Shown piece by piece: positions 1 to 64,000 of a DNA stretch of 64,000 nucleotides. The stretch comes from Polytrichum commune (taxonomy: Eukaryota > Streptophyta > Polytrichopsida > Polytrichales > Polytrichaceae). The notes under the pieces are model-generated. The model saw nothing but the letters and a program-made list of their open reading frames with translations, was not told the DNA's origin and ran no database searches. How positions within the stretch are numbered: the stretch's first letter is position 1; each line of letters starts with the position of its first letter. The stretch spans positions 7,812,001 to 7,876,000 of the forward strand of contig OX485803.1 of NCBI GenBank assembly GCA_950295325.1, in the 5' to 3' direction. The position numbers were made by a program, and so were the translations under genes.

Positions 1-426
1 AGTTAGACACCGTGAAGCTCTGGTCCATAGCCAGGCATCGACAAGTTAATTACAAAGGTGAAAGTGTCTTGTACTGTGATGAATTGAAAAAGAATAAGAA
101 ATGTGGTTCCCTGTGGCCAACTGAGAGCTTGCTCATGGAAAGCAATAACTTGCGTAAGTACGTACCTTACTAGGTGAAAGTGTCTGTATGCCGAATCATG
201 CATGGCCGATTGAAAAAGGAACAAGAGATGTGGTTCCCTCCACTTCTGAACGCCCAAATGGCTGCCAATACTTGAACTTGAGCTTCCTTGATCTGCATGT
301 AATCAATCCTTTCCTCTGTGGCACGAGACCCTTCCTTTAGCATCTCCGGTGGACTAATGTTAGCCGCTTCACATGCACGATCTTAATTAGTGACACAGCC
401 ATCTCGAATTGCCAGGTACTTGATTA
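1..426. other. No gene recognised
   Basis: The open frames here are short and have no family resemblance, convincing start or splice context. No repeat or RNA gene was recognised. Confidence 0.6.
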
Positions 427-1126
427 GGGCCAAGTTCCATGTGCCAGTCCCGGTCCGTTTTTTAAATGGGTGAGAAACAGGTGACATCATCCAAAAAATG
501 GGTGATGTCACCCATTTTATGGAGGGGTACTTCTATGTGGGGTGCCGGTTTATTTCGATTTCCTACTTTCTAACTAAATTTGGTGACTGCTAAGACATGA
601 CACTTTATGAAGGTCACCGACAATGGAGGTCATCATCATTTAATTTTTCATATTTTATTTGCACATCAATTTTCATATATTTATTAAATGAATTCCAAAT
701 TATGTGAAATATATCTATATCTATACATATACATACACATACACATACATACGTACATACGTACATATATATATATTGTTAAGATCTAGATTCTAAAAAC
801 ATCATAAAATACATGTTCCCTAGGAGTACTCCTCAAAAGAAAGAACTTGAAAAACAAAGTGGCCTTTAGTAATCAAGGGTGTACCCTAGGTGACCGGCCG
901 ATCCGGTCACCGGAGCTTTCTAACCAGCACATGTCCTTCTTGTGACCGTTGGGACCGCCGGTCCTTTGGCACCCGTTCTTGCACAACACAAAATGTGGGA
1001 CACCCATCCATGGGGGGTACCGGTCCTTGGGTGAGAGGGATGGGCACATGGCACCACCCTCTTTTCACTGGCCCACCCATTTATTTTGAAAAAAACGGAC
1101 CGGGACCGGCACATGGAACTTGGCCC
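427..1126. mobile_element. PIF/Harbinger (Tourist)-like MITE, 700 bp
   Basis: The ends form long terminal inverted repeats of about 48 bp, starting GGGCCAAGTTCCATGTGCC on the left and as the complement on the right with few mismatches. Both ends are flanked by the trinucleotide TTA (424-426 and 1127-1129), the target duplication expected for PIF/Harbinger elements. Two internal palindromes are visible, one around an ATGGGTGATGTCACCCAT core and one around GGTGACCGGCCGATCCGGTCACC split at its centre. No transposase frame is present, so it is non-autonomous. The superfamily call rests on TIR and TSD only. Confidence 0.8.
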
Positions 1127-3081
1127 TTAGAATGTGCTGCTTCTGGATGGGTTCCAGATGCAATATCCAAGGCCACAGGGCCCTCAGAGCTGCTGTTTGG
1201 AAACACAAATTGGCAGTGACTAGTGTACACGGGTCTTAATTTGTCACTTTTCCCTATCCCAATATGAAATGAATTGTGATTGATTTTAAAAGTCCAAGAA
1301 GCTCAAAGGTTTATGGGACTAGAAGTGTATCAAGATGGCATCAAAAAGGTTAATTCCCTAGTGTAATAGAGTGCAATGGCATCATTGAAATAGAGACTAG
1401 TATCAACTTGATGGGCCAATTGGCAAAAAGATTCGGGACTACTTAATATTGCGTACTGTAATAGGGAAGGGAGCCTATCTCTAATGGAAGTTGTAGAGGG
1501 GACACTTCAACACAAAGTGTACTTCATTTTCAACTACATCTTCAAAGCATATTTGCGATTTGTGAACTCTAAAATTTCGTCTAATCCAGGTATGCGGATG
1601 GAGAAGCTCTATCATGCGGCATGAGTATCAAACCATGGCCAACTTGTACGCAAATGTCACTTTTTGGTCCTCGCTGCAACTTTGAATCAAACATACAGCT
1701 TGCAGAGTTTCAGTGCATCACTTATAAGTAACTTATATGCCTGTATATAAGTGCAATGTACCAGAGCAATGTGTATATTGCCAGTACAATGCGCCTATTA
1801 TTGCCAAAGTGATGAGTAGTCGCACCTTCACTACTAGGTAGAAAGCTTCATTAACCGCATGTAATGTTGCCTATCAAAACAATGTCAACTGGCTAAAGAA
1901 GCATGCATTTCCACATGCAAGCAAGTCCCATCAGAAGTTTTGCAAACAATCACTATACAACTCTGAGGTTGACAGAATGAAAACTAACTTTTGCTGCAGA
2001 CATTCAGAACAGCATACATTTTCGGAGATCGTACAATTTTTTTGAAAGTATTAACATTCATTGGAAATAATGTGGCTGATCTTGCAGTGAACTTTCGAGT
2101 GCCTAATTTATGTCTAATTTATTACGCACCACTGCAGCATGAAGTACACGCACGCAGTCTCCAACTTACACAGGGCGAACAGACATAAGTTAGGTATTGC
2201 GGTCGAATATTTGGGGATTTACAACAATTAGAAAGAAAATGTGGTAAGTAAGCTTTATAATCCGTCTAGATATGTGTGTCCAAGGGATCAAAAGGTACAG
2301 GATGCAAGTACGAACCCAATCGACACTCGTGTGGACTTTGTTGGAGGCCAAAAGATCCATGGACCCTACAAGTCCAGGCACAGTCAGTGCAGGAGGTCAA
2401 AATTGAGACCACCCGGGCTCACTCAAAACAGAAAATAATTTCTGGATCATCGAAGGAGGATACTTTAACGCCTTCCAAATGTCACCACATCTGCAGACCC
2501 TGGGGAATCAATGCTTTTCAAGGAACCGTTATATATGCTCGACACTTGTAATGGGACTGAGATTTCACTTGCGACTGGAACAAATCAGTAGGAATCTTGA
2601 ACGACTGGCTTGTGGCTGAAGTCAAGAAATCCAACATCAATCATTGTGGGCAGGTGATGAGGAGACGATGAGGAAGTTTAGTGAAATCCAATCCCAACAA
2701 ATTTTTGGTCAATTCATTTATTTTATCATTTAAAGAGTGTGATTGTGAAGGGCACCTAATGAAGAATCCTGAAACAATTTTTGGATGGCTGACGCAATAG
2801 AGTACATATGTACATTCCTGTGTTGTCTAACCTGTGTAGAATTAGGACTACAATTCAACCTTTCAAAATAATAATAATAATAAAATTATACATAGTTTTG
2901 TCCGTTTTTTTAGGGCAGGAAGTTATAAACAAGAAGTTCTATTATATGGAAAAAAACAATCCATTTTCAAATTAAGGGACAGGATTTGGTATCACTTATA
3001 CCAGTTTTATTGGTAGGAATCATCATGTTTGAATTAGAGGCAAGCCACATATTGAAGAGAGAATCAGCGTAACCTGCGATA
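1127..3081. other. No gene recognised
   Basis: Only short frames without recognisable domains. An (ATA)n microsatellite lies near 2867-2884. No TIR pair or RNA gene was found. Confidence 0.55.
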
Positions 3082-3089
3082 GATCAACC

Positions 3090-3829
3090 CAGTGTTCAAG
3101 TTTGAAGTGTGCACATGCATTTCAATGTGAAGGGCTTCAAAATAATCATACTTCACTTAAACTTTCAAACTGTTTAGCAACACTTCACCCAAAAAAAAAC
3201 TTGATATTGGCTGTTGTGTATTGAATATGAAAATAATATGATCTCTCACTATATTGAAGAAGTACATGCAAAAAAATGATGCACTAAACTTATTTAGGTT
3301 CCCTACATAATGCACTTAATCATCATCCAACTCCAAAGGCAAAGCCCTCCGGATTTTGGTCCATTTCCAAGTGTCAAAATTTCTCGCCCAATTTATATTT
3401 TTCATCAAAAGACCGCATAATGACATTCACATCAATGCATCCAATGTTTCAAGTTTCAATCAACTTCCGCGATCACTCTTCACCCAATTTTGTTTGGGAA
3501 ATCCACGTTCACACATAGCTATGCTTGCCAAGCCAAAGTTGCAGTGTGGGCCGAGTCGAAGTTGCACAATCGAAATTGCAAGAGTTATTGGAATTTGGAA
3601 GTGTCTCCTAAGGTACCAAGATTGGAGCCCAACTATGTTTTTATTTGCAAATTGCAACCACTGTATTTCGTGACAAGCAGTTTTTGGAGAGACGTTCAGT
3701 GTGAAGAGTGGAAACTTTGCTAAACACATTTTTGTGAAGTGCTCAAAAGAAAGAAAAAAAAAAGAAACAACTTATGTAACGGCCAAAATGACATTTGACA
3801 GGTGTTGAGGATGTCAATATTGAACACTG
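3090..3829. mobile_element. hAT-like non-autonomous element, 740 bp
   Basis: The element begins CAGTGTTCAA and ends TTGAACACTG, a perfect 10-bp terminal inverted repeat. It is flanked by perfect 8-bp direct repeats GATCAACC (3082-3089 and 3830-3837), the target-site length typical of hAT transposons. A diverged copy of the whole body lies at 54489-55193 in the same orientation, which confirms a dispersed family. Short frames inside show no transposase domain, so it should need a hAT transposase from elsewhere. The perfect duplication suggests a fairly recent insertion. Confidence 0.85.
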
Positions 3830-5305
3830 GATCAACCTTTCAATATCTTATTAATCTCCAAATGAAATGGCCACCTGTGCAATTCTCATTCTGCATGGAA
3901 GCACTCATGACTCTACTTTTACAATCTTCAAAAGACCCATGCATGAGTCCTTAGAGCTGGCAATAAAGCTCCTTTCTGCCATTCCATTTCAACAACGGAT
4001 TCGATGACAAATCGAATTCGATCCCTTCACAGTTTGATCGGATTGACTCTGATCAAACTTAGGCGGACTGATGTCCAGTTTGCACTGGACACCATACATT
4101 CTTCTACCAATATTAAAAGTGAGTGGCACAGCCTGGCTGCCCAATATAACTTACATGATCTAACTTATGACACCATTGCCCTTAACCAATTATAGCCAAC
4201 CAATTGATATGTTTTACTCAATAAACACACAAAAGAGAGATATGGGCGAACCAACCCACACACTCGCTCCTTGTTGGATGCCTAAACCTTTGCCTCCAAG
4301 GAACCAGTGTGCGGGTTGGTTCGCCCTAGCCCAAAAGAGAGCCATAAACAAGTAGACTTGACACAAGGGTCAAGGATGGAAATGTCACTTGGGTGCAAGC
4401 ACGGTAAAGTGGACAGTTCTCGATTCTTGCAAAGATTCAAGTGAAAGTGATTCAAAATTGTATACTAATTTCACATTTTGCAAGGATAAAATTCATGCAC
4501 ATTTAAAAAACATCTTTCTCTACAATGTCGAGAAATTTATATTGATTTTTTTTGAAAGCATGCACATTTTAGAAGATAGTGTAAGTGGTGTGGCAAGTAG
4601 ATGACAGTGATCAAATAAATTGTCTAAGTTTCGCTTTAAATATAAGAAAAGTACATTATTTTGATGAGTTTTCTACTATTTCTTGAAGATGCCCTCAAGG
4701 AATATGTTAAAAGCAAAGTCAAGTTCAAAATATTAAGTTCATGAATTTTATGTTCAAAACCAAATGTAACTAGTATCTTTTGAACATTTCTTTAAATGAT
4801 AAGGTTTGTAGATTTCATCTTGATATTTTCTTTATTTGAGTACTTTACACAATAATAGAGGGCACCATATAAAGTTTTAAATATAAATAACATTTTTCTA
4901 TTCATTTAAGGAAATTGACCAAAAAACAATTGGTTTTAGTTTAATGAATCTTTTTTTTGGGTCCACTTGACTATGCTTGCATCCACATTAAAGCTTTGAA
5001 CTTTTCCCTGATAGGTGAGTGTAAATGACATCGGTGAGAAACATAACTTATGCATTGATATGTATTCGGGATGCATGTTCTGCCATACCAATTGTACTAC
5101 TTATTTCTTATCATGTTATTTCTCTAAATCCCCTTGCCAGGTCCTATGAACATAGTATTCGTGAAAACGTCACATTCACATGTGATGTTATTTTTCCAAG
5201 GCTGACTCAGTTTCTAGTCTTGTGGAGTGCACTTCAACTTTGGGAAATTTTGCATTTTGGAAAAAAAAGTATATGGACACCTATGGTACAAGTTCATAGA
5301 ATAAA

Positions 5306-5408
5306 GAAGAAGTCTTTTTATATCATGTATGTTATGTTTTGATTACTATCAAGAGTGTTCGAAGTAACAATGACGAACATAACATTCATGATATAAAAAG
5401 ACTTCTTC
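5306..5408. repeat. Near-perfect 33-bp inverted repeat (hairpin)
   Basis: Positions 5306-5338 and 5376-5408 are inverted copies of each other with a single mismatch, separated by 37 bp. The arms start GAAGAAGTCTTTTTATATC. A transcript would fold into a long stem, so this could be a small-RNA hairpin or a tiny MITE. No target duplication was identified. Confidence 0.7.
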
Positions 5409-6319
5409 CCTCGTTATCACTTGCACTTGCTACTAGCATTTTGTAAATACATCTAGATGTAGTTGGCAAAAGCTACCTCCAAAACTCAATTCAAGGCGGC
5501 CTTCCTTGTATTCGAGAAAATGGCATCTATGACATTTTGCATGCCATGTGATGTTTTCACAAATACCATGATATTATGGTGAGAGTCCCGCCTTGGTGGT
5601 TGTACTTCGGTTACTTCTTGTGATGGAATGCGTTCAATTTGCACCCAAAAAAAATTAAAATACTTATTGCTTAGCATGGCTCGGGCTTCAAGGCGTTAGC
5701 TAGAGGGGAGGGGGGTGTTATATGTATACTCATCCATCATGGATGATGGGTGGACTAGTAGAGATAAGGCCCTTTATAGGTTAGTGGTGCCGATTCATTC
5801 CAACTTATAACCCCACTAGACTAAGGCCCCCTTTGCAATAGAGAGCTGAAGAGTTGTTGAAGAAATGAGCTTGTTCAATGGTAGTGGAGTTTGTTAGGCG
5901 CGTTGCTTGTTCATCCAAGTCCAATTTACATTTTTTACATTCAACTTGAGAGCTTTTGAAAGCCTTTACTGGGCTTACAACAACTAGATGGCACCTTGAT
6001 GGATCCCACATGAATTGATGATGACAAATTCTCAATAAAATTTGACAAGTTTTTGGTCATCCTCATAAGCTACCTCAAGAGTGTCGAGAGTTTGAACGCT
6101 CATTTCGTGGGTCCCAAAGCAACAAACTTCCAAGCATCTTCTTGGCTCCTGTGGACCTCGTTGAATGTTTTGTCGTTTAAAATCACGTGCTATCAAACGT
6201 TCACAAAATCACCAATTGTTTTAGATCAATTTTTAGAACATGTACCAATTTAATGGAGAAGAACCAAAAGATGTCAACATGAAACCAGTTGAACTTTCGA
6301 AACACTAGGAATAGGCACC

Positions 6320-6400
6320 ACGGGCCTTGGCTTGGTGGTTAGGGCTCATGACCCCCAATGAGGAGGTTGTGGGTTCTATCCCCCATGCCGGCGTGGTGCT
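6320..6400 (+). repeat. SINE-like tRNA-derived head
   Basis: An A-box-like motif TGGCTTGGTGG (6328-6338) is followed about 33 bp later by a B-box-like motif GGGTTCTATCC (6371-6381), the spacing of an internal RNA polymerase III promoter. The sequence between them does not fold into a proper tRNA, so a SINE head is likelier than a tRNA gene. The 3' end of the element was not delimited. Confidence 0.5.
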
Positions 6401-7055
6401 CACCACCTTAGTCCACCCAACTATGGTGGGGGGTCCTTGGACCTTGTTGTATGGGTACCTCAAAGCCCTTTGGGGGGATACCATGTCCGGTATCTTCAAG
6501 GCACTAGTGGCTTGCTAGGAACTTGTATAGTGTGTCACTATAGTGTCCATCCTCGAAAGGGGAGAGTAGTATTTGTCCCAATGTCCCCTTGTCCAGTGGG
6601 CATCGGGTCATTGGCATTACGAACGGACACTTTATTCACGCCGGCCCCTTGCTTGAAAGGGGTTGGAGTTTCTATCTATCTCAACCGCTTATGCCCAAAA
6701 ACCTCCCGACACTGCTTCATATACATAGAACAATGTCACTGCATTTTATCTTCGTAATGGACGAGTTTCTGTGGTTTTCTCCAGCCATCATCATGTGCAT
6801 TTCCAGGTTTCGTTAAAGGGGGCCATGGAATTTAACTTTCCTTGCAAGTCTGTAACGGAGACCTCGGGGAAGTTAGATCGACCAAAGCGGCCACCAAAAG
6901 AACGGTCGACCCTCGCATGCAATTGGTGATTTGAGATATGCCAGCGAGGCAGTGACACATGGATCGGCAGTGACACGTGGCCACCCTTGGAATACAGCTC
7001 AAAGGGGACACTCATGTCCATGAGTGGGAATTGATACACTCCCCCAACTTATGAA

Positions 7056-7553
7056 GGGCCCCTTCACACACGAGCCAAGGGCCGTGATCATGAAATTGTG
7101 AGAGCCCAAAGGAAAGTGTCCAAAGGCCATCCCAACACACCTTCAAAATCGTGTAGTGTGGCACGGATCTTCAAGAGTAGTGTGAAGTCATATGTGACCG
7201 GACCCTCAACCGAATTTTATTTCAAGGAATTTCTATTCATGCGGGTCCTCACACATGATAAAATAGAATAAAGCAACGGTTGTGAGTGTTCGGAGTGTTG
7301 TGGTCTCCCGGTTTGGTGTTAGGCTTACCTCCAAGAGGTGGTTTTGGAAAATAGTCCAAGTGACCATGAGACATGATCCATTTGATGCCACGTAGGAACC
7401 CATGTAGACTTCATATCCATCTTGCATCCACATACTCCGTTGGTCTCTCAAGCGTAGTGTGAAACGAACTTGGACCGGCTCTGCCTTTTCTACCAATGAG
7501 AGCGCTTGGAGTGTAATGGTCACGGGCTTTCAGTCTCATGTGTGAAGTGGCCC
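7056..7553. mobile_element. Harbinger-like MITE, about 500 bp
   Basis: The left end GGGCCCCTTCACACACGAG and the complement of the right end, GGGCCACTTCACACATGAG, match at 17 of 19 positions. The flanking triplets are GAA on the left and TAA on the right, so a TWA target duplication would have one mutation. No coding frame of note lies inside. The GGGCC ends resemble the elements at 427-1126 and 19933-21312. Confidence 0.55.
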
Positions 7554-8003
7554 TAAGAATGTAATGTATGCTGGGCTCTAAGTCATGTGGAACTCACCTG
7601 TCATGCGTTTGCAAGCAATGGCACTATGATCCAGAACTAGGGGATCACTATGCCAAAAACAAGCTTTTTTTACTACAACAAGTTGACCGAACTAGACTAA
7701 CTAGTCACATGAGGACTACAACTAGTAAAAATAGATTCCCAGAAGATTCCTAGTCAAGTTGTAGTAAAAAATAAGAGGACCTCGAGGGGACCAACTTCGG
7801 GAACAAAATTTTACTCATTGGGTACGACCATGGTGACCAATTTGATTAGTTTTAGTCAACGTTGACTACATCAGTCGACGTCTCAAAAGACCACACTATA
7901 ATCTATCTTCATTGTAATCTGGCTTTTCCTCTCTTTCTTGCATTGCTACATGAACGTCCTCAACTTCTAGTACTGTGCATCCTTCTAGCACAGGTGCACG
8001 AGA

Positions 8004-11000
8004 TTACACATCTTCGTTTAAAATATTAGATCTCAATCCACGGTAGTCTTCATCTCTGCCTAGAACTAAACTGAGTGGCTCAGGTTTCCTCTCGGATGTA
8101 GATGCCACTCTTGCACCTCGAGCTTCTTTCCTCAGCGCAACTTTCCATTCGGGATTCTCTACATCGTCCACAAAAAAGACTTGTTGCACATGGAGGGGAA
8201 ATGCAAAGGAGTCTGCTGAATACGGGATGATACGATCAAATTTGATTAATGTGAAGCCGTAGTCATCACGTTTCATTGTTGCTCCGATACCCCGGAGGTT
8301 AGCTCTCATCCATGTGCAATACAAAACTATCAGCTCAAACTCTCCATAGTCTACCCCTATTATTTCTTCCACCCATCCTATGTATTCTAAATTTGCTGTG
8401 CGTACATTTCGTGAACTGTTGCTCGCACGACATGCTTGCAAAAAGGTAGTTGCCACACCACTATCACACGTATTCATGTTTGATTCTACGCTGCGAACCC
8501 TGATGTGGTTGCCGTACGCATACATAGACTTGTAGGATTTGGTGTTCCTTGAAGGTGGCATTAGCAATGCTTGAACATCCATGGATACATCAATCCATTG
8601 GTTGATGTCATCTTGCACTACAACAGGAAACCAGGTTGTGAAGGCCTCCTTTTGAATGTTGCTTGGGTACTCCAATCTCCTACCCCGGTGTTGACGTCGC
8701 ATGTCTTCCCTTGACCTCTCCCTTCGGGTCAATTCTGTTGTGTGTCGTCTACACCACACACCCACTTTTTGGTGTCATTATTTACTTGGATTACCACGAC
8801 ACTATAATAGAGCTTCAAAAATGCAATGACTGAAATTAGTCATCCAAATAACAATGATGACTCCATTTAGTTTTGCGAAGCATATCTAGTATTGATGTTA
8901 GTCACACTATGGATGCTTATGACTATGACTAGTCAACAATGTAGTCACACAAGCAAGAACACAGAGTACGTGGTTTTACTCTCTGTAAACTTGCAATGGC
9001 TCCGCATTGTTCAACACAAATTCATGTATCCAAAGACGTAGTTCGTCTGGTTACAACCGATGCCGCCCATTTCCTTCTATGACCTCGCTATTCATTACGG
9101 GTTCTTCTTTGTCATCCCACACACGACGCTCACTTTCACAACATTATTGCATATATTCAGTACAAAATCCCATTGCTTCATCCATGATGTAGCCTTGTGT
9201 CATAGAGCCCTCATGATTGCTTCAAAGACGCACGTATCCTTTCAGAGTTTTTAGGTACCGTTCCATTGCGTACATCCACCGGGTGTGCACTGGTCCGCAA
9301 ATGTCTAACTGTTGCACCAAGTGAATAGGCAAGTGGGACATGACATCAAAGAATGCTGGTGGTAAGACCCTTTCCAACATACACATAGTAACGGCTGTCT
9401 CATTGAACAAATCAGTCATGCTTGAAGGATCCACCGACTTCACGCACAAACGGGCAAAGACTCGGCATATCCGTATAATGGCAATTCGGACATCCTTTGG
9501 TAAGAGCGTTCGTAAACACAATGGCAAGATTTGTTGCATTAGAATGTGGTAGTCATGACTCTTCATTCCTCGTAACTCTCCATCTTCTGTGATTCTTTTA
9601 GACAGTTGGCCCACGTACTTGCTAGGAGTCTTCAATCCACGAATGATGTTTGTAAACACAACCTTCTCTGCTCTTGATAGAATATACGGAGCTCTTGGTA
9701 TGAACAAGGTTCCCCTTGCACCGCCATGAACGGCGTGCAATTCCGGCCTAATGTTTGCTTCCGCTAGATCCATCCGTACTTTGAGGTTATCCTTTAAACC
9801 CCAAATTGTCTTCATGATGTTCTCACATAACTTCTTTTCACAGTGCATTGCATCGAACACATGCCTTATTGTAAGAGACTGCATACAAACATTGGCTCCC
9901 ATTAGTGGAATTATATTTGTACTCTTAGTCATCATACAATCACTATTATATTAGCATTGACAATGTGTAGTCAATCATATTTGACTATAGTCAAGTTTGT
10001 ATGGATGTCACTAGAAGTTGACTACTGGTAGTCCTCCAAACCAATTTTTGAAGCTTTCAGTTATTCTTTGACTATTGTTAGTCTTATTTTAAGTCATGAG
10101 GGTATGACAATGGGTTTGGAACTAAACACTCACCTGCCAATATGGAAGTGCAAATAATGCAGACAGTCTTTTCACGCCTGTGTCATGTATTGGATCATTT
10201 AACCCCCCTGGTCTGTTTCGTGGGGAGTCAGCCAACCAATTTTCTCTCCTCATCGCATAACGGACTATGTCACGGCCACTTAGCTGTCTTGGTGGTAGAC
10301 GGGTCTCGGTTGATCCATCAAATGCTCTCTGCAATCTTCGATATGGATGGGTTCGGTTCAAGAAACGACGATGCCCTAAATATACATTCTTCGTTAACGC
10401 TGTAGAACGTCCGGTTGTTACACTAGGACCACATTCGGTGCACCCTCTGTACCCCTTTGTCACTTGCCCTGACACTAAGCCATATGCCGGGAAGTCATGG
10501 ATGCACCACATGAGGATGACCTTCAACGTGAAACTCCTATTCACACTCTCTGCAGATGCATCTACTGCATCAATGCCTTCCCAAAGTTGCTGCAATTCTT
10601 CAATCAATGGAGCAAGGTACACATCCACATTTTTAGATGTGACACTCTCTTTCCCAGGAATGATGAGGGCCAACATTAAGAAAAACCGTTTTGTCACCAA
10701 CCATGGTGGCAGATTGTAGTTCAGTAGTACAACTGGCCAAGTGGAATGACTTAGGGATTGGTTTGAGAATGGATTGACACCGTCTAGAGCAAGTCCTAGT
10801 CGTATGTTCCTTTCCTCCAATGCAAACCCTGGATATACAGAGTCAATGTGTTTCCACGCCTTTGAGTTTGGAATGCATTCCACGTTGCCATTACAGTTCT
10901 TCCGTTCGATATACCACTTATTTAATTTTGCGAGAGATGTACATCGATACATCCTTTGTAGCTGTGGTATGAGTGGAAAATGCCGCAGAACTTTCATTGG

Positions 11001-11878
11001 TGTCCTGCTTGACTCGGATTTGTACCTCAATTGTCCACATTTTGGACAATTCATTGCGCCTTCTAGCTCCTTTCGAAATAAACAACACCCATTTATACAG
11101 GCATGTATTGAGACAAATGATAATCTGAGTTGCCTTAGATACTTATGAGCTTCATAGTAAGATTTTGGAAGAGTGTTTTTGATAGGTAATAGCTCCGACA
11201 GCAACTTCAACAATTCTGTAGCGCATGCATTGGAGACTCCAAAGACAACAAAGCAATTTAAAAGGAGAATGACCGCAACTACTCGGCTTGTTTTGCTGCC
11301 CTCATATAGTGGGACTGCAGATTCTTCTAGTAGATCCATTCCTTCCTCAACCATAAATTCCCGTTCATCTTCAAGTATGGTATCCTCCTGGCCATCATTG
11401 TTGTTGTTCTCAAACCGACCAAAACACTCTATTATCATCCGTTGCACTTCAAACTCGCCTTCATCATTCTCATGCTCACTTGCGCCGCTGCTTTCCTCGT
11501 GTTCGGCGTCCATTGTGCTTGGAAGAACGTCATCAATATTTGGTGTTCTTTCTTGGCCAGTAAGACCAATCTGTAGTCACAACATTGACATATGTGACTA
11601 TGGATAGTCAAATACTGACATATGGGGTTAGGGTTTAGATGCACTAATTCCAACCACATTTTAGGAATACAAACACATACCAGTATAGACCTATGGAATT
11701 GTGGATCGCGTTTGTAATGCCTTAGATGCTTGCAAATGGTTTCTCTTGATAGAACCCTCCCACCCATGCAGTTTTTACATGGGCATGGATATGATGACAG
11801 GAACATTCCATTTGCCTCCTTCTCCTCTAGGTCCCACAGTTGTAGGTGCAGGAGTTCGTCTATTGAATTCTTGTCCAT
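8004..11878 (-). pseudogene. CACTA Tnp2 transposase gene, broken by three stop codons
   Basis: Encodes the DDE-type transposase that cuts and moves CACTA elements. Exons read from splice signals, all phase 0: 11878-11681, 11570-10134, 9878-8991, and a last exon ending at 8004 whose start was not fixed. Exon 1 is the transposase-associated zinc domain (CPCKNC). Exon 2 holds Transposase_21/Tnp2, with LGLALDGVNPF and CIHDFPAYG carrying likely catalytic Asp residues. Exon 3 starts SLTIRHVFDAMHCEK and holds DUF4218 (LPPAFFDVMSHLPIHLV). The last exon holds DUF4216 (DDYGFTLIKFDRI ... VQQVFFVDD). In exon 3 the homologous reading continues in the same frame through TGA at 9222-9224, TAA at 9144-9146 and TAA at 9051-9053, so these are nonsense mutations rather than an exon end. 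Exons 1 and 2 look intact. Confidence 0.9.
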
Positions 11879-12468
11879 CTGTCACATTCAAATCTGTAGC
11901 ACCTATTCACACTTTCCGCAGCAGCAGGTCGAGGAGTCTAGCACATCCTGTAGCAAAAGTAACATCTAAGTCATTAGAGGATCTTGAATATGGACATGGA
12001 TATGATACTTTAAACACAACATGCATCAAGTAGAGAAGATACAAGTGTGTTTCACCTTGTTTGAATTCCCTTGTGAAGTACAGGTTAGTTCATAGGAACA
12101 ATCTCGAAGATCATCCAGTCAAACAAGCAGTTGGATTGATTCCATTGGAAGCAACTTCTAATGTCTTGTTTTCAGCCCTCAAAATTCGAATATCACACAT
12201 GATCAGATGACATGTGATGTTATTCAAATTGAATTCTGAATAGCTCTAACTCATGATGACTGCATCATGTATATCCCCCACAGTCACTCAACTCTGTTGA
12301 GAGTTGGGACTACAATCATACCGGGCCAGGCCATGTTAGTCTAACAGTCTCGGACTTATCATTTGTCAGTCGGTATTCAAAATGTGCAACAGCTGCCCTA
12401 ACGGTCCCAGACCCTAACCTAACCCTAACCCTCCCCGCCATCTTCAACACTTATTGCTTCGACGGTTA

Positions 12469-14409
12469 TGTGAGCCCAAAATGGTGCCCACATGTGGTGA
12501 TTAACTCTTCGAAACCAATTTTAGTTTGACTTTGAGGGTTATGATTATTCACAAAACATAAAAAGAGTGAAGTGTGGTGTGGATTTAAGTTTAGGCATTA
12601 GAATGTGTTGAGTGGTTATTTCAAGGTTTGATTTCAATAAGAGGATGCCTTGATTATGTGAGTAGGGGGTAAGGTGAGGCAAGGTGAGCTCCGCGGGTTA
12701 AATGCCCACTTTTGGATCCACCTTGTTAGTTTAGGTAGAAGGAAGCTTGGTGGATGGGGATTAGTCCCTACTTTGGAGGAGAGGGTTAAAGGATTGTGAT
12801 TGGAGGTGCTAATCCTCTCACCCTATCCTCACCTCTCTCTCCCTCTCTCCCTCTCTCCCTCTCTCCCTCTTTGCTACTTAAGGTGTTTTTTCTCTCATTT
12901 ACCTCTCTCTCCATCAAGCGCTCTCAAGGGAGCAAGCTCTTAAGAGCTTGAGCCACGTGTGTGGGTTATTAGTTTTTAGTGAAGTTAATTAGTTAAGCTC
13001 TCTCTCTCAAGTGTTCTAAAGGGGGCTAGCTCTTAGAGCTTGAAAGCCACGTGTGTGGATTAGTTAGTCTTAGTAAGGTTAGGGAGTAATGTTAGTTGAG
13101 TAGCTAAAGAAACACAAAAAGAAATTAGAAACAAACATCCGATTAGTAGTTAAGGGTGCACATTATAGTGTGACTTAAGGTGTGGTTAGTATGCCCTTGA
13201 TTAGTGTGGGTTGAGGACCTTGCTAGGAGGTCTCAGGGAGTGCACTATTCATTAAAACCAAGCATCACGTGCGTGCATGCCCCTTATTAAAATACCCCTG
13301 TATACATTTTATTTTTGCTAAAATCAAGCAATATGCTTACAAATCTCATTGCTTCAAAATACATTTCCATACATACACAAGGGTCCAAAAACAAATACAA
13401 AAATTGTATATAACATGTGTACAAATGTTTGGAAATGCAAAAACATGGCCCTATTATATGTATAATATCAAATCATGGATTTTTAGTTATAAAGTCGTTA
13501 CTTAGTGGATGAAAAAACACATGATTCTTGGTCCAGGTCTGACTTGAACGCGTAAACGCGTAAATGCGTACTTTACATATATTTTTCTATAGCCTCATGT
13601 ATATCTACTTCTTGCTTAATAGCAATATGTCTCTTGTATGTACATTTTGTACATGCTTGTTTTAAATAATACCCCTTTTGTGCACCCACGTGTATAAATA
13701 CAGTACTTGAACAGTGCACTCCCTGGGTAGGAGGTCCGGGTTAGATTGCGTCTAAATTTGAGCCGAAGGAGGCTAAGCTGCTGGGCAGCCGAAGTTGGCC
13801 AGGCCACCGGGTAACCGGCTGCACCGAGACCGGGTAATCGATCGGCCAAGGGTGGACTAGGTGATTAGCAAGCTAATCCGAAAAGTGGGTATTGGCACAT
13901 GAGGCAGAAACAACATTAGGTTGTGATTAGTGATAGATAAGTAATTAGGCTCATTAAGCTAGTTAAGATTCACGTGTGGCCTTTAAGGCAATTGTATTTT
14001 TAAGTAACCATTGAGGTAGTGTTTTTTAACACTTACGTCCTCTTTGGTAAAAATCAATCACTTGCATTATTAATGGAGAAAGCGGAGGACATCCACATTG
14101 GCGAGACAAAGGAGGTTAGGCCGATGGAGAAAGCGGAAGACTCTAGCAAGGTTCAAGTAACGAAGAGGATAATCAAAGGCCAAAGGGGAATATCCTTGAG
14201 AGCTTGTGTTGCCAAGGCCGCTGGTTGGACCCTTGAGAAGGCCAACGTGGCCCAAAGCCAAGAGGCTACCACTAATAAACAAAGTGATTCAAAATGACAT
14301 GAACGCCTTTGGATGCAAAGAGATCATTCTTTCGATACAAACAATACATGTGATTCTCAACACCATCACCCGGACTAGGACGCTTAAGGGTGGTGGGTTT
14401 GGCCTCACA
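12469..14409. mobile_element. LTR-like insertion (solo LTR or non-autonomous element) nested in the CACTA
   Basis: The segment starts TGTGAGCCCAAA and ends TTTGGCCTCACA, so it has TG...CA ends that also form a 12-bp inverted repeat with one mismatch. It is flanked by identical 5-bp repeats GGTTA (12464-12468 and 14410-14414), the duplication size typical of LTR retrotransposons. No integrase or reverse transcriptase frame is inside, so a solo LTR or other non-autonomous element is likeliest. It contains a CT microsatellite (12831-12870) and two tandem diverged copies of a roughly 90-bp unit from about 12916, both with a GAGCTTGA/CCACGTGTGTGG motif. A 92-codon frame at 14019-14297 lies inside it and is not recognised. 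Confidence 0.65.
12831..12870. repeat. CT-rich microsatellite
   Basis: A run of CTCTCTCTCC units inside the LTR-like insertion. Such tracts are common in plant promoters and leaders; no specific role is shown here. Confidence 0.8.
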
Positions 14410-14583
14410 GGTTACACTCTCCCCGACTGCCACCAAAGTGAACTACTTCTTGTGCATGCAGTGTAGGTGTAGGGTGTAGGTGTAGGTGGTTGGTATAGAA
14501 AACAATCGCTGCAGCAATGGCGTTCCTTTTTTGGGCGGCCGCCACCACCGTGTCCTTCCTCTGCACCTTCGGGTTGTCTGGTC

Positions 14584-16474
14584 ATGGACACGGAAGAGGG
14601 CTTTGAGAATGCTAGCTTCGAGAGTAGTGAAGGCGACACAACGAGCGAGAGTGAGAGTGGACCATGGAGCGAGAGTGAGGGCACCACAACTAGCAGCGGA
14701 GGTGAGGGCGCAGGTACAGGTACTGCAAGTGAGGGCGGCGAGTCACCAAGCAGGGATAGTAGGTGCCGGACAGAGAATTGCTCGCAAAAAGAGTGCGACT
14801 CCCCTCCAGCATTGGACAAGGTTCCCCTAACAGCATATGAGGCGTCTCGGTTGAGGAACATAGAGAGGAACAACAAGAGATTGGAGGACCTAGGCTTACC
14901 TGCGCTTGCATCTGAAGTTTGCAGTCAAGCGAAGGAGGGGAAGGAAAGGCGTGCTTCAAACCCTGGTCGTGGTCCTTTGCAACTACAACCAGAGGAGCAG
15001 GAGGTTACGAGGATTACGAGGTCCAGGAGAGCACCATCCCCGACGCCAGTAATAACTCAATCCCAGACAAAGGTGTGTTTTCCAAAAATTGTGTTCATTT
15101 TGGGGTTTTCTTGCCGCAACTTCCAAGCAGTGTAGATGTGTGAATATTCAAAAGAGTGGGGAGTGTTGATCGATTAACGGGGGGGAAACCTAATTACACA
15201 TATCGTATGAATGTAGACTTAATTCAAGGTATCTGCATCTAAGGGTTGTGTCAAGGAAATTGACTACTAATAGTCAATTCACTGTTAAAGTTGACTATTG
15301 ATAGTCAAGTCACTGGAGAAATTGGCTATGTCTTGTCACATTGTGTACATCACAATCCGGGGAGTTCTGTAGAGAAACCGGCTAATTGCCGAGGTTTCTG
15401 GAGGTGGCTCGGATTTTACAAATTTTACCCGGAAGTGGTGGATGTGTCATGATCATGTAGCGCCCATTGCTTCTTCCACAAAGCAAAGAAGTCTCTTAGT
15501 CATGAAGAAGAACCTCCTGAAAGAAAACATAAATAATAAGGAATTGAAGTACGCCACGCCACGCCCGCGCCCACTCCTTCTCCTTCTCCGTCTTTTTTTT
15601 GCTTTAAGGATGCCTCGTGGGTTTAGGGCAAGGGTTATGGGTTTGACTCCGGCACTTTTCTTTGTAGCACAGACTTCGCCTGCTCAGGCTCATTCCGGCA
15701 CGAACTAAACACTATGTGGAAAAGGATTCAGAGAAGATTGGCAAAACTCAGGTGGAAACAAGGAGGGCTGGTAAAGAGAAGGTTGTGGAGGAGAAGCAAC
15801 CACCTCTGAGAGCCAAGACAGGTGATGTGAAGGCACCCAAAGAGAAGGACGGCAAAGGGGATGATGCAAGAAAGCGCCCCCCCAAAAAAGGTGTAGCCAA
15901 AACCACAAAGGTACGACGTATCTATCACTTTCTCAAATTTTACATAGACATTGTTCTTGGAATTGTGACAGACTAGTCAAGTCTTGGAACAGTGTGACTA
16001 ACTATAGTCACCATGTGGAAATACTGCACTTCATCATAGACACTTTAGTAGTAACTCTAACTATTAATAATCACTCTTGCGGTTTTTGCTTTGCTCGCTG
16101 GTAGTAGTCAGCAAAAGAGAAGTCATGTATCCACGGTCAGAACTATAACTAACCCCTAAAACTCGTCGATGTTTTTGTAGGAAAAAGACACATTGAAGGA
16201 GATAGAAGTAGTGCCACCCTTTGCATCAGGAGACATTGTAAAAATCATGGGAATAGGAGTCGACGAGGAGTCGCTCTTAGTAGGGGACGGGAGGGTCACG
16301 AGTCTTCCGGGGGGGACAATGCATGGAGTAGTCATCTGTGAAGGGACTGTGTCCGTGGAAGTGTTGCGGAGCCACGATGATGCATATGTGTTATATCGGA
16401 GCATAATGTTAGATGATCCACCAGTCACAAAAATTGGCGACGCCGTTGGGCAGTTTATTTTGTGGCCCACATAA
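14584..16474 (+). CDS. CACTA TNPA-like second protein, acidic N-terminus and DUF8039-like C-terminus
   Basis: Probably the second protein of the CACTA element; TNPA-type proteins bind subterminal repeats and assist transposition. The start ATG at 14584 lies about 170 bp after the nested LTR-like insertion. Exon 1 (14584-15072, donor AAG|GTGTGT) encodes a Ser/Glu/Gly-rich acidic stretch, then a short basic helix (YEASRLRNIERNNKRLEDLGL). A Lys-rich exon ends at 15910 (AAG|GTACGA); its acceptor near 15700 and how it joins exon 1 are unresolved. The last exon, 16181-16474 (acceptor TTTTTGTAG, phase 0), encodes 97 residues ending VGQFILWPT, with a GDGRV...HG...VSVEVL pattern like the DUF8039 domain found with plant transposons. 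I saw no nonsense codon in the assigned exons. Family naming is by pattern only. Confidence 0.65.
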
Positions 16475-19050
16475 TGTTTGCACCACAGTCCGGAAGCTTA
16501 GCTCTTGTTATTCTCTAGGAACCTCAGCTTGCTTATAGGAGGACTATACCCAGAAATTTTTATTGTCAATATACCTTGGTCTTTTTACCCATGTATGGAA
16601 TCCCACCAGTATTCGTTTCTATGGAATGGTTGAGATGCGTAGCTGAGCTTGTTACCACAAATAGTACAGCCAAACATACAAAAATATGCATCTACTTCTA
16701 TCACTAGTTGTAGTTAGTTTTTTCATCCAGGGTTCCAGCTCAAAAAACACCCAGGGAAGACTAAATGAGTGTCAGATGTATCTTTAGTTTGTCACGATAA
16801 GGTCGATTGATAGTTCAAAAGGGTGATGGATTGAGTTTGACACTTAATTATCACAATTAATCCATTCTCATGTGACTTGACTTGTCACATACTTACCATA
16901 AATAAATTTATTCATTACTCAAACAATGACACCTTTCTATACTTGTAAAAATTAGGAATTAGGGAATTTTGGTAAAAATCTAGTTACAAGTGACAGAAAC
17001 CACGAACCGGGAACGAAGAGAGAAGCGTCTAAAGCGGACCAGGTCAGAACAATAACAGTCTAGTGCCAAGCCACAAGTAAACGTCTAGTTCCAAGTTCCA
17101 AGTAAGTGTCTAGTAACCAATGCCAAGTAACTAGTAACCAGTAATCGTCTTAGAGTATCAGAGAAACGTCTAGTCACATTAGACTCACTGGAGGAATAGG
17201 TTTTATACTTACCTCTGCCAGCTATCCCAATCGGTATGGGATAACTGGGCGTTGCTTCCTCACAACAGCTCCTTCGCCTCCTGACTTCGTGATTTCTCTT
17301 CCCATTCAACTTTAACTCAATTCTCTCCTGATATCAGGTTCCATTTCCCGTCTTTTTCTGAGCATGAAACGTAGACAAGCGAATGCGCCTCATTCCACAA
17401 TTAGAGAGATTCTTGGAGTACAGTCAATTAAGATCCTAGAACCTGCAAGCCCCATCAGTTACAGAAGGACCTCCCTCAATTTTCCTCGATTGAGTTGGAG
17501 TGTATTCTGTGAATCTCTCTGAAGCGTTTGATGATTTTCTTGCAGTCTTGAACTTCAACCTGTTATTTCTCAAACTCAACTGGTTCATTCGTAATTCTCT
17601 GCTGGCTCGCCCCGACCATTATTTCCACGATCTCGATCTCTTCTCGAGAATCAAAATGCACAACAAACTGGTTAGGGATCCTCCTTCGGAATCATTCTTC
17701 TTGGCATTTACAGGAATCCTTCACAGCAGACAGGGGACAGTCAATTCTCATCTCCCGACGCACGAGGATGAGTCAGGCTGGGTAAAAGTAACTCCCTTCT
17801 CAGGAGATTCACACTCCAACGAAAACTTGAGGTTTTTCTCTCACTTAGTGGAGAAAGCTTCTCTCATTTAAAGACAATGATTTCATGGTCAAACCCCGAA
17901 CTGAACGTCTAATTCCCTTTCGCAGAAAATTCCCAAAGGCCCCGGATTTCTCACCCGTAGAACTCAACTAGTATTGGGGTACCCAAATAGTAATTATGCC
18001 TCTTAATCAACGAACAGTTACCCCTCTCTCTCTGAGGATTAAGTCGAAGATTATTTCCTACATACTTAAGACGGGAACTCATATCCTTTTACACCGAGAA
18101 TTCTAACATTCCTCATGAAGTAACACTGGGAATAACCATCACACTTTGAGCCTGTGGTAATTTCTGGATTAAGAAGCTTGACTCTCATACACACAGACAG
18201 TTTTTTATTTGATTCCACAAGAATTCACATCAGGACACACACTTACATCAAGCAAGTTACAATTAGGGAATTACAGTTGGACTGAGGCATCCAATGAATT
18301 ATCTTCCCAAGGATTAAACTTATACATCAAATAACTTACTCCCGTCACAGGAATAAGGTAACACACTTCCTCGCTGGATTCTTCCCGAACCAGGGGTGAT
18401 ACAATTTATCTTAATTAATCCATCACACACATCCATACAACAACTTCGTTTTTAGAATTCAGAACCTTAAGAGACTGTCCAAGAAATTCTGTACTAGACG
18501 ATTTACAATGCAAACATAAAACATATATTCTTCCGTTCAAGAATTTCACACTCCTGAAGCAAATTCCACATCGACCACACTGATCACACTTCCCACTTCC
18601 ACAAACAACTTATACACAATGCATATAGCTGAATTTACAATCTGATATATTCAAAAAGTAGGATTTACAATGAAACTTAAGGGTTTCACACCCAGTCATT
18701 GGGAGAGACTACAAAATCACTCTCTTCACGAGAGGAAGGTCCAAAACTCAAGTTCTCTCTCCTTCTGTTCTCTTCCTCCTCCTTCTTATCTTTCTGTCCC
18801 GAAAGGTGGTGACTGCCTCTAGCTAGGATACCAAGTGCTTCTTTTAATTGTCACATGTGAATTTCATGACTCCTGATATCTTTTATACTACGGGCAGCTA
18901 AGTAATATTCTACCACACTTGCCTGTTTCCATTCCTGAGTGACTAATCACCTAGTTTATCACTGTTCTGTGAGTCTTGAGTGTAATTTGTCACTCACCTA
19001 CCCTTCAAAGTCAAAAATCACCTATCCTATCCAAAAAATGGTATCACACT
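16475..19050. other. CACTA interior without a recognised gene
   Basis: The longest frame (17500-17871, 123 codons) has no recognisable domain. Around 17555-17615 the sequence matches part of the dispersed repeat also found near 20541, 31590 and 55700. On the minus strand near 18830 a TGGTATCC motif follows a CA dinucleotide, which resembles a retrotransposon primer-binding site, but no LTR pair could be found. A nested, decayed insertion is possible. Confidence 0.45.
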
Positions 19051-19830
19051 AGTCATATTAATTTGACTACTTATAATAACAATATTAAAAATAAGGACCA
19101 GAACTATTCACATGTAGTGACTAGAATCAGTCACCAATCTGGAATGTACAACTAAAGTGAATTAGTAGAAGTGACTTTGCGTAGTAATTTTCAATTGAAG
19201 TGAATTACTGAAATGATTGTTGGTGGTGGTGGTGATGAAGACTATGTTTGATGACTACTGAATGCCAATAATGTGACTAGTTTTAGCCAAAGTAAACCCT
19301 AGATTGTCCACCATGAACTACAACAACAAAATGCCTTGGGAATTGAACCCTGAATGTAGTAGAGACCACACATAGATATGAGCTTGACTAACCCGTTACT
19401 AATCCTCAACTACTCTTTGACTAATCCTAGTCCGACTAATGTGACTAAATATAGTGGAATGTTGTACCAAAGATGACTATGTTTTTACGGATCATACACA
19501 TTTATTATAACTGGAGTAATTATTGACATGACTAAGCATTTACTAGGTATAGTCAGTATATCGTGACTATCTTTAGTACAATGGGCACTACTTGTTTACT
19601 AATATTAGTCAACAGTGCATGACTATATGTAGTGAAGACAGACGATGTCCTAAGGGCGGTGCCAATCGAGGTCCCAAAAGGGCCTTGGGAACGCGCATAG
19701 GGAACGAAATGCCAACAGAATAAACCATAGTCAGCTTGTTGCAAGCGATTGGTCCGACCTGACAAGCATTTTACTGACTTTGCGACTACAGTAGTCCTAG
19801 TCAAGTACCTGGTTTTATATGATTTTCAGT
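19051..19830. promoter_or_regulatory. CACTA subterminal repeat zone (right end)
   Basis: This stretch next to the right terminus is dense in short AGTC and GACT motifs in both orientations, often as GACTA...TAGTC. Similar motifs occur at the left end (7690-7870) and around 8880-8960 and 9960-10090. In En/Spm elements the TNPA protein binds such subterminal motifs. Exact motif boundaries were not determined. Confidence 0.6.
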
Positions 19831-19932
19831 CAAAAACCCCAGTCAAAAAAGCATGTTTTTGGCATAGTGGATATTGATGATCACGACCATACAACACAAG
19901 AATCATCCTGTCATATGGCCCCTTCACACTAA

Positions 19933-21312
19933 GGGCCAATTTGCACCATGGAGTCATGGACCATGAAGTCGGACCATGGAAGATGGTCTTCTTTCATGGT
20001 CCAACTTACATGGTCCGATTTCTTAAAGAATCAATTTACAATGCCTTTGGACCCTTTACTAGATGTAAACTAAATGTGGACCAAGAAGAATGACCACGCA
20101 CCAAAAAGTGAATGTGTTGATTTAAAAAAAAAATTATGCCCAAAAAGGGCCGTCTTAAAAAAAATAAAAATTCAAGTTTGACCATTCTCTCATCTTCTCT
20201 TGATTTCACTTGTCTTCACTTCTTGTTAGATTTGTCGAAGATGTGGCTTGCAAATCTTATCACAACAATTCTTACAAACGAAATGAGTTATTTAATTTGT
20301 ACATGTTCAATGTGATTTACATGTGACTTGTACCTTGTGTTGTACATTGAGCATTATTTGCAACCCGCTTCCTGTCACATGGTCAAGTATGTTCTAATCA
20401 ATGTCTGAGGATATTTTTGGACATAATTTGCAAAGATCCTAGTGTTTCCAAGTGCAATGAGTTACATGTTGACATTTTAAAGTTTTTCTTTGTTAATTTT
20501 AAGAATATTTGAAAAATTTCCCGTAAAATGATTAGTAATGAACCTGATGTCTTGAACCTCAACTAGTTTATCTGTAAGTAGCGGTTGGTTCTCCTTGCTT
20601 AGGGCTTTGGTGAATTAAATTTTCGCTGCATTGTACTACAATCATGTGTACTCGAATTATGGAGTTCTAGATGTGTTGGATTTGTTGGATTCCTGGATCT
20701 GGTGTGTTTCTGAATAATCCATAATTGTAATAGAGATGTGAATACTTTGACATCATGATGGTTTTGATATATTACTATTGTAACTAAATTCATTACATTA
20801 TGTCTACAAATGCGCAAGTAGATTGTCCCACATTGTGTTGGTGGAATAGGTGGGAGCCGGTTCAAGGCGTAGGGCAAGGAAGAAATGATATGTCTCATTG
20901 GCTATGATATGATCAAGCCGCATAGAGGGTAGATCTGATTCTCAAGATTCATTTTAGCACACAAATGCTAAAAAATGTGCCTCGTGAGCCTTTACCTAGC
21001 AAGAAGAGTTGTATCTAAAGCCTCCCCCCCTTTTTTTTCATTAAAAAAGAATTATAACAATATTTCTCTACCATGGGCCCTTGCCTTTTCTACTAGATTA
21101 CCTCTTCTGCTTCTCTCACCGCAAAACCCGTTGGACCATGTCAGTGGATTATGTAGGCCTCTAAATATGTCTTTTGGGGACCTTGACCTCCATGGTCACT
21201 CTGATATTTTTTCCTAGTGTAAACAGAAGTGGTCCCATGACAAGTTTAACAATTACTCAACGCTCTTACATGGCCCTAAAATGACTTCATGGTCTATGGT
21301 GTAAACAACCCC
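19933..21312. mobile_element. PIF/Harbinger-like non-autonomous element, 1.38 kb
   Basis: The left end GGGCCAATTTGCACCATGG and the complement of the right end, GGGGTTGTTTACACCATAG, are imperfect inverted repeats, both followed within a few bases by ACCATGAAGTC. TAA flanks both ends (19930-19932 and 21313-21315), as expected for this superfamily. No transposase frame is present. A copy of a dispersed repeat (20391-20600) is nested within. Confidence 0.6.
20391..20600 (+). repeat. Dispersed repeat family R1, copy 1
   Basis: Related to 31421-31610 and 55196-55790. Shared landmarks in order are an ACATGTTGACAT-like motif and a CTTGAACTTCAACCGG-like motif followed by a CATCTGTA motif. A fragment also lies near 17555-17615. 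The element ends were not resolved and no coding capacity is visible. Confidence 0.6.
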
Positions 21313-21317
21313 TAAGG

Positions 21318-22234
21318 TAGAGTATAGGCACCCATAACCAATCACTCAAGAGATTCTCTGCTAGATCTAAAGAAGTACTCCCTCCGTCCCAAAGTTATTG
21401 TCCTACTCCCCGGAGTTTAATATCCCAAAATGTTTGTTTGACAAACATTTTGGGATATTAAACTCCGGGGAGTAGGACAATAACTTTGGGACGGAGCGAG
21501 TATAAGGTGGTGCACCGTTTAGGAAGATAGAAATGAGGAGGTTTGCAAAATTTATGGTAATTTTATTTCTTTAATTAAAAAGATTATGGATTTTTGAAGC
21601 CAAAAATTGGCCTGAACATAATACCATTGTCTAGAGTTTGCCATGACTTTGCTCATTCCTGCTCACTCAAAACCATGACATCTTATCATGGCATTATTGG
21701 TTTTAGCCTGATTGAAATTGAGTCCTAGGTTGATTGAAATTGAGTCCCAATTTGATCGAAATTTCGGTACCTTATAAATTGGTGATGGGGTCTTGATCGA
21801 GAATAGGCATCTCTACTGGAGGAGATGCTAAGGGTGAGTTTCCATGTAGGTTGCGTTCCCACTAGATACTAGATATAAGTAGAGGCGCATATTCCTAATC
21901 AGAATCCCATCAACAATCTATAGGGTACCTCAATTTCGATTAGGTCGGAACCAATAATGCCATGGCACGTGACCTGGTTTTGAGTGCTAAAGTGAGGAGG
22001 ACCGAGTGGTTTAAATGAGCGGCTATGGCAGACTCTAGACATTGGTAATATGTTTGGGCCAACTTTTGGCTTCAAAAATTTGTAATAGTTTTGATTTAAG
22101 GAATAAAATTACCAAAAAAATTATAGGCCTCATGATTTCTAACTTCCTACATGAGAAGATTTTGCACCGCCTTATACTTCTCCAATGCTAGTGCAAAATC
22201 TCTTAAGTGATCAATTATGGGCACCTCTACTCTA
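21318..22234. mobile_element. Foldback (long inverted-repeat) element
   Basis: The left part (from TAGAGTATAGGCACCC) and the complement of the right part (from TAGAGTAGAGGTGCCC) can be aligned over about 400 bp, leaving little unique centre. Landmarks found inverted in both arms include GAAGCCAAAA next to TTGGCC, TGTCTAGAGT, and GGCATTATTGGTT. Such an element folds into one long hairpin and would give double-stranded RNA if transcribed. A Stowaway MITE interrupts the left arm only. The target duplication was not identified. Confidence 0.75.
21378..21500. mobile_element. Stowaway MITE (Tc1/mariner type), 123 bp
   Basis: The sequence is almost a perfect palindrome over its whole length and starts CTCCCTCCGTCCC, the well-known Stowaway terminus. 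TA dinucleotides flank it (21376-21377 and 21501-21502). The corresponding place in the right arm of the host foldback reads GAAGTATAAGG without the insert, which gives the pre-insertion site directly. Confidence 0.95.
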
Positions 22235-22634
22235 ATAGTGGGTCCGAGGTATTTGCATGTAGTTAAGTACAAGCCACCATCCAACCACATTATGGTGGTC
22301 CACTAGAATGTGGAGGGTAATGGACATGGATTGGTAGACTTCCATGCACACATTAAATAATCTTTAGCTTACAAGTGCCAGTGACCGAAGGATTAAGACC
22401 CGTTGAAGACTCAAGAGAACCAAACATCATATTAAACATTTTGGGACTTTTGGGAGTCCCAAAATTGCAAAACATGTACATTTTGACCAAAATTCTACGT
22501 GGGAATGTGAATGGGAACGTGCATGGGAACTTGCCAATGCATTCGTTAAAAGGCACGTTAGTTTCGATTGACATATGTCTATTTCGACCTTTTCACCTCC
22601 CCATTTATTTAAAATCGCGTAGTTTTGGGTTCAG
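22235..22634. other. No feature assigned
   Basis: A 92-codon frame at 22375-22653 has no recognisable domain. Upstream exons of the following gene may lie here, but I cannot place them. Confidence 0.4.
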
Positions 22635-24919
22635 GCTCCACAACATTCGATAGTGCCTTTGGATGCGCCTCTACCAAAAGACGTCGTCTATGATAAGCTA
22701 TTTTTTTACGATGACACATACCCAAAGATCAATAGACCTTGCCAAGTTTTCACAAGGGAGATGGGAATCGCGTGTGCTAAAAGACTAATGTCTAAGTATC
22801 CCGAAGATCCTTCCCTAGGGTACTCTGAGCGATGGGAATTCAATCCAATACAGTACGAGGTATTGATCGTGGCCCATTTCTCCCTGTCGTTCGAGTTCGC
22901 CCATACCACACGTGGTTTGGAGGACTACACAATGAACTACTTAATGGTCTAGTCCATCATGCCTAGGTTTGCGAGGTCATTCTATGTTTAATTTATATGT
23001 AGCACATGTCAGAAGCTCACAGTGGGTTCATGTCGGCAGGCGCCTGCTGCTACACCCAGTCGAAGGTTCATTGTGGTGTTCGATTTAAACGGCATATTTT
23101 GCCACTGTTCCCGACGTAACCCGGGTATGGTGACTGTGCCCACTTGGATAACTTACGATAAAGCACCGGACAAACCTCCGGCCTTGGTAGGGCCCAAGGT
23201 TGTCCTACCTAGACTGGGATACAAGGTGTTTTGGTTGTGGATGTCCTCCATGTTCCATGTTTGCATATGGTCATCCATGAAAAAATCCACTGTAGACCTT
23301 GTGGTGGAGTATCTATTTGCCGGGGGCCCAAAACCCGCATTAGTACTTGGCCAAGAGGATTGCACCTTGTTCAAGGACATGTGGAACAATGTCGTCATGA
23401 ACCCTTTGAAGCCAGAAGCTCCTTTGTTTTTGAAAAGTTTACTCAACAAGTTTTGGTGGCCGCCTGTATCCTTCGATTCTGGAAGGATCACAACTGCACC
23501 CTCCAACACCATTCTAGTAGACGATTGCCCTTACAAATCTGTTTGCAATGCGGACGAGTGTGGTATCTTTCCCAACCCATTCACATCCAATCGGGTGCAA
23601 GACGCAGACATGACAAAGGTCCTCCTTCCTTACTTTCAATCATTGTTCTACTCACCAATGTCTGACGCACGCGACTTTGTGGTCAGCCGTAGATTTGGGC
23701 AACAACCTATACGTCATAACGATGCAGTCAAGGTGGCAGTTTTGAAATCCAACGGGCTCGAAGAAACCGACTCGGAAATTGTAGAAAAGTTGCAAATCGA
23801 TCGAATAGAAGTAGCAAAGAAATAAGTAGGATTGTATGTCTAGTAACATTGTATTTTATGGTATCTTCAGCTTCCTCCTGCTAGGTACACACCATCCAGT
23901 TCCACGCCATCAGCTTTTGCGTGCCCCACTTCGGGGCTCTCACGCGGTCCAATAGAGGCGAAACAAGTTTCAGAGTCGCGGAACCCAATGGAGGTTTCAC
24001 CAGTGAAGAACAACTTGCACCATGTGCAATGGACTGATGGATCAACTCTGGTAATTTATTATTGTGTCATTTATTATTATTGTGTCATTTATTGTTTCGA
24101 CAACGTTATTGTGTAAAGGTTATTGTAATATTAAACACACATTTCATTACCAATTCAGGGTCATTAGCATAAGTATACTTGAATCTGTATAAATCCAGAC
24201 TCGCTTGAACGTGCATGTGTACGCAATTTTGGTTCAGTTGCTACCGCATATGCGAGTTATGAAATCATGATAAGTTGCAAACATATATATGTATGGGTGT
24301 ATATGTGTATATGTGTATGGGTGTATATGTGTGTATGAGTGTATATGTATGTATGAGTGTATATGTATGCATGAGTGTATATGTATGCACGAGTGTATGT
24401 AAATTAGTAAGCCAAATAAATGCGTGTCACTTTGTCACCATGCAGGGTGTTGATCTCAATATGGAACCCGCAGTGGAAGATTGTGCATCCCCTTGTGAAA
24501 CATTGCCCGTCCTGCGCTCTATCTCTACACGCGACCACCAAATCTCCCTCATTGAATCAAGAGGCCCTAACTCAAGGGGTGTTCACATGTTACGTGCGGG
24601 ATTGGCGAGCATTGGCAAAACTTATGACCCACAACCTATCACGACCACAGTGCCAACGATTCTTTTGAATGCGCAAGGTGCTGACTTCAATATGAAACCA
24701 TTGGGACCACCTTCCACCCGCGAGCATCAAATAGAGCTTATTGAGTCAAGAGGTCCTAATTCAAGAGGCGTCAATCTATTGCATGCGGGGTTGGCTGACC
24801 TCGCGACACACACAGAGCATGGTCCGCAAACGGTTAGCCTCCCCTTGGAAGGCCCAAAACACCACAATCAATGTGATGGACAAATGATTTGTCTGTACCC
24901 TAAATATGCTAGAAGTTAA
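22635..24919 (+). CDS. FCP1/HAD-like phosphatase-domain gene 1 (DLNG variant)
   Basis: Contains an FCP1-like (CTD-phosphatase/HAD) fold. Exon A, 22635-22859, follows TTTGGGTTCAG and ends GAG|GTATTG, phase 0. Exon B starts at 23040 and carries the HAD motifs: FDLNG (Asp about 20 residues into the exon-B frame), IWSSMK and ILVDDC. The usual second Asp of DxD is Asn, so activity may be lost or altered; DLNG is a known plant variant. Exon B runs into a stop at 23825; an earlier donor (AAAA|GTTGCA) would join in frame to exon C (23885-24050), which splices in phase 0 to exon D (24446-24919). Exon D encodes two copies of a motif with LIESRGPNSRGV. Upstream exons and the B-C junction are unresolved. 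A paralogue lies on the minus strand at 33103-33915. Confidence 0.65.
24279..24405. repeat. TATG/TGTA-rich microsatellite in an intron
   Basis: Irregular repeats of TGTATATGTGTATG and TATGTATGCATGAGTG just before exon D of the FCP1-like gene. The open frame through it is an artefact of the repeat. Confidence 0.75.
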
Positions 24920-25464
24920 ACACTCCCGTGACCAATTGTGCGGGCATTCATATGTGTACACAAAATTTAGTGCAACACTCAATATATAAAAGTGGCCAGA
25001 CACTCCCAATACCCAACGCATTGTCTTATATCAAGTCGGTTCACATGTCAACCATGCTCTCATTTTGCTTACCATGTCCACTTGCTTGTTTGCACCCAAT
25101 GTATGGTTCTTGTTTGTCCTTAGTAAATCCATCATCGAGCACTCCCCCATATATGGGTGGAACATGTAGTGCATAAACGATACGGCGGAAGCTCCATGTG
25201 AATGTTTTCGTTCTGTCTTGCATAACTGCTTCATGGGAAGCTGCCCCTTCATGTAACCTATTTGTCCTGCCCAAACTCTTATGTGACTGGACACAACGTG
25301 TAGGGCGCCTTTGTCTTGAATGCACACTCCCAGAGGAACAACCCATGTGTGCACCATGTAAATCCGCCCTTAAGGTATAGACACCCTATAACTGATAACG
25401 ATCCCATCACCGACAAGTAGAGTAGCTCATAAACGCGCATGGCTTTACTAGAAGTCGTTATGAA

Positions 25465-25475
25465 TATATATAAAA
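25465..25475 (+). promoter_or_regulatory. TATA box of the downstream gene
   Basis: TATATATAAAA is a strong plant-type TATA box about 290 bp before the ATG at 25763. It suggests that the following frame is a separate transcription unit rather than another exon of the FCP1-like gene. Confidence 0.5.
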
Positions 25476-25762
25476 CGCGAGGACAATATGACTGTGGAGG
25501 GGAAGTTGTTTCCCATAGATATTGTCGGTCATGTGTGAAGCTATGTGTTGGTTATGGGCTCTGACCGACTTTCGCACAAAGAAATTTTACACAATCAATT
25601 TTGAAAAAAGGGTCATTATTCATGAACCTTATTTTCCTACGCACAAAAAATAACTCCTCCTTGATATTCCAAGATATGCTATGCTGAAATGCTTAAGTTT
25701 TCGGTTATAGGTATATGTACCTTACATGTTGAAGCGTTATTCACACTTGTTCGTACTATTCA

Positions 25763-26677
25763 ATGCCGTGTCAGGATGCCCCTCCCAACCCGGCCAGTTC
25801 CCCCCCAGCTCCCCAGCCAACTGGGTTCGGGGAGGTGATTGCGAGAATGCAAACAGCTGAACTGGAACGCCCGTTAGGCCTCCCAATGGAAAGGATGAGT
25901 ATGGACGACGAGTTTAACAACTTAGCTTCAGATATTGATGTGTGCATGGAACGGTTCATGCAACTACAATCATTTATGACCACTGCTTTAGATAGATATA
26001 AAGGATGCCGCTTGGTTGGAATGGATGCACACATGCTTGGGAGATTGGTGGTATACAGTGCCGATATAGGGCTCACCATCCCACAAGTGGAGGCACTCCA
26101 ACAACGTCTCCCAAAGTTGCACTTAATAGAGAACGATAGGTGGGAAGCTACGCAAGCAATCGAGCCCCATTTAGATGACTTACTCCGCCATGATTCAGAA
26201 GACATGTTGAACCATGTCTATGACAACACGGATGAGAACCTCCCAATCACACCATTGTTGGAAGCCTGTCATATTGCCTATCCACAGAATGATGAAGGAG
26301 ACCCAGTGGAACCCACAATGGGGGAGCGTACCATTGATTACGAGTTTTACTACTTAGCATCGCAGATCCATGACGTAACGCGCGAGTTTATGGGACTACA
26401 GAGGACCATGACAACTGCTCTACAGAGATATACGGGCACTCTTTTGCTCGGCGAACGCATACACCGCCTTTGTATGTTGGTGTTAGCGGCAGAACACATT
26501 GGCTTTGACTCTCAGCAAAAAACCTATCTTGGGAGCAAAATACCGGACTTGGCTTACATGGAGAAAGTTACATGGGAGCAATCTCTGGAAATCAAACCTC
26601 ACTTGCCAAACATCTTTGAGTCCATGGCCAAACATGACTCCACAATTTGCGAAAGCCAAGGCACAAATGTAGAGTAA
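25763..26677 (+). CDS. Unrecognised protein with an internal ~110-residue duplication
   Basis: A single uninterrupted frame of 304 codons; I do not recognise the family. After a Pro-rich start, residues about 45-155 and 185-290 are diverged copies of one unit. Matching landmarks are DDEFNNLASDI against DYEFYYLASQI, FMTTALDRYKG against TMTTALQRYTG, and AIEPHLDDLLRHDS against EIKPHLPNIFESMAKHDS. The pattern looks helical, with no signal peptide or membrane segment. Conservation of both copies in frame argues for a real protein. The start could be the ATG at 25763 or an exon start at 25776 after GTGTCAG. A TATA box lies at 25465. It lies just after the FCP1-like gene on the same strand, and a functional link is unknown. 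Confidence 0.6.
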   Translation: MPCQDAPPNPASSPPAPQPTGFGEVIARMQTAELERPLGLPMERMSMDDEFNNLASDIDVCMERFMQLQSFMTTALDRYKGCRLVGMDAHMLGRLVVYSADIGLTIPQVEALQQRLPKLHLIENDRWEATQAIEPHLDDLLRHDSEDMLNHVYDNTDENLPITPLLEACHIAYPQNDEGDPVEPTMGERTIDYEFYYLASQIHDVTREFMGLQRTMTTALQRYTGTLLLGERIHRLCMLVLAAEHIGFDSQQKTYLGSKIPDLAYMEKVTWEQSLEIKPHLPNIFESMAKHDSTICESQGTNVE

Positions 26678-27053
26678 TTTAAGTTATGGCGTGTTACAGG
26701 CATTTATAGCACAATATTCAATCGAGTGGACGCCTCCTAGCATAGAATTGGTGTTTCAATGAAGAGGATTGTGGGTGCAAACCTCCTGTTGTGTGACAGT
26801 CTATGCAAAAGCCCATTGGAAGCAAAGAGTATTTGTCTCGCATGGGCAGGTCCATCCAAAGTGTCCACGAGTTCCCAATGAGTTCCCAATGAGTTCCCCA
26901 TGAGTTCCCCACATACATCCCAGAAGTCCCAAAATCATCCTAAAGTCCCATAATGTTTAATATCGCGTTACCAATGTTGGTCTAGAACTCCATCCTTGGT
27001 AACTGGGAGGAGGAGGTTAGTAGGTGGGCCCGGATTTGAGAAGATGGGAGTAG
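26678..27053. other. Intergenic, with a short minisatellite
   Basis: No gene. A 11-12 bp unit GAGTTCCCAAT is repeated four times at 26869-26911. Confidence 0.6.
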
Positions 27054-27356
27054 CTACACTAAATATGATATTTAGTGACACCAATTCTAATTGTCTTGCT
27101 CAATACTAATTGTAAACTACGGTATAGTGTCACCAACACTAAATGTTAACCCAACATTGTTTGTCGTTCCTCCTAAATTTTTTGGGGATTGGAGATTTAC
27201 AGTGTTGCAATTACTATCACTTACCAAGTGAAATGTCATCCAAATTTCAATCATCCATGACAGTATTTCGTTCATTTATTCATAAGAAGTGTCATCTGAA
27301 AAGTTACCATAGTGACATTAGATACCATATGACACTAAATACCATATTTAGTGTAG
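27054..27356. mobile_element. MITE family M1, copy 1 (CTACACTAAATATG ends)
   Basis: The ends are inverted repeats: CTACACTAAATATGATATTT on the left and its near complement, ending TATTTAGTGTAG, on the right. A related element lies in the opposite orientation at 55241-55591. The target duplication is not clear, so the superfamily is left open. Looser relatives of the end motif occur around 42660-42910. Confidence 0.75.
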
Positions 27357-30300
27357 TTGGCACATACAAACCTTGACCCACCATGTTCCCTCTACATTTA
27401 GGCGGGTTTGTCCTTATTTATAATAGAATGTGGGTGGGCAAGCGGTCTACATGGAAACTCATCCTAATAAGAGCCTCTCCACTCATGGCCCAATGAAGGT
27501 CCTTATAACAGTTGCATATGGAAGCCAAATAGGCACACTTTGTTGCTTTGGAACCCCTTTCACTTACTAACAAGAAACATTTAAATTCTCATTGAGCTAA
27601 TAATAGTATATACTCAACGTTCAAAGTGAAGGTTTTAGTGCCCTCTACCTTAATCAAGCTTCAGTTGAAAGTTGAACTTGCAAAGAGTTTGGTATTTGGA
27701 ATTGATAGGCTTTCATTCATAGCTCAAACTATCAATGACTGTTTCATCAATCCTCAAGCTCTCAATAGTTGGGGCAATAGTGTGAGCAAGTGTAAAATGG
27801 TCAGGTTCAAAGTGAGATATTGAGGGGGAGTGGTTCTACAACGGGCTAGACAAAGACGAAATCATGACCATTTGACACATGCTTGAAACCCTCAAAATGT
27901 TGAGTTCTCAACATTCTTAAGGAACTTCCTTGAGGTACATATCTTATGATTTTGACCAAGAGATTGTCAAACATGATAGAGGGCTTGTTGTAGTCGTTTC
28001 ACATGGGATAAATCAAGGGACCACTTAAGTATTGTAAGTCTAGTAAAAAGTTCAAGCTCTCGAGTTGAAAGCTCAAGTGTAAAGTGGGCTTGCATGAACA
28101 AGCATGCATAAGAGGTTGCCCAACAATGAGGATCTCCTTTCTTCAAGAACTCATTATCTCTAGTGTAAAAGGGGCCTTAGGTGTGTGTGCCTTAATATGT
28201 GGTCACCCTCCATAAATGGCCACATATATTTGAGTACATTGGTATATGGCAAGGCTTGTAATAAGAATTAGTTTGAGCATATGAGACCTAGGCAACTTGT
28301 CTTGCGTGAATGACTTTTCTTGCAAATCTACCAGAGTGGTAAATGAATTTAATGATGCATGACAGTTTTCACCAATGCAAGACGAGTTGCCTAGGACACA
28401 TGCTTGTGGTGAATGGACACCCAAAAGACATTTATTATATTGAGATTGGACTATGTGCTCATCATATATAATAAAAATGACATCAATTTTTGGTGTACAC
28501 CAATGTGAATGGGAGCCCGTTCTTCCTTACCTTGATCATGTTTTGCTAGCAAGCTTCAGGGTAGGGTTACTTCCCCCCTTTCGGGAGGTGGGCTGCATTG
28601 AGCAACATGTGTTACAAGGGAAGACGACACCTAATGGTGGATCCACAAGGGCATTTTTGTTGTTGAGATTTATTTCGTTTAGTAATAAATATGTGAGGTA
28701 TTTTATGACTATGAGGTGTATTTCTTTTATGAATTATGTGTGCTCAAGATATATTAATTATTAATTATTCAAGGTTCAACATGTATCAATATTGATAGAG
28801 CCGGGAGGACCTATGTGATCTACTTATCCCTACTGGTGTTGTATGGTCTTGTTGTTGTTCTCTTGTCACTACATGATTATATATAAAATCTATGGATGCA
28901 GATTAGAATACTTCAACCTACCATAAAACGATCAAGTGGAAGAGAGAAAGAGTGGTATGGTTTGTGATTCCCATAGTGTGCTATTCACCTTGTTTCTCAA
29001 AAACACACAAACACACACACACATGTATTTATTTATATCTCATTGCCAAAATTGCTTGGCCTTACCATAGTTCTCTTCCACTAGATTACAAAATAAGTTA
29101 TGATATTATGAACATGGTTTCAAATTCTATCACCCTAGTAGATTACAAAAACCATAGGTTCTATGATGGAAGTAAACCAACGATAAGACCACATGACCGC
29201 CTAGTGTCAACTCCAGTTCTAAAACTTGACAAAATAACAATCTAATCGCTTTGCAATCACCAACCTCGCCGTGACCAACCACTGCCAAAATTGAAGCCAT
29301 ATTCAACAAACCTCTTCTCTTGCCACTGAGAATTTCGGAGCTCTACCACTTTGATGCGTTCCCAGAGTTTTGAAGTAGCAACGAATGTGTTGTATGGGAC
29401 TCGTACGCTGGAAGTAAACAGACGACGACAACGGTGTGTAAGGAGTTGGAACTTCATGGCCACAAAGAGGGCCGGGCCACATCGCTTTTCTTTTCTCCAT
29501 GAGGTTGATGGGTACGTTCGGCATGGAAAAGCGTCACCGCAACGCCAAACGATTTCCAATCGATAGATAAATGATGGGAATCTGAAAAGGATTTGTGTGT
29601 TCCGTCGCAAAAGAGTGGGCGAGCCTCCAAGTCCTCATCATTGCAACATGCAGTGGTTGGCTGCCTCCACAACTGTGCGAAGAAAAACACTGGCACGGAC
29701 TCATATCGCCGGCCGTGCAAGCTGCCCCACCCCCATCCATTCCGCGGCCACTGATATTCGTGTACGAGAGGAAAAGCCTGCCCTGCTCCTTTCCTTTCCT
29801 TTTCCTTTCCTTTAGGATAAGGACCTGGCCTTGATTTGCAGGGACTGATCAGCTGGCCAGGGCTTCATGTCTTGTCCTTGGCGCTGAGCTCGCTCTCTCT
29901 CACCACTCCGGCACCAAGCTTGCTTGATCCGAAGGCGAGAATGCAGTCACCTAGATTATACATAACAAACGATTCAAAGTCACACACAGTCTAGTGTCAC
30001 GTACACTCTTTTGTGAAGGCCCTCAACTAGATGTCTCGAGTTCTCACAAAGTGTCACGTCTGTTAATTGTCAATATGATGTTCTTCGTCGTCATAAGTTA
30101 CATTATGACATTCAACGTAGCACATTGGATACTTGAGATGATAGTTTTGCGTTTTAGTATGCAAGAGGAAGATATTTCTTGAGTCTACCAATGGCAAGTG
30201 CCATTTGTGTCCTATTTTAGTCAACTTGTGAACCATTGTGTAACACTATTGGACATCCTAGAGGATACCAAGATATTAGTAAGCACACTTGAATGCCAAG

Positions 30301-31420
30301 TGTCATGAGGTGACACTAATGATGAAGTTTTTGATCATTGGTGTAACCTAGCATACGCCTCAATATACGGTAAGTGACACTATGATGCGTATGATACTAA
30401 ATATCATAAACATTGTTGTTGACGTCTTTTTCTTTTTTAATCTTTAGAGGGGGGAGGGGGGTGGATGGCTGTGAGTTTTTATTAGACTCCTTCATCTCAA
30501 TAAGACATGATTCGTACAAAGTGGTGATTGCTTTTTATGGTTAGGTTGTAATTGTAGATAAGTTACAATTGTTCATAACGTTCACACAATTTGGTAAATT
30601 ATCACTTAGATGTGTTGATGGGCGAGGGGGGGGGGGTGAACTCTTCATTGGAAATCTGATTGACGTGCGTGGGTCATTATGAAATTAAATTCCTATATGT
30701 GGGAAATTTATGAAGAAAAATAAATAATGTATACGTACTGATGGTAGGCTAGGTAATGAACTTGTGTATTTTTATTAAGCTTTTCATTTTAATATGATGA
30801 ATGCCTTCACCTGGGGGGTTGGGCTCGTCATTGGATACCTAAATGATGTGCGTGGGTCACTATAAAATGAAACCCCCGACATACAAGAAGTTCTCAAAGA
30901 AAAACAAATTTATATGTATTAGCGGCATACTAGAAATTTCTCTCTAAATCTAGGGGCCCTTTTTTGTACAACTACCTTTACTTCTAGATTTTGATATCTT
31001 GTTTAATTATACACACCAAAGAAAAATAATATCCCTCCCTTATGTATATTATGTACACTAAATACCTCAAATGATACCCCTTTCTACACTCCTGTTAGTT
31101 TATACATGGTATGAAGAGTCCACCTCTGAGGATGTGTTTCAAATTATTGTTTTCATAAATCATAAATTCATCTTCATGACGTATGTGTCAAATTGTCATG
31201 TCTTCAGGATCAACAAGTCTACTCACCACAGTATCATGATGCACATGTTGCTAGATTCACATATTCATCGCAAGTTAAGACATGTTAATACTGTAGTGTA
31301 GTTCAAACAATTTCAAAGCATTGGTTCACATTGGTAATAAATACTGATGGTCGCTTTTCTTTGCGTTTCTTTCAAAGCATTGTTCAACTGCTCAATTGTG
31401 TTTTTCCAGCACATTTATGT
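27357..31420. other. No gene recognised
   Basis: AT-rich sequence with short frames. Around 28190-28460 it resembles parts of the repeats in the hydrolase intron (57420-57540). A CA-rich microsatellite lies near 29000-29022. A block near 29250-29830 has more CpG than its surroundings. Confidence 0.5.
29257..29740 (-). other. CpG-rich block with overlapping frames, unrecognised
   Basis: Frames of 117 and 88 codons overlap on the minus strand in different phases. Base composition differs from the AT-rich surroundings. I recognise no domain; this may be a decayed gene fragment whose frame has been disrupted, or a promoter-like island. Confidence 0.25.
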
Positions 31421-31610
31421 ACGTCCATATCAGTGCCCGGGAAGTCTTTGGGCATAGTTGGTCAAGGTCCTAGTGATTCTAAATCCAGCCGATTACATGT
31501 TGACATCTTCCGGTTCTGTGTTATTCTTTTGAGGTATATATCATAGATTCCTCTACAATGATCGCTAATTCTTTTAAAGTCTCCAACGTCAACCGGTTCA
31601 TCTGTAAAAC
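31421..31610 (+). repeat. Dispersed repeat family R1, copy 2
   Basis: Shares ordered blocks with 20391-20600 and 55196-55790, including GGTCAAGGTCCTAGTG, TTACATGTTGACATC and CAACCGGTTCATCTGTA. Non-coding. Confidence 0.6.
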
Positions 31611-31732
31611 ACTATATTCGTTAAATTGAGACTTTTTGGGCATTTTGAGACATTCACATAAATAAGAACAAGGATAAATGGAACACATATTGGAGAAAGT
31701 TGTAAGATGCGAACACTTTGTGTCGGGTATTT

Positions 31733-32058
31733 AGAACAAGAACCCCATTAATAACTCATATTTGGGATTGTTTAGGATGCGCAATCCAAACCTTAGGCCA
31801 AATTGAAGGGGAAATCTTAAAACATTCATATTATCGCACACAAAATATGAGATCTTGTATGAATATGTTTTAGGTAGGGCACTCCAAACCCTTAGACCAT
31901 ATTGAAGGGGAACTATGTGAACCAATATAATATAACATACAAAATATTCCAAACTCATATTTGTGATGGTTTAGTTAGGGCAATCCAAACCTTGGACCAT
32001 ATTGAAGGGGAAATCATGTGACACTTATATTATTGCAAAAAAAACATACAAAGTATGG
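31733..32058. repeat. Three diverged tandem copies of a ~110-bp unit
   Basis: Units begin near 31733, 31850 and 31949. Each contains TTTAGG(A/T) followed by CCAAAC(C)CTT, then CCATATTGAAGGGGAA or close, then an ACATACAAA(A/G)TAT-like end. The CCAAAC parts look like decayed relics of the 22-bp palindrome seen from 34 to 45 kb. A related single unit lies near 41560-41660. Confidence 0.65.
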
Positions 32059-32155
32059 CATGTAAAATGCATAGCATGCTAACACCACACATACATTGGA
32101 TAGTGCGACCCAAAATGATGTTGCCTATGGCCCAAAACCCTACGCCTACTATGGC

Positions 32156-32963
32156 CTATCTAGCCTCGGAGATTGCCTCTTTTTCTTTTGCTTTTTTATC
32201 TTTTGCCTCTTTTTCTTTTGCCTCTTTTTCTTTTGCTGCGGCTTCTTTTGCTCGCATTGCTTCAACATTCCTGAAAATCTCCGCCCCGCGACTATAGCCA
32301 TTCTTGGGGTGACCGCCATCCATAAGACATTTTGGAGTCCGTCGGCCGCCCGAAATATACGTCGAAGAATTCGAATACGATGAAGTGGATTGTCTCGCAT
32401 TTCTGGTCATGGCGTACATACGCTCGAACTCGATGGACGCACTAGACCGCATAGGTTTACGGGTGGGAGCAACCTGCAACGCGTCATTGCAAGACCACAT
32501 GTGTTAGTTTAGGGAGGAAGACCCAAACGTGTCACACGATCATTTTTTAAGTGCAAAATGATTGTAATGCGCGGTTAACCATGTTTTAGAGAGGGGGGGG
32601 GGGGTTCACCTTGTCACCGGGGGCGTTCCCATCGGAGTTGGCAAGGAGGGGCAAGGCGTCCCGCAAAGGAATAGGAAGGGTTCCACTCTTCGTTGGCCGT
32701 GCGTCCATCCGCAGCCGCTGTTGAGGTGTAATACTTCCGCCGGGCCGAGAGGGGGATGTCCGGACGCATTTGCGATTTATGCCCTTGAGCGGCGACGGGG
32801 ACGGAGATCGCCGTAAGATTTGCTTGGGTGGGGGGCTATCGACGACGCCGGCGTCAATAGGCTCCTTGGAGTAGTCAATGGTTGACGCGGCGTCGTAAAC
32901 GGTCTCGTAGAAGAAGCTCCCCAACTCTGACTCGCTGACGATGTCAATCGAGGGCTCCAAACG
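32156..32963 (-). CDS. Unrecognised two-exon gene or 3' exons of FCP1-like gene 2
   Basis: Two frames join cleanly in phase 0: exon 32963-32610 ends GACAAG|GTGAAC and exon 32473-32156 follows GTTGCAG. The upstream exon is preceded by a pyrimidine tract. It encodes a Ser/Pro/Arg-rich segment (LRRSPSPSPLKG). The second exon encodes a Ser/Arg segment and ends in a Lys/Glu/Ala-rich helix of short KEKEA units. No domain is recognised. It may be the C-terminal tail of the FCP1-like gene just upstream, as gene 1 also has Ser/Pro-rich exons after its domain, but no donor joining them was found before the stop at 33103. Confidence 0.4.
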
Positions 32964-33071
32964 CTCGCGCAAAAAAGGAAACGAAACAAAACCCAAAGGA
33001 AGAGGGTTTGCTAGAGCGCGTGAAAATCAAGATACATATGAAGCATATATTACACAAAGTGGGCGGGCGCA

Positions 33072-33094
33072 TACACACACACACACACACACAC
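33072..33094. repeat. CA microsatellite
   Basis: An (AC)n run just after the stop codon of FCP1-like gene 2, in its presumed 3' untranslated region. Confidence 0.9.
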
Positions 33095-33102
33095 GTGCTG
33101 CC

Positions 33103-33915
33103 TCAAATGAGCTTGTTAAATTTCGCGTGAGAGAACAACTCTCTGTACAAATGGTCTCGTGGATCCAAGTATCTCTCGCCTATCGGATTATTCCTAACAA
33201 AATTGTTTACAGGTAGTCCGCTTCCCCTGAGCGCCTGGAGGTATTTACTAAGGTCTAACAAAAATCGGTCCCGGACCTTCTCGACCGTCCACGTAGGGCA
33301 AACTATTAAGTTGGCCGTCGGGTTCAACATGTTCTTTGCGGCGCTGTCGTCCACCATGAGCGTGTTCTCCCGGGTGGGACGGACGTCGTAGGGGACACCT
33401 ATCAATGACGGACGCTGGTCCCAAAAAATGGGCTTCAAGACCTTGAGGTATTGGGGGGAAGCGGGGTTGTTTGGTTTTTTGACGACTTTGCCGTCCGGTG
33501 TGTACAATATTCTACAGGCTTCCTGTGCTAGGACCATGCAGGGGGGCTCGATGCCCTTGAAGATGAACTCCACGACTGCATTGGTGTTCTCGGCCTTCAT
33601 GGAGCTCCACACGACCACCCACCATCGTTGTTGGGCGATCTGGAGGAAGGTCCGAAGCCACGGGCGGAGGTGAACTAGCTTGCTCTTTATGAACGTGGGC
33701 GGCCCGTCGTAATTCGCGTCCTCGGGTTTGCAAAAGGCCACTGTGGGGGTCCTCGGGCAATGAACGCATTGGACGAGGACCCCGTTGAGGTCTAACACCA
33801 GGAACCGGGTCTTAGGCGGCAAAGGTGGAACGGGTAAAATGGGGGGGACCATCGCGCTACCTTCCTCGCTTCTTGGAGAGGCCCGGCGGGGAGCCGCGAC
33901 GCTATGCTCCGATCC
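33103..33915 (-). CDS. FCP1/HAD-like phosphatase-domain gene 2 (DLNG variant)
   Basis: Paralogue of the gene at 22635-24919. An exon open from 33915 (acceptor CTCCACAG) to the stop at 33103 encodes about 270 residues; the first ATG in it is at 33852. FCP1-type HAD motifs are in order: VLDLNGVL (motif I, residues 19-26 from that ATG), VVWSSMK (motif II), a Lys before IFWD, and LMVDDS (motif IV). As in gene 1, the second Asp of motif I is Asn, so it may bind rather than dephosphorylate phospho-Ser/Thr targets. The N-terminus is Pro-rich (PPILPVPPLPP). Upstream exons were not identified. It lies downstream of the ParB/methyltransferase gene on the same strand, and a polyadenylation signal at 34105-34110 separates them. 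Confidence 0.7.
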   Translation of the reverse strand, partial: GSEHSVAAPRRASPRSEEGSAMVPPILPVPPLPPKTRFLVLDLNGVLVQCVHCPRTPTVAFCKPEDANYDGPPTFIKSKLVHLRPWLRTFLQIAQQRWWVVVWSSMKAENTNAVVEFIFKGIEPPCMVLAQEACRILYTPDGKVVKKPNNPASPQYLKVLKPIFWDQRPSLIGVPYDVRPTRENTLMVDDSAAKNMLNPTANLIVCPTWTVEKVRDRFLLDLSKYLQALRGSGLPVNNFVRNNPIGERYLDPRDHLYRELFSHAKFNKLI

Positions 33916-34104
33916 CTGTGGAGACGAGCGACATAAGGCGGGGGAAGACTATGTCATGCTATGTCCACTTAAAGTGAATACAATATTTTCTGTGAAAAAT
34001 ACAAGAACCACTATGCATAGGCGGCCATACAAATGCAAGAGGGGGCAAGAGGAAAAAATATACATTTGAACACGAAAACAAACATAAGGGCACAAAATAA
34101 TAAT

Positions 34105-34110
34105 TTTATT
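34105..34110 (-). terminator. Polyadenylation signal (AATAAA)
   Basis: AATAAA on the minus strand in an AT-rich context, about 285 bp after the proline-rich frame. It is the likely 3' end of the ParB/methyltransferase transcription unit. Confidence 0.45.
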
Positions 34111-34361
34111 GTTTGCAATGCTCTATGTACAAAATGCCTAGGGGTGCGAAGCCGCGTTGAACGATCCGTTCAAACTATCCTAATTCAACATCTACAAAAT
34201 TGTGTGCACGCCTCCAAGTTCGAGTAAAATCGTGGGACGGGCGACGTTAGTGATCGTCGGGGGGGGGGGGCTGAAGGGATGCGAGAGCGGATGGACGGGG
34301 TGGGGGCAGTTCCTCCTAGCTAGGGGGGACACGACCACGGCAACAAGACAATAGACCAGGA

Positions 34362-34383
34362 GTTTGGGTCGAGCGACCCAAAC
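34362..34383. repeat. Single palindrome copy in the presumed 3' UTR
   Basis: A perfect copy of the 22-bp palindrome (10-bp arms GTTTGGGTCG and complement, AG core), 11 bp beyond the stop of the proline-rich frame. Confidence 0.9.
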
Positions 34384-34393
34384 TGAGGAGGTC

Positions 34394-35050
34394 TCAGTGT
34401 ATTACCTCTCCCTGGTCATGCCTGGACGCCATGGAAGCCTCCACCGCCTCCGCTTGTCGTTCTCTCTTGCCACCGCCTTCTCCGACAATGTCAGCACCCC
34501 TCTCCTGCAAGCGCTCAGTGTCAGGACCTTCTCCTAACCCAACCTCCGCATGTGCATCATGCATAGGTTCATCGATTGGGATAGGAGTAGAGGTATCACC
34601 AGGCCCTCGAGGACCTTCAACATCAGGCATGGGTGTGTCTCTTTCAGACCCATGCTGGTCCATTGAAGACTGAGCGCTAACGGGGTTTGGGTCGGCCGAC
34701 CCAAACTCTCGTGCATCATGAGATTGGCCTTGTTGCACTGTAAGGGGGGGCGGGTTTGGGTCGGACGACCCAAACATGTGGGGGTCGTCCTGCTGATGGG
34801 GCGGGGGGATCACCAGGGGCGGCCGAAGTGGTGGGGGGGTCACAGGTCTAGAAGACCCGGGAAGGCGCCATATATTGGGGTCATCCGCTTGTTGAACCGG
34901 CGGATACGGACGGACGTGGGGGGGAACAATGTGCTGAAAGCTGAAGGAGGATTGCGGCACGGGCTGCGGAGGAATGTTCTGGGGAGGGAAGCCGGGGGGC
35001 AAGTGTGGAAATGAGCCCGGGGGAGCCACCACCAAACCCTGCGCCCACAT
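34394..35050 (-). CDS. Proline-rich frame in phase with, and directly after, the ParB/methyltransferase stop
   Basis: A 218-codon frame starting at ATG 35050, only three bases beyond the TGA (35054-35056) of the upstream gene and in the same reading frame. The N-terminal half is rich in Pro (PPGFPPQNIPPQPVP) and the rest is acidic and Gly-rich. No domain is recognised; it looks disordered. Two 22-bp palindromes (34685-34706 and 34754-34775) lie inside and are translated as FGSADPNP and FGSSDPNP without breaking the frame. Possibilities are a C-terminal extension lost by a recent stop, readthrough, or an untranslated frame. The continuous phase favours a former extension. Confidence 0.45.
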   Translation of the reverse strand: MWAQGLVVAPPGSFPHLPPGFPPQNIPPQPVPQSSFSFQHIVPPHVRPYPPVQQADDPNIWRLPGSSRPVTPPPLRPPLVIPPPHQQDDPHMFGSSDPNPPPLTVQQGQSHDAREFGSADPNPVSAQSSMDQHGSERDTPMPDVEGPRGPGDTSTPIPIDEPMHDAHAEVGLGEGPDTERLQERGADIVGEGGGKRERQAEAVEASMASRHDQGEVIH

Positions 35051-35053
35051 GCC

Positions 35054-38000
35054 TCAAATCACTTGCGTGATCAAGTCCGCACTAGTTGGAGGTTGCGCCA
35101 ATGCCCGCAGTCGCTCTTGCTCCAATAAGAGAGCCCTTAGCTCTGCCACTTCGTTCCGCACTGAGGGTTCTTCAGCAGCGGCCTTTTGCAAGCGGACGCG
35201 TTGTTCTTCGTCCCTTAACATCTTCTCGTTGGCTTCTTGCACGGTGAGGACTTCCGGCTTCACCTTCACTATCCCTGCGAAGGCACCTGGAGAGGAAGGG
35301 TCCGACCTGAGCTGTTTCGCGAGCTCCATGTCGTCCTCGTCTTCGCTGCTAATGGCAATTGTCTCCTCGATGGCATAGTCGCCATAGAGTTTCTTGCCTT
35401 TTAGTTTCCTCCTCTCCCTGAACGCGGCAGTCGCATCCCTGGAGTACATGTCGCGGGCATCATCAACCGTCAGGACGGGCACCAACTTACTTTGTGGAGT
35501 TGCTACCCGCATTGCCTTCTTTCGTTGAGGGGCTTCAGATTCCTGAGTGAAGCCTGTTCCCCCTTCTTCGACCTCGCCCTCCACTTTAGCCTCTTCTTCC
35601 TCCTCTTCCACCTCCTCATCCTCCTCCTCCTCCTCCCCCTCCTCGTCACGCGGTCGCCGAGAGGATGTGCCTGGATGCACTTGGACCAGAGGCTCTGGTA
35701 CAGCAACTGGAACCTTTATGGCCAATTCTTCAGGGTTGACACGCCTCGCCTTATCCAGCGGGCTCTCACCCCCTTCAACAGTCTCCTCGGCGTAGCTCCC
35801 AGGGATCCAGTCTAGTATATCCATCTTCTTCGCCAATGATTTTTGGGCCTTGTAGAATTGGATGTCATTAAGGTCTACATAGCTGTACACGTTCAGCCCC
35901 AGCATCTGCAGAAATCCCACCAGATGTTATTATATGGCATAACATGTGATTCCACCGAAAAGGGGAAGTACATACAAGACCTAATATCAATTGCAAAGGT
36001 TATAGTTTGGGTCGAGCGACCCAAACTAGCATCAGTGTTAGTTTGGGTCGAGCGACCCAAACTAGCATCGGTGTTAGTTTGGGTCGCTCGACCCAAACTA
36101 GCATCGGTGTTAGTTTGGGTCGCTCGACCCAAACTATGAAAACAATTATGGTAAGGAGCTTACCATGCCAGCGAAGACGGGCTTGGTGCCGCCGAAGACG
36201 TTGAATATACAGTCCCCTCTTCTCGTCAAGGCCCTCATTATTCGGAGATAGAATTCCATCCGCAACTCGTCCGAATGGTATATGGCATATTTTGCCTCGT
36301 CGTAGAGGGACTTACTTGCGCCCAGGCCTTCTGGAACTTGGAATAGTTTCTGCATCCGGGTTATGGGGTGGTTCTCCACCTTCAGCAAGGTTGCTTTGAA
36401 CACAAAGTACAAGCACAACAAATTCATGACTTTGGTTTTCTTGTCCTTTAGTGTCGTGTACACCCCCTCCGCCGGTGCAGCAATGTAGTGAGACTTAGAC
36501 ACCGCATACTCAGGCTGCAATTTCCTCACAATTTCATACACCTGCTCTGCTCTCCTATCCTCTACTATCCACAGCCACATATCGACCTCCCTAAGCTTAG
36601 GGCTTGCATACTCCACGAACTTCGACATGAAGGGCTCGTAGAAGGGTGTACCCATTGTGCCCTCAAACGTACTCCCAGGAATGCTCCGGAAGTCTATTAT
36701 ACCAAAGGGGAACCGGTCCGCTGCTCTTACTCGTATTTCTTTCCTGGAATCAAGGCCGGGCCATCCCTGGATTTTAATAGGGTCAAAAGCGACAAGGTTG
36801 AAATGCGCATCCCCCTCAAAACTTACAATCTTCTTCTCCTTTATAAAGTTTGAGAAGGCACGCGTCGAGTGTTCTGGAAGAGCCAGGTTCTTCCCACCCT
36901 TCACCAGTTTTGACTTTAGGAAGTCTTCTCCTGCCTCCCTGATCAGAGCTGCCATGGATGCACTGGTGAAGTTGTATTCAGCCTTGAACGCTCTCCAGTT
37001 CACCTCGTTCACCTCGTCATCGACAAAAATGTTCTTTTCCGGGATTAGCTTCTGCAGCTCCTGGACGATCGTTGTTTTCTTCTTCCTATTCTCCGCCCAT
37101 TCCTTCATTGTGTAGCATGAAGGAACAAAGGATTTCGGCTTGGTGAAGACTATTTTGGGGTACACCCAAAATCTCTTAGGGGTCGGGTTGTTGTGCAAGA
37201 TGTGCATTGCCGCCTTCCCCATTTCCGCCTCCGAAAGACCCTGCAGACTTCTAAAGAATTCTCTCATGAGAGGCTTCATCGCCTTGAATCGAGAGGACGA
37301 GTTGAAGAGGTTGCATGTGTCAGGATCCATGAGATCCCCTGTCTCGTGTTTCTCAAACACTGTCTTCCACTTCTGCCAAACCATGTCGGATGATGTAATC
37401 AAGTAGATCTCTCCTCTTAGCTCATTGTACTTCTTTTGCTTGTGACTTGAATTGTCAATTGAGGAGAACTTGTTTATCATTTGGTATTTGAAAAGCTGCA
37501 CAAGAGCATAGAATGCGTGTTAATTCTCAATATGTTGTTTCCAAACAAAGAAGAAAAATGATGAACAACAAACTGCGTAGACAAACACAAACTAAAACAC
37601 AAGGTTTGGGTCGAGCGACCCAAACTGTATGAAGAAACACAAGGTTTGGGTCGAGCGACCCAAACTGTATGAAGAAACACAAGGTTTGGGTCGAGCGACC
37701 CAAACTGTATGAAGAAACGCAAAGTTTGGGTCGAGCGACCCAAACTGTATGAAGAAACGCAAAGTTTGGGTCGAGCGACCCAAACTGTATGAAGAAACCC
37801 AAAGTTTGGGTCGAGTGACCCAAACTCTGTTTGAGAAACAATGCTCACCTCCCACTTTGGATTCTTGTCTTTTGCATTCTCCCTTTCCTTGGGAGGCCGG
37901 CCGTAGAACTCCCACACATCCCGCGATGCCATAATGTTCCTAATCCAAGAAGCTTGATATGCCCGCTTCTTGTTATTCATGTTGAAATAGCGGGAGATAT

Positions 38001-39177
38001 CGCTCAGCCGGGTTTCGTCGTCCGACCACACGACCAATGCCTTCCATACCTTCAATTTTTCCTTTAGACCATTAGGATCATTCCACTCCGTCATCAGTTG
38101 AAGTTTCTTTGAAGCTTCAACACTGTGCTGACCGTCAATCAGCCAAAAATCGCCTTTCTCTATAGAAGGCCACATATCCGGTGTAGGCATTCTTTTGTGT
38201 CCCTGAGGCATGACAACAATAGTCTGCCTATCATGTTTAAACTGGTCGCTCACCATCTGGGCGATTAACCAATCAACATACGCATCTTCCTTTGCCCGAA
38301 CGCACTTCTCTGGTGGCGCTAGGTGGCATTGTGCGATGTTGACATCAAACTTGAATTCTCTGCCCATGAAAAAACAATGTAAACACTTGGTGTCGAAATT
38401 GTTGAGTATTTTCTGGATCTCCGATGGCTCCACTCCTTCCCCGGGCTTGGGCATACGTAGCTCCGGTGAAACAGGCTCATCTGTCATGGCAGATACTGAC
38501 TCTCTCGGCCTCTTAGATGGTGTCGTCTGCCGGCTTTGTGATGGCGTCGGTGTTTCACTATCAGCAGGAGTTGTCGTAGATGTTGTTCTCCTCGAGTCAG
38601 CTGGAACCGGTCGGGGCTTCCTCACTGTTTGAGGTCTTGACGACCCTGCGCCCTCTTCAGCAGTCGCCTTGCGCCTCACAGCTTGTTGAGATTTTGACTT
38701 GCTTTGCTGGGTCTTGTTTATTGCGTTGATTGCCTGCTTAAGTTTAGTGAACCTGGTTGCAACCTTCGTGTTTGAAATGATCGCATCTATGAAGATTGTA
38801 TCCGGTTTAACAATGTCTGGCTCAGCGCAGGATTCCTTCACGTATACCGGATCGAATGGCTCGGCTTGCTCATGCATGAACATGTGCACATTTTCCAGAG
38901 AAGAGTTTTCCAGGATGACGTCAACGTGCTCTCCTAGAGCATGAACTGATGCCACCTCCCATCCCGTCAAAGCATCCCATGTGTGTTGCTCCTCCGTGCC
39001 AACCTTCAAAACAAGGAGGATTTTGAATTGAACTGCCTTTACTACAAGAAAGGACCATGCAATTACAAGGTCTTCTTTTGCTACGTAGGATTGGTTTTTA
39101 GGAGTTTCGTGCTCCTGCCAGATCGCGTCTGGTGCCGGCTTGAACCATCGTTCTCCAGGTCTTTTCTTGGGGGGCAT
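35054..39177 (-). CDS. ParB-like domain fused to a degenerate N6/N4 DNA-methyltransferase-like domain
   Basis: Three exons, all phase 0: 39177-37849 (ATG just after a TTGCAG acceptor), 37495-36164 and 35905-35054, giving about 1,170 residues. Residues 345-352 (WLIDGQHS) match the DGQH motif of ParB/sulfiredoxin-like domains. Exon 2 resembles a beta-class (permuted) DNA methyltransferase. Its likely motif I, GDCIFNVFGG, is followed across intron 2 by MLGLNVYSYVDLN, like FxGxG plus the acidic motif II. The expected DPPY motif is replaced by IIDFRSIPG, so methylation activity is doubtful. Residues 160-250 are Ser/Thr/Pro-rich. The C-terminus has an acidic Glu-rich run and a coiled-coil-like segment. 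Both introns are filled with tandem palindromes (36005-36134, 37604-37825). Domain calls are by motif only. It could be a domesticated or mobile-element protein. Confidence 0.7.
36005..36134. repeat. Four palindromes, 36-bp period, in intron 2
   Basis: Four perfect 22-bp palindromes start at 36005, 36041, 36077 and 36113, separated by a 14-bp spacer TAGCATC(A/G)GTGTTA. The first two have core AG and the last two core CT, as if half the array were flipped. They fill most of intron 2 of the ParB/methyltransferase gene. Confidence 0.97.
37604..37825. repeat. Six palindromes, 40-bp period, in intron 1
   Basis: Copies start at 37604, 37644, 37684, 37724, 37764 and 37804, all with core AG, separated by an 18-bp spacer TGTATGAAGAAAC followed by CAAAG/ACAAG variants. 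The last copy has one arm mismatch. The spacer is unlike those of the other arrays, so this array grew locally within intron 1. Confidence 0.97.
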
Positions 39178-39201
39178 CTGCAAGTAGAAATACATATGTT
39201 A

Positions 39202-39957
39202 GTTTTGGTCGGGCGACCCAAACTCTTTCAAATCATATAGGCTTATGTCTGGGTTTAGTAACATTTATATATGGGGTTACTTTTCACAGGTTTGGGTTGA
39301 ACGACCCAAACCTGTGCCTACAATGGCTAATGAATAATATATTATTTGGCTACGAAAACCAATCTTTAAGTTCATGGATACAACAATCATCACGAGCTAC
39401 TGTTCTAGTTGTGGGTCATTTCATTATTGCTTGGGTGTTTGAGTTGTTGTTTATAAGTGTAAGTATTGTTTGTAAGCAGTAAAAATTTACGCAAAGTTTG
39501 GGTCGTTCGACCCAAACTTTGTAGCGGTATGGAATGATCGGCTATGGCCTTAGATCATACCCAAGATGATGATTACCTAAATTATGAATTACCATTTCAT
39601 GCGCTGTTTGGGTCGAACGACCCAAACTCTGCAGATGGATTGGGTCGAGTGACCCAAAGCATGTGCTAGTTTGGGTCGAGCGACCCAAACTCTGCAGATG
39701 GATTGGGTCGATAGGGTTAGATATTCACCCAAGATGATGATTAAATTAATTATAAATAAACATTTGATGCGGAGTTTGGCTAAACCCTAGACCCAAACAA
39801 TGCTTATGGTTTGGGTCGAGCGACCCAAACTCTGCAGATGGATTGGCGCCCACGACCCAGAGCATCTGCTAGTTTGGGTCGAACGACCCAAACCATCTTT
39901 AGAGTTTGGGTCGAACGATCCAAACCAGCTGGAGAGTTTGGGTCGCTCTACCCAAAC
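39202..39957. repeat. Scattered palindrome cluster upstream of the ParB/methyltransferase gene
   Basis: Full or near-full copies lie at about 39202, 39290, 39496, 39606, 39669, 39809, 39872, 39904 and 39936, plus partial ones near 39640 and 39700. Cores vary (AG, AA, TT, GG, CT) and some arms carry mutations. TCTGCAGATGGATTGG recurs between copies. The cluster lies in the 5' intron or promoter region of the gene that starts at 39177. Confidence 0.9.
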
Positions 39958-40559
39958 CAGCTGCAGAGTTTAGTGTTTTAGGGTTTCAAACTGAAGTTTG
40001 GGTCGTCTCTCGAAACACTTTTGATTCCAGAGACCTTTATAATGTGTTTACGCAGCATATACAATGCTTATGCATTGTAGATGCTGCGAAACTCTAAAGA
40101 AATTGACACACATAAAGAAGTTGAAGAAATCACCTTGCTTTGCAAACTACACAACAAGCTGCTGTTGGAAGCAGTTCTAACAAGCTAGTCTTGGAAGCTG
40201 ATTCTAGAAAGGATTGGATATCAGAAAACTAAGAACGCCTCACAAACATTCACTCTGAATTGAAGAAGCTTTCACAAACATTCACTCTGAATTAAACAAT
40301 CCCTCACAAACATTCACTCTGAATGTAACAAGTGTTTACAAACATGAACAAAGAAGCTATCTGAAGGCCACACATGCATCCTGATTTTCGAACAATCATT
40401 CTAATTCCGAAATCACTCTACACTCACACATGAATGTTTCTAAGACCAGGAGGAACTGACACAACCACTTTGAAACAACACTCACACTCCAAAACAACAA
40501 AGACGTTCTGAAATGGCTAAAATGTATAGACTTTAATACAAAAACAAACCCTAAACTCA

Positions 40560-40980
40560 TACTACACTCAGAACTCGGTCAATGCGCACTCAATGAACAA
40601 CAAAATAGATCAAAAGAAGAGGAGGAGTGAAAGAGAGAATGAGATAATGATGAAGAGGGAAGGAGAGAGGGAATGCGAGTTCGACAAGGAGAGAGAGAAT
40701 GCAAGGGAGGAGGCGGCGCTTTCAAGAGCGGCGGCGCCTCCAGAAAGTATGAGGAACGTACAAAGGAGGAGGAGCTTGGAGCGGAGGAGAGAGAAGGAGA
40801 AAGTGCGGAGGGGAGAGTGAAAGGGGGAAGGTCACTCAAGGGCGGGACCCATTCGGGCCGGCGCCTTTCGTGTCCGTTCGGCTCATGGCCGCCACGTGTC
40901 ACGGGGCGCTCCATGGCCCAAACGAATACACAATCTGAGCCATTGGAGAGCCCCAAGCCCATCGACGGTCGATAGGCCTC
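40560..40980 (-). promoter_or_regulatory. Pyrimidine-rich (minus strand) probable leader or promoter region
   Basis: The minus strand reads as long CT-rich runs for about 250 bp, like plant promoter Y-patches and leaders, followed by a GC-rich stretch. It lies about 1.4 kb before the ParB/methyltransferase start, which is preceded by an intron acceptor, so a 5' untranslated exon here is plausible. No TATA box was singled out. Confidence 0.3.
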
Positions 40981-42446
40981 GCAGGTGGGTATCCTTTAGC
41001 CACCTATCCCATACCATCCTTGAGGATACTAAAAAACCTTTATAGCCTAAGGTTTTTAATTTAATGGTCCCCCGATGGATTTGCTAATATCAAATAATGA
41101 AACTGTATTGGTTTTGTAATTTTAGTAATCTACACATATGCATGAATCGAGAATGATAGATACTAGACTAAGAGGAGTATTTAATAATTATATTGCAATC
41201 CTCGTAGGCAATTACATAATGGAATAATATAACTATGGTAACCATTTACACAATGAATGGTTTCGAGTTATATATTGTAATTATCTATGAAGGTTGTTGG
41301 TAAAGGACAATGCTATAGCCTACGATGGATCCGTTAACACATACCATTGAACTAAATCTAATTATACAAGTTTATGTAGTGTCATTCATTATAATATGGA
41401 ATTATGCAATATTAAGTGTTGACAACTTAATATCATTGTTGTTTGCGAAAAGCAACAAAGATGTTGTTTGATTTATAGCATGATGGAACATTAACATACT
41501 TATTTACAAGTTTACATATTTATGAGATACAAATATATTGAAGCGGGTGTTTTTGCTGAAGAACCCAATTAAGAACTCATATGAAGATGGTTTAGGTAGG
41601 ACGACCCAAACATTAGACAATGTTGTTGTTGTTCATATATTTAGTTGAGACAAGATAAAGTCTACAAATATTGAATATAGTGATAGTAAATGAGAGAAGC
41701 ACCATGTATACAAATATGAAGCTATCAAATACTAATATGTGGAGTTCAACATTATATGAAGCCATTTAAGCAATCACTTTGTTGTTGGATGATCCCTCCA
41801 CATATATTAAACAACATATCTTATTAGGAAATGAGGCACAAATTACAGTAGATGGTGTTCTATATGGAAGCCACACGGGTAGGTCACTCTAAGGCATTTT
41901 TGTGCACCACGTGCGGCTCAGGGTTTTTTGTTTTGGGGCTATTTACCTTCAAGGGTTGAATTAAAGCCTCCCTATAATTACTTGAATTTCAAAAATGGCC
42001 CATTTGTTTGCACCCTTCCATTACTTATATTGTCCAAGTCACTGCAATTTTTTGTACTCTATATTCCTTTTAAGTAATAAAAGCTAATCTACTTCATGTT
42101 AAGGGAAACCATGGAAACAAAGAAGGGTGCAAACAATAATATCATTGCAAACAAAGTTATGAAGAAAACACATAGGAGACCATAGCAAACATTATACTAA
42201 ACATACCTTCTAGGAACCTTATCTTCAGCCCCTATATTAATTTTACAAAAAAATAATGGCCCACATTTTATGTCCATCTAACTTACTTATAATGGGATTG
42301 TCTACATTTAATGGCCCCTTCATTATTTGGAATTCCTTTATAATTTTTATTTCAAATGATTTCAATCCTCTCTATATTATGCCGCACGTCGTTTTTAAAA
42401 TGCACTAAGTGACCTACCCGTGGGAAGCAACCCTGAACAACTACGA

Positions 42447-42478
42447 GGGTGTAGGGTGTAGGGTTTAGGGTTTAGGGT
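42447..42478 (+). repeat. Telomere-like TTTAGGG motifs
   Basis: GGGTGTAGGGTGTAGGG followed by two GTTTAGG units resembles the plant telomere repeat. It is short and interstitial. Isolated telo-box motifs also occur near 12415, 11630 and 44070. Confidence 0.6.
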
Positions 42479-43587
42479 ATATAAATGTGTCTTGTTGCAC
42501 TCGAAGCCATAAATGAATGGCGCATAGGTCAAATGAGGGGGCCAAGTCGCTTGTGGTTCTAAAAACAAATGTATATAGATATCACAATAGTCTAATTCAT
42601 GAACATGAACGTTGGTTACATTTCATGTTATGTTTGTTATGTATGTTATGTTACGTCGTAGATGCGTTCATATTTAGTGTATAAATCTCTAAATATCTTA
42701 TTTAGTGTAGTGACACTAGAACACACCAACATGTATTTAAGGACATGTTCTGCTCAACTTGCATTGAATAGATACAACTATATATGTTTAGATTTTTCAT
42801 CAAACATTTGTTAAAACAAATAAAGTTGATTACATTTTTTTTGGTAAGCCAAATCAATAAAAACTATAGGTACAAAACACAACTACAATAAGTATGATAT
42901 TTAGTGTTTGATACACTAAATACAAGTGAATACACAATATATCAATAACCATATGAAAGTAATAAACATTAAATATAAGCTATAGTAATATGTGGCATTG
43001 ACATGTTTGAATTTAGTGTTAGTAAGGATGTGAAAAGAAGAAATATACGTGAGAGTAGAAGGTAGCAACACATTTACTTCTAACACTAACTGTCATAGGA
43101 TTGAAAATTAATGTTGAGCATGTAAGGGTGGTAACCATAGTCCGCCAAGAGCCTAAGGCTAGTGTAAATGCAGCCTACAAAATTTGTGACTTAGCCTATA
43201 AAATTTTGAAAGTGTAGGACAAAGAGCCTATGGACAATTTTAAAACATAGGATATCAACCTATGTGGTAAAAAACATGTAGGAAATTTTGCCTACAAAGT
43301 TTTTAAAAGAGCGGATTTTAGCCATTCATCCTTCTTCAAATTGGGAAATTAGTTGGCCTAAGTACATATCTTTAGGCTAATACTCGGGGCTCTTGAGTGG
43401 CACATAGGCGGATATCAATAATAGCCCTGACTCCCTCCCCGTCGATCTTTACAAATACCACAGCCCAAGCCCCATCACCGCATAGAGGTTGAATCAGAAG
43501 ATGGTGAGGACTTTCACCCTTAAACTCATTTGAATTTTAGCAACCTTTCATAACTTATAATCAACTCTTTAAAAAGGAGTTGGTTAA

Positions 43588-43642
43588 TCCTTGGCCTTCA
43601 AACGTGGTGAAGGGCTTAGCCAGGTTCAATTCCTGCCAAGGA
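43588..43642 (+). other. tRNA-like relic
   Basis: TCCTTGG at 43588 pairs with CCAAGGA at 43636-43642, and between them lies a good B-box GGTTCAATTCC (43623-43633) in a short CAGG...CCTG stem. The total is only about 55 nt and no anticodon arm fits, so this is a truncated tRNA or SINE relic rather than a functional tRNA gene. Confidence 0.35.
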
Positions 43643-44350
43643 TACCACTTAGTACTCAAATTTTGAATTTAAAGCCTACAACATTAAAAGATATGAAGGA
43701 TTTTAACCTACTAAAAATTAGTTTTAAAGGCAATTGGCAGGTAACTTAAAAACTCAAAAGGTTTTCAACTTACAAAAATTTGATATTGTAGGATGCAACC
43801 TATGCCATGAGGGAAATAGCCTATGCCCTTTTAAAGAGGTAGGCAATTAACCTCAATAACTTCAAAAACTTTTCGGACACTGGTGGTAACAACACTACAT
43901 ATAATCAAATCCACACATCATATTTTGTGTAGTTATTTAATAGCGGAATTAGGAGGTTAGTTGTCCAAGGTCATTTGATGGTTGGCGCCACGAAGAGGCA
44001 AGCTAAATATGGATGCTCTATTACCAACAAGAAGCGGGAAATTCTGTCAGAAGGTTTGAACTTAGGTTTAGGGTTTACGTTCGGGCGGGAAAGGGATCCA
44101 AAGAGGAAGGCCAAGGCGGAGGCGGGTAGTATAAAGTACCAAACCCCCCAAACTTTGCTCCTTTTTTCTCATCTCTCCATTCTGAAATGGTTGCAAGCTC
44201 TCTCAAGTAGTGGTGGAGTGCAAGGTTCGTGTATGCATCCGTTGATGAGTAGCTAATTACAACAGCCATGCACGGCCTGAATTCTTCCAATTAGTATCCA
44301 CGTAGCTGAATATGGAAGATTACCGCAATTTAAGGCATAATTTGCGGAAT

Positions 44351-45261
44351 GTTTGGGTCGCTCGACCCAAACCCACCCCCATAGTGAGGTTTGGGTCGAG
44401 CGACCCAAACCCACCCCCATAGTGAGGTTTGGGTCGAGCGACCCAAACCCACCCCTATCACGGGCTGGGCCTGGATTAGCAAGCCCATCCTATCACGAGG
44501 TTTGGGTCGCTCGACCCAAACCCACCCCCTCTCACGGGTTGGGCCTGGATTAGCAGGCCCATCCTGTAACGAGGTTTGGGTCGCTCGACCCAAACACACC
44601 TCCATTGTGAGGTTTGGGTCGAGCGACCCAAACCCACCCCTGTCACGGGTTGGGCCTGGATTAGCAGGCCCATCCTGTCACGAGGTTTGGGTCGCTCGAC
44701 CCAAACCCACCTCCATTATGAGGTTTGGGTCGCTCGACCCAAACCCACCTCCATTATGAGGTTTGGGTCGAGCGACCCAAACCCACCGCTATCACGCGCT
44801 GGGCCTGGATTGCCAGGCCCATCCTGTCATGAGGTTTGGGTCGCACGACCCAAACACACCTCCATTGTGAGGTTTGGGGCGAGCGACCCAAACCCACCCC
44901 TGTCAGGGGTTGGGCCTGGATTAGCAGGCCCATCCTGTCACGAGGTTTGGGTCGAGCGACCCAAACCCACCCCTATCAAGGGCTGGGTCTGGATTACCAG
45001 GCCCATCCTGTCACGAGGTTTGGGTCGAGCAACCCAAACCCACCCCTATCAAGGGCTGGGTCTGGATTACCAGGCCCATCCTGTCACGAGGTTTGGGTCG
45101 CTCGACCCAAACACACCTCCATTGTGAGGTTTGGGTCGAGCGACCCAAACCCACCTCCATTGTGAGGTTTGGGTCGAGCGACCCAAACCCACCCCTGTCA
45201 CGGGTTGGGCCTGGATTAGCAGGCCCATCCTATCACGAGGTTTGGGTTGCTCGACCCAAAC
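44351..45261. repeat. Seventeen-copy palindrome array with two alternating spacer types
   Basis: Seventeen copies of the 22-bp palindrome, most with perfect arms and core AG or CT in mixed order. Spacers are of two kinds: a short one of 16 bp (CCACCTCCATTGTGAG) and a long one of about 51 bp that shares the first bases and contains its own inverted motif GGGCCTGGATTAGCAGGCCC. The array ends 192 bp before the ATG of the DUF7869 gene, so it lies in that gene's promoter or 5' intron. Confidence 0.97.
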
Positions 45262-45453
45262 CCACCCTCATGCACACAATGGGGATGTGCATAGACGGAT
45301 CCTGAATAAACTGTTGTGCGCTCCATCTTTTTGGAACCCATCGATATAATATTCATACAACATGTGTTATGATAAGGTTTCTGTGTTTTTCTATTGGACC
45401 CTATAGCTTTTGTCAATTCTTTACAAGGTTCCATGTTCATGTGTGTAGGCAAA

Positions 45454-48400
45454 ATGGATGGGTATACTGGAAGAGGGTATTCGTCTGGAGAAGACATGGC
45501 CACTTGGCCATCTGCATCTGAGGAAGAGCTAGACATTGTCGGGGAGGCTACTATGGATGAGAGTTCAGATGAAGAGCATTTCGATATACCTTCGCGTTCC
45601 GTACCGGACTGTCCCATTCCAGAGTGTGCCGTGCTTTCAAGAGCTTCATGGGTGAATTTGGATGTGTTACTTCTTAATGACAATGGGGTTGTTGTGGCGG
45701 AGGGTATCTGTCGTAACACCCATCCACAAGATTGCATTGATCAAAATCCGCTTGGCACCGAGGACGTTGGGATTGTCATATTGGAGTCACTCGTTCCTTC
45801 TGAGGTGGATCCCACTCATAGGTTCTCCCTCCGCAGGTGGCCATTGAGGAATGTCACGACTGATGGAGTTAGCTTGCGTGAACATGAGCAACGACACATG
45901 CAACTCGAAAAGGAAATGCAATCAAACATGCGGCCACGCAAGGGTCAAAGAAAGTACGATACTGTGGCACGTCCTTCTCCATCTGCAACTGATTGTAAAC
46001 GTCAAAGGCTGCTTGGGGAGGAGTCCATAAGAGAAGTTGTCACAAAGGATTGTTGTGTGCATTGTTGTTGCCAATTGTTTCCAAGGGATAAATTGAAGGC
46101 CATCCGTGAAGAAATGTGGCTTGGAGATTTTCGTCTAAGATCCACAAAAAAACTTGATGTCCATAGGGCAATACATGTGAATGGGACGGGTCGCAAGGTA
46201 ATCACCATTGAAAGCATAGACGTGTGTTGTAAGGCATGGTACACCATTTACGGTGTGTCGAAGGCGGACTTCTATAGACAAGCTGCTTATGCCAAGGAAG
46301 GCCGCCGGTCCCGTCACCATGGGAACGTGGGTTTAAAGAAACCTAGGGAAGCAACAAGGCAAGCAACGGCAACTCTAGCAACCATCATTGTCCCCCTTGC
46401 TGATGCAATGCCGCACAAAACACGCACACTCACAACTGGTGAAAAGGTTGTGGAGAAAGTTCTTCCCACAGGCACAAAATGGAAAGACATATTGTTGGAC
46501 GTTAATGCAGTTGGCGAGAAGATTGGGTTGGAGCCAATTTCATTGTCAAAATTAAGTGCAATCAAGAAACAAAACTTTAGCGAATACATTACAAAAAGAC
46601 GAGGGGACAAATTTGCCAGGTGCTCTAATTGCGAGAAGTTGAAGCGCCTCCGGGATGCACACACGATGGGTACCGAGTCATATGCAGCGCATCAATTGAA
46701 CTATTTCAAGCACGTAAACATGCAAGAGGCACACCGTAATGATTACTACACAAATAGAGCTTTGTCCATCTCCAGGCCCTTGGAGGTTCTTACGGTCATC
46801 CATGACAAAATGGACCATGCCAAAACAGCCTCCCCATGTTTTGCAAATCGAATCAAGGCCACGGATGGGTTTTTTAAGTTGCCTGTATCGGTTACAGGTG
46901 AACTTCGAAACAATGTCATGACATACCCTAAATGTTGTGGTTTTTTATTCCGTGATGTACTGGAGAACATGGATTCCTTCATAATGGTTTATTCATACAT
47001 AGATGCTAATCACGTTGGGTTGGCATTGCAGGAATGATTGCACATGGACACGGTGATGTCAAGTTTGCTCATTATGCTCTTGATTTGTATCCAGCGGATT
47101 CAAACCACACGATAGGATCATTTGCAAGGCTTTTACGTGATTTAGAGAAACCACCAGCCTATTCTTCAGGATTGTTATTTGAGAACACGGGTTCAACACC
47201 TTTATATGAAGCGGTGTTGGATGGAAAAGATGTATGCTTGCATTCGTTGCCCGAGCCACCCAATGAACCCGTGATTGCCAAGAAGTTGCCTCCAACTTTG
47301 CGTGTCCAATTGGACAATTGTGCCAAGGACAATAAAAGCAGATATGTATTTGCATATTGGTCGTTGTTGGTTGCGAAAGGCATTTTCAAGGAGGTTTTTG
47401 TGTCCTTCCTATTGGTAGGCCACACGCACGATGATATTGATGCATCTTTTGGGCGGTGGAGCATGAAGTTGCGGGAGGAGGATTTTCCTACAATCCCATT
47501 ATTGATGAAGTCGTACATGGATTTGGAGAACGTTCCCGTCATCCCCCATATGATTGAGGAGGTGCCAGACTTCAAGGCATTTATAGAACCTTATATTCGA
47601 AGTGGAGCTCACCGATTGATCGGGCATACGAAGGCACAACAATTCCGGTTCTACATGCGTGACGATGGTGTCCCGGCCATGCAATACAAGTTGTTGTGCA
47701 CGACACAAGACTGGAGCCCGCCGGAGGGTCTTCTTGTGTGGCGCGTGGATGCGGATGGGAAGACCATGTTACCGGATGGGGAGCCTAGCCCTTGTAAGCC
47801 AATAGCCATGAAGAATTTGGAGGATATTTTGAAAGGTATATCAGGCTTCATACAATATTGGGAGAGTTTGAAGATAGCGGATGTTGGCGGATCATGTTGG
47901 CATCGTTATGGGAGTTGGATACATTATTGGACACGTGTTCGTGCCGCCTTGGTAGACCTCCACCAAGATAGCCCTCATACTTTGAGGCATGGATTTTGGC
48001 CACAAACACGAGTCGATGTACAAGCTTCAGAGGCTAGTCTTTTGGGAAATGGAGAGGTTCGAGAGGAGTTTGATGTGGACGACCATTACGTGGGGCCTGC
48101 TAGTAGTCGTCCGCCACCATCTTTCCGCATTGCAGTGGATTGTCATGAAGGATATATGCTCATTTTGCGTCCTGGAGACGAGACATATGTGAAGCCAGTG
48201 TGGGTGGCAAGAGCTTTGTCCAAACCCAATTTTGTAACTTCCAGCCCTCATTTTCGACAAATACAAGTGGAGTACTACCGACCGACGGCAAGGAATGAAG
48301 ATGTGATTCGGCATTATACAGGCTGGGATACAAACCCTAACTTTCGGTGGAAGGTGGATTCTGAGCACGGTCCATCTTGGGTAGATACAGATTCCATATT

Positions 48401-48518
48401 CATAGCATATAAACCACGGAAAAATCATAGTGGATCAGTGTCCATCCCTCAAAAGTACATAACTTTTGCAAAAGACAACCTTGCTCGGATCGCAGAAGAA
48501 GCAACCCACGTTGAATGA
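45454..48518 (+). CDS. DUF7869-type transposase-like protein
   Basis: Two long frames carry one protein. The first starts at ATG 45454, five bases after acceptor TGTGTGTAG, and runs to a TGA at 47035-47037. The second runs 47034-48518 in another phase. An 80-nt intron 46952-47031 (TTCC|GTGATG ... TTGCAG|GA) joins them in phase and gives 994 residues; otherwise a frameshift must be assumed. The N-terminal region is acidic. A Cys-rich segment (CCVHCCCQLF ... DVCCKAWYTIYGVSK) is followed by a CSNCEKLK motif. The second part has the DUF7869 signatures VQLDNCAKDNK and VGHTHDDIDASFGRWSMKL, with conserved Asp residues reminiscent of an RNase H-like transposase core. The family is multi-copy in seed-free plants to my knowledge. 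The palindrome array lies just upstream. Confidence 0.7.
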
Positions 48519-51500
48519 GAAGTTGGTAGGATTGTGTTAGCATGATTATAGTGTAAACAGTAATTCTACGAACATATATTACTCATATGTGTGCTCTTCA
48601 AAATTGGGGCAGAGTTTGGGTAGAACTTACGAATACTATATTGTTTTGGAGTTGGATGAATATCCATTTACTATATTTCAATACAAATGTGAAGTTCATT
48701 TTTTTATTAAGTTTGGGACTAAATTGTCCATTGAAAAAATATGCATTTATTACATGCACTTTGTATGTTGCAATGTCTATATTCTATGGAGCATGCTAAT
48801 AATAGAAATCATTATATATATATATTTGGGTGAAACTTGTTTGGAGTGCTCTACCCAATGTGTTTTTGTTGATGAAATTGGTGTTGAGTGCTCTACCATA
48901 TGTGCTTATGTCCGCACATCATAGGTGTGGGATATTAGAACATTTAATATATTTGAGATTGTTGACAATATAGTTTTAGGCATCTTCATGTTGTTTGATC
49001 CATATATTAATTTGAGACTAGAGAAAGTCTCAATTTAACGAATATAGTGTTGTAACTAACCACCGGTTCTTCCCGGACATAGGTCCATGTTACTATGAAA
49101 TGGAAACTGTGTTCTAAAATGGAAAATTAATTTATCATTGTTGTATGTTTACGAAGTTGGAGCGTGTGTGTCTTTTTTTTGTTTGTTTGTCTATGGCGAA
49201 GTTGAAGTTCTACTATGAGCATGTATCCAAAGCCGGAGCTTTCAGTTATTACTCAAGATGACGTCAAATAGAGCAGTAAGTTTTTCCCTGCAACATGGGG
49301 AGGCGGTTAACCCTCCACCTCCTAATTTATGACCATGTCACCAGTGGGAAGGGTAAGGTCTGATGGTAGGTTACCCTAATGCTAACATTGTTGTTGAGTT
49401 GGCTTTACCGGTAAATCAAAAGTGGTCTAAGTGTGACTATAGAGAGGGATTTGTTACATATGAGCATACTTCTCGTCCACCATGTGAAAGAAAAATCTAC
49501 GTATGTTTCAAATTCATCATGCTAGACTAATTTGGGGTTTTTGAAACCGACTCTAATTTCAAATTATTTTAAAGAATAGTCTTAAACCTTTTGCATTTTG
49601 TTTTGAAAGGTTCTCGTTGGATAAACGAGAGGGTACTCTTGTATGCAATAATTCCCCTCCGCTGGTGTGAACCAAGGTGAAGTTACCTACAAAGTTAAAA
49701 GTTACCTTTCAAAAGATACCACTATATGCCCTACCTATAAGATTGGTGGGGACCCAACTCAAAGAGCAAGACATCTAGCCCCACTCCATGGACTTGTGGG
49801 TAACTTGTGTAGTTGAATAGAAGCCTCCACACCCGCTTGATATTTTTGCAGAGCGGGAACCTGATTGGTGGAACATGGGCGTTAGGCAGCCAACATCACC
49901 TCCCTCTTACAAAATGATGTCCCCGAGTACAGGAGTGTTCCATTCACACGGCAACGCATGTATTGGCTACCATATATACCCAGATCAACCACTTTTGTCA
50001 AAGGCACCTCCCGACATCAGCGGAGGTGAAAACAACAATCTCCAAGGTTTTGGCGATGCCAATGGAGGCAAAGTTAAGTTATGGCAACAAGGAGGGGACC
50101 TGCAGCCATGCAATGTTGCCAAAACGGAGTCGGAGATTTTGGATTCTTTTTCTTTTTCTTTTCTCTTTTGTTTTCCTCTCTCTCGTTTGGTGTGCGCAAA
50201 CTTATGTTGGAGATACCCAATTTGTCATAGCTGTTGATATGGTTTACAGCCTGTGTGAATACATGTAATATTACTGGCCAACAAACAAAGCGCCATTAGT
50301 AGTAGTACGTCCCAGAGGGCTCCATGACTTATAAACATGATTGCATTGCCTCTAGGTAGTTTTGGATCGAGTACCTCGATTCAGCTGTACCTACAGTTTG
50401 CAGCAAGCAACCGCTAAGTAGTGGTAGCATTCAGAGCCATCTTTCAATCATGCCTACCGATGATATCTCTAGCCAACGAAAAAATCCTCCTTTACAGCTC
50501 GCTGAGTTACGGGAAGTAGTACACCTAATTATGTACCAGGTGGAGCTCCAACTCATATACGGCCGTAGTTTCCTAGCAGCTTGGGCACAAAACATATGAA
50601 TAGAAAGGGTGTCTAAATTTTCTAGGGAATTATTGACTTGGTTTGTCTAATTTAGAATAAATGAATAAGAATAATTATCAAATTATAGAAGTTCAGCTCA
50701 CATGTGTTGTGTTTCAATAAATTAGTCATTCTAGCACTTCTAATTCATCATCTTTCACAAATGCAAGATATCCTTCACACATAACAAGCCATGTCACATA
50801 ATAAGCTAGGTGCAACTAATGTGTAGCTTCGGAGGTGAAGGTAAAGGTTTAGGGCAAATCAACCGTCTTAGGTGGAATTAGTAATAGCCATCTTAAAACC
50901 ATAAGAAAAACTTGGACGAACGTCTAACTTATCTTAATTTAATTTTGAGATTACCTGATTTTGATATATTTATTATTTTCCAAGCCGCCTAATTGTTTTT
51001 GTCACTTTAATTAATTAGTAGGCATACACCCGCCCAAGAGGGTAGAAATCTACAGTAACATGTTCAAATTTGTTCACGTTTAGTTTTGAAACATTGGATT
51101 AATATACACGATGGAGCTAATCTATAGATGTATGTGGAAATAAAGGAATTTCTATTCCCATTCACCCATCCATTCATCCATAGTTGTATCCTGTTGTATA
51201 CAACTACTACTAATCTACTTGTATGGAGAATCAAGATTAGATGTTAAAATCATGTGAGTAGGGCTCGAAGTATACAAAACTGAGGCAGATTACTGAGGTG
51301 CACAATAATCACCGACATTTTCCATCCCCAGCCAGATCCCTCAAAAAATCTGTGTTGTTGTGGGGGTCATAATGTTGGAGGATACGATGCGATACGATAC
51401 GAGCTGGATGTGTTGAGTATATTCTGCCCACGGACGTACTAGCGAGTCCAAATGCGATTTTATTTCTTTGAATCAACCAATTTCTGAAGTCTGCAAAACC

Positions 51501-54488
51501 AGTGCTTTCGTAGCCTGCATGAATATATTCTATTCCCCTGCTTGTCGAGACTGCATGTCAGGCAATCAAGGGCCTGGCATGGGAAAAAGGGTAGGGAGCC
51601 TTTTAGGTTAAGTTAACATTACTTACACGAGCTCCGAAAGTGCAGGCGCTGTGCATCCCACTGATTACTTAGAGTCGGCTGGCACGTACGAAAGGCCGCC
51701 TTTAACTGAAGGAATTGATCTTCTTCAAGGTATGTCGTCGGCTGCTCCGTCATCTAAGTTGGCAGCCTCGATTCAAAGACACGGCGAATCTGCTTGCACG
51801 ACTAAGGCCTTATGTGAGTGGTATGTATATGGGATGGCTTTTCGTTAAGAACAGACGCCAAAAAGACATCGTATTTCACAATGAAATTGGCCTATGTGCT
51901 CGACGGTTGTAATTATTCTAGGTTCACTTGATAACACAATCGGGAGGGGCCTATGTGGATCATCCTTGAAAAGAAAACCAGAATCTGCACTTTGGACTCT
52001 TCCAACTTTTGTATTTCCACTCTGATTCTGAAACTTTAAATGCCAATCTCTGCTGTTGGCGATTGCTAACTGAGTAAGACAGTTCACAAGCCAATCCAAC
52101 GTTCATAATTGCATGTGAAGTTGGAAATGCTCACAATAGGGCCACATATCTTAAATGTGGCGAGAGGCATTGAACCTTTAAAGTCATATCCCTTCTCCAA
52201 GAGGTTTGTAGGTATAATTCTGAAGAAATAAATCAAGCATGATTGAAAAAGCCACATATTCTGTGAAGATCATTGGCACTTGCCAAGAAATTGTAGAGTA
52301 TTCCACCTCCATAGGAATAGTGTACGATTACATTCCATGCAGATAGATGCGGAGGTTGCACACTGTGCAACAGGACAATATTATTTCATAACTGCATATG
52401 GAATAGAATTTTCTCGCCTCGTGTGCACACCGTAGGAAGGGCACAAAAATAAATGGCATGTGGTCGGCAGGGTCTGCACTCTTGGTTAGAAGCAGAGTTT
52501 AGGTGATAAATGTAGTTAGAGTGCGTCAAACATACAATTATACACGACAATGAAGTAGTCAAGCAAATTGGAAAAGTCGCGGTGCTTTAATGGACAGCCA
52601 CGTGAGGGGACAACTGCATGTTCTAAAAGATCAGTGGGTTGGCAAGGAGTACCTTGTGGTCCGCTGGTCCCTTGCTCTGAAGAAAGTTACCAATTATTAT
52701 TCATGGTTGTAAAGCTTCCTGCATGATTAGGTAACTGACTCACGCCTTACCTCGATGAATGGATTGGTAGTACAAAGTAGAGAATTATGATGTGGACTCA
52801 CATTTTGGGAGATTTAATGCCGACATACATTCAGGTCCCATACTTGGCAAGTTGAGGAGTCCATCCACTGGAGCCATGCAATTTTTCAACTCTTTGTCCT
52901 TGATGATTCATGATTCTGCACCTCTTCTGCAAACTGCACAAAAGACTGCAGAACCACAAAATTGTGCAGACACATTGTCAGGGTTTGGCTTGTATTCATG
53001 AGCACTTAAATTTGCAGAAATGGAAAATTCAGGCTTGTTCTAAGTACCGGTATAGCTTAATTGAATTTAGAGTGGCGTCAGCCAATTGACTGCTTGCAAT
53101 CTATTGGAGGCTAAATTTGAACAGACTTTGGACTGTGTGAAATGTGATGAGACACTCTGCTGTGTATGCCTTCAACAAATCAGTCAATGCTTGATTGGGA
53201 ATACCTTAATTGTGAGCTGCTGCACGTATGAGACATGGTGCTAGCTTCTGTGGTACTGTTTTCAGCAATATCATAAAGATATGCACAGAAGACAATCTGT
53301 TTCATTGATTATTATTAATCGTCCAATTCATTTCGAACGCAGAACTGGCATAGGGATATTACATTAGTGTCAATTGCCATGGTGGGGTTGCATGTGGGCT
53401 CAGCTATGGTGAGGAGGTTAATTGTGTAACCAGGTGAAACACACGACACCCTCCAGGTCAATTAACAGTAGGACATATCATTACTTCGCTGATGAGTTGT
53501 GTTCAATTGTCCTAGCTTCACATTAAGTTTGGAGCAGTGGGATGGCATCCGGAATCCTTATTCTTAAATCTACTATTGGGCCCATGAATATAGCTCATGG
53601 AACATGACTTCTCTTGAATAATTAATTTTGATAGTTTGTGATATATAACTCATGCCTAGTGAGCAAGGTTGGCTATAGCAAGGTTAATAAAGGTATATGG
53701 ATCTTTTTTGGGGTTGTTTGCCGCCTTATTCTACTTGGATTTGTGAGGTTGAAATTTATGTATTTGAAGAAGCTAGCTTTGGGTCAAAACTCTTGAAAAA
53801 ACTCAAATTCGTATCTTATTGTTATGAATTATCAAAGTCCATAGATAGTGAGCCATAAGAAGATGCCATAGGTCCCCCAATTATATTGACTATTGAGCCT
53901 AGGATGATGAACAAATTTTGAGCACGTAGTTGAACTTCTTCGAACATGTGTGTTTTTTGTGTCCATGCAACTTAGATGTCCATTTCACCATCCCCCCCTT
54001 CAAGAATAGGTGTCCAATTAAGATAAGTAAGTTTGTATTAGGCCCGCTCACCTTATGTGCAAAATGAATGCAATTCTAGCCATAATAAGGTCGTATACCT
54101 AAAGCATTGGACTTGCCATTGAAACTGGACGGTGGTCGACCATGATAACAAATTAGGTCATTTTTAATCTTATAATGTCACTCCATTAAAAATTAGTTAT
54201 TATCATTATTTGAGAAGGGAGTATTAGGAAGTCTCAAGTCTTTCTTTCAATTGAATTATGAAGTCAATATTAGCCTCTATCTCACGGAAACTATTGCACT
54301 CCGCCACTCTAGGGAATTAATCTGTGTGACATTGTCTTGGTATACTTTGTGTCCCATAAGCCTTTTGGCTCTTTGGACTTTAAAACCAATTTCACCTCTT
54401 TTCATTAGAAACACATATATATAATTAGTTGCGACCAGTTTAGACAATGATGGCCTGTGTATAAGATTCCTACCTTGACTCCGACCGG
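48519..54488. other. No gene recognised
   Basis: Frames are short and unsupported. Near 48600-48900 there are decayed palindrome-like motifs (TTTGGGTAGAAC, TTTGGGTGAAAC ... CTCTACCC). At 48970-49050 the sequence resembles 41630-41690. A copy of repeat R2 is at 51891-52085. The rest shows nothing. Confidence 0.45.
51891..52085 (+). repeat. Dispersed repeat family R2, copy 1
   Basis: Similar to 57535-57720 and 58012-58165 in the hydrolase intron. Shared ordered blocks include TCTAGGTTCA followed by AACACAAT and GGGCC, CACTTTGGACTCTT, and TTCTGAAACTTAAATG-like sequence before GCAATTGCTAAC-like sequence. Non-coding. Confidence 0.6.
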
Positions 54489-55193
54489 CAGTGTTCAAGG
54501 TTGATGTGTGCAGATGCACTTCAATGTGAAGGGCTTCAAAATAATCACACTTCACTCAACCTTTCAAACTTTTTGCAACACTTCACCAAAAAAAACTTGA
54601 TATTGGCCGTTTTGTATTGAACATGAAAATAATATGATGTCTCACTATATTGAAGAAGTACAAGCAATAAAATGATGCACTAAAATTACTTAGATTCCCT
54701 ACATAATGCACTTAATCATCATCCAATTCCAAAGGCAATGCCCTTTGGGTTTTGGTTGATTTCCAATTGTTAAAAGTTCTAGCCCAATCCATATTTTCCA
54801 TAATGGAAGACCGCATAATAACACTTGCATCAATGCATCCAATGTTCCAAGTTTCAATCGACTTCTGCAATCACTCTTCACGCAATTATGTTTGGAAAAT
54901 CCACATTCACATATAGTTGTGCTTGGCAAGCCAAAGTTGTAGAGTCGAATTTACAAGATTTATTGGAATTTGGAAATGTCTGCTAGAGTGCCAAGATTGG
55001 AGTCTAACTATGTCTCTATTTGCAAATTGCAACCACTAGATTTTGTGACAAGCAATTTTTGGAGAGGTCTTCACTGTGAAGGGTGGAAACTTTGCAAAGC
55101 AAATTTTTGCGAAGTGAAAAAAAAAAAAACAAAAAACTTTTTTGATAGCCAAAATGGCATTTGACAGGTGTTGAAGACTTCAATATTGAACAC
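54489..55193. mobile_element. hAT-like non-autonomous element, second copy
   Basis: Aligns along its length with the element at 3090-3829 in the same orientation, starting CAGTGTTCAAGG and ending TTGAACAC, with the last TG lost. No clean 8-bp duplication remains, so this is the older or more eroded copy. Confidence 0.75.
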
Positions 55194-55195
55194 GA

Positions 55196-55790
55196 CCAAC
55201 CACTGTCCAGGGAGATTTTGGGGCATAATCGGTCAATATACTACACTAAATATGACATTTAGTGTCACAATGGTAACTTTTCCAATGACACTTCTTATGA
55301 ATTAGTGAACAAATGTTGTCATGGATGATGGATGAGTTCATCCATTGGCCAAAACCCTACCTTCTCCTATCAGCAACTTCTGGGTGAAATATTGTCATGG
55401 ATGATTGAAATTTGGATGAAAAATCACTTGGTAAGTGAGAGTAATTGCAACACTATATATTTGTTTTCCCCAGAGGATTGAAAAATAATGTTGGGTTAAC
55501 ATTTATTGTTGGTGACACTATACTGTGGTTTACAAATAGTATTGAGCAAGACAATTAGAATTGGTGACACCAAATATCATATTTAGTGTAGTTTTTTCAA
55601 GTCTAATTAATCAGTTACATGTTGAAATCCTTTGGTTTTTCTTCATTAAATTCCAGTACATCCATAGATTCCCCTAAAATAATGGGTAATGTTCCTGAAG
55701 TCTTGAACTTCAACCGGTTATTTCTCAAACTCAACCAAGTCATCTGTATCCAGCAGCCGGTTCTCCCCGTTCATTGACTCTGGCTGATGC
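55196..55790 (+). repeat. Dispersed repeat family R1, copy 3, interrupted
   Basis: Begins at 55196 and shares GGGGCATAATCGGTCAA with copy 2 (GGGCATAGTTGGTCAA), then is interrupted by MITE M1 (55241-55591). It resumes with CAGTTACATGTTGAAATCC and CTTGAACTTCAACCGG. The copies near 20.4 and 31.4 kb lack the insert. Confidence 0.65.
55241..55591. mobile_element. MITE family M1, copy 2, inside repeat R1
   Basis: Starts CTACACTAAATATGACATTT and ends ATTTAGTGTAG. It aligns in inverse orientation with 27054-27356, sharing the GATGACACTTCTTATGAAT and GTCATGGATGATTGAAATTT blocks. It is about 50 bp longer because of a partial internal duplication. Confidence 0.75.
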
Positions 55791-56463
55791 AGCTCATGAA
55801 ATTGACAGGATGAGCATTGAATAAGTTGGTTCGGACACCATTTTGCAGCAAACTCTGTGCTAGTCCCAAGAAAACCTTGGACGGTTGTGCAGTCAGGTAG
55901 TGAGCATGTGCATGTGAGGCTGTGTCCTCGAAACTAACCTGGTCGTGATGTCGAGGCTGCAAGTGGTTAGATCAATTTGTAAACTGGACAAGGCCCGAAT
56001 ATCATACGAAAGGATTCAGAAGGACATCCATAGTTTTTCTACATCACTTAATTTTTTTAGTTTGGGTCAGAGCATAATGTAAGGTGTATGAAAGACTATC
56101 ATTTTCATATACTATTTACAATTAGGTGTATTTCATATATAAGCTACGTCAAAGTGTTCACAAATTGATAGCTTAGTGTGTGATATTCATTTTCGTATCT
56201 AATTGTTGATTATTGTCCCCATGGAGAATACATTGGATCAAGGTCGATGCGAACATGGAGTCGAGCCAGTTGAAGGTTTCCTGGTCGTGAAGACTAGTAA
56301 TGGCTTGTTCAATATACAAGAGGGCAAGCTCCTCCAGCTTGACACGCCCATCCAGCCACAATCATCGAGTGCAATCAAACAGTGCGTTGGCATCCAGAAT
56401 AGCAACAACCCACAAGTTGTCGCGTGGGGTTTATTATTAGAAGTGACGTGCATTGACACATGA
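55771..56463 (-). pseudogene. Decayed copies of the hydrolase terminal exon
   Basis: On the minus strand, 56463-56210 reads in the same frame as the last exon of the hydrolase gene: NARHF, then three successive stop codons, then WVVAILDANALFDC, another stop, then KLEELALLYIEQAITSLHDQ. The intact exon reads NARHFLK ... WIVAIRDAGALPDC ... REELALAYAEHAITSLHNQ. A shorter and more doubtful third copy lies near 55840-55930. It is a local tandem duplication, and the stops mean it is not coding. Confidence 0.7.
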
Positions 56464-56600
56464 AAGACTGTCATTTTCAATTTTTTACAACTATGTGTGT
56501 AAGGTGAGTTACCTTGAAGTTGTTAAATTTTTTATCTTTTTCATGTGTGACATTCTTTTGGACACCCCAACTGTGATTAGTTTCCCCTTGGGAGAATAAT

Positions 56601-59005
56601 TCATTCATTTGAGATTGGTGCAAACAATGTGGAGTCGAACCAATCAAATATTTGTTGGTTGTGAAGACTGGTAATGGCATGCTCAGCGTACGCAAGGGCG
56701 AGCTCCTCCCGAACATGCTCCTCGAGGCACAACCGTCCAGGTGTGCAGTCAGGCAGTGCACCCGCGTCTCGGATGGCAACGATCCATGAAAGGTCGTCCT
56801 TGGGATTTGTTTTAAGAAAATGGCGCGCATTGAGACACCCATGTCTTTGCAGAGCCTGGACCATTCTCCTGGAGGTTTCGCAGCAGAGGCATGGTATGCG
56901 CTCGTTAAAGAAAAGAGGATGAATGCAGAGCTCAAGACTCGCAAGGATGCGGACACGCACACCTTTCTTCTTCAATACATCATAGTTTCGTTCTATGGGC
57001 AGTGCAAATCCACTGGGTCCATTATCTTTGGGCATGTAGCTGAAGAAAGTGGGTGGGAAGCTTGCGTCTGCTCGCATAATTGCGGAGTGTTCTCCAGGAG
57101 CGTTCATGAGAGCCTGCCGCCATCACAAATGTTGCAGGAAGATTGTGAGCAACTTTGTTTTTTGACTTACCAGGGACTTTGATGTGCGATATATATGTAT
57201 CACAAATGCTCAAGAAAGATCAAGTAAATCAACTATGAGATTGTCACAAATGCTGGAGAAAGATTTCGCAAGTAGTTTTGTGCAGACAAGAATTTTAACT
57301 GAGAACCTGCTGATGTGGAAGGTGTGTCACACACTGTCAAAAAAGCAATGACGAAATTTCCAGAAAGATCAAAATAATTTACAAGTGGGATTGTCATAAG
57401 GTAGTATGTGAGCCTCATGTAATAACGCTTCTTAATTGAACACCCATATTTGAATGGCAGTTGAATGGTGTATGGCAAAGGTTTGTAATTAGGAATGGAC
57501 ACCAACAAGACATATGTTATGATGAGATTGGAGTATGTGACCAAAATAGAAACACCATCCTAGGTTCAATTGTTAACACAATTGAGTGGGCCTAAGTGAT
57601 CAATTAAATTGAATGAGAAACTCCACTTTGACCTCTTATAACTTTTGCATCTCATCATTTATTCTGAAACTTGAAATGACAGTCTTTGCAATTGCTAACC
57701 GAATGAAACAGCGCCCAGCTGAGAACAATTTCAGAGGTGGACATGCCCACAACAGGACCGCATTCTAACTTTTTAGATGCTTAAGAAATACTTGTATGTG
57801 ATTTTGAGCAGGTAAGATTTCTAAGCAGGGATTCGATGTGCAAGCTGTGTCACAAATGTTGGAAGAAGAATTGTAATGCATGTGTGCGTTATGTGATCAT
57901 TCTCCTTAACTGGAACCTATATTTGAGTGGTACATGGCGCGACTTGAAGTTAAGAAAGGACCCCAAAACGTCAGTCACAATGAGATTAAACTATGTGCTC
58001 AAAATGTGGTCACCATTCTAGGTTCAATAGTGAGCACAATTGGCAGGGCCCATACGATCATTGAAAGGTAAGAGAATCTTCACTTTGGTCTTTTGCATCT
58101 CAACTTATTTTTAAAACCTGGAAAGATAGTGTTCTTGATTCATCGCAATTCCCAATCCGACCCAAGAGCCTAAAGTGTCTGTGGAGTTCGAAGTACCCCA
58201 CAATAGGGCCACATACTTAATACGTTTAAGCAAATTTTAAGCAGATGAGATTTTCTAGCCAGGGACTTGATGGGCAAGTTGCAAGACGAATGTTGAAAGA
58301 ACGATTAAGTTACGACACAGATTGTGCAGAATTTTATCACCAGGGACTTTAATGTGAATGATGTCACAATTCTTCAAGAAAGACTGACTCGCTAATTGCA
58401 ACGAGAATGATATAATTGTTGATTTGGAGTGCAGGTGAGGAGTTGCTCACCAGGGATTTGATGTCCAAGACATCGACGACCATGGTGGAGAAGTTCCCGC
58501 CGGCCGAGTTGCCCAGCGCCGCCAGTGGCAGTCCTTGCAAGCACTGCTCCTCGATCCATTCCTCCATGATGGTGCGCACGTTCAGCACATCCTTGGAGTC
58601 TTGGGGTGGCCAGATATCCCAACTCTCGTACTTGGCGCTCTGGATGGCAATGGTGGCGTAGCCGCGCCGCAATCCCTCCAGCGTCTGCCGCCGGTCCTCG
58701 GGGAGGCCGTAGCAGAGGTGGCAACCCTCGGAGCGGTCGAAGTAGCTTAAGGCGGAGCGTGTCCTCCCGTGCACCAGCAGCAGAATGGCTCTGGGATTCA
58801 GCGGGACCTGGTACACCACATTCACGCCACATCGCACCTGGTGCACTGGGTCGAACTCTTTGTCCTTGGGGCAATGCCTGCCACCGTGGGACGGCTGCAA
58901 TAGCTTGTTGCCATCCTCCAGCGTCTTTGGAGATGACGCAATGATCGCTCTCACGAAGAGGTGAGCGAAGGTGGGGAGGAGGAGGAGGATGACAGTCTTG
59001 GCCAT
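56601..59005 (-). CDS. Secreted alpha/beta-hydrolase (esterase/lipase-like)
   Basis: Two exons joined in phase 0: 59005-58451 (CTG|GTGAGC) and 57113-56601 (acceptor GGCGGCAG), giving 355 residues. Residues 1-25 look like a signal peptide (VILLLLPTFAHLFVRA). ILLLVHG (74-80) is the oxyanion strand and HG motif of the fold. GNSAGG (165-170) is the nucleophile elbow with Ser167. Exon 2 carries FPPTFFSYMPKD (candidate acid Asp) and CIHPLFF (candidate His), so a Ser-Asp-His triad seems complete. The substrate is unknown; extracellular or vacuolar ester hydrolysis is plausible. The 1.3-kb intron contains two diverged copies of a ~450-bp repeat. A ~205-bp tandem array begins only ~70 bp upstream of the ATG. 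Decayed copies of exon 2 lie downstream. Confidence 0.75.
57290..58330. repeat. Two diverged ~450-500 bp direct repeats in the hydrolase intron (includes R2)
   Basis: Shared blocks in order are TGTGTCACA near 57323 and 57846, ATTTGAATGG/ATTTGAGTGG near 57450 and 57922, TGAGATTGGAGTATGTG/TGAGATTAAACTATGTG near 57521 and 57978, then the R2 blocks starting CCTAGGTTCAA/TCTAGGTTCAA. Non-coding. Confidence 0.6.
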
Positions 59006-59074
59006 TTTTGGCAAGGAGAAACTCTACTCAGGAATTCTGTTGAATCTCAGAAGATCTCACCACCAATGGTGTCG

Positions 59075-59997
59075 TGATCATACTACATGAAAGTTTGCAA
59101 TGTGATGAGAATGCCGGGGAAGTACATACAGGTGCAATGACACAGGTGAGAAGCCTCGTAATGCCCCAAATTCTCCCGTCTGCAAGGGACAAATTAAGAT
59201 ATCTGCAACTCATCAGAGAGAATTTTAGCTGCGTTTGCAAGATTCATTGCTGATATTGTGATTTCACTACATGAATGTGTGACCTGATTAAGAGGATGAT
59301 GGAGTAGGACAGTTTTAACAAGAAAGCACACATACCCCACAGGAGAAATCCTCATGAGCACACCGTCACGCTTCAAACCCTCCTGTCCGCAAATTAAGGA
59401 CAAATTAAGAGCTCTGAAACTCTTAAAAGAGAATTGCAGTTGGGTTTGCAAGATTCATCGCTAATATTATGATTTCACTCCCTGAATGTATGACCTGGCA
59501 AAGGGGGTGATGGAGGAGAACATAAAGGTGCAATAACACAGCAGCACACACCACCCACAGGAGAAAATCCTCGTGCGAACACTAATGCTCCATGTCTGCA
59601 AGGAGCAGATTAAGATTTCTGAAACTTATCAGTCGTGAGTGCATATGCGTTTAAGATTCAAGCTGATATAGTGAATTCACCACCTGAATGTAAACACCTG
59701 GTAAAGAGGATGATGGAGGACAGATGCATTAACACAGCACACTTGACCCAGGGGAGAAAGTCCGTGTGAGCACACTGTAATGCTCCAAATCCTCCTGTAT
59801 GCAAGGGACAAACTAAAGTATTTGAAACTCAGAAAATAGAATTTCAGTTGTGTTCACAAGATCCATTGCTAATATTGCGATTACATGACGTGAATATACG
59901 ACCTGGTAAAGAGGATGATGGAGGAGGACAGGTGCAACAACAAAGCACACACGACCAAAAGAAGAATCCTCGTGGACATATTGTATACTCCAAATAA
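59075..59997. repeat. Tandem array, about 4.5 copies of a ~205-bp unit
   Basis: The anchor GCAAGGGACAAATTAAG, or close to it, recurs near 59177, 59390, 59597 and 59800. Each unit continues with CTGAAACTCAT, CAAGATTCATTGCTGATATTG, a GAATGT...GACCTGGTAAAGAGGATG stretch, then ACACAGCACACA and GAGAAA-TCC. A partial first unit starts near 59075. The array lies directly upstream of the hydrolase gene and may contain repeated promoter elements. Confidence 0.8.
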
Positions 59998-62439
59998 GGT
60001 AGAGGGTGCTAAAGCCAACACCCCATCCAGAACCAACACCTATAAACGCCTCCCAATTGCCAACACTCTACAACCTTGAACTGTACCGGCGGTGTACGAG
60101 TGTCTAGGCCCACAGAGTGACGGTTTTAGGTGTCATTAGTGGTGCCACCTCATAGCGGCCTCCATGACCTTCATGTAGGGTATGTAACGGGCTCCACTCT
60201 ATCTCGGGTTGGTTCAAGGTGGGATTAGGGTGGCTTGTCAATGCCTATTCTAGTCATTCTATTCACAATGCCAAGGAGGTAGGCCCACAAAGCACAAAAG
60301 GGTCATTTCCCGGGATGCAAAGGGGGTCGGTTCCCGGGATGCAAGGTGATGGTTTTGCAAGCGAACCGGGAGGGATCATGGAGGTAGCCGTGTGGCTTTG
60401 CATACCATTACTACTTGGGCTTTGATGTAGTTTGGGTCTAGTACCCAGCTATGTTGTGTTGGTTATAGGCAATGAAGGTGGGGGTCCTCATTATATGCGA
60501 GGTTGCCATACATGGGGCCTATGGATTGGTATAAGGAAGCTAGTAGTTTTGACTTTGAATATTCATCAAATATTCAATTGAGACTAAAAATATTTGTTCT
60601 TTCTTGATTCCTATGTTTAGCCCAAAGGCTAATATGAATATATATTCTATATATCAACCACATAGCCATATGTATGTGCAATAGCTTAAAGTGTTGGTTT
60701 AAGCACCCTCTACCTTACCGTGTGCAGTGAAAAAATTCGTAGTTATGAACCTCATCAAATGACAGTCAGATATATGAGGACGTAGCTTAGTCCAAGCACG
60801 AAGTGTAGCGTATTTTTAGGCAGACTCCATCCTTACTTCAAGGTGCATGAATATGGCATCTGCAGGAAGGATGTAGTCAGACGATAATCATATCAGATAC
60901 ATATAGCGTGTAATCGATTTGTTGCGATTTGTAAGCAATCTGAATGCACAAATTTCGTACCTGATGTGGTAATGATTTCCCGAGTTGAAAATTAATAATG
61001 ACAGACGCAAGTCCTAGGGGCGTGACCACCAATAATGTTCCTGCCAGAGCTATTTACAGGCTGCGATGGGAAAATTGCTAATATAATGTGATGAATAATA
61101 AAGTGTGAAACTCAAAATCCAAAGAAGTTCATGTAATTTTAGACGTCACGAGTGGACTAGACAAATTGGTCACCATTAGAGATCATCGCCAAAGCTCTAC
61201 TTGGTCGAAGTGAAAGATACCCCCTTATGTAACATGGAATTCTATATTTGTGAGGAAATTCATATTTTCCTCCTGAAACCTTCAAAGCTTACGATTTTGA
61301 CCGAGGTGAGCATAATACTGTATCAAGAAAATTTTCTGGTTAGGGTATGTTTTCTGATTAGGGTATGATGGCTTTAGAAAGTTAGCGCCAATTAAGTGAA
61401 GTTAAATTTTCATGACACGTTTCTCTTATTCCAATGAAAACTCAAGAAAGATGGTGACATTTTTGCAGTCAAATGTGATGAGTTCATACCTTGAGCCAGT
61501 GAGTGAAGATAGTTCTTTCCAGTTTTTAAGCCAGCAGCTGTAAGACCACTATGAGGACATACCTACGAATGCTTTCTGCTGGGAAAGGAAAATTTGGAAA
61601 CTACGATATTGATCAACGCAATTCTATTCTGAAGGCCAAGGAACAATCGTAAATTTTGTACTCCCAGTTCCCGCTGCGAACAAAGCATGTAAACAGCAAA
61701 ATGTGGGGAAGTGGTAGCAATGGGAACCAAAATCTGAGATCAGACAGTAAACGTAAGCGGATCAAACCAATTAGTGTGAATAACTGAAGACAAATTTTGC
61801 AGGCCCAACAATTGCTTAATCTGTGAGATATCTAAAGTCTAAAGTAATTTCATGAAATGTCAGGCAAATGCCGGGCAAAGTGGATACATAAATTGTCATA
61901 AACTCAAATCTTACAGAAAATGATCCAATTTCTTTTCTCTCTTGGCCTATGTTACAAACCATGAATCTTCCCCCAAGAATCCCCTCACCCTTAACTTTGT
62001 CCTCCCATTATCTATACACAAGGAGAGGGGAAATCCAAGTCGTCTTGAATTCAAGTTCCCCAACCTTCTCAGACCAACCTCAATCTCATTCTTTACTACT
62101 GTACAGTTGCACCAGCAGATCTTCTAAACAAAGGGCAACACAATTCGAATGTGTGGAATACCCTTTTCCTATCAAAGACACGAGTTTATACCTGCCATTT
62201 GATGCCATATTCAGCTGCATCTGCATAAACCCATCTCTACAAGACTGGATTTGGCCATATCAAATTTTGTTGATGGCAGGTGGATCTGGATGAGGACGAC
62301 AGCAAAGGAAAAGGATAGTGACCTCAACTTAAAGGAAGGGAAGATAGGCACCGGAGATTGGGCCTTTTTGGAAGCTGCATGTAGACGTAAAGGTCACTTG
62401 TAATGAACTGCACAGGTTTGATCATTTAGACTGAGCTGT
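59998..62439. other. No gene recognised
   Basis: Short frames only. The rightmost part is likely the 3' untranslated and downstream region of the VASt gene on the minus strand. Confidence 0.5.
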
Positions 62440-63127
62440 TCATACTCCAGTCGTTCTTTTGTCATCCTTGCCACTACTGTGATGGACTTCTTGAACAGTA
62501 AATCTTAAGAGTTGATGTGCTTGATCAGTCATATAATCTACAATGTTTTTCGTGATTTTCTTCTGATCTAATTCTGTGCTTTTGTGCCATGCAACTCCCA
62601 CGAAGACCTTCACATGCGTGGTGATTGGCTCCAACGATAATGTTTCATGTTCCCTTCTAACCTGTACCTGTGCAGCATGAATGAAATTCTCACATATCTA
62701 TCATATCTTTGAAAGGAGAAATTTCTTTCAGAGCCACAAACACATCACGTATATTAGGTCGGGGACAATCTAGGAAAGTCAGACTTTCATCAATAACAAC
62801 AACGAGGCCTAAGTAGTGTCGATGATAATTAAGAAAAAGAGGACTCACCTGAAAATGATCACCAAATGGCACATCGTGAAGTGTGAGGATCTCATCAATA
62901 GTCAGCTTCTTCTTATCATCAGAGGCTGTTTGTTGCTGGATACATGAAACCTTGCTCCCAAATTGACTCAACTTCTTGTTGAGATTGTAGCTGATCTGTC
63001 GCCGTTGAACCCCAGATTTTTTCTCCACAAGCTCCCAAGGTGTACTACTGTAATTAACGATTCCCAGTTTTTCATTTACGGACTTATCCATCCTGTCATC
63101 ATTCAGAACTGCTAGAACTGATTCAAC
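62440..63127 (-). CDS. VASt-domain protein, 3' part (GRAM/VASt family), incomplete at right edge
   Basis: The 3' end of a gene running off the window. Exon 63127-62849 (acceptor TATGTTGCAG, donor CAG|GTGAGT, 93 codons) joins in phase 0 to the last exon 62667-62440 (acceptor GCTGCACAG, stop after TTGV). The translation shows the VASt pattern: TPWELVEKKSG, QRRQISYNLNKK, VPFGDHFQ, then VKVFVGVAWHKSTELDQKKI. VASt (VAD1 analogue of StAR-related lipid transfer) domains bind lipids, usually with GRAM and C2 domains in plant proteins such as BAGP1; those would lie upstream, outside the window. The stop about 70 residues after the second-exon start fits a C-terminal VASt. A further small exon ending at 63189 (CCACAG|GTATCT) is possible. 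Confidence 0.7.
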
Positions 63128-63954
63128 CTGCAACATAAAAACATCAATGTCAGTCGAGTCATTATAGCTTTAGAGCTCTTGAGATACCTGTGGCTTTTCA
63201 AATGATGCAGAAGGCGCAAAATCCCGTAATGAAGACGAGATGCTCTATGTAGGCACTTGAAATCAATAGAGGTCCAAGAATTGATTTTGCTTCAAGCCCT
63301 TGTGGGAAGCAGGCTTGCTTCGAGATACATGTTGGAACTTGATTCTCTGTCCAAACGTCATAACTTCCATGTGGATCTCTTCTCAAAATAGACTTAAAAT
63401 TTTCTATAGTTTGGCCCTTAGATTTCTTATTCAGATCAGAGGAGAACAACCTAGATATATCAAATCGACATACTACTATGCATGCACCAGACTGCAGAAC
63501 ACCAAACTAAAATTCAACCCACCTGGAGTGTTATATGCAGATGATGAGAGGTTTAGTAGAATCCTGGGCAGTATCACAATGCTTTGTTCATAACTAGGAA
63601 TAGGCCACATAGTCATATGCACTGAAGAACAGAGAATCCGCATATTATACTACCTGACATTGACGCAATTCCTATCATCGACTGTCCCTTCCAATCAAGA
63701 GAGACCTTCTAAAGTAGAGATTTGAAGATACTGACTGCCAAGTCGGGAGGTATTTCAAAAATTCGACACTTTTGTGTAATTCTCACATGAGTAATTAATT
63801 AGCAGAGTGTGGTTATGCACCTGAGAGAATAAATTACCCTGCAGCTACATGACTGGGATTTCATAATATTCTCAGAGGTGATTTAAAGATTCACCAAATA
63901 GAAAAATCTGACAGAGGAGCAAGAGCAGAGGAGTAGAGTGTAGACGATGCTCAC

Positions 63955-64000
63955 AGTAATGGGAATCTCAAGAGAATCCACCTCAGGCATAGTGGCCTCT
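63955..64000 (-). CDS. Possible upstream exon of the VASt gene, cut by the window edge
   Basis: On the minus strand the frame EATMPEVDSLEIPIT ends at a good donor (ATTACT|GTGAGC). It is short and supported only by the donor and strand, so this is tentative. Confidence 0.3.

Follow-up and report, generated by a model that had tools for sequence, protein, structure and literature searches.

A 22-bp palindrome, repeated 41 times in the 64,000 nucleotides of Polytrichum commune DNA analysed here (the window), is probably a family-specific tag that is spread over non-coding sequence of a large transposon and serves as a protein-binding site. We estimate at roughly 60% the probability that the palindromes are dyad-symmetric sites for a protein encoded by the transposon itself, likeliest its accessory protein, with a role in self-recognition and epigenetic control. 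Two 10-bp half-sites and a 2-bp core would be bound by the accessory protein as a dimer, and through arrays placed in introns and on the 5' side of genes, the protein would be able to recognise its own copies, which might then be kept expressed or epigenetically marked, as VANC does with VANDAL. If the specificity of the protein shifts, the sites would be replaced element-wide by tandem duplication and turnover, such that each lineage would end up with its own palindrome.

Palindrome arrays in a 17.4-kb transposon

The 41 copies, defined by at most three mismatches to GTTTGGGTCGNNCGACCCAAAC, lie between positions 34362 and 45261, and 31 of them are exact. Each consists of the arm GTTTGGGTCG, a 2-bp core NN and the arm CGACCCAAAC. 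None of 100 dinucleotide shuffles gave a match, and the remaining 46.6 kb of window sequence, to either side of the element described below, also yielded none at this threshold. A sequence-only reading of this DNA had put the family at about 40 copies with none elsewhere in the window, and was accurate on both points. Among the exact copies, cores are mostly AG or CT, with AA and TT as that reading had listed, and also GA, GC and CA; GG, likewise listed, occurs in one copy only, and that copy carries a mismatch.

The palindromes are contained in a DNA transposon of 17.4 kb (31608-49051, + strand), delimited by its terminal inverted repeats and by alignment to two other copies, A (C1:612001-632000) and B (C1:2106001-2136000). 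The 28-bp terminal inverted repeats, AACACTATATTCGTTAAATTGAGACTTT on the left (31608-31635, + strand) and its counterpart on the right (49024-49051, - strand), are identical at both ends in the window element and copy B. Target duplications of 4 bp, read from the flanks, were present in both copies examined: GTAA on the two sides of the window element, and ATAA for copy B. Another pair of inverted repeats (27054-27330 and 55250-55591) was considered as element ends and rejected; both are short units that have CTACACTAAATATGATATTTAGTG-like ends of their own, and they are therefore read as two separate small insertions.

Two of the genes are on opposite strands. The transposase gene region (45376-48518, + strand), assigned by Pfam and genome search, comprises overlapping ORFs at 45376-47037 and 47010-48518, with a DUF7869 domain at 47277-47702 (PF25273, E = 1.2e-42). 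The accessory gene (- strand) would encode 1170 aa, in a model whose splice sites and frame were read by eye from the sequence alone: exon 1 (37849-39177) contains a GQH motif that looks ParB-like by eye, exon 2 (36164-37495) has a C-terminal part that looks methyltransferase-like, again by eye, and exon 3 (35054-35905) ends with the stop codon at 35054-35056. A 281-aa ORF on the - strand (33103-33948), with a NIF (NLI-interacting-factor-like phosphatase) domain (PF03031, E = 1.2e-15), is also present in copies A and B. Nothing useful came from NCBIfam and PHROGs scans with four ORFs of the window or from PDB sequence searches, and a literature search on DUF7869 found no papers.

Palindromes, to which no strand is assigned, fill both introns of the accessory gene as well as the region 5' of it: six with a 40-bp period in intron 1 (37604-37825), four with a 36-bp period in intron 2 (36005-36134), and ten, some of them 31-32 bp apart, 5' of the gene (39202-39957). 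A large array of 17, with a 38/73-bp period (44351-45261), lies directly 5' of the transposase gene, and a single degenerate copy with two mismatches (41590-41611) is found between the two genes. On the 3' side of the accessory gene, the pattern search located one isolated copy (34362-34383) and two copies 69 bp apart (34685-34775); in the window the latter are past the stop codon, and their counterpart in copy B, which reads FGSxDPN, is inside the open frame.

That each cluster has its own spacer and period had been correctly recognised from the sequence. The same reading had proposed a tiny mobile palindrome in the style of bacterial REP/BIME or mitochondrial GC clusters, and this is not supported: the clusters occupy corresponding places relative to the genes in the window element and in copies A and B, which indicates that the palindromes travel with the 17.4-kb transposon ending at 31608 and 49051, for which no transposon name was found. 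Membership of a larger transposon is an outcome that the sequence-only reading had itself listed as a refutation. REP/BIME and GC clusters are also short palindromes in many clustered copies; here, in contrast, the palindromes move inside a large transposon.

Different palindromes in related elements

A whole-genome search for the arm-core-arm pattern, which the sequence-only reading had suggested, returned 9,231 exact copies. Spacing is strict, since 9,231 of the 9,402 half-site pairs lying 0 to 12 bp apart (98%) are separated by exactly 2 bp, compared with 0 in the control. Literature matches listed for the palindrome letters were unrelated by title.

Elements with DUF7869 carry five palindrome types, all of the 10+2+10 form: W (that of the window), C, T1, T2 and G. 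No locus contained exact copies of two types among the 27 DUF7869-element loci examined, and loose matches across types are confined to the pair T1/T2, whose half-sites differ at a single base. Both accessory-exon gaps contain palindromes in elements of types W, C, T1 and T2 (judged from ORF order in the last three), and so do the 5' sides of the accessory and transposase genes; a few palindromes fall within an open frame, as in C element 1403 and T2 element 1324. Among 20 sampled relatives, six are without an array, and one relative has a single degenerate copy. Two C-type stretches, F692 and F677, contain 10 and 8 palindromes, with no accessory-gene match within their 17 kb. The open-frame copies, the relatives lacking an array and these two stretches weigh against the accessory-protein reading.

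As judged by sequence identity, the accessory protein diverges more between families than the transposase: between W and T elements, identity is 78 to 86% for the exon-2 part of the transposase and 57 to 68% for its exon-1 part, versus 28 to 39% for the accessory exons. Given that the palindrome is replaced family by family in related elements, selection for a recognition site fits better than a self-seeding repeat. Of the earlier suggestion that copies seeded new sites and then multiplied locally, the local multiplication is retained and the self-seeding is the poorer fit.

Other possible roles for the palindromes

Alternatively, the palindromes may be sites of the transposase, or of a transposase-like regulator, on which a transposition complex is assembled. 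Such is the case for the subterminal TNPA repeats of CACTA elements (En/Spm), short sites for an element-encoded protein, which are found no more than a few hundred bp from the ends. In favour, there is a partial agreement between palindrome types and transposase lineages, and the large array at 44351-45261 adjoins the 5' side of the transposase gene. However, the arrays differ from those of CACTA in being internal, with 2.7 kb on the left and 3.8 kb on the right between the outermost palindromes and the element ends, and in being palindromic, and the transposase is a different one. Moreover, many palindromes reside in the accessory introns and 5' region, and those of W and T elements are wholly different despite the similarity of their transposases in the exon-2 part (78 to 86%). 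We therefore consider this scenario unlikely.

A second scenario, which we find quite improbable, is that of neutral or selfish tandem repeats, functionless and spread by replication slippage and conversion. The period and copy number of the arrays do vary from one element copy to another, as fast turnover predicts. In contrast, the arms do not vary: at three sites shared by the window element and copies A and B, they are identical (60/60) in each of the three pairwise comparisons, whereas the rest of the sequence is identical at 412/533, 371/509 and 372/509 positions, so that the arms are constant beside sequence diverged by 23 to 27%. Cores match at only 2/6, 5/6 and 2/6 positions in these comparisons. 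That the core is fixed at 2 bp, and that palindromes of the same geometry stand at corresponding places in related elements, also speaks against neutrality.

Host transcription factor sites, recruited by the elements, would suit the use of the W palindrome by two transposon types (see below), but since related elements use five or more different palindromes, more than one host factor would be required, and we judge this very improbable. Least probable are RNA hairpins or DNA cruciforms, acting as processing signals or siRNA sources: the 10-bp stems are perfect, 10 window copies are in introns, and complementary two-sided changes exist in T1, T2 and C (5, 4 and 3), but one-sided changes are far commoner there (55, 38 and 26), and the 44 substitutions in 162 W palindromes are all one-sided, none being compensated, which means that the letters are kept and not the pairing.

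The accessory protein and comparable systems

If the palindromes are sites for the accessory protein, as we favour, its relatives are of interest. Using exon 2 as a tblastn query, homologues were detected in A, B, T1, T2 and C elements. The GQH motif is common to the W, T1, T2 and C proteins, and for G elements a relationship can be detected in the GQH domain alone (hhalign probability 93). No Pfam match to the accessory protein reached the cut-off, the lowest E values being those of YEATS (0.015) and SPX (0.028), followed by HTH_70 (0.14) and DUF6551 (0.16), which we take to be ParB-like. PDB profile searches gave at best VP2 (E = 0.25) and Cas1 (E = 0.43), and neither these nor Pfam gave a significant methyltransferase match. 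Methyltransferases have a DPPY-like catalytic motif; none is evident here, and the stretch equated with it reads DFRxIPG. Single-sequence AlphaFold folds (pLDDT 33 and 36) were too poor for use, and of 86 pattern matches in viral contigs, none was confirmed as a relative.

Domains read by eye nevertheless suggest a resemblance to the ParB-methyltransferase proteins of algal transposons, for which binding and modification of the transposon that encodes them has been proposed (PMC12477816). Sola1-1_Ec32 of Ectocarpus is, in the account given there, likewise a giant DNA transposon with an opposite-strand accessory gene (1104 aa, versus 1170 aa here) encoding a ParB-methyltransferase; the GQH motif and the end of exon 2 would be the corresponding parts, although the domain match is not significant in our case. 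The passages of PMC12477816 on this element and its algal relatives describe no cis sites, for which the palindromes are candidates. A literature search combining ParB methyltransferase with moss and palindrome found only unrelated papers.

The published parallel for the sites is that of the VANC21 and VANC6 motifs of Arabidopsis VANDAL elements (PMC5735166). The VANDAL system (PMC5735166; PMC10398659) and the present one have in common short motifs that are specific to a family and tandemly arrayed within introns and 5' regions, with fast array turnover; a conserved transposase accompanied by a more variable accessory protein; different motifs in related families; and a motif common to an unrelated transposable element. 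They differ in that the VANDAL motif is of 9 bp and in one orientation, as opposed to palindromes of 22 bp whose core length is fixed at 2 bp. In addition, VANDAL elements are Mutator-like (MULE), whereas DUF7869 is all that Pfam gives for the two transposase ORFs here, and Pfam matched neither DUF1985 nor DUF287 in the accessory protein. VANC, an anti-silencing protein, binds its motif and removes DNA methylation, and by analogy the moss protein may do likewise.

More tentatively, and with some doubt, we envisage a self-recognition code, in which a ParB-methyltransferase-like protein would read the palindromes in the non-coding gaps of its own element and so mark or unsilence its own kind, with at least five specificities and a second transposon type borrowing W sites. 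If so, the missing cis half of ParB-methyltransferase accessory proteins, their target sites, would be supplied, and site arrays specific to each family, as used by VANC, would have arisen in an unrelated transposon. With five or more protein/site specificities in a single genome, binder-site co-evolution would become directly testable, and the palindrome/protein pairs might yield sequence-specific chromatin tools.

The W palindrome is indeed carried by some copies of this second transposon type, which makes some movement between elements conceivable. The DGNHR protein of the second type has at best a 51-aa match to the C-type accessory protein (E = 0.011) and no match of weight to the W accessory profile; since the W palindrome lies beside so barely related a protein, motif and accessory protein do not correspond strictly one to one. 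Weak matches to methyltransferases and CmoA were obtained for the second transposon type only. In sequence on one side of eight second-type transposases, further palindromes of the 10+2+10 form, CCCTGTGCGT and GGGTGGCCGT, came to light.

The palindrome and its carrier element

The palindrome is genuine and well beyond chance expectation: the family of about 40 copies put forward in the sequence-only reading was recovered as 41 copies (at most three mismatches, 31 exact) at 34362-45261, with none in 100 shuffles. As that reading also stated, no copy occurs in the window's remaining 46.6 kb, and each cluster has its own period, measured at 36, 40 and 38/73 bp. Genome-wide (408 Mb in 64 contigs, 406 Mb of it in seven), we found 9,231 exact copies of this 22-bp palindrome, here called W, and none of its reversed control. 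Half-sites paired 0-12 bp apart number 9,402, barely above the 9,231 at 2 bp, so that 98.2% have the two-base spacing. The core is non-random: among 162 copies from the window element, its genomic copies A and B, loci L021 and L025 and a second transposon type, only one has a pyrimidine-purine step (CA).

By BLAST, 31605-49055 is shared with copy B (C1:2.11 Mb), the fetched stretch of copy A (C1:0.62 Mb, reversed) stopping earlier, and both copies keep the order and places of the palindrome clusters. The boundaries of shared sequence coincide with a 28-bp inverted repeat, AACACTATATTCGTTAAATTGAGACTTT; the element spans 31608-49051, flanked by GTAA in the window and ATAA in copy B. Its plus strand carries the transposase gene (Pfam DUF7869, E 1.2e-42), and its minus strand a NIF-phosphatase ORF and an accessory gene of 1170 aa, with three exons (39177-37849, 37495-36164 and 35905-35054) whose splice sites were judged by eye. 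Directly 5' of the transposase lie 17 of the 41 palindromes, and 10 lie directly 5' of the accessory gene, at 39202-39957; introns 1 and 2 of the latter contain six and four, one falls between the genes and three past the accessory stop codon. The accessory frame stops at 35054-35056 in the window and continues in A and B (by roughly 200 residues in B). In copy B, two sites matching window 34685 and 34754 fall within the open frame and are translated FGSxDPN. The transposase gene of copy A (L004/L005) contains an insert of roughly 1.5 kb that shares 97% identity with the inner part of L038, a W-array stretch.

Palindrome types among related elements

An initial search gave 1,491 DUF7869 candidates in the genome; from 150 that were scored, further loci were picked for diversity, four as 17-kb stretches and 20 as 4.2-kb pieces. 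At least five copies of a 22-bp palindrome of 10+2+10 design were present in all four stretches and in 13 of the 20 pieces, six of the remaining pieces having none and one a single degenerate copy. Two of these 17 array-bearing loci are of type W and 15 of other types: C (CCCACGGGTG), T1 (TTTACGGACG), T2 (TTTACGAACG) and G (GGGTGAGGCA, with variants). Exact copies of two types never occurred together in any of 27 DUF7869 loci; T1 and T2 differ by one base per half, and cross-match loosely. Genome-wide exact copies number 644 for C and 4,099 for T1 plus T2, and the G 20-bp pattern has 254 forward and 239 reverse matches. The T1 core is CG in 45 of 55 copies.

The placement of palindromes recurs in these types. 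In the longer stretches, where gaps are inferred from ORF order, the intron-1 equivalent holds one (T1), two (T2) or four (C) palindromes and the intron-2 equivalent three, two and four; palindromes also lie 5' of both genes in T1, T2 and C elements. A few palindromes of C element 1403 and T2 element 1324 fall within open frames. In G elements, each of the two genes has an array on its 5' side. Two C-type stretches, F692 and F677, contain palindromes and lack an accessory-gene match.

A DUF7869 domain tree of 27 rows and 142 columns, which left 14 of its 22 inner branches unresolved, groups the C elements with two array-poor relatives (100/100) and, in a separate clade, G with four array-less relatives (100/100). 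T1 (93/88) is nested in T (95/100), with T2 around it, unresolved, and W was not recovered as a single clade on this tree. Palindrome labels are clustered, with 10 changes against a shuffled mean of 18.0 and none of 200 shuffles as low, a statistic inflated by near-copies. Judged by sequence identity, the accessory protein is more diverged than the transposase between families. Within W, identities are 78-86% (accessory), 80-90% (transposase, exon-1 part) and 91-98% (exon-2 part); between W and T they fall to 28-39%, 57-68% and 78-86%. For T1-T2 they are 40-51% for the accessory protein and 78-88% for the transposase, and for W-C 24-28% (short stretches only) and 38-56%.

A putative operator for an element-encoded protein

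In our best reading, the palindrome would be an operator-like site for a putative element-encoded dimer, used in the fashion of VANDAL transposons and their VANC proteins. According to PMC5735166 and PMC10398659, VANC21 binds arrays of YAGTATTAY within introns and elsewhere in non-coding sequence, VANC6 has different motifs, and VANDAL arrays turn over rapidly, with a conserved transposase and a variable VANC. VANC diverges more than VANA, like the accessory protein here relative to its transposase. Our element lies outside the VANDAL/VANC family, because its transposase and accessory domains differ. As far as our literature searches reached, we know of nothing in print on the W palindrome or DUF7869.

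Three sites can be aligned across the window, A and B: there, arms agree at 60 of 60 positions in every pair, cores at 2, 5 and 2 of 6 positions, and surrounding columns at 412/533, 371/509 and 372/509. By simple arithmetic, the probability that 60 positions stay unchanged at the background identity is about 2e-7 to 6e-9 per pair, a figure that comes from three sites only and from non-independent positions. A set of 162 W copies, 127 of them exact and some from the second transposon type, contains 44 substitutions, 11 of them CpG transitions; every one affects a single arm and lacks a compensating change in the other. The palindrome is thus conserved in its letters rather than its pairing. Complementary two-sided changes number five in T1, four in T2 and three in C, and T2 and C each have one that is non-complementary.

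The accessory protein has the exon 1 motif FWLIDGQHS, its GQH invariant across W, T1, T2 and C; a match to this GQH-bearing domain is also present in the G-type protein (hhalign probability 93, E 3e-7). By eye, the GQH region resembles ParB and the end of exon 2 a methyltransferase; the catalytic state of the protein is doubtful. Pfam returned nothing significant (lowest E-values: YEATS 0.015, SPX 0.028, HTH_70 0.14, DUF6551 0.16), nor did PDB searches. PMC12477816 offers a precedent for such a protein.

A second transposon type and other elements of the window

Arrays of W with a period of 32 bp are also present at C1:2.15 Mb and C1:0.47 Mb; the stretches searched there, of 7 and 4 kb, lack the inverted repeat of the window element. 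The C1:2.15 Mb element has minus-strand ORFs with a weak SWIM match (E 0.076). Its plus strand carries a gene that combines a DGNHR motif with a methyltransferase-like stretch. That gene weakly matches two methyltransferases and CmoA in NCBIfam (E 0.035-0.2) and nothing in PDB; its protein has a 51-aa match to the C-type accessory protein (E 0.011) and none of weight to the accessory profile. This second type has 22-bp palindromes of its own, in L037 (C1:2153501-2160500) from 4160 on and in L042 at 340-1003. One, CCCTGTGCGT-TA-ACGCACAGGG, has 21 copies (at most four mismatches, five exact) in a 20-kb stretch and 461 exact copies genome-wide; a relative carries GGGTGGCCGT-TA-ACGGCCACCC (eight copies, one exact). 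At 4 of 20 further loci, three to eight W palindromes adjoin the second-type transposase. The presence of W in this type counts against a strict one-protein-one-motif rule, and recalls AT9TSD1, described in PMC5735166 as an unrelated element with VANC6 motifs in common.

Elsewhere in the window, a repeat of roughly 300 bp with CTACACTAAATATGATATTTAGTG-like ends occurs twice in inverted orientation (27054-27357 and 55243-55597), the two copies probably being small non-autonomous transposons; a similar inverted repeat lies within the 17.4-kb element, at 42671-42922. A second NIF-phosphatase ORF (22992-23825, plus strand, E 4.5e-8) and, downstream, a 314-aa ORF without Pfam match (25733-26677, plus strand) may be part of a different element that carries a NIF cargo gene. 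CACTA-type genes occupy the minus strand at 8004-11881, with Transposase_21 (tnp2, E 1e-72) and DUF4216 (E 3.4e-7) matches.
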